The notes under the pieces are model-generated. The model was not told the origin of the DNA. It worked only from the letters and a program-made list of their open reading frames with translations, and ran no database searches. Both the position numbers and the translations under genes were made by a program. This document shows positions 1 to 39,623 of a DNA stretch of 39,623 bases, piece by piece; position 1 is the first letter of the stretch, and each line of letters begins with the position of its first letter. Origin of the DNA: a virus. The stretch lies in the IMG/VR virus record IMGVR_UViG_3300043099_000707, positions 1-39,623 of that record; one strand, 5' to 3'.

Positions 1-127
1 TCGATTCTCCATCACAGAAAGCACCGCGCGGGCTTGCAAAGCGTGCGACGGTTCCAATTCCATCAACGGATCCGGTTCCAACTCCCGCGGTTCCTGCGAT
101 CGTGGTGACGACTCCGGCCCCCGCAGT
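1..127. repeat. Left copy of 127-bp terminal direct repeat
   Basis: These 127 bases are identical to the last 127 bases of the window. The length equals a common assembler k-mer size, so the repeat is most simply an assembly overlap showing that the molecule is circular or circularly permuted. The unique circle would be 39,496 bp. The NHL-repeat gene stays in frame across the join, which supports this. A genuine short terminal repeat cannot be excluded from sequence alone. Confidence 0.9.
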
Positions 128-1186
128 TAGTGGAGGTGCGATTCGGCGAATCGTGTTGTTTGCGTTGTCTGCAACAACTAAATCTGTTCCATCAAAATGC
201 ATTCCGTGTGGACCAAAAAATCTAGCAGCTGCGCCGGTTCCATCCGATGAACCAGAGGCTCCCGCGGTTCCTGCGATCGTGGTGACGACTCCGGCCCCCG
301 CAGTTAGCGGAGGTGCGACTCGGCGAATAATGTTTGTGTTGTAATCAGACACATACAAACTCGTACCGTCGTTTGCGATCCCAATTGGACTATTAAATCT
401 AGCAGCTGCGCCGGTTCCATCCGATGAACCAGAGGCTCCCGCGGTTCCTGCGATCGTGGTGACGACTCCGGCCCCCGCAGTTAGCGGAGGTGCGACTCGG
501 CGAATCGTGTTGTTTGCGTTGTCCGTAACAAAAATGCTCCCTCCAAGGTAGGTAATGTGAGCAGGTGCGCTAAACCTTGCTACCGCCCCGGTTCCGTCAG
601 CCGTTCCGGATGATCCAGCGGTTCCTGCGATCGTGGTGACCGCCCCGGTTGATATTTCGATTCGCCGAATTACCTGATTCTCTGCAACAAACAGATCCGT
701 TCCGTCTGTTGTAAGACCAGACAGCGATCCGAATCTTGCTGCATCACCGGTACCGTCAGTTGTTGCAGATACTCCAAATCTTCCAGCCAAAACAGAAACG
801 ACACCAGTTGTAAGATCTAAAGAAATGACTGTGTTGTCTGCTACGTAATACAATCGACCAGATACAACGACAACGCCGTAAGGGCTTGATGATTTAGCGC
901 CAAACACTCCACGCTTTCGTAGCCAGTTGCCGCTCGATGCGTCCTTGTACCAAATCCCGTTATCTAGATGCAGATACGCTTGATCGCCTGCCGCGCTCGC
1001 GATCAGCTGCTCAGGCAAGAAGTCGGGCAAGTTCGTGCTGTAGTCCTTGAACCCCTTGCGGCGCTCGGGGCGGCCTTCGCGTGCAAAGGTGACGTTGTCG
1101 GCAACGGAGGTTGAGCCCACCGGCGCGGCAAGATCGTTGCTGTGCGTGTTGAGTCCGTTAGTCTCGGGCACGATCACCGCTGTCAT
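1..1186 (-). CDS. NHL-repeat beta-propeller virion protein, N-terminal part (gene crosses contig join)
   Basis: The gene starts at the ATG at 1184-1186, which overlaps the stop of the upstream adaptor gene (ATGA). It runs off the window start and finishes at 39354 after circularisation, 442 residues in all. The first 110 residues resemble the start of tail-associated phage proteins (MTAVIVPETNGLNTHSND). After that come repeated blades of about 59 residues with the signature TIAGTAG...DGTGAAARF...P.GI..DG..LYV.D..N..IRR, typical of NHL propellers. Between the adaptor and the tail hub it is most likely a tail-tip or host-contact protein. Function is inferred. NHL domains usually bind proteins, RNA or glycans. 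It overlaps the next gene by TAATG. Confidence 0.85.
   Translation of the reverse strand, partial: MTAVIVPETNGLNTHSNDLAAPVGSTSVADNVTFAREGRPERRKGFKDYSTNLPDFLPEQLIASAAGDQAYLHLDNGIWYKDASSGNWLRKRGVFGAKSSSPYGVVVVSGRLYYVADNTVISLDLTTGVVSVLAGRFGVSATTDGTGDAARFGSLSGLTTDGTDLFVAENQVIRRIEISTGAVTTIAGTAGSSGTADGTGAVARFSAPAHITYLGGSIFVTDNANNTIRRVAPPLTAGAGVVTTIAGTAGASGSSDGTGAAARFNSPIGIANDGTSLYVSDYNTNIIRRVAPPLTAGAGVVTTIAGTAGASGSSDGTGAAARFFGPHGMHFDGTDLVVADNANNTIRRIAPPLTAGAGVVTTIAGTAGVGTGSVDGIGTVARFASPRGAFCDGES
44..680 (-). repeat. 177-bp tandem repeats encoding NHL propeller blades
   Basis: The block beginning GCGGTTCCTGCGATCGTGG recurs at about 87, 264, 441 and 618, a strict 177-bp (59-codon) period. Bases 218-328 and 395-505 are identical over about 110 bp, while flanking parts of each unit have diverged. 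Perfect in-frame repeats of this kind allow blade number to change by recombination. They are also near the length where a short-read assembly can collapse copies, so the blade count here is a minimum. Confidence 0.85.
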
Positions 1187-2118
1187 GTCGCCACCACTCG
1201 TTTACGACGACCGCCATAAACTCGCGCGAGCGGGATGCTGATCTTCTTCGGGTGACCGACTGCGCGTGCGCCAGGACCAGCGCCAAGCGCAGACTTAGCG
1301 CGCTCGACGATCTCGGATCGTGCTATTTGGTAAGCTTGCTGATCCATCTGCGTGCGAGCGAGCGAGCGAATGACCAGATCTTTCAGGAACGGCACAAGCT
1401 CGATCGGAACCGCTGGGAACACAGTCTCGTCGCGCACGCAGATGTAGTCGCCAGCCTGAATCAGCGCCGCGTTCGCTGTCGAAAACGTTTGCAGCGTGGC
1501 GCCGCCTGATGCCGTTGCCGTCGCTGCTGTCACCACGCGCCGAAAAGGAGACGTGCCGCGATAGACGTCATGCACACTCGTTGCGGTGAACGTTGCCGGT
1601 TTACTTGCGGTGTAGGTCACAACGCCCGTGCCCGTGTCGACGCTCTGAACCACCGCCGCGCTTGCCACGGGAACGAGACGACCCGGGCGGCGATAGATCC
1701 ACTGCCGAAGCGTCTCGGTCGCGGTTGCAGGCGTCGGCAGCAAAACAATTTGCGTGTGGCTAAGCTCGAAAGCGGCTGGCGAACCGTTGCTCGTGATGTC
1801 GTAATTCTGCCGCTGCTCTGGCGTAATCAAATCGATCTCGCGCGGGTTGCCGCTCGCATCGAGAAGCTCGACGCGGCGGATCTTGTTCCACATTGCGTAT
1901 CGATCGAAGTCGTAACCGGACTGACCAGCGACAAGAGCCGTGTCCGCGGCCTCTAGGAAATAGCCGTTATCCATCGACACCAAAAGCGGCGCCAATGACT
2001 CTTGAAGTTCGTCATCGGCGATCTTCAGTTTTTGCACGGACGTGAACTGATCTTGTGCGGCAGGCGTGAAGCTGTCGCGCTCGATGTCAGTTACGAGATC
2101 GTCAGACGTGTAAGGCAC
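1183..2118 (-). CDS. Head-tail adaptor / tail tubular A-like protein
   Basis: 311 residues. The N-terminus (TSDDLVTDIERDSFTPAAQDQFT) is helical and followed by a beta-rich middle (YDITSNGSPAAFELSHTQIVLLPTPATATETLRQWIYRRP split by a Ser/Thr/Ala-rich insert). The C-terminus is basic. This layout and its place between lysis genes and tail proteins fit a podovirus head-to-tail connector that docks on the portal. The start is GTG with the ribosome-binding site AGAGGTG, and that site is the 3' arm of a hairpin shared with two other genes. It overlaps the NHL gene by ATGA. The family is inferred from layout, not from a decisive motif. Confidence 0.6.
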   Translation of the reverse strand: MPYTSDDLVTDIERDSFTPAAQDQFTSVQKLKIADDELQESLAPLLVSMDNGYFLEAADTALVAGQSGYDFDRYAMWNKIRRVELLDASGNPREIDLITPEQRQNYDITSNGSPAAFELSHTQIVLLPTPATATETLRQWIYRRPGRLVPVASAAVVQSVDTGTGVVTYTASKPATFTATSVHDVYRGTSPFRRVVTAATATASGGATLQTFSTANAALIQAGDYICVRDETVFPAVPIELVPFLKDLVIRSLARTQMDQQAYQIARSEIVERAKSALGAGPGARAVGHPKKISIPLARVYGGRRKRVVAT

Positions 2119-2125
2119 TCAACAC

Positions 2126-2152
2126 CTCTGGCCGCTGTTCGGCGGCAAAGAG
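2126..2152 (-). promoter_or_regulatory. Hairpin H1 sequestering the ribosome-binding site of the adaptor gene
   Basis: Read on the minus strand: CUCU, UU, GCCGC, loop CGAACA, GCGGC, C, AGAG. The GCCGC/GCGGC stem is perfect, and the outer CUCU pairs with AGAG, which is part of the Shine-Dalgarno AGAGGTG. Seven bases separate the arm from the GTG start at 2118. It is the same element as at 7447-7475 and 15122-15148. It lacks a U-tract after the stem, so it is not a typical terminator. Confidence 0.7.
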
Positions 2153-2162
2153 TGGCGTTTGA

Positions 2163-2483
2163 TTACTTCAGCTTTTTCTGGAACCGGCCGCGATTTTTTG
2201 GCGGCATCGGCGCCTCTTCTTCGAACTCCATTTTTGGCTTTGGCTTGCGTCCGCCCATGGCGATGATTTCCACCATGTTTTCGTCGCCTGACTCTTCGTC
2301 CTCGCAATCCTCGCCCATGTCCTCGGTCATCTCTTCTTCGAGCATGTCCGATTCTGCCTCCATGGAGTCGAGCGGCAGATCTTCGGCCGGCTTCTGTTTC
2401 GACTTGTAGCGCTGAACGAGCGAGTCACGCGCGAGCTTCTTGATGTTCGCAAGCGCAGTTTTCATTGCCTTCATGTCATCCAT
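2163..2483 (-). CDS. Acidic hypothetical protein
   Basis: 106 residues. A basic N-terminal helix (ANIKKLARDSLVQRYKSKQK) is followed by a very acidic centre rich in Glu, Asp and Met (about residues 40-75) and a basic Lys/Arg tail. No family recognised. It lies between the spanin candidate and the adaptor, just upstream of hairpin H1. The charge pattern could suit an accessory virion or chaperone-like protein, but nothing shows this. Confidence 0.6.
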   Translation of the reverse strand: MDDMKAMKTALANIKKLARDSLVQRYKSKQKPAEDLPLDSMEAESDMLEEEMTEDMGEDCEDEESGDENMVEIIAMGGRKPKPKMEFEEEAPMPPKNRGRFQKKLK

Positions 2484-2492
2484 GTCATTCCC

Positions 2493-2837
2493 TCATTTCG
2501 CGACGGCAAAGCCGCCAGCAAATCCAGACGCGAGCCCGCCAATGATGCCGACCATCAACAACAAACCGCCGTACGTTCCCCACCACGCGTTGCTATCCGC
2601 GCGGCGTTTGTTCTCTGTCGACTCTGCACGTGCAATGTCGCCACGAGCTTCGCAATCAATCATCAGCTTCTCAAACTTCAGCCGATCAACTTCGCGGCGC
2701 ATCGCCATTGCTTCGGCCGCCTCTCGCGAGCACACAGCACCAGACAACGAGCGATCGACGCGCACCCACGGAATAGAGCTAGGCGCAGACGCAGGTGCCG
2801 CACACGAGCACAAAACAATGAAAGCGATCGCTCTCAC
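2493..2837 (-). CDS. Unimolecular spanin (u-spanin) candidate: lipobox plus C-terminal membrane helix
   Basis: 114 residues, GTG start overlapping the upstream stop. The N-terminus MRAIAFIVLCSCAAP is a short signal peptide with a lipobox-like LCSC. Residues about 37-80 form a charged helix with coiled-coil character (AMRREVDRLKFEKLM). Residues about 88-112 are a glycine-rich membrane segment (GGLLLMVGIIGGLASGF). An outer-membrane lipid anchor, a periplasmic helix and a C-terminal inner-membrane helix in one chain is the layout of phage T1 gp11-type u-spanins, which fuse the inner and outer membranes at the end of lysis. Its place in the lysis cassette supports this. The Cys at -2 of the lipobox is unusual. 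It could instead be an Rz1-like partner of the gene just upstream. Confidence 0.55.
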   Translation of the reverse strand: MRAIAFIVLCSCAAPASAPSSIPWVRVDRSLSGAVCSREAAEAMAMRREVDRLKFEKLMIDCEARGDIARAESTENKRRADSNAWWGTYGGLLLMVGIIGGLASGFAGGFAVAK

Positions 2838-3079
2838 TTGTTTAGTTTCTCCTCCAGTTCTTTGTCGTCTACGGCGTAAATCGCTTTCATCTCGTTAACG
2901 CTGCGCTTCTCTAGAACAGCTCGCTTCTTCTCTGCTGCCTCGATTAGTTTTTCGTGCACGTCACGAGCGTATGCGTCCATAGCTGCCTCGGCGGCCTTCT
3001 TTGCTCCGGCCTTCACCACGAACACGGCAACACAAAGAGCCACACACGCAACGCCGAGAACGATAGCAAGAACCATCAT
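2834..3079 (-). CDS. Small membrane protein with N-terminal helix and charged coiled coil (i-spanin-like)
   Basis: 81 residues from the ATG at 3079, which overlaps the preceding stop (ATGATG). Residues 2-22 (MVLAIVLGVACVALCVAVFVV) form one membrane helix. The rest is a highly charged Ala/Lys/Glu helix (EKLIEAAEKKRAVLEKRS). An N-in anchor with a periplasmic coiled coil is the layout of Rz-type inner-membrane spanins, and the next gene, which it overlaps, carries a lipobox. A longer upstream start in this frame exists, but it would overlap the 32-residue peptide gene and has no better ribosome-binding site. Confidence 0.5.
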   Translation of the reverse strand: MMVLAIVLGVACVALCVAVFVVKAGAKKAAEAAMDAYARDVHEKLIEAAEKKRAVLEKRSVNEMKAIYAVDDKELEEKLNK

Positions 3080-3174
3080 AGATCCATCCTGTCGTCGTCG
3101 AACACACCAGCGAGAAGACACGCCAGAAACAATGTGAGTCCGAGAAACAGCCCTAGGCTCACATAGAAGCTCAC
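3076..3174 (-). CDS. 32-residue single-membrane-span peptide in lysis cassette
   Basis: GTG start at 3174 overlapping the upstream stop (GTGA), with the stop overlapping the next ATG (ATGA). The product is about 32 residues: MSFYVSLGLFLGLTLFLACL, a few more hydrophobic residues, then an acidic tail (FDDDRMDL). It is almost entirely one membrane helix. The perfect coupling on both sides argues that it is translated. In a lysis operon, a tiny peptide like this could be a pinholin, an antiholin or another holin-type regulator. It is shorter than most annotation length cut-offs. Confidence 0.5.
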   Translation of the reverse strand: MSFYVSLGLFLGLTLFLACLLAGVFDDDRMDL

Positions 3175-3323
3175 TCTTTTACGTTCTCCACGATCGCTTT
3201 CATCGTCTCAAACAAGTGGCGCTCAAGCTCAAGTTGAGGCGCAAACTTGGATAGGCCGTATGTCGCCAGCGCGATCGCCATCAACGCCAATGGCTTCCAC
3301 CGCTTCGAAAGAAATTCCTTCAC
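3171..3323 (-). CDS. Small membrane protein, holin-like
   Basis: 50 residues from the GTG at 3323, which overlaps the amidase stop (GTGA) and has a strong ribosome-binding site (GGAGG, 4 nt spacing). A basic N-terminus (KEFLSKRWK) is followed by one membrane helix (PLALMAIALATYGLSKF) and an amphipathic charged C-terminus. A single-span holin (class III type) or holin accessory is plausible given the amidase next to it. No specific family recognised. An upstream in-frame ATG would overlap the amidase by 46 bases and is less likely. Confidence 0.5.
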   Translation of the reverse strand: MKEFLSKRWKPLALMAIALATYGLSKFAPQLELERHLFETMKAIVENVKE

Positions 3324-3742
3324 AGAACCTCCGCTCGAAAAAGACCCATGTTGATCACTGGACAAGCTTTTTTGCAGTCCGGATCGGCTTCGTTGTGCCC
3401 GAGCACGCGATCAATGTGCACGCCGTAGCGAAGCATCAGCTCACGCGTCAGCTTGAGCAGTGAAGCCGTTTGCTGGCTAGTTGGCTTGGTGAGACCAACC
3501 CAGGCCACACCAATGCTAGTCTTGTTTACGGGCGGGCAGTGCGCCCCTTGCACCGACTCCATGCGGCCGCACTCGATCTCACCATTGCGCCTGATCACGT
3601 AGTGATATCCAATGTCATTCCACCCGCGCCCGCTCGGAGGCGGCGCCACATGATCCTTTCGGATCTCAGACACGCCAATAAGCCAAGACTTCGCGTCTGG
3701 GTGTGCTGTGCAATGGATAACTATGGTGTCGATGTGTCTCAA
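3320..3742 (-). CDS. N-acetylmuramoyl-L-alanine amidase endolysin (Amidase_2, T7 lysozyme-like)
   Basis: 140 residues, single catalytic domain. It cleaves the amide bond between N-acetylmuramate and L-alanine in peptidoglycan. Expected zinc ligands are visible: H10 (IVIHCTA), H116 (LGHNEADPD) and C127 in a K-x-C-P motif (KKACP), with Y46 (GYHYVI) as the likely catalytic tyrosine. Length and motif spacing fit T7 lysozyme-type amidases (about 150 residues). There is no signal peptide, so access to the wall needs a holin. Small membrane proteins lie on both sides. In T7 the homologue also inhibits the phage RNA polymerase, but no such polymerase is present here. Confidence 0.9.
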   Translation of the reverse strand: MRHIDTIVIHCTAHPDAKSWLIGVSEIRKDHVAPPPSGRGWNDIGYHYVIRRNGEIECGRMESVQGAHCPPVNKTSIGVAWVGLTKPTSQQTASLLKLTRELMLRYGVHIDRVLGHNEADPDCKKACPVINMGLFRAEVL

Positions 3743-3927
3743 GCTCGATCGGCCTTCGTGTCCAGTTTGAGGTGGAACAGCTCGACGCTTGCCTTGTGAT
3801 CTTCGACGTCAAGCTTTGAATCCAGCTTGCGCTCGACGCGTTCGAGACGACGACCAAGCGCAACATACCCGCACACGTTCACGATGACGAGAACAGCGGC
3901 GTTGAGAATGTCGCTCGGGTTGATCAC
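3739..3927 (-). CDS. Small membrane protein with C-terminal coiled coil, holin or lysis accessory
   Basis: 62 residues from the GTG at 3927, which overlaps the upstream stop (GTGA). One membrane helix near the N-terminus (ILNAAVLVIVNVCGYVAL) is followed by a basic turn (GRRLERVERK) and a heptad-like charged helix. It immediately precedes and overlaps the amidase, the usual place for a holin. A longer start in this frame would overlap the upstream gene and is not needed. Confidence 0.5.
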   Translation of the reverse strand: MINPSDILNAAVLVIVNVCGYVALGRRLERVERKLDSKLDVEDHKASVELFHLKLDTKADRA

Positions 3928-4406
3928 GTTCCGCTTCCGATCACGCAGATCCATTGCGTGGCGTCGACAGCGCAACAAAGCATTGCCTCGCCAGTAGCAA
4001 GAGCAATCGCAGTGTTCGCGCTTGTTGCATTGATTGCGTCACCGCTGGCAGGAAAAACGTCCAGAGTAGAAGCGCTAGCGTTTCCAACAAACACACACAG
4101 ACCAGCGGCCGCAGCCGGAAGCGTTCCGTCATTGCTGGTCGTAACCGTGCCAAAGCGTGTTAGCGTGGTTGTAAAAGCACCGTTGCCCTGTCCGCCCGTG
4201 CCAGCGGTGGCAGAAGCGGCAAGGTCTGACAGCAAAAGGTCGCCGCCAACCGTCACGTTTCCAAAAGCGGCGTTTTGGTTTCCTGTCGAGTAGAGAAGCG
4301 TAACCCCTTGCGGGATCTCGGTGCCATTAACGAAGCGAGAAGCGCCGGCCGCAGTGAGAACAACAAACGCGAGCAACGAAAGAATGACGATTGGGAAATG
4401 TTTCAT
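3924..4406 (-). CDS. Exported protein carrying a fibre-type beta domain
   Basis: 160 residues. The N-terminus MKHFPIVILSLLAFVVLTAA is a clear Sec signal or anchor. The remainder is Gly/Ser/Thr-rich and resembles virion beta domains. The last 75 residues (LPAAAAGLCVFV..., DVFPASGDAIN..., DATQWICVIGSGT) align by eye with the C-terminal domain of the fibre protein encoded at 11109-11912 (LPTASAGLVFGF..., RVISAAGDQIR..., DATTWLVTYGLGG). A signal peptide on such a domain is odd for a virion protein. It could act at the cell surface, for example by masking a receptor. Unproven. It lies between capsid-decoration and lysis genes. Confidence 0.55.
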   Translation of the reverse strand: MKHFPIVILSLLAFVVLTAAGASRFVNGTEIPQGVTLLYSTGNQNAAFGNVTVGGDLLLSDLAASATAGTGGQGNGAFTTTLTRFGTVTTSNDGTLPAAAAGLCVFVGNASASTLDVFPASGDAINATSANTAIALATGEAMLCCAVDATQWICVIGSGT

Positions 4407-4416
4407 TGTGGACCCT

Positions 4417-4731
4417 TCACATTAGAGAGGCGCCGACGCGCCCGGTGGTTGGTGCTACGCCCAGGTGATAAATTCCGATGACGCGCGTGGCTTTCATCTC
4501 AAGCTCGTTGGTTCTCAGATCGACCGCTACAGGCTGACCAGCAAGCAACGGGCAGAAATCAGCGCCGTTGTAGGTCAGCATGCAGTCTTGGTTGAGCGTG
4601 TTTGGAACGAGCAACACTTTGTGGTCGCGCGTACCTGTTACGAGCGTGATTGCAGTGCCCGCCGTCGATGCGGTTACGGATGCCGCCGCCAGCGTTGCAA
4701 CTACGGGCTGAATTTCTTTGCTGTTAGACAT
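4417..4731 (-). CDS. Small virion protein, possible capsid decoration/head fibre
   Basis: 104 residues, rich in Val, Thr and Ala, with a beta pattern (DHKVLLVPNTLNQDCMLTYN). It has a Shine-Dalgarno (GAGGGC). It lies directly after the capsid gene, separated from it by an attenuator-like hairpin. Small beta proteins after the capsid gene are often decoration or head-stabilising proteins. No family recognised with confidence. Confidence 0.5.
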   Translation of the reverse strand: MSNSKEIQPVVATLAAASVTASTAGTAITLVTGTRDHKVLLVPNTLNQDCMLTYNGADFCPLLAGQPVAVDLRTNELEMKATRVIGIYHLGVAPTTGRVGASLM

Positions 4732-4744
4732 CGGTCGCCCTCAG

Positions 4745-4809
4745 AAAAGGAGTCCCGACCGCTCCCGCTTTGGAGAGGAGTAAAACCGCCACGGAAGCGG
4801 CCGGGAGTC
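4745..4809 (-). terminator. Imperfect hairpin with short U-tract after the capsid gene (attenuator)
   Basis: On the minus strand the arm at 4809-4793 (GACTCCCGGCCGCTTCC) pairs with 4766-4750 (GGGAGCGGTCGGGACTC) over 17 positions, with one mismatch and two G-U pairs, around a loop of about 26 nt. It is followed by CCUUUUC. This resembles a leaky rho-independent terminator that lowers expression of the genes after the major capsid protein. Confidence 0.55.
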
Positions 4810-4823
4810 GTAACTCAATCAGC

Positions 4824-4843
4824 ACACAGGAGACCTGTGTTAC
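4824..4843. promoter_or_regulatory. Palindromic site at the end of the capsid gene, related to the 20.7-kb promoter site
   Basis: ACACAGG-AGA-CCTGTGT is a perfect 7+3+7 palindrome, followed by TAC. The 18 bases at 4826-4843 differ at one position from 20706-20723 in the leftward promoter region. It overlaps the capsid stop codon. It may be an operator or stoperator for the phage repressor, or simply an RNA hairpin. Confidence 0.45.
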
Positions 4844-6078
4844 GCCGACTGGGTGATGTTGCTCACGACGAACGAGCGCGCCGGGGCTTCGCAGAACGGC
4901 GCGAAGTCCGAGTACGTGCGCGATTCGACGCCGGCCGTGTTTTCGAGGACCAAGAACTGCTGATCCGCGCCTTGCATGCCGGGGATGCGGTTCGTCACAT
5001 CGGTCGAGCCGATGCGCTTCCACGAGCTGTCTTGCAACAGACCGTAGATGTATCCGCGCCAAATACAGGTGTGCGCCACGAGTTCCATCACACCAGCCAC
5101 CGAGTGGAACTTGATGTAATCGACGCCGCGTTCGAGGATGCTCGGCTTGTACTGACCGAAGTCACGCGCTGATTCCATGTCGTTCACGATGTCCTGCCAG
5201 CTCTCGGGATGGCAGTACACTTTGAACTTGCCTTCACCGCCGCGAGGCATTGCGATCGCCGATGCTTTGGCGATCTTTTGGTACGTCGCAGTACCAGACG
5301 TTGGCGCGTACTGAGATCCGGCCCACAAGGTCGGGTAGCTCGATTGCGCGATACCAAACAGCGTGGTCCCCGACGACGTCAGGATGTTGTGAATGCCCTT
5401 GAATTCTTTGCCGTACGCGCCCTTGAAGTAGATCAAGTGGTTCGCAGCGGTTGCGCCAATGTCATCAACCGTGAGGGAGATGTATGGCGTGGTCGCAGCG
5501 ATTGAAACGCCCGTGATGGTCGTTTCTTTGATCAGGACGCCAGCCGAGGTGCGAACCTCGATCGGCATGCCTTCGGCGCCAACCCAGATGCCCTCGGCGC
5601 TGGTTGCGTCGCTGATTCGAATGGTCGAACCAGACACGCTGCCAACGGTGCCGAGGCCAGATTGGCCGTACAACATGAGCGCTTCAAGCTTCTTTTTGTG
5701 CGAGGTCATGAGATTGGTCAGGACCACCTCAGTTGCCGAACGGAAGCGCGCTTTGCTGTTCACCGCGCGAGACACCGCAGTCCAACCCCATTGCGCACGG
5801 CCAACCATTTGGGTGCCGCTCACGCTCGCGTTTTCGAGCTTGCCGGCCACTGCTGCGTTGAGGTTGATCACCTCTTCGCCAGTGCCGAAGCTGAACCCGT
5901 GTTCGAGCTTCAGTGCAACCGCTTGGTTGTAGTTACCGCCTTGCTCTTTTTCGCCCTCAACGAATTTGATGTCTTTGAGGAGCTTGACGCCATCGGGGAT
6001 CAACTCGACGATGTCGTCGCCATAAACTTGCTTGTAGTTTGCGTTGAGCGAATCGCTAACGCTGTTTGTGGTTGCCAT
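4840..6078 (-). CDS. Major capsid protein
   Basis: 412 residues with strong codon-level coding character and a good ribosome-binding site (AGGAAGG). It follows the scaffold and one small gene. The composition is that of a HK97-fold podovirus or N4/P22-type coat: a helical N-arm (SDSLNANYKQVYGDDIVELI), a long Gly/Ala/Thr beta region and a C-terminal domain (CHPESWQDIVNDMES...). An immunoglobulin-like insert (about residues 150-215, GSVSGSTIRISDATSAEG) may be present. Identification rests on size, position after the scaffold and overall pattern. Confidence 0.75.
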   Translation of the reverse strand: MATTNSVSDSLNANYKQVYGDDIVELIPDGVKLLKDIKFVEGEKEQGGNYNQAVALKLEHGFSFGTGEEVINLNAAVAGKLENASVSGTQMVGRAQWGWTAVSRAVNSKARFRSATEVVLTNLMTSHKKKLEALMLYGQSGLGTVGSVSGSTIRISDATSAEGIWVGAEGMPIEVRTSAGVLIKETTITGVSIAATTPYISLTVDDIGATAANHLIYFKGAYGKEFKGIHNILTSSGTTLFGIAQSSYPTLWAGSQYAPTSGTATYQKIAKASAIAMPRGGEGKFKVYCHPESWQDIVNDMESARDFGQYKPSILERGVDYIKFHSVAGVMELVAHTCIWRGYIYGLLQDSSWKRIGSTDVTNRIPGMQGADQQFLVLENTAGVESRTYSDFAPFCEAPARSFVVSNITQSA

Positions 6079-6083
6079 TCAGA

Positions 6084-6551
6084 TCACGCCTTCCTGTAGA
6101 AAACTTCTTGGGTGAATCGCTGCACGTTGGTGTTTGCGTCGATGTCGACGCCTGCCATCGATTGCGAGTAACAAATGTTCTTGAGTGCGCTGACGCCGGA
6201 TGCCGACGTACCGCACAGGGTTGGCGTTGCGGTGGTGAGGTCGCCGGAGATCTTCACCGTGACCGGCAAACAGATCAGCGAGTCAGCATCACCAACGGTG
6301 ACAATGAACCCAACGACCGCCGGATCTGCATCGTCGTCGAGTGCGGTCATGTTTGAACCAGAGTCGACAGTTGCAGGCGTGCCCGAGTCGGTGCCTTCCT
6401 CGATGAAGATGCGAAATGCGGGGTTCGCGGTGGTGGCCGATGAGCTGGCGTCTGTGGTGTTGCCAGTAATCTCGAAATACGACCAAACGCGGCCAAGTCG
6501 AAGGCGGAACGCCTCGGCTTCGTCGCTCTTATTGTGCGGTGTAACGCTCAT
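6084..6551 (-). CDS. Hypothetical head-associated protein
   Basis: 155 residues, acidic and rich in Ser, Thr, Ala and Asp, predicted beta (VVGFIVTVGDADSLICLPVTVK). It sits between scaffold and capsid with 5 nt before the capsid gene. No family recognised. It could be a minor capsid or decoration protein. Confidence 0.5.
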   Translation of the reverse strand: MSVTPHNKSDEAEAFRLRLGRVWSYFEITGNTTDASSSATTANPAFRIFIEEGTDSGTPATVDSGSNMTALDDDADPAVVGFIVTVGDADSLICLPVTVKISGDLTTATPTLCGTSASGVSALKNICYSQSMAGVDIDANTNVQRFTQEVFYRKA

Positions 6552-6553
6552 TT

Positions 6554-7441
6554 CTAAGCTCCAATTCGTTTGTTAATCCGCGCCTCAAGCTCAGCGCGCG
6601 TGAGGCCGTTCTTCGGCTTCGACGGCGCGGATGCTTTCGGTGCGGACTGTGGTTTTTGCGGCGTGCCCTGCGCTCGTCGCAGTGCAGCCTTGCGGGCAAT
6701 TTCAAGTTCCGAGTCATCGAAAAACGATTCGCGCTCGTGATCGTCCTTGGCGGATTGGATCATCTCGCGACGTTCAGCGATGAGGTCTGATTTTACTTCT
6801 GCCGCAATGTCTTCAACGGAAGCCTCGACACCTGAACTCCAATACGCCTCGGCTTTTTCGGCCATCCGAGCGACGACACGCGCCGTCTTGGGTAGGCCAG
6901 TAGCTTGGATCGCGCTTGAGAATTTACGGTCAAGTGCTTGCTCCCAACGCGTCACTTCCGCGTTGGCTTTTGCCTGCTTCTCTTGCTCTTCGCGCTGCGC
7001 CTGTTCGGCTTTGTAGCGCTCGTTTTCCTCACGTAGCGCGCGAGCTTCTTTCTCGGCTGGCGATAGAGAATGCTCTGCGAGCGCCTCAGTGAGGATCTGT
7101 TCGGCGATTTTTATTGGATCGTGGCCGGCTTTGCGGAGTGCGGCCTTGTAGTCCTTGCCAAGCGAGTCGAGAATTGACTGCGCATCGGCCTTTAGAGCGG
7201 CTGCTTCTTTGCGCTCTTTCGCCGCGGCCTGCATTTTCTCGTACGCACCGCGGTCAAGTTCTTTCCGCTTGGTGTGAAGTTCGCGAAGCTCGGAGCGCTT
7301 GAGCTTTACGCCTTGATCAATCTCGTATTCCGGATCATCGGCGACGACTGGCGTCGTGTCTACTACCGCATCAGAGGGTGATGCGCCGCTCGCGCTTTCG
7401 GCTGGCGCACTAGGCGCAGCCGTAGAAACAGAGTCTCCCAA
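6554..7441 (-). CDS. Capsid scaffolding protein
   Basis: 295 residues, mostly charged helix. A flexible Ala/Ser/Pro N-terminus leads into long coiled-coil segments (ELRELHTKRKELDRGAYEKM; EKEARALREENERYKAEQAQ). A C-terminal basic tail (GLTRAELEARINKRIGA) matches the usual capsid-binding end of scaffolds. It assembles coat subunits around the portal and is then lost. Start is TTG at 7441. In-frame TAA TAG stops lie in the loop of the upstream hairpin, so translation must begin after the hairpin. Confidence 0.75.
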   Translation of the reverse strand: MGDSVSTAAPSAPAESASGASPSDAVVDTTPVVADDPEYEIDQGVKLKRSELRELHTKRKELDRGAYEKMQAAAKERKEAAALKADAQSILDSLGKDYKAALRKAGHDPIKIAEQILTEALAEHSLSPAEKEARALREENERYKAEQAQREEQEKQAKANAEVTRWEQALDRKFSSAIQATGLPKTARVVARMAEKAEAYWSSGVEASVEDIAAEVKSDLIAERREMIQSAKDDHERESFFDDSELEIARKAALRRAQGTPQKPQSAPKASAPSKPKNGLTRAELEARINKRIGA

Positions 7442-7446
7442 GTTCG

Positions 7447-7475
7447 CCCCAGGCCGCTATTAGGCGGCAAAAGAG
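7447..7475 (-). promoter_or_regulatory. Hairpin H2 sequestering the ribosome-binding site of the scaffold gene
   Basis: Minus strand: CUCU, UUU, GCCGC, loop CUAAUA, GCGGC, CU, GGGG. The stem is perfect. The outer CUCU can pair with GGGG through two G-C and two G-U pairs, and GGGG is the only purine-rich element before the TTG start (5 nt away). It is the same element as 2126-2152 and 15122-15148. Confidence 0.65.
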
Positions 7476-7485
7476 TGCACATTTG

Positions 7486-7507
7486 CGTTACAGCCAAACG
7501 TGTTACA
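7486..7507. promoter_or_regulatory. GTTACA direct repeat / operator-like half-sites before the scaffold gene
   Basis: GCGTTACAG and GTGTTACAC lie 6 nt apart in the 103-bp gap between the 80-residue gene and the scaffold. The second matches the CGTGTTAC half-site of the switch operators. The rest of the gap (7508-7544) holds a weak CTATG/CATAG stem-loop and no gene. Confidence 0.3.
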
Positions 7508-7544
7508 CGAGATATGAACTATTTGCGCGATCTATGCAATCTTT

Positions 7545-7787
7545 TCATAGCTTAGGCGCGACGACTTCCTGAACCACGTGCATCATGTCGAGCAACCGGA
7601 GCGCTGAACCAAGACGGCGCTTCGCGGGACCGTCCGGCATTCCGACAAGTTTTTTCGTGTATTCGTCGACCGCGTGACGACACATTTTCAGAAGCGCGGA
7701 GTCGGGAACGCGCAGCGGCGTACGGATGACCCAGCCCCGGCGCAGGTCTAGGAAGATTTCGCAGTCGTCTTTCTGTGTCTCGATCAT
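7545..7787 (-). CDS. Hypothetical protein
   Basis: 80 residues from the ATG at 7787 that overlaps the upstream stop (ATGA). Contains a beta N-terminus (CEIFLDLRRGWVIRTPLRVP) and a helical C-terminus (LLKMCRHAVDEYTKKL; LGSALRLLDMMHVVQEVV). No family recognised. It is the last gene before the gap and hairpin H2. Confidence 0.5.
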   Translation of the reverse strand: MIETQKDDCEIFLDLRRGWVIRTPLRVPDSALLKMCRHAVDEYTKKLVGMPDGPAKRRLGSALRLLDMMHVVQEVVAPKL

Positions 7788-7978
7788 TCTGCGAGCTTCG
7801 CCGCAAGCCAGCGCTTGATCCGCTTGCGTAACGGGGTTTTGGCCGATCCGTTTTCGAGCGCCACGATGTCGTTGCGCAGCGACTCGCACGTCATGGTTAG
7901 CCGGCCGATCGCCTCGGACATCTCCTCATGACTCAAAACTGGTTCGGGGACCTTCACGACGTAACTAATATCACCCAT
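7784..7978 (-). CDS. Small helical hypothetical protein
   Basis: 64 residues, ATG start, overlapping its downstream neighbour by 4 bases and the upstream methyltransferase by 8. A helical segment (HEEMSEAIGRLTMTCESLRN) is followed by a basic C-terminus (LRKRIKRWLAAKLAE). No family recognised. Confidence 0.5.
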   Translation of the reverse strand: MGDISYVVKVPEPVLSHEEMSEAIGRLTMTCESLRNDIVALENGSAKTPLRKRIKRWLAAKLAE

Positions 7979-8513
7979 TAACGATCTCCTTTTTGGTGAG
8001 CGTAATATACAAATCGTCAGCGACGTTTTGATAGTGCATCAGAGCGAATCCACGAGCCGACTCTTCGCGCGCTGCCCATGTCGATCCAGCGCCAAACGAG
8101 AATCCCCAAGACGCTTCGAAATCGCACTTGAGCGGGTGATAGTGGCCGAGCTTGTTCGCGTCGCGCCAAGCCTTGCTGAGGTAGTACAGCGAGGCCTCGT
8201 GGATTGGTGGCCATGCATGCGTCCAATCCTGGATCGAGCGCGCGGAGTACGCATACGGAACGATGATCGTTGCCTTTGCTCCAGGCTTCATCACGCGGTA
8301 CAGCTCATTGAAGAACGCGCAGCGCTCGGGGCCAGCCAAATGCTCGACGAAATGCGAGCTATGCGCCTCCTCGATGCTGTCGCTCTCGAACGGCCACGGA
8401 GTCACCGAGAGATCGTGCACGATGTCCGCGCCGCATTCCGCCGATGAGTCTACGCCAGTGAAACCTTCGCGCTTATTCTGTCCGCATCCTAGATCGATTT
8501 TCATGTTCACCAT
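7971..8513 (-). CDS. SAM-dependent methyltransferase (class I)
   Basis: About 180 residues. Motif I is near the N-terminus (IDLGCGQNKREGFTGVD), followed by the acidic loop, then SSHFVEHLAG and a Methyltransf_11-like centre (ELYRVMKPGAKATIIVPY). The domain begins almost at residue 1, as in short sugar or fatty-acid-type O-methyltransferases. Start is ambiguous: ATG at 8513, GTG at 8510 on the upstream stop, or ATG at 8504. It follows and overlaps the glycosyltransferase, so both probably act on one acceptor, perhaps a virion or surface glycan. The acceptor is unknown. Confidence 0.75.
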   Translation of the reverse strand: MVNMKIDLGCGQNKREGFTGVDSSAECGADIVHDLSVTPWPFESDSIEEAHSSHFVEHLAGPERCAFFNELYRVMKPGAKATIIVPYAYSARSIQDWTHAWPPIHEASLYYLSKAWRDANKLGHYHPLKCDFEASWGFSFGAGSTWAAREESARGFALMHYQNVADDLYITLTKKEIVNG

Positions 8514-9244
8514 ACGATGTCTCGCGCGTGGTCGTAGTGTCCGCATTTAACGCGCGTGTCGCATGCGAACTTGTAGCCGAGCGCACCGGCGCGCTCGTAG
8601 AAATACAGATCTTGGGTGTACGCTTTGGTTCCCGTGCCAGGCACGTATTCCTGCAACGTTTTGAACCATGGTTTCACGAATCGCTCGTCACGAAACATGT
8701 CGAGACGGAACAGGTTGAAGCCCATGCCGAGACCACGCGCGGGGTTGATGCTTTCCGGCTTCGGTAGTTGCGGGCGGAAGTTGAGCACCGGATCGTCAGG
8801 GTGGCCGTAGATCATCGGCTGCCCTTCCTCGCCCTTCGTCCAGTAGATTCCCTGCACCACGTCGTACTTGACCCCGTCGACCTTGCCCTCGATCGCCTCG
8901 TACAGCTTCAGCAGGCCATCAGGTGGCGGCATCACGTCGTCCTCAAGCGTGCAAAGGTATTTGAACTTGTGACCCGCGTCTAAGAGCTGCTGGATGAACA
9001 CATTGTACGCGTCGCCCACCTCGTAGCCGCACATGAAGTACGGGCCGGCCACGGCCTGATTCATCGGCCGGATCAGGCTCATCCACGACGTCATCACGCG
9101 CGGGCATAGCGATGGTCCGTTGCTGCGCGTTGGAACCACAATGATCGTGCTGAGATCTTTGTACGTACTCCCGCGCATGAGTCTTTCGCGCGCTTGTGGG
9201 AGATTCGCGTTGTGAAAACCGGCTTCTGGTCCGTAGACTTTCAT
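8507..9244 (-). CDS. Glycosyltransferase, GT-A fold
   Basis: 245 residues. The N-terminal Rossmann-like strand STIIVVPTRSN, a metal-binding acidic motif (LCTLEDDVMPPPDGLLKL) near residue 100 and the C-terminal acceptor-side segment (TQDLYFYERAGALGYKFACD, then VKCGHYDH) are characteristic of phage and bacterial GT-A enzymes. It would transfer a sugar from a nucleotide sugar, with donor and acceptor unknown. It directly follows the large fibre gene (ATGA overlap) and precedes a methyltransferase. That suggests modification of fibre, capsid or host surface glycan. Loss of either DDV aspartate would inactivate it. Confidence 0.8.
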   Translation of the reverse strand: MKVYGPEAGFHNANLPQARERLMRGSTYKDLSTIIVVPTRSNGPSLCPRVMTSWMSLIRPMNQAVAGPYFMCGYEVGDAYNVFIQQLLDAGHKFKYLCTLEDDVMPPPDGLLKLYEAIEGKVDGVKYDVVQGIYWTKGEEGQPMIYGHPDDPVLNFRPQLPKPESINPARGLGMGFNLFRLDMFRDERFVKPWFKTLQEYVPGTGTKAYTQDLYFYERAGALGYKFACDTRVKCGHYDHARDIVW

Positions 9245-11100
9245 CGTGATGTGTTCGCCATGAGGAAGTAGATGTGACGACCGCTAGCCGATCCGCTGTT
9301 GCTGATGATCGACGTATTGAACGACGCAGGGAAGATGTTTTGAAGCCGAACGCTCGCGTTCGTGGCGCTCCGAGTTGTCGAAAACGCGCCATGGTAAGGG
9401 AACAATCTGTTCGTTGTGGCCGCGTTGATGCCAACGTCGACGATATGCCACATACCAGCGCTGCCTTCGCTAATGTGCGCGTGAGACAATCCGCCGACAA
9501 CGTTAGCGGCTGCGGTCTGCGTGGTGCATCCGATTGCGAGGTAGTACATGCCGGCGCTAAAAGATGTGGTGTTTTGATCGCCCATCACAACCGCTCTGTT
9601 GCCCGTGAGCGAGGCTGAAATATTGCCACCTGCGGAGGCAGAATTAGACGTTGAGTTAGTCCCGAAAAACGAGCGCCACGAAACGCCCGTCACGCTGTTC
9701 TGTGAAACCTCAAGCACGTTTTGCCATGCCGTGATCAGGCTCATCGAGCTACCGTTCAGCGAGTAAAGACCGGCGCTGTGTGCAAAGGTAAACGAGCCGG
9801 TACCTGCCGCGGTACCATAGCTCATGATCATGCGATTCTGCGACACGCGCAGATTGCCAGGCAGCTGGATCGGTCGAAGGTAAATCGAAACGGTCGTGTT
9901 GGTAGATGCCCCGCCAGGGTTCGCGGTAGCGCCCTTGTCCATGCTGGTTTGACCGAGAGAGTTGACCATGTCTGGCCAAAAAGAAAGCTCTGCTGCTGCG
10001 CCGCCGCCTGCGTTGACGCTTGCGGTGATCACCGAGCTGTTGCTCATGCCGAACGTCACACCGTTAGCGTTGCTGAACAGCACCGTGCCTGTCGTGGCTG
10101 CGGTTTGCGTGCCTGCTGCCAGGATGTTCACGCCATCGCCAGCGCCGCCGCCGCTCGGAACGGAGATCACAACCGATCCGTTTGTGACGCCGACGCTGGC
10201 GATACCCTCGCCGCGATAGACGATGCTTGAAGCGTTGTACGTGCCCGAGCTTGACTGCGTCGAGTTTCCGGCTGCGAACGCACTGATCTGCTGATTGCTC
10301 TGTGACGTGATTCCGTTGTGGCTTCCTACGATGCTGCCGTTAGACGAGTAAAACGAAAGCCCGTTCAGGTTTCCGAACGTCGCAGTCTGGAAGGTGAAAC
10401 TGCCGTTGCTACCAGACAACGCTTGATTGCTCTGGCTGGTGAGCCCGTTGTGTGAGCCGGTGATAACAGAACCATTCAATCCGAACGTTATCCCGTTGCT
10501 GTTGCTCAGGGTGAACGCGCTCAGGTTGTTAGACGTCGTGCCGGCGCTGAGGTTGATGGCAGACAGCAGGCCCGCGGTGCTCGGGACGCTGTACGAGCCG
10601 ATCACGCTTCCGTTGCTGTTGCTGAACGTGAATCCGTTCGAGTTGGCGAAATTCAGCGTCTGAAACGTCGTAGAGCCGCCGCTTGCGCTGAACGCCTGGT
10701 TAGACTGCGAGGTCAGACCGTTGTGGCTCGCCGTGACAGTCGCGCCGTTGAGGCCAAACGAAACGCCGTTGGAGTTGCTGAAGACGATCGTGCCCGTGGT
10801 GTTCGCAGTCGATCCGCCAGCCGCGATGATGTTGACGCCGTCCGCTCCGCCGCCTCCAGCGCCGGCCGAGATCGAGAGCGACATGGCATTAGCGGCCGTC
10901 GATCCGCTTAGAGTGACATTGGGGCCGCCCGCGAGAAAGAGCGAACCCCCGAGCGACATCGTGTTGCCGGCGGTGTTCCCGCCCACTGACAGCAACGTGG
11001 GAGGGTAAATCAGTTGCGTAGATTGGTTCGAAGAAAACGCAACGCCGAGGTTTGCGGTGCCTGTGATGCTCGGTGGATTTAGATAGTTAGTGGCTGCCAT
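9241..11100 (-). CDS. Repeat-containing tail fibre protein
   Basis: 619 residues with a GAGGT ribosome-binding site. An N-terminal YLNPPSITGTANLGVAFS segment leads into at least four repeats of SNG-[IVLF]-[TS]-F, G-S-V-I, S-H-N-G-[LI]-T-S-Q-S-N-Q, a pattern typical of trimeric beta fibres. The distal 250 residues (from about ELSFWPDMVNSL) form a non-repetitive C-terminal domain ending RHIYFLMANTSR, likely the receptor-contact head. It sits between portal and scaffold genes, an unusual place for a fibre. Confidence 0.75.
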   Translation of the reverse strand: MAATNYLNPPSITGTANLGVAFSSNQSTQLIYPPTLLSVGGNTAGNTMSLGGSLFLAGGPNVTLSGSTAANAMSLSISAGAGGGGADGVNIIAAGGSTANTTGTIVFSNSNGVSFGLNGATVTASHNGLTSQSNQAFSASGGSTTFQTLNFANSNGFTFSNSNGSVIGSYSVPSTAGLLSAINLSAGTTSNNLSAFTLSNSNGITFGLNGSVITGSHNGLTSQSNQALSGSNGSFTFQTATFGNLNGLSFYSSNGSIVGSHNGITSQSNQQISAFAAGNSTQSSSGTYNASSIVYRGEGIASVGVTNGSVVISVPSGGGAGDGVNILAAGTQTAATTGTVLFSNANGVTFGMSNSSVITASVNAGGGAAAELSFWPDMVNSLGQTSMDKGATANPGGASTNTTVSIYLRPIQLPGNLRVSQNRMIMSYGTAAGTGSFTFAHSAGLYSLNGSSMSLITAWQNVLEVSQNSVTGVSWRSFFGTNSTSNSASAGGNISASLTGNRAVVMGDQNTTSFSAGMYYLAIGCTTQTAAANVVGGLSHAHISEGSAGMWHIVDVGINAATTNRLFPYHGAFSTTRSATNASVRLQNIFPASFNTSIISNSGSASGRHIYFLMANTSR

Positions 11101-11108
11101 GTGTTACC

Positions 11109-11912
11109 TCAAGAGTCGATTGTCCAAGGACCACCAAGACCGTATGTTACGAGCCACGTCGTGGCGTCTTGCGCCTCCAGTTGCAGCACCGCTCCGACGA
11201 CATTTGCGCGAATATACCCGGCCGTCGCGCTCGCCTGATCCATCAATCGGATCTGATCTCCGGCCGCGGAAATCACGCGCAAAAATTGCGCCGCCATCAC
11301 GCGGAAGCCAAACACGAGACCGGCCGATGCGGTCGGCAGAGTGATTTGTACCTCACCAGCTGCGCCGGCGTTGTTGTAGATCTTCGACGAATCACCAGCG
11401 ACAAGCGTCGTGTTGGACGTCTGTGCGGTGATCGTGAGAACGATGCCAGCCTTAGCAGCTAGGTCTGTCGTCAGGTTCGTTACGCTCGATTGCGCCACCG
11501 CGCCAAAACCAAGCGTTGTGCCCGATCGGCGCAGCACGTCGCCATCAGACGCGGCCGCGATGTCAGCAGGATCCCCCGCGCTGTTTGCGCTGCGACCAAT
11601 CACCGAGAGAGCAGCAGAGTCGCGGAGCTTCGCATTACTGATGCCGTTGTCGCGCACTGATAGCGTGACCGCCGCACCCGCGCCGCCGTCCGTGACCTGT
11701 AGCGTCGCTCCGTCATCCGCAAGCGTTCGCTCATTCGTCAGCGTCGCGTCTGTCGTGATCGTGACGTATGTTGCAGATGTTGGGGCGCCGCCGCCACCAC
11801 CGCTAGGCGCTTCCCATGACCAACCATCCGGCGCAGTCGAGTTACGCGTTAGTATCTCGCCGTCGATGCCGTCGTCTGGGATGTTATCGCCACCGCCGCC
11901 GATGCCACTCAC
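11109..11912 (-). CDS. Tail fibre/appendage protein
   Basis: 267 residues from the GTG at 11912, which overlaps the upstream stop (GTGA). A Gly-rich start (SGIGGGGDNIPDDGIDG) precedes the fibre signature ISNAKLRDSAALSVIGRS...DPADIAAASDGDVLRR that recurs in many phage fibres. The C-terminal beta domain ends LVTYGLGGPWTIDS. The C-terminal domain is paralogous by eye to the exported protein at 3924-4406. An upstream ATG in this frame would overlap the previous gene and is not needed. Confidence 0.7.
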   Translation of the reverse strand: MSGIGGGGDNIPDDGIDGEILTRNSTAPDGWSWEAPSGGGGGAPTSATYVTITTDATLTNERTLADDGATLQVTDGGAGAAVTLSVRDNGISNAKLRDSAALSVIGRSANSAGDPADIAAASDGDVLRRSGTTLGFGAVAQSSVTNLTTDLAAKAGIVLTITAQTSNTTLVAGDSSKIYNNAGAAGEVQITLPTASAGLVFGFRVMAAQFLRVISAAGDQIRLMDQASATAGYIRANVVGAVLQLEAQDATTWLVTYGLGGPWTIDS

Positions 11913-12169
11913 TTGATGGCCTCGCGTAGTCGCTTCTCTGTAACCACCTTGCGTTGATGCTGGCGAAGCGCTGCGCACACCTGACATCCGCACGATTCGT
12001 TTTCGAGCGAGCGCGCGAGCTTCACAAGTTTGGTCATCAACTCGAATTGCTCGCCGTCGTCGGTTTTAGGATCGAGCAATCCTGCGATTTTCTGATAGCG
12101 CTGTGACTCGATGGTGAGACGGCGCGCTTTTTTCATGCGCGCGATTTTCGACTTGAAGCACTCAAACAT
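11909..12169 (-). CDS. Basic hypothetical protein with CxC-x-x-C
   Basis: 86 residues, ATG. A strongly basic N-terminal helix (KSKIARMKKARRLTIESQRY), an acidic middle and SCGCQVCAAL near residue 60, which could bind a metal or pair across a dimer. The last residues are basic. No family recognised. It is wedged between a lipoprotein gene and a fibre gene. Confidence 0.5.
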   Translation of the reverse strand: MFECFKSKIARMKKARRLTIESQRYQKIAGLLDPKTDDGEQFELMTKLVKLARSLENESCGCQVCAALRQHQRKVVTEKRLREAIK

Positions 12170-12465
12170 CAGTCACCCCCGTACCAGCGCGCATTGATGC
12201 ACTCTGGCAGATTGGTTGCACTCACAGCCCGGATCAGAGTCGCGCAATCCACCGTATCTAGCGGCGGCAGATCTTCGACGAACGGAAGGAACACAGGATC
12301 GACGTGCTCAAGGCACGCCACACACGCTGGCTCGTCGCTGACGACTCCGCACGATGCCGCAAGCGCACACGCCTTGACGGTGTTTGGCGGTTCGATCGAC
12401 GCAGACCCACACGAAGCGAGCAAGAGCAGCGCAGCGCGAATCACTGAGCGCCTACGTTTACCCAT
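12169..12465 (-). CDS. Cysteine-rich lipoprotein
   Basis: 98 residues from the ATG at 12465. A classical lipoprotein signal: basic n-region (GKRRRSVIR), hydrophobic core (AALLLLA) and lipobox LASC|GSA. The mature part has several further cysteines (KACALAASCG, EPACVACLEH, VDCATL, LPECINA), spaced as if in disulphide pairs. That implies a folded periplasmic or outer-membrane domain. Lipoproteins in late phage operons are often superinfection-exclusion morons, but no family is recognised here. It overlaps the upstream gene by 25 bases. Confidence 0.6.
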   Translation of the reverse strand: MGKRRRSVIRAALLLLASCGSASIEPPNTVKACALAASCGVVSDEPACVACLEHVDPVFLPFVEDLPPLDTVDCATLIRAVSATNLPECINARWYGGD

Positions 12466-13022
12466 GTTGGGGTTGTTGCCGTGCACACACGGAGAACGCC
12501 TCCGGTGAACATGAACATGTCACCAACCTGACAACTCGTAGGGTTCGTGTCGAGCACCGGCATTCTGATTTGCCCAACCGCAGGGCTCGTGGTGTCACCC
12601 GAAACTTGTAGCGCAATGCTGCCAAGCGAATTCTCGGCAAGAACGCCTACGCCAGACGAAGTGCCAACGCCCCACACACCGATTCCAACACCAACACCCT
12701 GACCCTTAACGCCTGCGCTGCCAGCACTATTGACACCAGCGCCAAGCACGCCACACACGTTTGCAGCGTTTGCTGCCTTTCCGTAAATCGCCGCAAAATC
12801 AGACCCAGCGGCAACGATGCCGGCCGGCACCGTGATGCCCCAACTTCCGTTGACGGTCAGATTTCCGCCCGTGACGCCAACCGCACCCGTAAACGTGGGG
12901 CTAGGAGGAATGCCGCCACCAACGCCCGAGGCCAGCGCGATACCGCTCGCCAGCACCGCGATGAACAACGCGGCGTAAACGGCTCTGACAGTCTCACGTA
13001 AAACGATCTTGAGAATTCTCAT
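12441..13022 (-). CDS. Exported fibre-like protein with Gly-Val repeats
   Basis: 193 residues (GTG at 13025 or ATG at 13022, both on the portal stop). The N-terminus has a basic stretch and a membrane/signal segment (AVYAALFIAVLASGIALASG). The body is G-V-x-G repeats (VCGVLGAGVNSAGSAGVKGQ; VWGVGTSSGVGVLAEN), typical of beta-helical phage fibres. The C-terminus (SCQVGDMFMFTGGVLRVCTA...TWVNVG) is the common end domain of fibre proteins. A signal peptide on such a protein is unusual and parallels the gene at 3924-4406. Confidence 0.6.
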   Translation of the reverse strand: MRILKIVLRETVRAVYAALFIAVLASGIALASGVGGGIPPSPTFTGAVGVTGGNLTVNGSWGITVPAGIVAAGSDFAAIYGKAANAANVCGVLGAGVNSAGSAGVKGQGVGVGIGVWGVGTSSGVGVLAENSLGSIALQVSGDTTSPAVGQIRMPVLDTNPTSCQVGDMFMFTGGVLRVCTATTPTWVNVGAQ

Positions 13023-15115
13023 CACTGCGCTCCCATGTTTTGTGTGACGGTTGCCGTGTCTGGCACTGGCACCTGTTCGCCCGTCGGGCCGGCTGCGGTT
13101 TGCTCGCCACCCTCGGGCGGCTGCGTTGGCGACTGTCCGCCTTGCTGCGGCGGCTGCGTTGCGTTCGGATCTTGCGGCTGCGCTTGCATCGCCATCTGTG
13201 CGGCAAGATCGCGGTGTTGCTGGATGTGATTCAGGACCACTTCGACGATTGGCGAACTCATGCGGACCTTCGGCGAGTCGAGAAGCGTAAGGTGCTTCGC
13301 GATGTGTAGGTCGTGCGGATCGGTGACCAGCACTGGCACTTGCGCGTTGCCGTTGAGTAGTTGCTCGTTCTCCTGCGCCATGAGGTTGTTGCGCAGGAGC
13401 TTGTCCGCAATGAGCGCGTCGAGCTGGCCCGTGGTGCGCACCGTGAAGTAATCGTCAGGGCTCGTGATCATGCCCTGTTGCACGAGGAATTCCGCCTCTT
13501 CGCGGTTGCCTGCGATCGTCTTAGACATCGGGTTGACGTTCTCGGCGACGACACGAGCAACTGACGCAAACGTAGCGCCGCTCCACGATGCCATGCGCGC
13601 CACGCGGTCTTTGCCTAGGATTGCCGTCACTTGCGGAGTTTGCGCAAAGCGTTTGACGATGAGCAGCAGCATGTTTCCGAAATCGTTCACAAGCTGCTGA
13701 TGCGAGGCTTGTAGCGCGCTCTGGAACTGCACCGACATCGATTGCAGCAATCCCAGCGCGCGACCTGATGCGGCTTTTGAGATCACATCGGCGTTTCCAG
13801 TGATCGCGCCGTTGATGCCCATGAGCTGCTGGCCTTCGTTCGACAGCATCTCAATCGCTTTGAGTGACTGGCCTTCATTACTCGAAACGCTGAACGGCTC
13901 GGGCTTCTGTTTGCCCTCGGCGAACTCGATCACGTTCAGGCCGCCCGCGAGCGATTGGACGCTGATGTCAGACCCGCGCTCAACCGCTATATTGCCGACG
14001 CCAAACGCGGCTTCGTTCGTCATCACGGACGACCAACACATGTTCAGCGCTTGCTGGATCGGCGCGAGGTCGTTACCAGGCGCGTAGCCGAACACTGTTC
14101 CAACGCCGTTTGCAGCGCGCACAGTGAGCAGCGGGATCACCGCTTGGTTTTCGTCGTCGCGGTATGGGTTGTCTTCGTCCTTGAGGATGATGTCAGGCGA
14201 GAGCGCGTAGACTAGCCGCCCGTTTGGAAGCACCATGCTCGAACGCCAAAAGCACTTGTAGACCGGCACGAGATCGGTTTCATCGTCCCATCCCCACGCG
14301 GCAGACTCGCCCTCTGTTTTTGAGTCGAGTTGCAGGATCTCTTCGCGCTTGTCCGGATAGCGCTCCGCAAGCTCGAAGCGGTTCATGTAATCGCGGACGA
14401 TCACCCAATCGAGTTCGTCGTCGTCCTCGCAATTGGTATCAAAATACACATCGAGGAACGAGCGCGCTTTGACGTACACGTCGCCGCGGTTGACGATCGC
14501 GCCCGAGTCGTCTGGAGCGTATGGCGTGCCAGCGCTCGGGTCCCACTCCATGAGCACGTGACCCGCTGGCGTGAAGAGACAAAGCTCGGTGGCCTTGTGC
14601 AATTGCTTGCCGCTGCGTCCGCGCTTCCAGTGCGTCAGGTAGTAATCGAGCAACCCGTCGTATAGCTGCGCCGCGAGCAACGAAGACGCTTCGTCATTCG
14701 TCGCCTTCGCTTGCTGCGCCACCTTCTGCGCCGTGGTCATGTTCAAGATATGCGTGAGCAAGTTTCGGAATTTGTTGAACCGCACGCGCAGCGATTCGTC
14801 TTGCTCGCCTTCGACGCTGAACGAACGATCGCCAAACGTGACGCCGTCCGGTTCCGCGTTGTGGTACATGCGAAAATTCTCGCGAGCCTGGCGCATGACG
14901 CCGTTGCCTTCGGTCATCTTCTTCCACGTCTCGGCGCGCTTGAAGATCTCTTGTCCGAGATCGACACTGAAGCGCGGCTTGCGACCGAAGTAGTCGCCAA
15001 GCGGATCTTTGAGGCCGAACGGCGCCTTCGGATCTTCCTCGGGCTCTTCCGGCAACTGTTCAGGAGCGCTGAGATCTAGCGGCGGCGGCGGATCGAATTC
15101 TGGCAGGTCGAGCAA
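13022..15115 (-). CDS. Portal protein
   Basis: 697 residues, the size of P22-like and other podovirus portals. A Pro/Glu-rich N-terminus is followed by a portal core (FRNLLTHILNMTTAQKVAQQ; YVKARSFLDVYFDTNCEDDD; PLLTVRAANGVGTVFGYAPG) and a long helical barrel region. The last 80 residues are low-complexity Gln/Pro/Gly. The dodecameric portal is the DNA gate, terminase docking site and head-tail junction. The start is TTG at 15115, 6 nt after GGAG. An in-frame TAA lies in the loop of hairpin H3, so translation cannot start upstream of it. Confidence 0.85.
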   Translation of the reverse strand: MLDLPEFDPPPPLDLSAPEQLPEEPEEDPKAPFGLKDPLGDYFGRKPRFSVDLGQEIFKRAETWKKMTEGNGVMRQARENFRMYHNAEPDGVTFGDRSFSVEGEQDESLRVRFNKFRNLLTHILNMTTAQKVAQQAKATNDEASSLLAAQLYDGLLDYYLTHWKRGRSGKQLHKATELCLFTPAGHVLMEWDPSAGTPYAPDDSGAIVNRGDVYVKARSFLDVYFDTNCEDDDELDWVIVRDYMNRFELAERYPDKREEILQLDSKTEGESAAWGWDDETDLVPVYKCFWRSSMVLPNGRLVYALSPDIILKDEDNPYRDDENQAVIPLLTVRAANGVGTVFGYAPGNDLAPIQQALNMCWSSVMTNEAAFGVGNIAVERGSDISVQSLAGGLNVIEFAEGKQKPEPFSVSSNEGQSLKAIEMLSNEGQQLMGINGAITGNADVISKAASGRALGLLQSMSVQFQSALQASHQQLVNDFGNMLLLIVKRFAQTPQVTAILGKDRVARMASWSGATFASVARVVAENVNPMSKTIAGNREEAEFLVQQGMITSPDDYFTVRTTGQLDALIADKLLRNNLMAQENEQLLNGNAQVPVLVTDPHDLHIAKHLTLLDSPKVRMSSPIVEVVLNHIQQHRDLAAQMAMQAQPQDPNATQPPQQGGQSPTQPPEGGEQTAAGPTGEQVPVPDTATVTQNMGAQ

Positions 15116-15121
15116 ATCGCA

Positions 15122-15148
15122 CTCCGGCCGCAGTTACGCGGCAAAGAG
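15122..15148 (-). promoter_or_regulatory. Hairpin H3 sequestering the ribosome-binding site of the portal gene
   Basis: Minus strand: CUCU, UU, GCCGC, loop GUAACU, GCGGC, C, GGAG. The inner stem is perfect, and CUCU pairs with GGAG (three Watson-Crick and one G-U pair). GGAG is the Shine-Dalgarno for the TTG start at 15115. The 122-bp gap between terminase and portal holds nothing else that I can identify. Confidence 0.7.
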
Positions 15149-15237
15149 AAATGGTGCGTGTCTCTCCACGCTGTCACAGCTACCTCGCGGCTGTTTGCGG
15201 TTGCGGGTCGGCGCGCAACTCCGAGGCACTAACGGGC

Positions 15238-16671
15238 CTAACGTCGTCGGACTATTCCTGACATGGCATGTGTGCCACGTTTTGGGGTAACAGCAAAGTG
15301 TGTTGCACGTGACACCCCAAGATTCGGCGGAACTGGGTTACGATTGTAGTCGATCATCCGCGCCATGTAGACGAGCGCGTCGATGCCATCGAGGTGCCCT
15401 GCGCCAGGCAATCGCTCATAGTCCGTGCGTCGCTCGTTCCAAATGCCCACGCGCAGTTGATGCAGCAGCGACTTGCATCGCGGATGGATCACAATCTTGC
15501 CCTGCGAGAACATGAGTCGCAGCCGATTGATCGCCGCCTCTTTGTCGGTCTTGATCGCAGGCGCGAACGAGAGCCCGAGCGCCGCGAGGTCGTAGAGTTG
15601 CTGCGCTTCGTTGTCCGAGTAGCGTCCCCACGGTGCGCGGTTGTGCTTTCCGTTCGGTGCGCCGAAGTACGGTAGCTTGCCCCAAAGCTCTTGCTCCTTC
15701 GCTTTGATCTTCGCGCCAACATCGCTCGTGAGCATGTACTGGCCGCTAAGCTCGTCCTCGATGACCAAGCGCGCGTTGCCGAAGTCCCAATAGCCAAACA
15801 GCACGTGCGTGAGGTCGACAAGCCCGAGATCCATGCCCTCGTATGTGTCGACCCACTCGGGGCGCTCACACTCTCCCACATGTTGCTCGTCATTGAACTC
15901 GGGGATCACAGCGCGCGCAGTGTCGGTGACGAACTCGCACAGAAACTCGCGGCGAACGCTAGTTTCTAGCCACACCGCGGCGCCTTGTTTGCCGCTCACC
16001 TCTTCGGCGTCCTTCTGAATCTTCTCCGGCGTAAGACGCGGGTTATCGTGCACGGTAAATTTGAAGTAGGATCCTGCGCGGATCGCTTCCTCGCACAGCC
16101 CCACGAAGTCATGACCCACGCTCTCTGGTGACGAGCTTTGCAGTCGCGCGCGCCCATTAACGCGCTGAAGCTGCGGCAAGATGACCGACTTCATGACGTA
16201 GCGAGCGTAGCGCCAGAATCCCACTTCATCGCCCGTGAACTTGTGGATGTGTGGACCGCGCAAGTGATTGCCGCGGTCGTCGTCGGCGCCCTCGATGATT
16301 AGCGTGCTGTCCGTATACGGGAGATAGAACAGGTGGTCGCTGCTCATCCAAACGGGCTTGAATTCCGCCGGCGCGTCCTCGATGACGATCGGCATCACGG
16401 CGCTAACGATCTTCTTCGCATCCTCGCGAGTTGGCGCAGCAAAGACCATGCGCTGGCCCTTGTTCTGCTGCCCGTGCTCGCAATGATCCACAAGCGCGTC
16501 GAATGTTTTACCGTAACCGCGTGCGGCGTGTAGTACGGCGATCGTCGCATCGCACTGGCGGATCGCCTGAGTAAGCTGATGCTGGCCCGCGTGACGCTTG
16601 TATCCTAACAGGCCTCGACGCCAGCCCTCGTAGGCAATCTCTTCGTGGGTGAGGTCAGCGATCGCGATCAT
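15238..16671 (-). CDS. terL: Terminase large subunit
   Basis: 477 residues. ATPase domain: adenine-motif region QHQLTQAIRQ, Walker A at about 49-56 (AARGYGKT) and Walker B with catalytic glutamate at about 143-149 (HKFTGDE). Coupling motif near 179 (SSSPES). Nuclease domain: first aspartate at D281 (MDLGLVDLT), acidic VIEDE near 305, third near the C-terminus (GHLDGIDALVYM). It packages DNA into the prohead through the portal and cuts the concatemer. The gene overlaps its upstream neighbour by ATGA. Whether packaging is headful cannot be read directly. Confidence 0.92.
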   Translation of the reverse strand: MIAIADLTHEEIAYEGWRRGLLGYKRHAGQHQLTQAIRQCDATIAVLHAARGYGKTFDALVDHCEHGQQNKGQRMVFAAPTREDAKKIVSAVMPIVIEDAPAEFKPVWMSSDHLFYLPYTDSTLIIEGADDDRGNHLRGPHIHKFTGDEVGFWRYARYVMKSVILPQLQRVNGRARLQSSSPESVGHDFVGLCEEAIRAGSYFKFTVHDNPRLTPEKIQKDAEEVSGKQGAAVWLETSVRREFLCEFVTDTARAVIPEFNDEQHVGECERPEWVDTYEGMDLGLVDLTHVLFGYWDFGNARLVIEDELSGQYMLTSDVGAKIKAKEQELWGKLPYFGAPNGKHNRAPWGRYSDNEAQQLYDLAALGLSFAPAIKTDKEAAINRLRLMFSQGKIVIHPRCKSLLHQLRVGIWNERRTDYERLPGAGHLDGIDALVYMARMIDYNRNPVPPNLGVSRATHFAVTPKRGTHAMSGIVRRR

Positions 16672-16877
16672 TCACTCGGCACGAACACGCATTCAGCAGA
16701 CGGCGGAAGAGGCCAGAACCACTCGGCATCTTTCGCGTTGCGCGCTCGGCATTTGAATGCTTCCTTGGTCGGGTCCCAAAAACAGATGTGATCTGTCATT
16801 CGCCCTTCGTCTCCGTTCCACTCAAGGCCGTGTGCGACTTTGCACCCGGGGCAGATCATCGCGTTCGGATAGCTCAC
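16668..16877 (-). CDS. Small zinc-binding-like hypothetical protein
   Basis: 69 residues, GTG start overlapping the upstream stop (GTGA). It has ICPGCKVAHG near the N-terminus and a second pair of possible ligands (DHICFW, FKCRAR). It lies between the two terminase genes, each overlapping by 4 bases. No family recognised. Confidence 0.5.
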   Translation of the reverse strand: MSYPNAMICPGCKVAHGLEWNGDEGRMTDHICFWDPTKEAFKCRARNAKDAEWFWPLPPSAECVFVPSE

Positions 16878-17254
16878 TTCTCATCCCCCTTCGCCTTCGC
16901 GGCGATTTGTTGCAGTCGTTCCACGTCGTCGTTGCTGAGTTTCGTGAGATCGATCTTGTTACCGAGCGGCTCGCCATCGGGGCCGGACAGCTCGACCATC
17001 GTCACGGGCTTCCCATAGCGGTACTCACAGGCGAGCTTCATACACGTACTATCACCCGTTTCGACTCCGGCCTTGATCGCGTCGATTAGGACATCGGAGC
17101 CGTCCTCTCGCCTGAACGCCGCATCAAGCAGTTCTGACACCCGGTGACGGATCTCGCGCGTGCCCTTTGGCGTTCCCGCCGGGTTTCCGCTCTGACCAGG
17201 CTTGAACGGCCTTCCGCGCGGTTTGGCTGCATTGTCGCTGCTACCAGCGGTCAT
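16874..17254 (-). CDS. DUF5681-type protein, likely terminase small subunit
   Basis: 126 residues. The N-terminal motif GRPFKPGQSGNPAGTPKG is the DUF5681 signature found in phage genes just upstream of large terminases. A helical segment follows (REIRHRVSELLDAAFRRE; CMKLACEYRYGKP), then a charged C-terminus. A DNA-recognition role in packaging is inferred from family and position. It overlaps both neighbours by 4 bases. Confidence 0.7.
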   Translation of the reverse strand: MTAGSSDNAAKPRGRPFKPGQSGNPAGTPKGTREIRHRVSELLDAAFRREDGSDVLIDAIKAGVETGDSTCMKLACEYRYGKPVTMVELSGPDGEPLGNKIDLTKLSNDDVERLQQIAAKAKGDEK

Positions 17255-17523
17255 ATCCCCATCCTGTCGGCAATCTTCTGCGTCTCGCGCTCGATGCTTT
17301 CTAGGCGGCGAAAGACATACTCGCGCATAGTTTCGTCGTTTTCTGTCCGCTTGGCGCGTCGCTGTATTCGCTCGGTTTCAGACGTACCCTTGACGATGCG
17401 ATAACCCTGACGACGGCGAGCATATTCGTATTTCAGCTCACGCAGGTCGTATTGCGGTTCTTCGCTGCTTTGTGGCGCGGTGATTTCTCGGATCTCGGCG
17501 ATGCGTTGATCTCGCTCGGTCAT
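17251..17523 (-). CDS. Charged helical hypothetical protein
   Basis: 90 residues, rich in Arg and Glu (ELKYEYARRRQGYRIVKG; RRLESIERETQKIADRM). Overlaps both neighbours (ATGA). No family recognised. The composition suggests a coiled coil or nucleic-acid contact. Confidence 0.5.
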   Translation of the reverse strand: MTERDQRIAEIREITAPQSSEEPQYDLRELKYEYARRRQGYRIVKGTSETERIQRRAKRTENDETMREYVFRRLESIERETQKIADRMGI

Positions 17524-17894
17524 TCGTCACACACAACAAGAGCGGCATAGGCCAAAGCCTTAACCGAGGCGCTAGCCCCTACTTGTTCCATAGCAATCGA
17601 GCGCAAGACCTGGACAAGCACCGCGTACTTGATTTCCGGGAACACGTGGCCCTTCGCATCGCGGTCGAGTCGCGCGAGCAGCACATCGGCAGCACACAGC
17701 ACGTCGTTGATGGGCGGATTGTCGAAATGACCGCGAACCAATGAAACTCGCGAGCCTGGATCGACGTCGAAGAACATCTCCTCTGGATCGCCAACAGCAA
17801 CAACGTTTCGCGATCCGTTGCAGTAGCAAGCCGCGTACACTCCGAGGCTGTCGACCGACACCAGTTCGGCAGTACCGTGCTGACACTTAGCCAT
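17520..17894 (-). CDS. Hypothetical protein
   Basis: 124 residues. The N-terminus has CQHG and a Cys pair (AACYCNGSRN). The middle is Asp-rich (DPEEMFFDVDPGSRVS) and the C-terminus is Ala/Val-rich helix. No family recognised. It lies between the helicase-loader-like gene and terminase genes. Confidence 0.5.
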   Translation of the reverse strand: MAKCQHGTAELVSVDSLGVYAACYCNGSRNVVAVGDPEEMFFDVDPGSRVSLVRGHFDNPPINDVLCAADVLLARLDRDAKGHVFPEIKYAVLVQVLRSIAMEQVGASASVKALAYAALVVCDE

Positions 17895-17896
17895 AC

Positions 17897-18064
17897 TCAG
17901 CCCTTCGTGAACGCGCTTGTGACGGCGCGCTTCACCCTTGCGAGCGGTGACGAGTATTCTTTCCGCTGCACCTCAGCAAGCCCAGACCGCTGACCCTTAC
18001 CTTGCCCCTCGCCGGCTTCCAAAATCGCTCCTTGCCCTGTTTCCGCTTCAGCAATCAGCATCAT
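17897..18064 (-). CDS. Short hypothetical protein
   Basis: 54-55 residues. The ATG at 18064 or 18061 overlaps the upstream stop, and GGAGAC just before it acts as the ribosome-binding site (better spaced for the second ATG). A Gly/Glu/Gln-rich first half (AEAETGQGAILEAGEGQGKG) and a basic second half. No family recognised. It sits 2 nt before the next gene. Confidence 0.4.
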   Translation of the reverse strand: MMLIAEAETGQGAILEAGEGQGKGQRSGLAEVQRKEYSSPLARVKRAVTSAFTKG

Positions 18065-18651
18065 GTCTCCTGTACCACAGTTGTGTTATTGTTGCGACTA
18101 GTCGGTTCGTTGTGGGCGTCGTTCAGCAGCTTGCGCACGGCGGGATCGATCCGCTTGGCGTGATTGGCGCTGGTTTGCTTTAGCGCCACCTCACACAGGC
18201 CGCGTAGCTGCGCCCGCGCCGAGGTGTCACCAACGTCGCCGCCCCATTCCTCGCAGAATCGACGCCACCCGCCAGCCCGTTCGACCACAAACAGCGCCGG
18301 CTCTCCTAGCTCGGCTCGGATCGCTTCCGAGATCGAATCATAGCCGTCGTATCGGTAGGTGGATTCCCAGGTGTAGCCTCGGCGAGCGATCGCAGCACGC
18401 ATGCGCGTGGTGAGTTCTGCTGCATCATCGCGCACCTCGGACTGCGGATAGACCACCTCGATGATCTGCGCCGGTGCTGGCCATCGCTGCTGGGTAGCGC
18501 ACCATTTCGCAATGGCCGAGCATGATTCATCGGCCGTGAGTTTACCCAACAAGATCTTGGCATAAAACGCGATAGTCTCGCCCTCGATCGCCTTGTCGTA
18601 AACGCGAGCCATGCCCGTGATTGCTGCTGTCACGTCGTTCGTGGTTTTCAT
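18061..18651 (-). CDS. Replication accessory protein, helicase-loader-like
   Basis: 196 residues. The first 70 residues (TAAITGMARVYDKAIEGETI; CSAIAKWCATQQRWPAPAQI) match the pattern of small phage loader or G39P-type N-terminal domains: a helical bundle containing a W-P-A/P-A-Q motif. The C-terminus is basic and Asn-rich. It directly follows the initiator-like gene and overlaps it by 4 bases, the O-P order of lambdoid phages. It would recruit the host DnaB helicase. This is inferred. Confidence 0.5.
   Translation of the reverse strand: MKTTNDVTAAITGMARVYDKAIEGETIAFYAKILLGKLTADESCSAIAKWCATQQRWPAPAQIIEVVYPQSEVRDDAAELTTRMRAAIARRGYTWESTYRYDGYDSISEAIRAELGEPALFVVERAGGWRRFCEEWGGDVGDTSARAQLRGLCEVALKQTSANHAKRIDPAVRKLLNDAHNEPTSRNNNTTVVQET
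18073..18088. promoter_or_regulatory. Operator-like dyad at the end of the loader-like gene
   Basis: TACCACA-gt-TGTGTTA, a 7+2+7 imperfect dyad matching the sites at 20420-20435 and 22576-22591. It lies in the last codons of the loader-like gene, just upstream of the ribosome-binding site of the next gene. Confidence 0.4.
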
Positions 18652-19574
18652 CGGTTCAGCTCCCTGGCTAGGATTTCGTTTGCGCGCTCAAGTTCGATGT
18701 CGTTCGAGGCGTTGCGCGCGATGATTCGCTGCTGCGTCGGAGCGGCGAGATTTTCCACCGCCTTGCGCTTGTCGTTGAGTTCGCGCCAAAGCTTCGGCGC
18801 CTGGTCGAAGAGCAATTGCAGAGCCCAGCCGCTTCGCTTGAAGCCGGTATCTGGGCAGTCAAAGAACCAATCCAAGATCGCGATCGCGTTCTCGGCGTGC
18901 TTGTCGGAGAAGCGCGCGATGATGCCGTTCGCCTGCTGGTCCATGCCAGTTGGCGGATGACCCTCCCGTTGCTCGTAGCGTTCCCGATATCGGCGGTTGA
19001 CCTGCCTTGAGCGCTCTTGCTGCTCAGGCGAGCGCCCTTTGCGTTTGGCGACGGCGAGAGCCGTAGGCGCAGCCGTCATGATTTCCGACCTGGTTTCAAA
19101 CTCATTGCTTGCCGTGACAACTAGGTGGTCGTGGTCGTGGTCGTGGTATGAGGTCGGGATCGGGGTCGGGATCGGGGTCGGGATCAGGCGCGAGACCCCA
19201 GGAATTCCCAGGAAAGTCTCGGGAACTTTCTCGACACCTTTATCTAAAGGCCCGGGAACACGAGGCTTTCCTGGTTTGTCGACCCGCTGGTGCTTCTTCC
19301 AGTTTCGGATCGAGAAATATGTCTGCCCGTTGAGCCGATAGAGCTCTACGAAGTTGATTTTTACCAGTTCTGAGACCCCATTCCGGAGTGTCTCGGTAGA
19401 CTCTGCGAGGGGAAAAATCCGCGACGATAGATAGATTTCAGAACCGCGTCCGTTGCCGTGGTCATCTGCGAGCAACAGCAAGCCGATAGAGATTACGCGC
19501 GCCTCTGCAGAGCAGTTTAGCAGCGCTTCATCTTCGAGCCATTCGGGCTTTATGCTGCGGATTCGACCGCTCAT
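18648..19574 (-). CDS. Phage replication initiator-like protein
   Basis: 308 residues from the ATG at 19574, which overlaps the upstream stop (ATGA). The N-terminal winged-helix-like module (IKPEWLEDEALLNCSAEARV; GSEIYLSSRIFPLAES; YFSIRNWKKHQRV) is the common start of phage replisome organisers. A Pro/Ile linker with PTPIPTPIPT and a HDHDHDH run is followed by a helical C-terminal domain (FSDKHAENAIAILDWFFDCP). It probably binds the origin and works with the next gene. A longer start lacks support. The HD run is encoded by a short GTGGTC repeat. Confidence 0.65.
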   Translation of the reverse strand: MSGRIRSIKPEWLEDEALLNCSAEARVISIGLLLLADDHGNGRGSEIYLSSRIFPLAESTETLRNGVSELVKINFVELYRLNGQTYFSIRNWKKHQRVDKPGKPRVPGPLDKGVEKVPETFLGIPGVSRLIPTPIPTPIPTSYHDHDHDHLVVTASNEFETRSEIMTAAPTALAVAKRKGRSPEQQERSRQVNRRYRERYEQREGHPPTGMDQQANGIIARFSDKHAENAIAILDWFFDCPDTGFKRSGWALQLLFDQAPKLWRELNDKRKAVENLAAPTQQRIIARNASNDIELERANEILARELNR

Positions 19575-19738
19575 GCGACCACCTCCGCTTTCGCCTTCGC
19601 GGCGCGCATGTCCTCGCCTCGCCGTTTGTCCGCGCATGCCCGTGAGCAGTATCGTTTAGTCTCATATGCGCGGATGTTTCTGATGTTCGCTCCGCACACC
19701 GCGCATTTCGGTAGCGGCTTGCCCAGGACGCGCTTCAT
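19571..19738 (-). CDS. Small zinc-ribbon protein
   Basis: 55 residues from the ATG at 19738 on the upstream stop. It has CAVCGANI near residue 12 and YCSRACADKR near 31, a four-cysteine zinc-finger pattern like FCS/MYM or DUF2256-type fingers, with a basic, Ala-rich tail. It probably binds nucleic acid or protein. Specific role unknown. Confidence 0.6.
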   Translation of the reverse strand: MKRVLGKPLPKCAVCGANIRNIRAYETKRYCSRACADKRRGEDMRAAKAKAEVVA

Positions 19739-19866
19739 TCCCACACCAGCACAGCGAGCCCAAGAACGAAGCCAACAAGACACGCGCCCACGAGCCACGA
19801 GATGATCGCGGAACGGCTATAGTAGCGCTTCGATTCGCGGCAATCGACGTAGAGCGCGGCGTTCAT
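19735..19866 (-). CDS. 43-residue single-span membrane protein
   Basis: From the ATG at 19866 on the upstream stop (ATGA), ending in the ATG of the next gene. The N-terminus is polar (NAALYVDCRESKRYYSRS) and then one membrane helix (AIISWLVGACLVGFVLGLAV) ends at LVWE. Coupling on both sides supports translation. No function recognised. In the early part of the leftward operon it could be an exclusion protein. Confidence 0.45.
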   Translation of the reverse strand: MNAALYVDCRESKRYYSRSAIISWLVGACLVGFVLGLAVLVWE

Positions 19867-20399
19867 TTCACACCGCCAATCTTCGCTTTGAGTGTATCCC
19901 AGGCGATGATGGTGCGAACGAGTCGCGCGGACTCGGTTAGTGATTTTTTTCGGGCGTAGGCGGCGTCGGCGTAGGCGGCGTCGGCGGCGTAGGCGGCGGC
20001 GTAGGCGGCGTCGGCGTAGGCGTAGGCGGCGTCGTCGGCGGCGTCGGCGGCGGCGGCGTCGGCGGCGGCGGCGTAGGCGGCGGCTCTTCTTGCTGCCCGC
20101 ACCTCCTTAATCGTCGCCTCGCCTCGCACCCAGCGCTCTGCCGTCTCGATTGCGATGCGAGGCCGATCCTCGCCGGGTCGTACGTGCACGAGCGACTGAC
20201 GTGCACACAGGCACGCCGCGCTAACGATCAGCTTGCGATCGATCTCAAGTCGAGCAGCGATCCACAACATCCAATCGCCGCGCTCGCACGACTCCCAGAT
20301 CTCGCTGGCCGTTGGTTTGTCCGACGCGCACACCCATTCGGTCGCCTCTGGGCATGCGTTGTGTTTTTCGAGCAGGTCTAGTAATTGATCTTTGTTCAT
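19863..20399 (-). CDS. Imm-5-like protein with long Ala/Asp/Tyr repeat
   Basis: 178 residues. The N-terminal 95 residues (LLEKHNACPEATEWVCAS; WESCERGDWMLWIAARL) fit the Imm-5-like / putative immunity protein family seen in phages and bacteria. Residues about 107-150 are almost only Ala with spaced Asp and Tyr (AAYAAAADAAAADAADDAAY), as is usual in that family, followed by a basic helical end. The function is unknown despite the family name. It has a GGGGAG ribosome-binding site. Confidence 0.65.
   Translation of the reverse strand: MNKDQLLDLLEKHNACPEATEWVCASDKPTASEIWESCERGDWMLWIAARLEIDRKLIVSAACLCARQSLVHVRPGEDRPRIAIETAERWVRGEATIKEVRAARRAAAYAAAADAAAADAADDAAYAYADAAYAAAYAADAAYADAAYARKKSLTESARLVRTIIAWDTLKAKIGGVK
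19957..20085 (-). repeat. GC-rich triplet/hexamer microsatellite coding Ala-Asp/Tyr repeats
   Basis: On the plus strand this is a run of GCGGCGTAG/GCGGCGTCG triplets (GGC, GTA, GTC). It codes on the minus strand for Ala-Ala-[Asp/Tyr] units. Polymerase slippage in multiples of 3 would change the repeat length without a frameshift. The antisense Pro-rich open frame is a shadow. Confidence 0.8.
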
Positions 20400-20415
20400 C
20401 CGTTTGTCTCCCCTA

Positions 20416-20443
20416 AAAATACCACGTTTGTGTTATCGGTCTA
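20416..20443 (-). promoter_or_regulatory. Leftward promoter with operator-like dyad in the spacer
   Basis: Minus strand: -35 TAGACC (20443-20438), 16-nt spacer, -10 TATTTT (20421-20416). The dyad TACCACG-tt-TGTGTTA (20420-20435) fills the spacer. It lies in the 41-bp gap before the Ala-repeat gene. The -35 match is 4 of 6. Confidence 0.35.
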
Positions 20444-20689
20444 TTTCGGCTTGCCGTTGAAATACTTCCACCAATCCAGAGACGACCACTCAAGCGGAAT
20501 GCCGCGGCCGGGCTTGTTGCGCGCCTTGACCGGTAGCGTCCCGCGGCGATGCCTAGCCAGCACGGTGTCCGGCTTGATCCGCAGCAGTAACGCGACGTCC
20601 TCGGTGTACAAGACACGCGGCTGGGAGAGATCAACGACCTCTGGTTTTTTGTGGCGGATTTCTGATTCTTGTGGGTGCTTAGTTTCCAT
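20441..20689 (-). CDS. HTH_17/AlpA-type DNA-binding protein, possible excisionase
   Basis: 82 residues. After a charged N-terminus, residues 27-80 carry a winged-helix/MerR-like module (VLYTEDVALLLRIKPDTVLA, RHRRGTLPVKARNKPG, IPLEWSSLDWWKYF) typical of HTH_17 excisionases and AlpA regulators. It is the first gene of the leftward operon and lies back to back with the integrase operon. That position suits a recombination directionality factor or operon activator. Which of the two cannot be decided from sequence. Confidence 0.65.
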   Translation of the reverse strand: METKHPQESEIRHKKPEVVDLSQPRVLYTEDVALLLRIKPDTVLARHRRGTLPVKARNKPGRGIPLEWSSLDWWKYFNGKPK

Positions 20690-20700
20690 ATATGGCGGAC

Positions 20701-20729
20701 GTACTACAGGAGACTTGTGTTACACGCAA
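20701..20729 (-). promoter_or_regulatory. Leftward operon promoter with palindromic-type operator in spacer
   Basis: Minus strand: -35 TTGCGT (20729-20724), 17-nt spacer containing GTAACACAAGTCTCCTG, -10 TAGTAC (20706-20701). The start of transcription would fall only about 5 nt before the ATG at 20689. The spacer shares 17 of 18 bases with 4826-4843. The rest of the divergent gap to 20775 holds no clear ribosome-binding site for the rightward gene. Confidence 0.4.
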
Positions 20730-20775
20730 GATAAGGTAGACCGAAAATGCAATATGTGTTCTTAGATGCGACAAC

Positions 20776-21327
20776 ATGAGACAAAACGAGACCAAAAAAC
20801 AGAAAAGCAGGAGCACGATCCGAGATCTTGGAATCGAGATCGGCGAGAAGCGCGACGACTCGACCTCGATCAGAATATCAGCCGCAACGCGCTTTGCTCT
20901 CGATTGGCTGTCAGCAGTTGGCGGCATGGGTGTTGGTGACGCGTACGCACACGCCATCGCGCTCGCGGCTGAAGGTGTTGACCACAACGGACACAAGTGG
21001 AGTGACGTCTACCACCCGCAAGAGTGCGTGCGATGGTTGCGCATGTTCCTGATCGGGCTGGTAGACAAAGAAGATCCGCTAGAACAACTCAAGTTCGCGC
21101 TTGTGTCTGCGCACAAGCCGTTTTTCTTCCGTAAGGAAAAGGGGCGCTGGGTTGTGGACGAACAACGCGCGTACACGCTGTGGCCCCACATGCTATCGTT
21201 GATTTCTCACTGGGACAAACGCCGTGAGTTTGACGCCTGGGCAACGGGGGAGCGCATGCAAGAGATTCTACGCGAAGCAAAGATGGTCCCGCCGCAATGG
21301 GGCCCAACGGCAGAGGTTGAGCGGTGA
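20776..21327 (+). CDS. Hypothetical protein upstream of integrase
   Basis: 183 residues. A basic N-terminus (KKQKSRSTIRDL), an Arc/MetJ-like stretch (DSTSIRISAATRFALDWLSA) that may be a DNA-binding ribbon-helix, and a helical C-terminus rich in Trp (ECVRWLRMFLIGLVDKED; AYTLWPHMLSLISHWDKR). It overlaps the integrase by 4 bases (GTGA), so the two are co-translated. No family recognised. It has no visible Shine-Dalgarno. Confidence 0.55.
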   Translation: MRQNETKKQKSRSTIRDLGIEIGEKRDDSTSIRISAATRFALDWLSAVGGMGVGDAYAHAIALAAEGVDHNGHKWSDVYHPQECVRWLRMFLIGLVDKEDPLEQLKFALVSAHKPFFFRKEKGRWVVDEQRAYTLWPHMLSLISHWDKRREFDAWATGERMQEILREAKMVPPQWGPTAEVER

Positions 21328-22529
21328 AATTTCGTGTGACCCCTAACGAAAGCGGCGGATGGCTGTGTGATGTTCGCGGCCGCCTCCCGAGCGGCGACAA
21401 CTACCGGCGCCGGATCGTGGCCAAGGTTAACACCGAGAAGCAGGCGCAAGACTTCGCCGCCAAACACTGGCAGGCAGTGATCGACGGAATCGCAAGCGCG
21501 CCAGAGAAGCGCACGCCGAAGTTTTCAGACTTCGCGGAGCGCTGGCTGCGTGAGCACGACACAGCGAACCGCCACAAGGCCAGCACGATCCGAACGAAAA
21601 GGATCTTACTCAAGGCACATCTGTCTGTGTTCGACGACCTCAGACTTTCGCAGATCACTATGAGCCACATCGCCAGACTCAAGGCGACGCTTGCGGAAAA
21701 GAAGCGGTCACCAAAGACGGTCAACAACGTCTTGAGCGTGCTCGCTGGATTGCTCAAGGCTGCGGAGAAATGGGGTGTCATCGAGGAGGCGCCCGCCGTC
21801 GAGCTTGTGCGCACCGAGAGAAAGCGCATGGCGTTCCTCCCGACCGATATCTATGACCAGCTTGTGGCCGGTGCGGCGAAGCTCAAAGACAAGCGCGCAC
21901 TAGTCGCCATTCTTCTCGCCGGTGACCAGGGACTGCGAAAGGGTGAGCTGACCGCGCTTGAGTGGCGCCACGTCGATCTCGAGCGCCGGCTAATCGCGGT
22001 GGAGGTGTCAGAGGTAAACGGAATCGTGTCGGGCACCAAAGGCCGCAACTGGAGAATCGTGCCGATGACAGATGCAACGCACATCGCGCTCACCGCCCTG
22101 CCCCACCGAACCGGGCGCATACTCAAGGGCCGCACGAAGAACGCCGGCATGGAGCGCAAGACGCTGACCGCGCTCGTGAAGCAGGCAGAGACGGCGGCCG
22201 GGCTGCCAGAAACAGGCAAGTTGCACATTCTGCGGCACACCTACGCAAGTCACCTGGCCATCGCCGGCGCGAGCATTTACCACTTGCAGGCGGCGCTCGG
22301 ACATCAGGACCATGCGACCACGCAGGGTTACGCAAAGCTGAACGTAGACTCGCTGCGCCCTCTCGCCAACGCCATCGACTCACGGCGAGCTGAGACAGTA
22401 AAGAGACACCTGCTTTTGGAGGCTTCTAGCGTCGCGTCAGTGCAGGGTAAAATGGTGGAGGCGGTGGGAATTGAACCCAGTTTTGACGATCTGGCCCAAC
22501 CTGCCGACAACGCTAAGAAACAACGATAA
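21324..22529 (+). CDS. int: Tyrosine-type integrase
   Basis: 401 residues, GTG start on the upstream stop. An N-terminal arm-binding region, a core-binding SAM-like domain (about 65-155, FSDFAERWLREHDTANRHKA) and a catalytic domain with the full set R205 (GLRKGEL), K239, H301/R304 (HILRHTYASH), H327 (LGHQDHATT) and nucleophile Y336 (GYAKL). It catalyses site-specific recombination between attP and attB. Residues 377-385 (MVEAVGIEP) are coded by the antisense of a tRNA 3' end, so attP lies inside the gene. The C-terminal 16 residues will change on integration. Confidence 0.95.
   Translation: MKFRVTPNESGGWLCDVRGRLPSGDNYRRRIVAKVNTEKQAQDFAAKHWQAVIDGIASAPEKRTPKFSDFAERWLREHDTANRHKASTIRTKRILLKAHLSVFDDLRLSQITMSHIARLKATLAEKKRSPKTVNNVLSVLAGLLKAAEKWGVIEEAPAVELVRTERKRMAFLPTDIYDQLVAGAAKLKDKRALVAILLAGDQGLRKGELTALEWRHVDLERRLIAVEVSEVNGIVSGTKGRNWRIVPMTDATHIALTALPHRTGRILKGRTKNAGMERKTLTALVKQAETAAGLPETGKLHILRHTYASHLAIAGASIYHLQAALGHQDHATTQGYAKLNVDSLRPLANAIDSRRAETVKRHLLLEASSVASVQGKMVEAVGIEPSFDDLAQPADNAKKQR
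22453..22479 (-). other. attP: attP core matching the 3' end of a tRNA or tmRNA gene
   Basis: On the minus strand: GGGTTCAATTCCC, then ACCGCCTCC, then ACCA. This is a T-stem/T-loop (TTCAATT), the 3' acceptor strand CGCCTCC, discriminator A and CCA. A U at position 70 with A73 is compatible with the G-U alanine acceptor of tRNA-Ala or tmRNA, but other tRNAs are possible. Pairing of the T-stem breaks at the fifth base pair, so identity with the host probably ends there. The 5' part of a tRNA is absent, so this is a fragment. Confidence 0.75.
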
Positions 22530-22575
22530 TCCGGCAAATCACCGCACCAAACGCATGCGACAGAGAATTACAACA

Positions 22576-22591
22576 TAATACAACTGTGTTA
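22576..22591. promoter_or_regulatory. Operator-like dyad downstream of integrase
   Basis: TAATACA-ac-TGTGTTA, 7+2+7 imperfect dyad of the same type as 18073-18088 and 20420-20435. It lies in the 199-bp gap between integrase and the next promoter. It could be a repressor site or an arm site for the integrase. The remainder of the gap, apart from the promoter at 22695, shows nothing recognisable. Confidence 0.4.
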
Positions 22592-22694
22592 CTGTTAAGA
22601 CCTACTCGGAGGCAGCGGGAGTACATTTGAGCGCGACCAGATCTGACGCCGCCATGTGCGAAAAACATTACGTACGATTATTTGATAGATTTGG

Positions 22695-22722
22695 TTGACA
22701 GATTTATTGGTTCTGGTATTCT
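22695..22722 (+). promoter_or_regulatory. Promoter predicted to give a leaderless mRNA
   Basis: -35 TTGACA (22695-22700, perfect), 16-nt spacer, -10 TATTCT (22717-22722). The ATG at 22729 follows after 6 nt, so transcription should begin at or next to the ATG. No Shine-Dalgarno is present. It has the same geometry as the promoter at 24077-24104. Confidence 0.6.
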
Positions 22723-22728
22723 CCAATC

Positions 22729-22950
22729 ATGAACACGAAACAAACCGAAACAGCCCACGTAATCAAAATCGAATCGACCGAGCAACTCAACCTGGACCCG
22801 TCAATGTTTGGCAGCGCGTCACAGGTCGAAATCCTGGCACAATGGGAGCGTGGCGCACGCATCTCCGTACCGGCCGTTGAACTGGAGTTTGTCGAGGCAG
22901 CTCTTGAGGCTGATGATAACGTGATTTCGTATGTGGTGGTGAGCGCGTAA
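22729..22950 (+). CDS. Small acidic hypothetical protein, leaderless
   Basis: 73 residues, acidic, ending DDNVISYVVVSA. A helix is predicted at VPAVELEFVEAALEAD. It overlaps the next gene by one base (TAATG), so the two are coupled. An acidic protein coupled to a basic ribbon-helix-like protein is reminiscent of a regulator pair or antitoxin arrangement, but no family is recognised. It is driven by the TTGACA promoter just upstream. Confidence 0.55.
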   Translation: MNTKQTETAHVIKIESTEQLNLDPSMFGSASQVEILAQWERGARISVPAVELEFVEAALEADDNVISYVVVSA

Positions 22951-23111
22951 TGCCACGCCCTAAAGGCTCCAAAAACAAAACCCGCAAACCTGCGACCAAA
23001 CAGGTGCAAGTGCGACTGTCGCCAGACGAGCTAGCGACGTTGCGCCGGATAGACAAATCGGCCGGGCGAGCGATCCACGCGCTCATTGCCCAGGCAAATC
23101 AGCCAGTCTAA
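22950..23111 (+). CDS. Small basic ribbon-helix-helix-like protein
   Basis: 53 residues from the ATG at 22950 overlapping the previous stop (TAATG). A Lys/Arg/Pro N-terminus (PRPKGSKNKTRKPATK) precedes a strand (QVQVRLS) and two helices (PDELATLRRIDKSA; AIHALIAQA), the plan of CopG/Arc DNA-binding proteins. The last 29 bases overlap the convergent RusA-like gene. It probably binds DNA. Target unknown. Confidence 0.55.
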   Translation: MPRPKGSKNKTRKPATKQVQVRLSPDELATLRRIDKSAGRAIHALIAQANQPV

Positions 23112-23502
23112 TCACCGTGCAAGCGGTTTCCGTGCGCGCGATCTTCACCTGAACCACCTCAAGCTCGCAGTGATCCGGGCTGTCATCGACAATGAGACCA
23201 GCGCGCTTGATGGCGTCGATTAGCGGCTTGCAGCCACCATACAAACCGTCTTTGTCGACGGTGCCGCTGCTGTGTCGCTCAATGGTCAAGTGGCGCTTAC
23301 CGGTTGCCGGGGGAATGTCTCGCGCCAGCATCCGGATCGCGATCTCTAGCCTCTTTCCGAGACGGTGCCGCGCCATCGGGTGAAGCGCTAGCAGCTTGTT
23401 CAGGCTGAGCGTTGGGAACGGCAAAACGATGCTGGCTACTGTGCTGTCTTCCGGATGTCTGCCATTGATGCCGTGATCCCCTCGATGTCCTCCACTAGCC
23501 AC
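23083..23502 (-). CDS. RusA-like Holliday junction resolvase
   Basis: About 139 residues if started at the GTG at 23502, or 113 from the TTG near 23424. There is no clear ribosome-binding site and the start is uncertain. The domain begins ASIVLPFPTLSLNK and contains the acidic RusA motif region TVDKDGLYGGCKPLIDAIKR followed by GLIVDDSPDHCELEV. These supply the three expected aspartates (D-K-D and D-D-S). RusA dimers cut four-way junctions. In E. coli RusA the motif is D-x-D-N, whereas here Gly replaces Asn. It overlaps the exported protein's 3' end. Confidence 0.65.
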   Translation of the reverse strand: MASGGHRGDHGINGRHPEDSTVASIVLPFPTLSLNKLLALHPMARHRLGKRLEIAIRMLARDIPPATGKRHLTIERHSSGTVDKDGLYGGCKPLIDAIKRAGLIVDDSPDHCELEVVQVKIARTETACTVIRLADLPGQ

Positions 23503-23696
23503 GCCTGATACGCACAATCGCCTGCCTCTTGGCTTGCCGACCTCATGCACACCCGAGCCCATATTTTCCCGGTGTGGCTGTCGAGCAGGTATTGGTCTCG
23601 GCGCATCGTCCCTAATTGGAGGAGCTGAAACCGGCCCTCGTTTGCTGGTGGTGCGCCGGCTGCCATCAGGGACAACGCGAGAACGAGTGTTTGCAT
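23436..23696 (-). CDS. Small exported protein
   Basis: 86 residues from ATG. MQTLVLALSLMAAGAPPA is a plausible signal peptide without a lipobox cysteine. The mature part (QLLQLGTMRRDQYLLDSHTG, KIWARVCMRSAS) has two cysteines (VCMRSAS, DCAYQAW) that could form a disulphide. It follows the repressor gene and could be expressed in lysogens. Lysogenic conversion or exclusion is possible but unsupported by any family match. Confidence 0.45.
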   Translation of the reverse strand: MQTLVLALSLMAAGAPPANEGRFQLLQLGTMRRDQYLLDSHTGKIWARVCMRSASQEAGDCAYQAWLVEDIEGITASMADIRKTAQ

Positions 23697-23728
23697 TTGT
23701 GTTGTTTGCCACCACCGCGTGTTTGCCG

Positions 23729-23962
23729 CTAGCGCTTCTTTTTACGTGTCGCTACAGCATAAAGCACTTCATCTGGCGGCACTTCCATTTCGTGTCCGCA
23801 AACCGGACAAACAGCCAACGCCGCACGTATTTTCTCGCGAGCACCTTCGCCTGCATGCTCGCCGCCAAGAATTCGCCGCAGCCACGTATGAGAGACGCCG
23901 GATAACTTCGCGAAATCTGTTTCGCTGACACGCCGAGCCTTAATTTCCTGCCTGAGTCGCAT
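23729..23962 (-). CDS. HTH repressor-like protein with C-terminal zinc knuckle
   Basis: 77 residues from the ATG at 23962, chosen for its strong Shine-Dalgarno (AAGGAG, 7 nt). Upstream in-frame starts would run through the operator region. Residues 10-45 hold a helix-turn-helix (ETDFAKLSGVSHTWLRRILG), and the C-terminus has CPVCGHE and a basic tail (ATRKKKR). It lies back to back with the rightward early genes, with palindromes between, the layout of a CI/Cro switch. It is short for a CI-type repressor and lacks a peptidase domain, so SOS cleavage is not expected. Confidence 0.65.
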   Translation of the reverse strand: MRLRQEIKARRVSETDFAKLSGVSHTWLRRILGGEHAGEGAREKIRAALAVCPVCGHEMEVPPDEVLYAVATRKKKR

Positions 23963-24030
23963 TCGTTCTCCTTCGAATACAACACGTAGCTTGTCGTAAC
24001 TTGTCGTGTCACCTGACGTTTTTGCAATCA

Positions 24031-24066
24031 TGACACGAATCGTATCACAAACTTGTTTCGTGTTAC
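24031..24066. promoter_or_regulatory. Operators upstream of the repressor gene, with possible leftward promoter
   Basis: TGACACG-aat-CGTATCA (24031-24047) is a 7+3+7 dyad with one mismatched pair. GTATCAC (24042-24048) and GTGTTAC (24060-24066) form a second, wider pair. A leftward promoter may lie here: -35 TTGTAA (minus strand of 24063-24068), 18-nt spacer, -10 TACGAT (minus strand of 24039-24044), overlapping the first dyad. That would allow autoregulation. Confidence 0.4.
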
Positions 24067-24076
24067 AACTCATTGC

Positions 24077-24104
24077 TTGACACTAACACGATTCGTGTTA
24101 GTAT
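24077..24104 (+). promoter_or_regulatory. Rightward early promoter with perfect palindromic operator in the spacer
   Basis: -35 TTGACA (24077-24082), 16-nt spacer, -10 TAGTAT (24099-24104), then 6 nt to the ATG at 24111. The palindrome ACTAACACGA-t-TCGTGTTAGT (24082-24102) spans the spacer, so bound repressor would exclude RNA polymerase. No Shine-Dalgarno precedes the ATG, so the mRNA is predicted to be leaderless. Confidence 0.7.
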
Positions 24105-24110
24105 GCACAC

Positions 24111-24371
24111 ATGCTCGCAAAACAAACACCGCACCAAGTCACCCGCGAATGTGTTCGATGCCACGGAGACATACTGCCGCTCGAACGGCCGTGCCTGCTT
24201 TGTGATGGCTCCGGCGAGGTCACGGTCACCGTGCTTGCGGACACCGATTGCCCGCACGTGCTCAACGATCTCGCGGTCGACGCACAGTTCGATCTCGAAG
24301 TCGCCAAGGGCCTGCGCTTCCAGTGCAGCCAGGACACCGCCGACCACTTCAACGCGATGGTGCGCCGATGA
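24111..24371 (+). CDS. Small zinc-finger protein, first rightward early gene, leaderless
   Basis: 86 residues. CVRCHG at about residue 14 and CLLCDGSGEV at about 28 make a four-cysteine DnaJ-type zinc finger. An acidic helical part follows (HVLNDLAVDAQFDLEVAKG). It is the first gene controlled by the main operator. Overlaps the next gene by ATGA. It could be a regulator or host-takeover protein. No specific family recognised. Confidence 0.6.
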   Translation: MLAKQTPHQVTRECVRCHGDILPLERPCLLCDGSGEVTVTVLADTDCPHVLNDLAVDAQFDLEVAKGLRFQCSQDTADHFNAMVRR

Positions 24372-24631
24372 GCGAATGGATTGTCACATGTGCGCTGTGC
24401 TTCCTGCCATGTGGTGGCGGACTAAATCGCAAGCTCGCACCTGGTCGCGCGCTTTGCGAGGAGTGCGTTGCTGGCGGGTGCGAGGTTTGCGGCGCAGACG
24501 ACGATCGCAAGTGCCGGTGCGAGCGGTGCGGCGAGCACTGGTGCGACTGTCCTGACACCGAATTTGACGACTGGGCGGACGAGCAGATCCGCCTTTGGCA
24601 CGAATACAACCAATCGAGGGTTACGAAATGA
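24368..24631 (+). CDS. Cysteine-rich zinc-binding protein
   Basis: 87 residues from the ATG at 24368 on the upstream stop. At least ten cysteines in pairs (CALCFLPCGG, CEECVAGGCEVCGAD, CRCERCGEHWCDC) suggest two or three zinc sites. The C-terminus is acidic then Trp-rich (DDWADEQIRLWHEY). An upstream start in the same frame overlaps the previous gene and is not preferred. Function unknown. Confidence 0.6.
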   Translation: MSEWIVTCALCFLPCGGGLNRKLAPGRALCEECVAGGCEVCGADDDRKCRCERCGEHWCDCPDTEFDDWADEQIRLWHEYNQSRVTK

Positions 24632-24801
24632 ACGCGAATCAGATGCAGAAAGAGATTGAAGAGACATTGATCCGCAATCTGCGAATCTTGCAGGAAGCGG
24701 TGGACGCGAGCGAGCTGCGGGTTAGCTACGTCGAGGCAATGCTAAAAGCGTGCGCCGCAAATCTCGCACAGGTCTACGCCGATCGCGTGGTGGACGAATG
24801 A
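24628..24801 (+). CDS. Small helical hypothetical protein
   Basis: 57 residues from the ATG at 24628 (ATGA overlap). Heptad-like helix (MQKEIEETLIRNLRILQEAV; ASELRVSYVEAMLKACAA). Probably a coiled-coil oligomer. No family recognised. Confidence 0.5.
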   Translation: MNANQMQKEIEETLIRNLRILQEAVDASELRVSYVEAMLKACAANLAQVYADRVVDE

Positions 24802-24881
24802 CGCCGCTCGCATGGTCGTTGTGGCTGTCGATCCGGCACCTGCGAGGCGCTGCGAACGAGTGGCCTCCGGCCCAACCGTAA
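24798..24881 (+). CDS. Possible 27-residue peptide
   Basis: ATG at 24798 on the upstream stop (ATGA). Product about 27 residues, Trp-rich (TPLAWSLWLSIRHLRGAANE). Coupling is the only support. It ends 83 bases before the next gene, and that gap holds a ribosome-binding site and an AT-rich stretch. Confidence 0.3.
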   Translation: MTPLAWSLWLSIRHLRGAANEWPPAQP

Positions 24882-24964
24882 CGTGACGCGTCTATGACCA
24901 AGCGTACATGTTCTAAATCACGAATAGCGTAAAAAGCGCGCGAATTTTCAAATTGAGGAAATGC

Positions 24965-25261
24965 ATGAGCAACGAAGCAGACCCGAAACACTACCGAAAA
25001 CGATTTTTTGCAGCGCTGTCTATGCTCTGGGACGCAATCGAACGGCAACAGCAGGCGGACGCAGACGTTGCCGATGCCCTGGCCGCGGTGAAGGACGTCG
25101 CCGGTATCGGTATCGCGTATGCGGTCAAACAACTTGCGAGCGAACCGCGCATTGTCTGCGCAGCGTGCAACTCAGACTTCATGGCCAGCGACACGGGGCG
25201 CGAGCTTTGTGTGTCCTGTGTGCGCGAGCAACGAATCAACAACGAATGGAGCAACCAATGA
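24965..25261 (+). CDS. Hypothetical protein with C-terminal zinc finger
   Basis: 98 residues from the ATG at 24965, with GAGGAA 4 nt upstream. An upstream TTG in frame lacks a ribosome-binding site. The N-terminal half is helical (FFAALSMLWDAIERQQQADA), and the C-terminal has CAACNSDFMAS...CVSCVRE, a four-cysteine finger. Overlaps the next gene by ATGA. It is the third zinc-finger protein in the first 1.2 kb of the early operon. Confidence 0.55.
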   Translation: MSNEADPKHYRKRFFAALSMLWDAIERQQQADADVADALAAVKDVAGIGIAYAVKQLASEPRIVCAACNSDFMASDTGRELCVSCVREQRINNEWSNQ

Positions 25262-26112
25262 CCGCGAAAGAAATGACCGTCATCGAACCGCAACCGCTCG
25301 CACTTTCAGGAAAGGCGCTTGAGGATTTCATTGTGCGCGGAAACCTGGGTGCGCTTTCACCGGAAGCGAAGACCGCGCACTACATTCAACTGTGCAACTC
25401 GCTCGGGCTCAACCCGGCAACGAAACCATTCGAGTACATAACGCTTCAAGGGAAAGAGACGCTCTACGCGCGCCGAGACGCGACCGAACAGCTTCGCAAG
25501 ATCCACAACGTTTCGCTAGACATCACGGGTCGAGAAAGCGTCGGCGACGTCTACGTGGTGACCGCTCGCGCGACGATGCCGGATGGCCGCCGCGACGAAT
25601 CAACCGGCGTGGTCTCGATTGTCGGGCTCAAGGGCGAGGCGCTCGCCAATAAGCTGATGAGCTGCGAGACGAAGGCCAAGCGGCGTGTGACGTTATCGAT
25701 CGTCGGGCTTGGCATCTTGGACGAGAGCGAGTTTGACACGATCCAGACGGATCGCTTCGCTCAGCTTGCACCGGAAGCACCAAAAGCGGCAGTCGTTGAA
25801 ATCAAACAAGCGGCGGCCGATGTGCCTCCGCCGCCGAAAAATATTGAAAGCGTGCCCGAGTGGATGGCGAAGCGGATCAAGCCGCTCGCTGGCCTCGAAG
25901 GGATCCCGTTCTGCGACATGGATGCGAATGACCTAGACCTGGTGATCGAGCAGTGCACGAAGTCGTATCAGCAGAAGCAAGCCGCAAAGACGCTTACCGA
26001 GAATGGCGGGGCTTGGCTGCTTGGCATCATCTCAGCAGCGAAAGACGTGGCAAACCAACGAGTAGGCGCGCCACCGCCGAACGACGACGACGCGCCAGCG
26101 GGTGAAGCATGA
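25258..26112 (+). CDS. RecT-like single-strand annealing protein
   Basis: 284 residues from the ATG at 25258 on the upstream stop. Segments LGLNPATKPFEYITLQGKET, ATEQLRKIHNVSLDI and, at about residue 135, SCETKAKRRVTLSIVGLGIL resemble the core of RecT/Bet/Rad52-like phage annealing proteins, in which a conserved T-K-A-[KV]-R-R helix precedes G-L-G. The C-terminal 110 residues are Pro/Gln-rich and lower in complexity. It would coat single strands and anneal homologous ends. A FEN-type nuclease is encoded one gene downstream. The family match is by eye. Confidence 0.6.
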   Translation: MTAKEMTVIEPQPLALSGKALEDFIVRGNLGALSPEAKTAHYIQLCNSLGLNPATKPFEYITLQGKETLYARRDATEQLRKIHNVSLDITGRESVGDVYVVTARATMPDGRRDESTGVVSIVGLKGEALANKLMSCETKAKRRVTLSIVGLGILDESEFDTIQTDRFAQLAPEAPKAAVVEIKQAAADVPPPPKNIESVPEWMAKRIKPLAGLEGIPFCDMDANDLDLVIEQCTKSYQQKQAAKTLTENGGAWLLGIISAAKDVANQRVGAPPPNDDDAPAGEA

Positions 26113-26366
26113 GCGAGACAACAAAAACAAAAGTGTTTGCGGTTAGCGCCGGAAAATATTCTGACTGGCGAATTGAAAGCCTGCACTGGACCAAAAAAGA
26201 GGCAGAGGCGTCACGCGACGAGCAGGCCAAGCGCTATGCAGCGTATCAAGAGGACTACAAAGGCGGATGGGTGGACGAACCAAACAATAATATCGAAGAA
26301 TTTGAGATCGACGGACAACCACCGCCAGCGTTGTTGATGGTGTGGAACAAGCTGGTGCAGTCATGA
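26109..26366 (+). CDS. Hypothetical protein
   Basis: 85 residues. Starts with a strand (KVFAVSAGKYSDWRIESLHW) then a charged helix (KKEAEASRDEQAKRYAAYQE), and ends with IEEFEIDGQP. Overlaps both neighbours by ATGA and lies between the annealing protein and the nuclease, so co-regulated with recombination. No family recognised. Confidence 0.5.
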   Translation: MSETTKTKVFAVSAGKYSDWRIESLHWTKKEAEASRDEQAKRYAAYQEDYKGGWVDEPNNNIEEFEIDGQPPPALLMVWNKLVQS

Positions 26367-27184
26367 ATCGCATTTATCTGATCGACTGCAACGGGATCTC
26401 TCACTGGCAATGGCATTCGAGCGCAACCGATGCGAACGGAAACGAGCGCACGCTAGCCGAGAAGGTAACCGAGTGGTGGCGCCAGTTCTGCGAGTCGATG
26501 AAGCCAACGCATGCGATCGCGTGCTTTGATGGCCGCGACAACTGGCGCAAGCAAGTGTACGCGGAGTACAAGAGCGCACGCGCAGCCAAGCCGATGGATG
26601 AGGCAAAGATCGCGGCGCTAAAGACGATGCCCGGACTCTGGGAGTCGTTTGGGGTGAAGGTGATGCACTACAACACCTTTGAGGCAGACGACGTGATCGC
26701 GACGCTGTGCGCTCGTTTCGGAGATGAGGCCGAGCTCGTCACCATCGCGACCGACAAAGACATGATGCAGCTAGTCGAGCAGCTCGAAGGCGGCCCCACG
26801 CAGTACGACCCAAGGCCGAACAAGGCGAACGAGTGCGTGTACTACGACGCGGCGAAGGTCGAGGAGAAGCTGGGCGTGCCACCGCATCGCGTTGCGGAGC
26901 TGCTGGCGATCATGGGGGACGCTAGTGACTCGGTTCCAGGCATCAAAGGCATCGGCCGTGTACAGGCCATCAACGCCATCAAGCAGACCAAGACCGCGAA
27001 CGAGATCTTCCGCAAGGCGGCAAAACACGAGCTAGCGAACATCTTGCCAGCGAACCAAGACAAGATCGTCGCTGGGCGCGCGGACTTCGATCTCTCGCTC
27101 AAGCTCGTGAGCCTTCGCTTCGACGTGCCTGTGGAGATCGACATTAACGACTGCGCGCTATCGGCGCGTGAGGTGGCAGCATGA
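26363..27184 (+). CDS. 5'-3' exonuclease / flap endonuclease (PIN-FEN family)
   Basis: 273 residues from the ATG at 26363 on the upstream stop. Metal-binding acids as in T5 FEN and the Pol I 5' nuclease: D8 (YLIDCNG), D56 (ACFDGRDNWRK, with the R-x-x-x-Y-K-[SA]-x-R helix QVYAEYKSAR), E107/D109/D110 (TFEADDVIA), D131/D133 (ATDKDMMQL) and D186/D189 (MGDASDSVPGIKGIG, the helix-hairpin-helix start). It removes 5' flaps or resects ends. The order annealing protein, small gene, FEN suggests this nuclease supplies the single strands for recombination. Confidence 0.9.
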   Translation: MNRIYLIDCNGISHWQWHSSATDANGNERTLAEKVTEWWRQFCESMKPTHAIACFDGRDNWRKQVYAEYKSARAAKPMDEAKIAALKTMPGLWESFGVKVMHYNTFEADDVIATLCARFGDEAELVTIATDKDMMQLVEQLEGGPTQYDPRPNKANECVYYDAAKVEEKLGVPPHRVAELLAIMGDASDSVPGIKGIGRVQAINAIKQTKTANEIFRKAAKHELANILPANQDKIVAGRADFDLSLKLVSLRFDVPVEIDINDCALSAREVAA

Positions 27185-27669
27185 CACGCGAAGAGATAGC
27201 CGCCGCGCGAGCACTGGCGGACGCTGCGACGCCAGGGCCGTGGAAGTCGAATTGCAGATCCGTCAACAACCCCAACGGCGATCCGTCATGGCCAGAGGAT
27301 GACTTTTTACAATTCCACGTGGGCACAGATGGCGGAGGCGACATCGATATCGAAGGATTGGTGGAAGGTCCAAAGCCGGTAGACTGGGGACGTGGCGAGG
27401 TCTACGGCAGAGACGCCGCGTTTATCGCCGCGAGCCGCACGCTCGTGCCGAAGCTCTGCGACATCGCCGAAAAGCACGGCGCGATGGTTGAGTCGCTGAC
27501 GCTAGAAGCATCGGAGTTAAACGAGGAGAACAAACGTTTTCGTGAGAGCCTGGCCCGCGCGTGCGAGCTGCTCGGAGTCATTCACGCGAACGTCGAAGAG
27601 ACAGACGCGACGTACCCAACCATTAGCGAGATCGGCGCCTTCCTTGCCGGCGAGGTGACGAAGCCATGA
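27181..27669 (+). CDS. Ead/Ea22-like hypothetical protein
   Basis: 162 residues. The N-terminus AAARALADAATPGPWKSN and the middle RDAAFIAASRTLVPKLCDIA are the recurring signature of Ead/Ea22-like and related phage accessory proteins. A coiled coil follows (LEASELNEENKRFRESLAR). Function of the family is not established. Overlaps neighbours by ATGA. Confidence 0.6.
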   Translation: MTREEIAAARALADAATPGPWKSNCRSVNNPNGDPSWPEDDFLQFHVGTDGGGDIDIEGLVEGPKPVDWGRGEVYGRDAAFIAASRTLVPKLCDIAEKHGAMVESLTLEASELNEENKRFRESLARACELLGVIHANVEETDATYPTISEIGAFLAGEVTKP

Positions 27670-27851
27670 ACAAAACCATGATTGACGCATATGTGCGCGA
27701 GAAGTTGCGCGACTACCTAGATGATGAATTGAAGCACAGCGCTGGGGACTTCATCGAAGAACTGAACGTCGCAGAGAAGAAGCAAGCCGAGTTTATCACG
27801 GCGTGGGCAGAGGCGTGTGACAGGCTCATTCAGAAGTTTAGGAAGCCATGA
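27666..27851 (+). CDS. Small charged helical protein
   Basis: 61 residues, ATG on the upstream stop. Almost all helix (AYVREKLRDYLDDELKHS; EELNVAEKKQAEFITAWAEA). No family recognised. Confidence 0.5.
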   Translation: MNKTMIDAYVREKLRDYLDDELKHSAGDFIEELNVAEKKQAEFITAWAEACDRLIQKFRKP

Positions 27852-28039
27852 CGCGTCCGAAACAGACGAAGATCCAGCGCGATGCGGAGATTTGTGTAGA
27901 CCTCTCGTTTGACGGACCGTGGACGAAGCGATTCCTGCGGCGCCTCGTGCGCGAGGCGGTGAATGAGATCTGGCACGCGGATGGCACGAGAACAATTAGA
28001 CAGTTGCGCGAACATCTAGCGAAGAAATTGGTGCCCTAA
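27848..28039 (+). CDS. Small basic hypothetical protein
   Basis: 63 residues. Basic ends flank a centre (PWTKRFLRRLVREAVNEIWH) that could be a nucleic-acid-contact helix. One-base overlap with the next gene (TAATG). No family recognised. Confidence 0.5.
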   Translation: MTRPKQTKIQRDAEICVDLSFDGPWTKRFLRRLVREAVNEIWHADGTRTIRQLREHLAKKLVP

Positions 28040-28593
28040 TGGACAAGCACGACGAATCAGCGCTCGCGACTATCGAGCAATGGGAGCGGGACGGATGCAC
28101 TACTCCCCTTGCTGTGGTTGTTGCCGCCGCACTTCGCGACGCGGCCCTGGCAGCACGCGAGGATGAGCGCGCGGCTTGTGCTGCGAAAGCGGCCAATCAC
28201 TACATCGGCTCAACGCTCCCTGGAGATTATCGTTACGAGCGACTGCGGGCCGCCAACGAAGGTGGTCACGCAGATGTTGAATATTCGCACACGACAGGTG
28301 GCAGCGAAGTAGACCGCCTAAAGACGATTATTCGCGACATCGACACAAAGCATCGCAACGCACTAGTTGAGCGAAACGCCGCGCAGGCCACCGTGAAGGC
28401 GCAGGCGGAGGAGATTGCGAAGTTGCAGCTTTTGTTTCAGCAATCGCACGGCTGCCACCATGGCTGGGTCTCCAAGGGCATGGAGCAGCTCAACTTTGAG
28501 CGCCGGAGAGACCACGCATTGAAACTGCTACGCGAAGGCGCGATTACGAAAGACGCACTTATCGATATTCTTGCAGACGGTGTGAAGCCGTGA
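28039..28593 (+). CDS. Hypothetical protein with coiled coil
   Basis: 184 residues. The N-terminus (TIEQWERDGCTTPLAVVVAA) leads into an Ala/Glu helix (REDERAACAAKAANHY), a Gly/His-rich hinge and a second coiled coil (RNAAQATVKAQAEEIAKLQL). The C-terminus (HALKLLREGAITKDALIDIL) resembles small HTH-like ends. No family recognised. Confidence 0.5.
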   Translation: MDKHDESALATIEQWERDGCTTPLAVVVAAALRDAALAAREDERAACAAKAANHYIGSTLPGDYRYERLRAANEGGHADVEYSHTTGGSEVDRLKTIIRDIDTKHRNALVERNAAQATVKAQAEEIAKLQLLFQQSHGCHHGWVSKGMEQLNFERRRDHALKLLREGAITKDALIDILADGVKP

Positions 28594-28916
28594 GCCTGAC
28601 ACCCGAACAAATTTTGGCTATGGTCGCCGATGCGGACAATACCAGCCACGCTGACGACTTCGAACCTAACTACCTTCTCGCTCGACACGTGCGCGCGCTT
28701 GCGGCCGCCTTGGAGGAGTCACGCGCTGAGGTCTCACGCCTGCGCGACTGGCAGCAACACGGCGCGGCCCTCAAATCTGCAAACGCCGAGCTAGAGGCGC
28801 TGCGCAAGGAGCGCGACCACTACAAGGCGGCATTGGAGCGCATCGAAAGCAACGACCCGCACAGCTGGGAAGCATCTGTAGCCCGAGCTGCGCTCAAGGC
28901 CGGGGGTGGGGTGTGA
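28590..28916 (+). CDS. Hypothetical coiled-coil protein (Ea22-like region)
   Basis: 108 residues, GTG start on the upstream stop. N-terminus acidic (EQILAMVADADNTSHADDFE), then a coiled coil (ALEESRAEVSRLRDWQQ; NAELEALRKERDHYKAALER). Its architecture is like that of the 162-residue neighbour's C-terminal half. Function unknown. Confidence 0.5.
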   Translation: MSLTPEQILAMVADADNTSHADDFEPNYLLARHVRALAAALEESRAEVSRLRDWQQHGAALKSANAELEALRKERDHYKAALERIESNDPHSWEASVARAALKAGGGV

Positions 28917-29095
28917 AAGTTTTTATCGCATGGAATGATGATGATTACTACGTAACGACAATGGAAGGCGTTTACGCAACCATGGAAGCCGCAAAAAAAG
29001 AGCAAGCGCGCCGTGCTGCGATGTGGGAGGAATACTGGGAAGAACCTCCTCCGAAACGGATAACACACATTGAAGAGGAAGAGGTTAAACAATGA
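28913..29095 (+). CDS. Small acidic hypothetical protein
   Basis: 60 residues, GTG start overlapping the upstream stop. KVFIAWNDDDYYVTTMEGVY then a charged helix and an acidic tail (THIEEEEVKQ). The start resembles short phage proteins that show a beta strand followed by an A-x-x-x-A-K-K helix, similar in plan to the gene at 26109-26366. No family recognised. Confidence 0.5.
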   Translation: MKVFIAWNDDDYYVTTMEGVYATMEAAKKEQARRAAMWEEYWEEPPPKRITHIEEEEVKQ

Positions 29096-29373
29096 CTCGA
29101 CTCAAAGCCGTGGGTGAGGTGATAATCGTGCTCATCTCCGGAGACGGTTTGGAGAAACGCATCAAGTCGCAGTCTGATCGTGTTGCACCAACATACGAAA
29201 CGCACTGCCTCGTGTGGCCAAGGATAGGGCCAAGGTACTCCGCTAAAAGCACGGTTCCATCGCTATCTGATACTACACAAGTGGCGATCAAGCGCGCATA
29301 CCTGTATACGGAAACGCGTTGGCGCTATGGCGTGGTTGAACACGTTTACCGTGAGAGGATTGAGGAACGATGA
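29092..29373 (+). CDS. Hypothetical protein
   Basis: 93 residues, beta-rich (AVGEVIIVLISGDGLEKRIK; QVAIKRAYLYTETRWRYGVV). ATG on the upstream stop. No family recognised. Confidence 0.5.
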   Translation: MTRLKAVGEVIIVLISGDGLEKRIKSQSDRVAPTYETHCLVWPRIGPRYSAKSTVPSLSDTTQVAIKRAYLYTETRWRYGVVEHVYRERIEER

Positions 29374-29666
29374 CTCCACTCGAAGCGAAGGCGCGCGAAC
29401 TGCTGTTGCCGTTGGGGCTCGACTATCCCGAGTGGCGAGAGAAGCGGCTCATAGATGGAATAGCGAATCTCGCGCGCGAGTTCGCGGCGGATGCGCTGCG
29501 AAGCATGTACGACGTAGACGATTACGATGCTGATGACGAGCGAGCCCGTGGCGGCTATCGACCAAAGCCCGAATACCAAGGCACAAATAACATCGAACGG
29601 CGCCGCTACCGCAATGACTTCAACGACATGATTGCAGCGGCCATCAAGGCCGCGGAGGGCGAATGA
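29370..29666 (+). CDS. Hypothetical protein
   Basis: 98 residues, with an Arg/Asp-rich acidic centre (SMYDVDDYDADDERARGGYR) and helical ends. Overlaps both neighbours by ATGA. No family recognised. Confidence 0.5.
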   Translation: MTPLEAKARELLLPLGLDYPEWREKRLIDGIANLAREFAADALRSMYDVDDYDADDERARGGYRPKPEYQGTNNIERRRYRNDFNDMIAAAIKAAEGE

Positions 29667-30013
29667 CGATCAAAATCGAAGCAGATATAGAATCGACCGA
29701 ACGAATCTTCACCTACTCAGGCGCGGATTTGCTCGCGCCGCTGTCTAAGCTACGAGAAACGATGCTGGCCGAAGCAAAGCGGCTGCGGGACAAGTTGCCG
29801 GCGAACGATCGCGCATTACCGACGATCTCTGACCTTCGCGGCGCTGATACCGATGCACAGGCGAAACACCGAATCAAGCTATTACTTTCGGGCGCTTTTG
29901 ATGCACAACTATGGGCCGCCGAAGCCAAGCGCACGCCTGCCGCGGTTTGGCGTCTCACAATGGCGGATCTTCGGTGGTTGTATCAGTTCGAAGCGCCAAC
30001 AACGGGGGAGTGA
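29663..30013 (+). CDS. Hypothetical helical protein
   Basis: 116 residues. The N-terminal IKIEADIESTERIFTYSG is beta and followed by helices (LSKLRETMLAEAKRLRDKLP; HRIKLLLSGAFDAQLWAAEA). Overlaps the last gene of the operon by one base (TGATG). No family recognised. Confidence 0.5.
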   Translation: MTIKIEADIESTERIFTYSGADLLAPLSKLRETMLAEAKRLRDKLPANDRALPTISDLRGADTDAQAKHRIKLLLSGAFDAQLWAAEAKRTPAAVWRLTMADLRWLYQFEAPTTGE

Positions 30014-30246
30014 TGCGAAACGGACCTTGGGACAGCGAACGCGCAATTCGTAGAGCAATCGCGCATAAAGAGCTTCCGACCGCGATCGATGGATCGAAGC
30101 CGATTGGCGTCGAGTCATGCAATGGCGAGGCGCGGTTTATCTACGCCGACCCGCGCAAAGAGCCGTTGCCGTTCTCGAAGTTCCCACCGTTTAAGCACTA
30201 CTGGTTGAACGAATCGCAGCGAGATCTTGCGTCTTCAATACCCTAA
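30013..30246 (+). CDS. Hypothetical protein, last gene of rightward operon
   Basis: 77 residues from the ATG at 30013, chosen over an upstream ATG that would overlap the previous gene by 100 bases. Basic N-terminus (DSERAIRRAIAHKELP), Phe/Pro-rich C-terminus (PLPFSKFPPFKHYWLNES). No family recognised. It ends in a stem-loop facing the convergent leftward operon. Confidence 0.5.
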   Translation: MRNGPWDSERAIRRAIAHKELPTAIDGSKPIGVESCNGEARFIYADPRKEPLPFSKFPPFKHYWLNESQRDLASSIP

Positions 30247-30270
30247 TTAGACCTAAGTCTGGTGCTAATT
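30245..30270. terminator. Stem-loop between convergent operons
   Basis: AATTAG (30245-30250) pairs with CTAATT (30265-30270), with AGAC/GTCT as an alternative inner stem. The stop codons of both converging genes lie inside it. AT-rich with no clear U-tract, so a weak bidirectional terminator at best. Confidence 0.35.
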
Positions 30271-32481
30271 CGCTTCTTGTTCTTCCGCGAATTGCTGGCG
30301 CCACCACGGCTGCGACGAAATTATGAACGCACGAGCGGCCATCGCTGACTCTCCGCCCTCGCGCGCGCCCTCCATGATGAAGCTCGCCGCCTTGCCCATC
30401 TGGCCGCCCTGCATCTCTAGCTGTTGAAGCTTCGCCGGATCGGTGAGCAGCTTTTGCCCGAGCGCGTTCAACTTGTCCGCGCCTTTGTCGAGCTTGTCGA
30501 AGGTGCGTGGCATGGCTTTGGCGCCTACCTCTGCGCCGCCAATCGCGCCCATGATGCCGCCCGACTTGAAGCCGCCGATTGCGCCAGAGTACTTGCCGAA
30601 CTCACCAAGAATTTTGCGTATGCGGTCTTTTCCCGCTGCGATGTTTGCCGTGTTGTCAGCAACCGGTGGCGGCGGCATGGACGCGCTTCCTGGTTGCGGG
30701 ATCTGCGTCATGGTCACGGGATCTGGAAACGGTGCCAGTGCCGGTTTGGTCATCGTGATCGGATCGGGGAAGTTTTGCGCAAGCACCTCTGTTGCTTTAC
30801 GCGTGCCCAGCTTGCCGGCGTCCTCGACGTTTTCAATCAGTCCCTTCGCACGCAAACGATTGAGCGCTTCACCCCAGATCGCTTCCTCGCCGGGAGTCGC
30901 CTCGCGTGCGGTGGAAAAGTCCGGCTTACCTGCCGCCGCTGCTTTTCTCCTAACATCCGCGAACAACTCCGCGTCGCTTGGTCGCACATTTGGCGCGTCG
31001 CCAAGGCCCATCGGATCGTACATGCTACCACCGCCGCCCTTGGCGTTGGTTGGCATGTCTGCCTTGCTTGCCGGGACGCGTGGCTTCGTTGCCGCATCAA
31101 AGCTTGACGCTGGCACTGGCTCTGGAAACGGAGCAGGCTGTCTCCAAAGTCCAGAGTCAACGTCGGACGGGTTGCGCCACTTGCTCATGTTGCGCTCGCC
31201 CTTGTTCAGCGCCTCCCATGCCGCGGCTTGTTGCGGTGTTTCGCTCTCCTGCATCATCAGGTCCATGATGCCGCCGCTTGGTTCGCTGTCCTCTGCGCCG
31301 GCCTTCCACCAATGCGGCTCGCGATCCCATCCGGGTTTTTCCTGCGGGAACGAGTAACCCTTATTGCGGTACGCGCCTTTGTGCTTGATGTGCGGCCCGC
31401 CCTGAGCCGAGAACGGAACATCAGGATCCAGTCCTTGAGCTTCCGCGTACTTGGCGCCGTCCTGGATCTGGTTTGGCGTTGCGTTCTCGTGAATGCTGTT
31501 TGGGCTCATGTCCACTGGCGTGATCGCTGTGTCTGCGTCTTGTGCGAGCATGTCCGCAAGCTCTTTGCTCTTGGCGAGGAACGCGGGATCCTTGTTCTTA
31601 GGAGCCTTGCCGCCGAGGTACATCGAGCCGTCAGCGTCGCGCAGGAAGTTACGGATCGGCGTCATCTTCGTCTCAATGTCCGCTTGGTCTTGACGAATCG
31701 GGATCACGTTGTCGGCTGCTTGAGCGATTGGTGCCGCCGCTTCGTCTGCGGGTGCGAGCATCTTGGCTAGGCTGTCGATGCCCTGACGCGGCATCTGCGC
31801 TGCTTTGCCTGCAAGCTGTTTTGCGCCCTGGTATACGACTGGAGCGGCAGCGAATCCGGCACCGAGCACGCCAGCGATCTTCGCGTCGTCAAGCGCCTTG
31901 TCTGTGTCGCCAGTCTCGTTGAATCCAAGCGCCCCAGCAACTAGCGCATTGTCGACGCCAGCCGCACCGATCCCAAGCGTCTTAGCGAGCCACGGTGCCA
32001 TCTTGGTTGCTGACGCAAGCTTGGACACGCCCGCTGTCGCTGGGTTCACAGCCATCGCCATCGGAGTGCCGCCAATCGCAGTGCCGACACCAGACGCGAT
32101 CGGGTGCTCGTCTTCGAGATCTTTGTAGTACTTCTCAACCTGAGTTTTTGCGCGCTTGACGAGATCGCCGAACGGGATCTCACTGCCCATGGCCTTGTCC
32201 ATGATCGCAGCGCCGAACTGTCCGAGGTCTTGACGGAAGCCGAGAGCGGGAATGCGAACCATGCCCGCAAGAAGAGCTTCGTTGTTCATCCCGAAAGTTT
32301 TGTTGCTGTCCTCTAGCAGCTTTCGGATTCTTGCTTGTTGCTCATCCTCAGGCGGGGCGGAATTCTGCGCCGGTGCGGCGTCAGATCTGGTCGTCGTCGA
32401 TCCGATGAATGCATCAGGATCAAAGTCGGATGTGCTGCTTCCGCTCTCCGATAGAAACGCGTCTGGATCGAATGCCGCCAT
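30265..32481 (-). CDS. Large internal virion / DNA-ejection protein
   Basis: 738 residues, last gene of the leftward transcript. Two copies of the FDPDAF[LI] motif open the protein, as in many podovirus and siphovirus ejection proteins. Residues about 130-260 contain Ala/Gly-rich amphipathic or membrane-like helices (GTAIGGTPMAMAVNPATAGV; AGVLGAGFAAAPVVYQGAKQ). A long Pro/Ala-rich stretch and a C-terminal Gly-rich segment (GGFKSGGIMGAIGGAEVGAK) follow. Probably forms part of the trans-envelope ejection conduit. No lytic-transglycosylase motif (Glu in an ESG/NNP context) was seen. Confidence 0.65.
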   Translation of the reverse strand: MAAFDPDAFLSESGSSTSDFDPDAFIGSTTTRSDAAPAQNSAPPEDEQQARIRKLLEDSNKTFGMNNEALLAGMVRIPALGFRQDLGQFGAAIMDKAMGSEIPFGDLVKRAKTQVEKYYKDLEDEHPIASGVGTAIGGTPMAMAVNPATAGVSKLASATKMAPWLAKTLGIGAAGVDNALVAGALGFNETGDTDKALDDAKIAGVLGAGFAAAPVVYQGAKQLAGKAAQMPRQGIDSLAKMLAPADEAAAPIAQAADNVIPIRQDQADIETKMTPIRNFLRDADGSMYLGGKAPKNKDPAFLAKSKELADMLAQDADTAITPVDMSPNSIHENATPNQIQDGAKYAEAQGLDPDVPFSAQGGPHIKHKGAYRNKGYSFPQEKPGWDREPHWWKAGAEDSEPSGGIMDLMMQESETPQQAAAWEALNKGERNMSKWRNPSDVDSGLWRQPAPFPEPVPASSFDAATKPRVPASKADMPTNAKGGGGSMYDPMGLGDAPNVRPSDAELFADVRRKAAAAGKPDFSTAREATPGEEAIWGEALNRLRAKGLIENVEDAGKLGTRKATEVLAQNFPDPITMTKPALAPFPDPVTMTQIPQPGSASMPPPPVADNTANIAAGKDRIRKILGEFGKYSGAIGGFKSGGIMGAIGGAEVGAKAMPRTFDKLDKGADKLNALGQKLLTDPAKLQQLEMQGGQMGKAASFIMEGAREGGESAMAARAFIISSQPWWRQQFAEEQEAN

Positions 32482-33830
32482 TACTTACCTTCCAGTTTCA
32501 TGCGCACTGCCTCAGCGCGCGGATCGTTTGGATTTTCGGCTAGCCATTTTCTCGCTGCTGCGTTTGGATCCTGCGGTGCCTTTGTCTCTCCTCCGAGTGC
32601 ACGAACGGCGCGAGGATGACCCGCTGCGATCTGCTTCTTCTTGTCCGCCATCCGCTGCATGTACGCGATCAGCTTCGCGTCTAATGTGGCGCGCGGCATG
32701 CTCATGTTCGGAAGTGCTTTTATGAACTCAATCTTCTCTGGCGGCGTCAGAGAAGCACCAAACAAACCGTGACGCACTTCGTTTTCGACGTCAGCAAGCG
32801 CCGTTTCTACGCTGTCCCAATCCTTGTCTTCAAACCCCAAGAACTGTCGAACACCCTGCAACTTGTCATAGCCCCAGCCTGTTTTGACATCGGATCCGAC
32901 AACGCTTTCAAGCGTCTTCGTGTTTGCGTCGATCGGGCCGGCTTCTTTTTGGTAAGCTGCGATCGCCTTCTCGTCTGCCAGCTGGTTTTTGTCTTCTCTC
33001 TTCTGCTCTTCTATCGCCTTTCGCATCGCGCGTTGCTCGGCAAGGGATGCGTATTGCAGACCCATGTTTTCTCGTTGGCGTTTGTTGTCCTCAGCGCGAT
33101 CTGCGTCTTTTGAAGCAAATTCGCGCTCTTTGAACTCGCGATCTTCCTTTGCTTTTGCCGCCTGACCAGCGAGCTTAAAGATGTCGCCAAACTGCTCATT
33201 AGCAGCAAGCATGTCAGTAGCGCTCATCTTGCCGACACTTGCAGCAAACCGATCGAGTGTTGGTTTGAGTTGCGGCATAGACTCGCCGATGATTTCAAAC
33301 CCAGTAATCAGCCTGCCTCTCATGCTGTTTGACGCCTCGGACATCGGATCGCTTGCAGCGCGCAGCAATTCAGCGCGGCGCTTCTGATCTTCGATGGACA
33401 GCGCGTCAGCGTCGGCCTGGCGCTTGTCGCGTCCCTGGTCGAGCTTCAGACGTGCGCTAGCCGTGCGCGAGTTGTCGAGCGCCGCCACGCCCTCGCGACC
33501 ATCCGCGAGGCGAGTTAGGGCGCGCTGCCAGTCAAAGCCGCCTTTAGATTCTTGTAGTAGTTCTGAGGCAGCCTGTCGTGCTGCTGGCGCTAGTTTTTCA
33601 GACTCCTTTTGCTGAATAGGCTCACGAACAACGTTGATGTTTGGCGGCGCAAACCCTGAGCGTCGATCCATTGGAACGTCTGAAAGATCCGGCTCATGTG
33701 ATGGGTTGTTAGAAGGAGCGTCGCGCGTAAGTCCTTCGACCCACAACCCCTCTTCGCCAGGCTTCTGCGCATAACCAACGGCCTGAACTTTGCTTGGTTC
33801 GTTTAAAAGCTCGTCCCACTCCATGACCAT
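32481..33830 (-). CDS. Internal virion protein
   Basis: 449 residues with a strong ribosome-binding site (GGAGG, 5 nt). Long charged helices (REFASKDADRAEDNKRQREN; AMRKAIEEQKREDKNQLADE) and a C-terminal ...DPNAAARKWLAENPNDPRAE motif common in phage ejection or internal proteins. The stop overlaps the next start (TAATG). Role inferred from place and composition. Confidence 0.6.
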   Translation of the reverse strand: MVMEWDELLNEPSKVQAVGYAQKPGEEGLWVEGLTRDAPSNNPSHEPDLSDVPMDRRSGFAPPNINVVREPIQQKESEKLAPAARQAASELLQESKGGFDWQRALTRLADGREGVAALDNSRTASARLKLDQGRDKRQADADALSIEDQKRRAELLRAASDPMSEASNSMRGRLITGFEIIGESMPQLKPTLDRFAASVGKMSATDMLAANEQFGDIFKLAGQAAKAKEDREFKEREFASKDADRAEDNKRQRENMGLQYASLAEQRAMRKAIEEQKREDKNQLADEKAIAAYQKEAGPIDANTKTLESVVGSDVKTGWGYDKLQGVRQFLGFEDKDWDSVETALADVENEVRHGLFGASLTPPEKIEFIKALPNMSMPRATLDAKLIAYMQRMADKKKQIAAGHPRAVRALGGETKAPQDPNAAARKWLAENPNDPRAEAVRMKLEGK

Positions 33831-33831
33831 T

Positions 33832-34725
33832 TCAGCCTCCCATCTTCATGCCGGCCGATGCGGCGCCGAGAAGGTCATCACCAAGATCGCCGCCGCTCTT
33901 TACGGCGTTTCCGACCGCGCGCGAGTAGTTGGCGCTTAGTCCGTTCATTAGACCCATCTTGTTCAGATCTGCGTTTAGTTGGTTCCCCTTGTTTCGATCG
34001 CTTCGATCTAGTGATTGGTTTCCGGCTGTCGCCTTGCCCTGCATGATTCCCTGTTTTGCGTTCACGTTGCGCACTTGCGCCAAATTCTTCATGTCGACGT
34101 TGCCCATGTTCGCAGCGTTGCGGTTGCCGGTGTTGTACATGTTGAACTTGTTGATGATGTCAGCATTTCGACCTGCAACGTCTGCGTCCATTCCGCGCAC
34201 GTTGCTTGCGCCAGCCATGACACCCTGTGTCCCTTGCAGTCTTTGCAGTGCCGCCTGTGCCGCCGCGTTCAGTCCGGCCGCCTGAGCTCGATTCGCGCCC
34301 ATCTGGCCGCCCTGCGCTTGCAGAACGAAATCCATCGCCGATCCGCCCTGGCCTCGCATTGCCATCTGGTTACGAATGCCGGCCTCACGTTGAGCCGCGA
34401 GCGCGTTGCCATCGCTTACGGCGTTGTAGCGTCCGAGCGCTTCCTGTGAGCCAGCGGCTTGATCGGCGAGGCCCTGCATGCGTGCAAGCGCCTGCATCTG
34501 GTATTCACGCGTACGCGGATCCTCGCTGATGGTTTGGTACTGCGCGGCCTCTGGTGTTGCGTACATCTCGGGAACAACATCGCCAGCGTACTGCACCGCA
34601 TCGTAGTCACGCGGATCGTATCCAAGATCTACGCTCTTGCGTTGCAGATCTTCCATTTGCTTGGCTGCTTGTTGGCTATCAAAGATTCCGGCCGCAATTC
34701 CGGCTACGCTATTTCCTAGGCTCAT
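33832..34725 (-). CDS. Internal virion / ejection protein
   Basis: 297 residues. The ATG at 34725 fits the GGGAGG site best, although a GTG at 34728 sits on the upstream stop. Gln/Ala/Asn/Met-rich throughout (ALAAQREAGIRNQMAMRGQG; AQAAGLNAAAQAALQRLQGT), with a Gly-rich N-terminal helix (GNSVAGIAAGIFDSQQAAK) like P22-type ejection proteins. Few charged clusters and no enzyme motif. Confidence 0.6.
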   Translation of the reverse strand: MSLGNSVAGIAAGIFDSQQAAKQMEDLQRKSVDLGYDPRDYDAVQYAGDVVPEMYATPEAAQYQTISEDPRTREYQMQALARMQGLADQAAGSQEALGRYNAVSDGNALAAQREAGIRNQMAMRGQGGSAMDFVLQAQGGQMGANRAQAAGLNAAAQAALQRLQGTQGVMAGASNVRGMDADVAGRNADIINKFNMYNTGNRNAANMGNVDMKNLAQVRNVNAKQGIMQGKATAGNQSLDRSDRNKGNQLNADLNKMGLMNGLSANYSRAVGNAVKSGGDLGDDLLGAASAGMKMGG

Positions 34726-36251
34726 CACTTACCTCCCAATGCTGCGTATGCTTTTTGGAACTCTGGATCGTCTTTGGATCGCTTGCCGTCGCGCACTTCG
34801 CGATACATCGTGGCGTACGGACCATCGGGGTTGTCGACCATCTCGCGATACGCTGCGGCCTCTTTGCTGCCCGGGTTCTTCGCCGCGTGGAAGTTCGCCA
34901 GAAACTCGTTTGAGAGTTTTTCTTTTTCTTCATTCGAAACTGCAAGCTTCTGAATCTCTTTGAGGTTATCCATCGTCGGCGCGTTCGGATCGACGTCTGT
35001 GATCTTGGGTCCGCTTTGCTCTTGTACTTGGTTTTTCTCCCAGTATCCGCCATTGTACGTCCCGCCGTCCTTCACGTTGTAGCTGTCGACACCAAGAAGC
35101 TTCGAGATCTCAGAGAGACGTCCGCGCTCTTCGGCCGTGGCGACGTTTTCTTTTGTTGCAGGCGATCCGCTGTCTCTCCAAACGCCATTCTTAGAATCAC
35201 CCTCAAGCATGGCCTTGTCGTTTGCTGCCCTTGCCTCAGCGGCGCGGGCATCAAGTCCGCCCAGCATTTCATCGCCGTACGCTTTGAGCTCTCCTTTGCG
35301 CTTCTCTCGTTCGGCCGCGGCTTGTGCTTTTAGGCCGGTCGCTTTTTCTGCGAGCGCTTTCGACTCTGTGCCGGCCTTTGTTCCAAACTCCTCGGCGGCT
35401 TTCTTGCTTGAGCCGACCGCGCCCATCGTGGCGTTGTCACCCTTGATCAGCGCTTCATCTAGCCAGCGATTTCCCTGTCCATACTGCGCGCTTGGCAGGT
35501 TCTCGGTGTAGTTCTCTGGATTGAGTGCGTTTAGTGCCGTGTCAGCATTTCCTAGCTGTGACCACTGCTGCGCGTTCTTGTTGTTTGCATCGTAGTCAAC
35601 GCTAGTGGGTCCGGTGAAGTCCTGAGTCAGCATTGACTGAAGCTGCGTCAGCGATGCGTTTTGCGGCTCCGGCGTTGCAGGTCTTGCGTCTTTCCGCTTC
35701 GGAATGTTTTTCCCGGCCTGGTTGGGCCCGCGGCCAGACAAAGCGCCCTGTCCGTTTTGTTGTTGGCTGACTTCTGTTCGAGCGCCGGTTTTAGGATCTT
35801 TCGCGCTCCAGATCTGACCCGTGTTCGGATCTTTGTATCCGCCGGGAGGAACGCCAGCGTTAGGATCGACCGGGTCCGCTTTTGGAACAAGACTATCAAC
35901 GAGCTGGCGCGTGTCGCCCTGCACCGCGGTGAACGACGCGTTACGAAGCGGATCGGCTGCCTTGTCAAAGGTCTGCTTTTCAGCCGCTCCCATGGTCGTG
36001 TTCGCGGTGTTCACCTTCTCGGTGTTCTGCTTCGAAACGGTGGGCGTTAGAAACGACGACAGGTTGACGAAGTTCGAGCCCGTGCCCTGCATCGCGCTTT
36101 TCTGCGGTGCTGCGCTTGCGCCTCCGCTTGGCTGCGCAGACGGTGCGCTCGTTCCACCTCCTGTCATTGGAGACGTAGCCGCACCGCCTCCGAGCGTTGG
36201 AACCGCTTGCTGCTTCTTCTCGTCATCAGGTTGTTGTGAGAGATAGGCCAC
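34725..36251 (-). CDS. Internal virion protein, Gln/Ala/Lys-rich
   Basis: 508 residues, GTG start with GGAGG 6 nt upstream. The first 150 residues are low-complexity Gly/Ser/Ala/Gln. The middle is charged helix (ALAEKATGLKAQAAAEREKR), and the C-terminus (PGSKEAAAYREMVDNPDGPY) is compact. It lies between the C1q-like protein and the ejection proteins. No family recognised beyond composition. Confidence 0.55.
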   Translation of the reverse strand: MAYLSQQPDDEKKQQAVPTLGGGAATSPMTGGGTSAPSAQPSGGASAAPQKSAMQGTGSNFVNLSSFLTPTVSKQNTEKVNTANTTMGAAEKQTFDKAADPLRNASFTAVQGDTRQLVDSLVPKADPVDPNAGVPPGGYKDPNTGQIWSAKDPKTGARTEVSQQQNGQGALSGRGPNQAGKNIPKRKDARPATPEPQNASLTQLQSMLTQDFTGPTSVDYDANNKNAQQWSQLGNADTALNALNPENYTENLPSAQYGQGNRWLDEALIKGDNATMGAVGSSKKAAEEFGTKAGTESKALAEKATGLKAQAAAEREKRKGELKAYGDEMLGGLDARAAEARAANDKAMLEGDSKNGVWRDSGSPATKENVATAEERGRLSEISKLLGVDSYNVKDGGTYNGGYWEKNQVQEQSGPKITDVDPNAPTMDNLKEIQKLAVSNEEKEKLSNEFLANFHAAKNPGSKEAAAYREMVDNPDGPYATMYREVRDGKRSKDDPEFQKAYAALGGK

Positions 36252-36253
36252 TG

Positions 36254-37087
36254 TTATCCTCCGATGACCAAAAGCGTGACTGTGTTTGTCGGTGTGGTGT
36301 CGTTGTACAAACGATGCACCGTTATCCTGCGCTCTGTTGTCAGGTTGCGCGCTGCCACTGCTGCGTTTGTGTGCAACGTAACGACGGTAAACGTTGTGCC
36401 GGCCGCCAATCGAATTACGCCAGAGACGTTGATGTTTGGCCGATCTGTTGACGTGTATGCTCTTAGATCTCTGGTGATGATCACACCGCCAGATGTGGAA
36501 ATAGATACATAGCCGTAAGTGTAGGTTGCTGTTTCGTACGTGATCAACGCAGAAACCGAGTACGTACCAGACTCGCTAACGGTGAACGTGGTGTTGTCTG
36601 TCGTGATGACAGATCCACGAGAGAACTCGTTAGTGTTCCAGCCGTTTACTGTGTTTATGGCTCCATGCGTAATGGACTGAACAGCGGAAGCCGTGCGAGT
36701 CATGCATGGTTCTGCGTGGCTCAGATCATAGCGAGCAGTAACACCTAGTTGCTGCTTGTCTTTAGGATCTCCACTGTCGATAAATCGCCAGTCAAACGAA
36801 TCGATCGCGTACCTGGATCCGCCATTGATCGATGCCGATCGAATCGCAAGCACTCCCACTGGACGAGTCTTTAGCGGGTTTGGGATCTTCAGCTCGGATC
36901 CGTGCGTGAGATTGTATCGCACAACCGCGGCATTCATGTTGTCCGCAAACGTAAGATTATTAGTAAGCGCCTGATTAGTTTGCTCGGCGTCTCCGTTCAT
37001 CTTCTCGATTAGTTTGTCGATGTACGCGCCCGAAGGAGCGTCCTCCAGTGCCTCACGGAGCAGGCGAGACGGAAGTGAAAGCTTCAC
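36254..37087 (-). CDS. Virion protein with C-terminal jelly-roll (C1q/TNF-like) domain
   Basis: 277 residues, GTG on the upstream stop. A helical N-terminus (LREALEDAPSGAYIDKLIEK) and a beta middle. The last 130 residues show the pattern F.V...G.Y.VSA.I.Y (TFTVSESGTYSVSALITYET) and RLAAGTTFTVVTLH, common in C1q-like phage domains that form trimers. It may be a tail appendage or spike. Place right after the tail hub supports that. Confidence 0.55.
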   Translation of the reverse strand: MKLSLPSRLLREALEDAPSGAYIDKLIEKMNGDAEQTNQALTNNLTFADNMNAAVVRYNLTHGSELKIPNPLKTRPVGVLAIRSASINGGSRYAIDSFDWRFIDSGDPKDKQQLGVTARYDLSHAEPCMTRTASAVQSITHGAINTVNGWNTNEFSRGSVITTDNTTFTVSESGTYSVSALITYETATYTYGYVSISTSGGVIITRDLRAYTSTDRPNINVSGVIRLAAGTTFTVVTLHTNAAVAARNLTTERRITVHRLYNDTTPTNTVTLLVIGG

Positions 37088-39354
37088 TGCTTCACCCTTG
37101 CGCCGATTGGACGCCCATCAACAACAAGCGCCTTCACTGAAAATCGCGCCTCAGCGACGTTGTTGGAAATCTTTGGCTGAAGCTGACACCCGACAGTGCG
37201 ATCACGCGCGACCGTTGAACGGATCACGTTGTTCGGATTGACGTTGCCTGGCGTAGCGCTGAAGTCGTTGCTTGTTGCGCTTCCCGGCGTCTGGTTTGCG
37301 CTAACGTACGCGTCGATCGCCGCTGGCTGCGCAACCCATGTGGTCGATACTGGATCTGTCTTGGTGTCGTACTCGTTCGCGTACTGCAAAGAAACCTTGT
37401 AGGCGTTTTGCGTTTCGAGCCGGTAGACGATCTCGCCAAACTGCTTCAGCTCGCCAGCGTTTCCGCCCGTGATCGGGTTCCACTCGATGGTGACCGGGAT
37501 CGATCGGTATACGGTTTTTACTCCGGTTGTGATGCCAACGGTTGTGTTAACCGCGATATCGAACAAGGTACCGCTGCTATATGGTGCGCTGGTGAATATG
37601 TATTGCCTTGTTCCGTCGTAAAACTTCCATCCAATGCCTGGACCATCCGGGTAGGCGCTTCCCGTGTAGTCGACGCCAGCCGTGAACTGAACCAGGATGG
37701 TCCCTGCCGATGTGTTGATGCTTTGAATATCAATCGTTGCCGAATCATCCGCCATGTCGCGATATTGCGGATCACCATCGCGCCGCGAATTGCGCTCTTG
37801 CAGCACGTGACCAAGCGAGTTGTTTAGCCCGTACAGGATGCGATCGCCGACTACCGCAAGCGATTGCGGATCGATTAGCCAACGCGACCATTGGCGCGTG
37901 ATTGCGTTGTAGCAGTATGTGACGTTTTTCGCCGCCGCCGCATCGTACGCGCGGCAGAGGTAGAGGCGTTCTACTTCCACGCCGATGCCAACAAACGTGT
38001 CGTGATCTGGCGCGTTTTTCACGTCTAGCCCAGCAAGAACGCGGTGCTCTTCTGGGCGCCCAACAATCTGCACGCCGTTGCCGTTGATGGCGATGAACCC
38101 TTGATTGCTCAGCGCAAAGACCGTGTTGTTGAGCTTCGTTGCAGAGTCGCGTCCTGCGATGGAAACAGTGTCATCATGAATCGTCGGAATGAAGTCTTCA
38201 AAGACGCTGCCGGTGATTCTCCAGATCGTGCGGTCCTTGATCACGATGATCATGTCTTGCAGCGGTATGATTCGCTGAATCTCGTCATACTCGGCGCCAA
38301 CAACCAGTTCGCGTGCAATTGGCACATGCTCGGGCTGTTGCTGTTTGCTCACGCGAATGCGGTTACGACGACGGTCCGCAATGCTCGTATAGGTCGTGCC
38401 GCTTGTCGGAATCGGCGGGACGAACGTCGCCGATGTGGTCGCGTTATTACACGTGGCCACGAAAGCGGAGCCGCCCACGCCGCGTTCCTCTAGCAGGATG
38501 CGGCCAGGGATCGTGCTCGGAGTACTAACGTAGTACGCGTAGTATTGCGTGTTGGCCGCGTAGCCGTTGATCACGCGCACAAGGCTTTTTGCCGTGTCGT
38601 CAACGTTTTGCGCGATGCTTCCCGCGGTGAACTTCTGAAACGTGCCAGTTGTGATCGTCTCCGCTGCATTCGCAGTGTAGACCACGCCGCCGATCGTCAG
38701 CGTGCTTGTGCCTGCAACGAGAGACGCGGCGTCCACAAGCTGAAGCGTCATGCGGTGCGGGTCTGTGTAGTTAGCGTAAAATCCATGATTGCGAAACTCG
38801 CACATGTCACGCGCTAGTGGTGGTTGCTGATTCGCGCTCGCTGCGCCTTCTTGATCTTCGTTCGTGTAGAGCGGTGTTCCTATGTTTCGGAATGCATCCG
38901 GGATCGCGTCGACGTACGAAATCGTTCCCGCGGTGATCTGCGCGGACGTTGGGTTGCCCTCGTAGATCTGGACCATCGAGTCGCCTGGATCGCTCGTGCT
39001 GATCGTGGTCGCGAAAACCTGGTACACGTGGCTTGTGGTGATCTGCGGCGGAATGCGGATCAAAAGAGTGGCGTTTTGGCTAGCGCCTGTCGACAACGCA
39101 ATCACTCGGCCGCTCGGAGACCCAACGATCAAGTTGTTGTTCGCATCCTTCAGTGCCCACGTGTGGCGATAAGCGCGATATTGCCCGGTGGCCGTGAAGA
39201 TCGTACCTGCGCCAACGCTGTAGCTCATATCTAGCGCGCGCGGCATTCCAGCAGGTTGCAGGTCTGCGCTTGCGCTCGTGCTCTTCACCACGCCCTTGGA
39301 AGAGGTGAAGAACGTGCTGCCGTTGATCTCAAACGAGCGTATTCGGCGCGGCAT
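37084..39354 (-). CDS. Tail hub / tail tubular B-like protein
   Basis: 756 residues, ATG coupled to the NHL gene (TAATG). Beta-rich throughout, with repeated Ig-like or propeller-like strands (YRHTWALKDANNNLIVGSPS; VIVKDRTIWRITGSVFEDFI; VFALSNQGFIAINGNGVQIV). Size, order after adaptor and NHL protein, and lack of other tail genes fit the nozzle protein of podoviruses such as T7 gp12 or P22 gp10. It would close the tail and open on infection. It overlaps the next gene by GTGA. Confidence 0.65.
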   Translation of the reverse strand: MPRRIRSFEINGSTFFTSSKGVVKSTSASADLQPAGMPRALDMSYSVGAGTIFTATGQYRAYRHTWALKDANNNLIVGSPSGRVIALSTGASQNATLLIRIPPQITTSHVYQVFATTISTSDPGDSMVQIYEGNPTSAQITAGTISYVDAIPDAFRNIGTPLYTNEDQEGAASANQQPPLARDMCEFRNHGFYANYTDPHRMTLQLVDAASLVAGTSTLTIGGVVYTANAAETITTGTFQKFTAGSIAQNVDDTAKSLVRVINGYAANTQYYAYYVSTPSTIPGRILLEERGVGGSAFVATCNNATTSATFVPPIPTSGTTYTSIADRRRNRIRVSKQQQPEHVPIARELVVGAEYDEIQRIIPLQDMIIVIKDRTIWRITGSVFEDFIPTIHDDTVSIAGRDSATKLNNTVFALSNQGFIAINGNGVQIVGRPEEHRVLAGLDVKNAPDHDTFVGIGVEVERLYLCRAYDAAAAKNVTYCYNAITRQWSRWLIDPQSLAVVGDRILYGLNNSLGHVLQERNSRRDGDPQYRDMADDSATIDIQSINTSAGTILVQFTAGVDYTGSAYPDGPGIGWKFYDGTRQYIFTSAPYSSGTLFDIAVNTTVGITTGVKTVYRSIPVTIEWNPITGGNAGELKQFGEIVYRLETQNAYKVSLQYANEYDTKTDPVSTTWVAQPAAIDAYVSANQTPGSATSNDFSATPGNVNPNNVIRSTVARDRTVGCQLQPKISNNVAEARFSVKALVVDGRPIGARVKQ

Positions 39355-39623
39355 TAGTCAGGCCCCACTGTGAATGAGTCGGCAAATTTTGCAGGTGGAG
39401 ACGCGCCGGCTGAACCGCTTATCCCTGAAAAAGTCACAACATAACCAGAACTATATATTTTTCTGATTGTGCTGTTTCCTGTGTCGCAAACGTAGATCGA
39501 TTCTCCATCACAGAAAGCACCGCGCGGGCTTGCAAAGCGTGCGACGGTTCCAATTCCATCAACGGATCCGGTTCCAACTCCCGCGGTTCCTGCGATCGTG
39601 GTGACGACTCCGGCCCCCGCAGT
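39354..39623 (-). CDS. NHL-repeat protein, C-terminal part (continuation of gene starting at 1186)
   Basis: This is the 3' end of the gene that starts at 1186. The unique part is 39354-39496, because 39497-39623 duplicates the window start. It encodes the end of the last propeller blade (GESIYVCDTGNSTIRKIY) and a short tail ending SFTVGPD. The stop TAA overlaps the ATG of the tail hub gene (TAATG), indicating translational coupling. Confidence 0.85.
   Translation of the reverse strand, partial: TAGAGVVTTIAGTAGVGTGSVDGIGTVARFASPRGAFCDGESIYVCDTGNSTIRKIYSSGYVVTFSGISGSAGASPPAKFADSFTVGPD
39497..39623. repeat. Right copy of 127-bp terminal direct repeat
   Basis: Exact copy of bases 1-127. Removing one copy joins the minus-strand reading frame that ends at 39354 to the one that starts at 1186, with no frame break. 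Confidence 0.9.

Follow-up and report, generated by a model that had tools for sequence, protein, structure and literature searches.

A sequence-specific hairpin repeated at three ribosome-binding sites that open late-gene blocks of a phage, possibly an RNA operator

A common, sequence-specific hairpin lies at three ribosome-binding sites of the phage, an uncultured bacterial virus, and each copy opens a block of overlapping late genes. This finding is well supported in the window, the whole stretch of 39,623 bp that was analysed. Our preferred reading, to which we give a probability of about 0.45, is that a single RNA operator is repeated at the ribosome-binding sites opening the portal, capsid and tail blocks, where a putative protein ligand acts on it. 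Promoter strength and gene order are the usual explanation of how portal, scaffold, capsid and tail proteins are kept in balance in tailed phages. If the reading is true, a shared operator at three block-opening ribosome-binding sites would represent a translational mechanism for virion-protein balance, together with a new protein-RNA pair. The evidence comes from a single phage only.

The element has the consensus CUCUUU(U)-GCCGC-N[UG]AA[CU]N-GCGGC-C(U)-SD, where SD is the Shine-Dalgarno sequence, and its three copies are found on the minus strand only. In copy 1, at the portal gene (15122..15148), CUCU (15148-15145) is followed by UU, GCCGC (15142-15138), the loop GUAACU, GCGGC (15131-15127), C and the SD GGAG (15125-15122). 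Copy 2, at the scaffold gene (7447..7475), contains CUCU (7475-7472), UUU, GCCGC (7468-7464), the loop CUAAUA, GCGGC (7457-7453), CU and the SD GGGG (7450-7447). Copy 3, at the adaptor gene (2126..2152), contains CUCU (2152-2149), UU, GCCGC (2146-2142), the loop CGAACA, GCGGC (2135-2131), C and the SD AGAG (2129-2126). The sequence and coordinates given by an initial annotation of this DNA are exact, and the inner stem, GCCGC/GCGGC, is perfect in each copy as it had reported. Its loop consensus, N-[UG]-A-A-N-N, can be narrowed to N-[UG]-A-A-[CU]-[UA], which all three hexaloops fit. Copy 2 carries one additional base on each side of the stem (UUU and CU), retaining the symmetry of the hairpin. 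The loop AA and the CUCUUU flank are conserved and asymmetric, which differs from a simple DNA palindrome, and the sequences flanking the copies do not align among the three.

The pattern CTCTTTN{0,1}GCCGCN6GCGGC matches three times in the 39,623 bp, compared with zero matches in each of 100 dinucleotide shuffles. The covariance search that had been proposed earlier recovers the three copies at 38-41 bits in the window, where the next-best site scores 12.7 bits, and finds the relatives to be without the element at starts. A chance origin of the three hairpin copies is certainly ruled out.

Copy 1 precedes the portal protein gene (13022..15115, minus strand), which is identified by phrog_156 portal (E 6e-11) and by IMG/VR relatives of up to 36% identity. 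The gene heads the portal block, a run of overlapping genes from 15115 down to 7545 on the minus strand, and the terminase large subunit gene (15238..16671, minus strand; phrog_2, E 4.5e-17) is located upstream of the copy. Copy 2 precedes a probable scaffold gene (6554..7441, minus strand), whose homologues of ~300-350 amino acids locate just before the major capsid protein (MCP)-like gene in relatives. This gene heads the scaffold block (6554-7441, 6084-6551 and 4840-6078, minus strand). The last member, at 4840..6078, is assigned as major capsid-like by relatives of up to 42% identity and by its position after the scaffold; PHROG and Pfam searches with it gave no match. Copy 3 precedes a probable head-tail adaptor gene (1183..2118, minus strand), assigned by distant relatives and a low-confidence structure model. 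The model was predicted with alignment rows from the window and IMG/VR only, and the PDB entries that it resembles most are phage structures of the portal-tail and tail-complex kind (9k09, 8zkk, SU10, crAss001 and N4). The probable adaptor heads the tail block, which runs from 1186 across the circle junction to 30265. Since a series of overlapping genes starts at each copy, control at the hairpin could govern the whole block.

The distance from the element to the start is nearly constant (33-34 nt). The SD lies 6, 5 and 7 nt before the start codons TTG, TTG and GTG of the portal, scaffold and adaptor genes, in agreement with the 5-7 nt noted before. The initial annotation regarded these non-ATG starts as notable. 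The codons are confirmed, but they are weak evidence alone, because 19 of the 48 gene calls of the phage begin with a non-ATG codon. As it also described, none of the three genes overlaps its upstream neighbour (gaps of 122, 103 and 44 nt for portal, scaffold and adaptor), whereas most neighbouring genes overlap. In-frame stops had been placed in the loops of two genes. The portal TAA is indeed within the loop, but the scaffold TAG locates at the loop/stem edge; in the adaptor leader, a TGA lies immediately 5' of the GTG. This GTG start is supported because homology begins at residue 1.

The inner 5-bp stem is calculated to be stable at about -9 kcal/mol (-9.4 for the portal copy), with a computed pairing probability of 0.8-1.0 in most contexts. 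For the portal copy, other folds rival the stem in some contexts (0.27-1.0). The outer arm, on the other hand, contributes merely -1.9 to -2.8 kcal/mol (portal -2.8). Its predicted probability in longer context is ~0.6-0.8 for the adaptor, 0.05-0.7 for the portal and 0-0.18 for the scaffold, and the adaptor value holds for the inner three pairs in all contexts. The cost of opening the SD tetramer is not above that of shuffled leaders, as 42, 162 and 72 of 200 shuffles are equally high. For the opening of the whole -14..-4 region, the element genes rank 1, 4 and 5 among 48 genes. In the computed folding of the three native leaders, the SD is not stably paired as in a self-sufficient SD-masking hairpin, and the earlier claim that the outer arm locks the SD in all three copies is not supported, given the energy of the arm, its pairing probabilities and the SD opening cost.

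The same annotation took the pairing of the outer arm in all three copies as structure being kept. Pairing is possible in each, but only one side of the arm changes, with G replacing A opposite the invariant CUCU. The lone two-sided change needs the ungapped register, a result reached in 164 of 500 shuffles, so that covariation is not significant; three copies cannot demonstrate true covariation. An RGRG-type SD able to pair with CUCU at the same spacing is also present at 13 of 45 other genes, which makes the pairing in three of three copies weak evidence. Meanwhile, CUCUUU is invariant while its supposed partner varies, suggesting that CUCUUU is read as sequence.

We infer that a phage or host protein recognises the stem, the UAAC/GNRA-like hexaloop and the CUCUUU 5' flank. 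The bound protein would hold the weak outer arm closed or cover the adjacent SD, blocking 30S loading. Without the protein, or once it is titrated, the outer arm of 2-3 kcal/mol could be melted by the 30S subunit, allowing translation. Because the downstream genes overlap, each block's output would be determined at its first ribosome-binding site, and the result would be a coordinated control of virion parts. In weighing the operator, we counted for it the lack of any shuffled counterpart to the three exact copies, together with their position on the sense strand at the same start distance; the asymmetric loop AA and CUCUUU, the two-sided insertion of copy 2 and the stable inner stem; and the ranks for -14..-4 opening, the block-heading context and the precedents of protein-bound hairpins. 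Counted against it were the SD tetramer opening, which does not exceed shuffled leaders, the scaffold outer arm, which hardly forms, the competition of the portal inner stem with other folds, and the absence of the element from relatives.

The shared translational switch proposed in the initial annotation is supported in part: the repeated hairpin at three block-heading ribosome-binding sites is well supported, the SD lock in all three copies is not. Joint on/off switching of translation stays a hypothesis, as the element turned up in no other known virus. We are doubtful of the wider proposal that translation of the three blocks (portal, capsid and tail) is linked by one putative RNA-binding protein, e.g. 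one that belongs to the virion or serves its assembly, through a new element family. If true, this linkage would amount to a translational regulon by which a double-stranded DNA phage sets the stoichiometry of its virion.

By sequence, the UAAC-like loop class appears to match two protein-bound phage RNAs, the phi21 boxB and the T4/RB69 gp43 operator. The latter is a UAAC-loop hairpin near or overlapping the ribosome-binding site, at which a phage protein binds and represses translation (PMC3014915). Similarly, the element here is a short hairpin with UAAC or a near variant (UAAC, UAAU, GAAC), 1-2 nt from the SD. In contrast to that operator, it is shared by three structural genes (portal, scaffold-like and adaptor-like) and not placed at the phage DNA polymerase gene, and its stem and flank sequences are unrelated.

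The phi21 boxB loop CUAACC is bound by N (PMC12550061), and by its letters the loop GUAACU appears to be of the same UMAC/GNRA-like class. This raises an unlikely alternative, a nut-like site in which CUCUUU plays the part of boxA (NusB/S10) and the hairpin that of boxB; an antitermination/Nus complex would reload there, at three points of the long late transcript, and might also repress the neighbouring start, as happens at suhB. In that case, antitermination sites and ribosome-binding sites would be fused within a late operon. As in a lambdoid nut site (boxA plus boxB), a boxA core, CUCUUU, comes before a short GC hairpin, whose loop resembles the UMAC/GNRA-like class in its letters; the 5-bp stem follows the core directly, and the core is unchanged despite its varying pairing partner. 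However, this core equals only positions 2-7 (YTCTTT) of the boxA consensus GYTCTTTAANA (PMC5725501), and G1, A8 and A9 are missing in all three copies. Judged from the letters, every copy has a 5-bp stem, but UAAC occurs in one loop and UAAU in another, the third being GAAC. In lambda, several nt separate boxA from boxB, compared with 0-1 nt here. Moreover, the three copies overlap the SD at gene starts within the late region, not downstream of an early promoter. No N-like gene could be recognised: Pfam N had no match among the proteins scanned, and Arg-rich stretches in several proteins, e.g. ORF 17251-17523, are not convincing as N-like. The suhB leader, with a boxA 6 nt from the SD and translational repression by Nus factors (PMC5725501), likewise carries its boxA near the SD of the controlled gene, but here the full boxA consensus is unmatched and a hairpin is additional. 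We hold it equally improbable that the copies are a DNA element, namely a phage late promoter, or else an operator whose 5-6-5 palindrome, spanning one helical turn, would be bound by a dimeric DNA-binding protein; it would open each late unit with a transcript from the SD or nearby. Promoters are expected at block heads, and a promoter-like repeat, TTAACAACTATA, is found in distant relatives close to the MCP leader as well as at the portal and at the gene that follows MCP, and often the SD comes immediately after it (strand bias 145:11; 76:5 in a second set). This repeat, unrelated to the hairpin that the relatives lack, occupies some of the junctions that hold the hairpin in our phage; it is absent from the window, and it stands 23 to >60 nt from starts versus 33-34 nt for our element. 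Asymmetry is also seen in the conserved centre (AA) and in the left flank, sigma-70-like sites show no excess near the copies, and an SD-overlapping promoter would give a leader of merely ~10 nt. A T7 RNAP search, for which T7 itself was a working positive control, found no T7-like single-subunit RNA polymerase in the window.

A protein-free lock in cis, in which the hairpin masks the SD and silences read-through transcripts (as in T4 e, soc and 49) or responds to temperature, is less probable still. In every copy the outer arm is able to pair with the SD, the outer helix becomes weaker on warming (~-4.2 kcal/mol at 15 C, -1.9..-2.8 at 37 C), and the T4 hairpins also hold the SD within a helix ahead of a late-gene start. 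Those hairpins are gene-specific, whereas here one sequence is repeated with a weak SD helix. In context the arm lacks the needed strength, above all at the scaffold, SD opening stays within the shuffled-leader null, and the conserved loop is left unexplained. It is very improbable that the copies are a short sequence with no role in regulation, which recombination recently carried from one gene junction to another. Three copies in a single genome and zero in relatives would suit such an origin, but the flanks do not align, and in spite of this all three have a perfect stem and a fixed pre-start position.

No Rfam family scored above the gathering threshold in the window. In IMG/VR, a strict pattern gave two matches, both inside open reading frames away from starts, and a loose pattern gave at least 120, those listed all being inside open reading frames away from starts. 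We examined relatives of the portal, TerL, MCP and scaffold, at about 25-42% protein identity. Their portal genes have no hairpin upstream, and the covariance model found no match in a further 1.12 Mb of relatives. Close portal or TerL relatives were not found in the bacterial genome collection. The statement that no described element has this consensus thus holds for Rfam and the collections searched, although the loop appears by its letters to fall in a known class of protein-bound phage hairpins. The model's one hit in a relative, at 24.7 bits in Silvanigrella phage CP017838 (18825-18798), falls within the coding sequence of the adaptor and away from any start, and is a probable chance match. 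The copies were also rejected as intrinsic terminators, as the SD follows the stem with no U run and all three are absent from the terminator scan hits.

Cluster K mycobacteriophages carry the SAS, a 13-bp sequence (GGGATAGGAGCCC) present in 11-19 copies at non-structural genes, and ESAS repeats thought to be DNA sites, not hairpins (PMC3203893). The SAS consensus is absent at the three element starts. Like SAS/ESAS, the element is a lineage-specific, SD-containing repeat in one orientation; they lie 3-7 bp before starts, and ours, on the minus strand, 5-7 nt.

The circular virus record (39.6 kb, with a 127-bp end repeat) carries three minus-strand copies of one hairpin element, which confirms the initial annotation in placing a repeated element ahead of the portal, scaffold and adaptor genes. 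Copy 1, before portal, locates at 15148-15113 (CUCU-UU-GCCGC-GUAACU-GCGGC-C-GGAG-N6-TTG), copy 2, before scaffold, at 7475-7439 (CUCU-UUU-GCCGC-CUAAUA-GCGGC-CU-GGGG-N5-TTG), and copy 3, before adaptor, at 2152-2116 (CUCU-UU-GCCGC-CGAACA-GCGGC-C-AGAG-N7-GTG). The joint pattern occurs only these three times in the window and never in 100 shuffles. A covariance model built from the copies scores them at 38-41 bits, and the next-best site in the window at 12.7 bits. With two mismatches allowed, the stem GCCGC-N6-GCGGC alone occurs about as often as expected by chance, so it is this exact family that stands out, not GC palindromes generally. We also notice a degenerate hairpin, GCCGC-N9-GCGGCCGG, at 2183-2211 (minus strand; 11.7 bits), within the coding end of gene 2163-2483 and some 30 nt before copy 3, which may be due to chance.

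The portal gene was assigned from PHROGs. Relatives of the second gene directly precede an MCP-like gene, a position as in scaffolds. The third gene aligns with its relatives from residue 1, and a low-confidence predicted structure of its product (pLDDT 56) has phage portal-tail and tail-complex structures as top matches; we read it as an adaptor. Each gene heads a minus-strand run of overlapping or abutting genes. The portal run extends down to 7545 and the scaffold run to MCP; the adaptor run takes in the split nozzle-like genes and reaches 30265. The gaps above the three are 122, 103 and 44 nt. The nozzle-like protein of relatives is apparently split here into two minus-strand genes joined at TAATG (1-1186 plus 39354-39623, and 37084-39354). 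The first spans the circle junction and contains 177-bp (59-aa) repeats, which look like beta-propeller (NHL-type) blades. Between the MCP-like gene and gene 4417-4731, the intergenic stretch 4732-4839 (minus strand) folds into a highly stable GC hairpin (-49.6 kcal/mol for 111 nt) that extends towards the SD of the latter gene and may be a terminator or another leader structure.

In isolation, the computed fold of the element equals the proposed one, with about -9 kcal/mol from the inner stem and -2.8, -1.9 and -2.8 kcal/mol from the outer arm of portal, scaffold and adaptor, respectively. With natural flanks, the inner stem keeps a probability above 0.8 for scaffold and adaptor and 0.27 to 1.0 for portal. 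For the outer arm, the inner three pairs of adaptor reach 0.6-0.8, the portal values vary and those of scaffold are close to zero. Opening the SD tetramer costs 4-6 kcal/mol, not above shuffled leaders. When the 48 genes of the genome are ranked by how hard the wider -14..-4 region is to open, the three take places 1, 4 and 5, largely because this region contains the 3' strand of the GC stem. An RGRG-type SD at the same spacing precedes 13 of 45 other genes. The outer arm had been taken as structure kept despite sequence change, but covariation could not be demonstrated: five pairs are invariant, and the sole two-sided change is matched by 164 of 500 shuffles. Of the earlier claim, these results firmly support a sequence-specific hairpin beside the SD but do not demonstrate that it locks the SD. 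All three copies keep CUCUUU while its partner varies (GGAG, GGGG, AGAG), which suggests recognition of this flank in its own right.

Our best reading, to which we give a probability of roughly 0.45, is an RNA operator: a putative protein would bind the hairpin repeated at the ribosome sites that open the three gene blocks. In its loop, the element is similar to two known RNAs: the T4/RB69 gp43 operator, with a UAAC loop (PMC3014915), and phi21 boxB, whose CUAACC loop adopts a GNRA-like fold (PMC12550061). Repeated start-associated elements such as SAS of cluster K mycobacteriophages (PMC3203893), phage translational operators and SD hairpins (PMC3014915) are already known kinds; the literature searched describes neither this family of sequences nor its position ahead of portal, scaffold and adaptor. 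A nut-like antitermination site, with CUCUUU as boxA and the hairpin as boxB, seems unlikely. CUCUUU is the core of boxA, and suhB offers a precedent with boxA 6 nt from the SD (PMC5725501), yet the element matches boxA only in part, and the window has no recognisable N-like gene. On the other hand, the element might act as DNA, as a phage late promoter or an operator; we regard this as doubtful, since it would have to account for a loop that is not symmetric and for a spacing to the start that hardly varies.

What keeps the DNA reading alive is a different repeat, TTAACAACTATA(TATAG), in relatives (L006-L090, L211-L248 and L255-L332; for example at 6214, 9492, 13033 and 14630 of L237). It is biased to the late strand (145:11, and 76:5 in a second set). 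Its sites are ahead of portal, close to the MCP leader and ahead of the gene that follows MCP, and at the first and last of these it frequently abuts the SD. The group thus has control points at some of the junctions where the window carries the hairpin. TTAACAACTATA looks like a late promoter and resembles T7-type promoters; a search of related records for a T7-like RNA polymerase found none, and the repeat itself is absent from the window.

The covariance search of related phages proposed in the initial annotation came out negative. No close relatives were found in phage records, IMG/VR or bacterial genomes, collections from which records very close to the window may have been left out, so the element need not be private to this phage; distant ones are numerous (~25-42% identity for TerL, portal, scaffold and MCP; mostly AT-rich), and no element-type hairpin was found in those examined. 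A single hairpin in Silvanigrella phage CP017838 (L009; 18798-18825, minus strand) scores 24.7 bits with the element model, probably by chance, and lies within the adaptor coding sequence of this AT-rich phage.

Elsewhere in the window, the minus-strand gene 17251-17523 belongs to the string of genes that immediately precedes the TerS-like gene and TerL. Its product is small and charged, has a stretch rich in arginine (TSETERIQRRAKRTENDE) and is a weak candidate for an RNA-binding protein. A low-complexity array of GGCGTAGGCGGC units occupies 19944-20103, inside or antisense to ORF 19863-20399.
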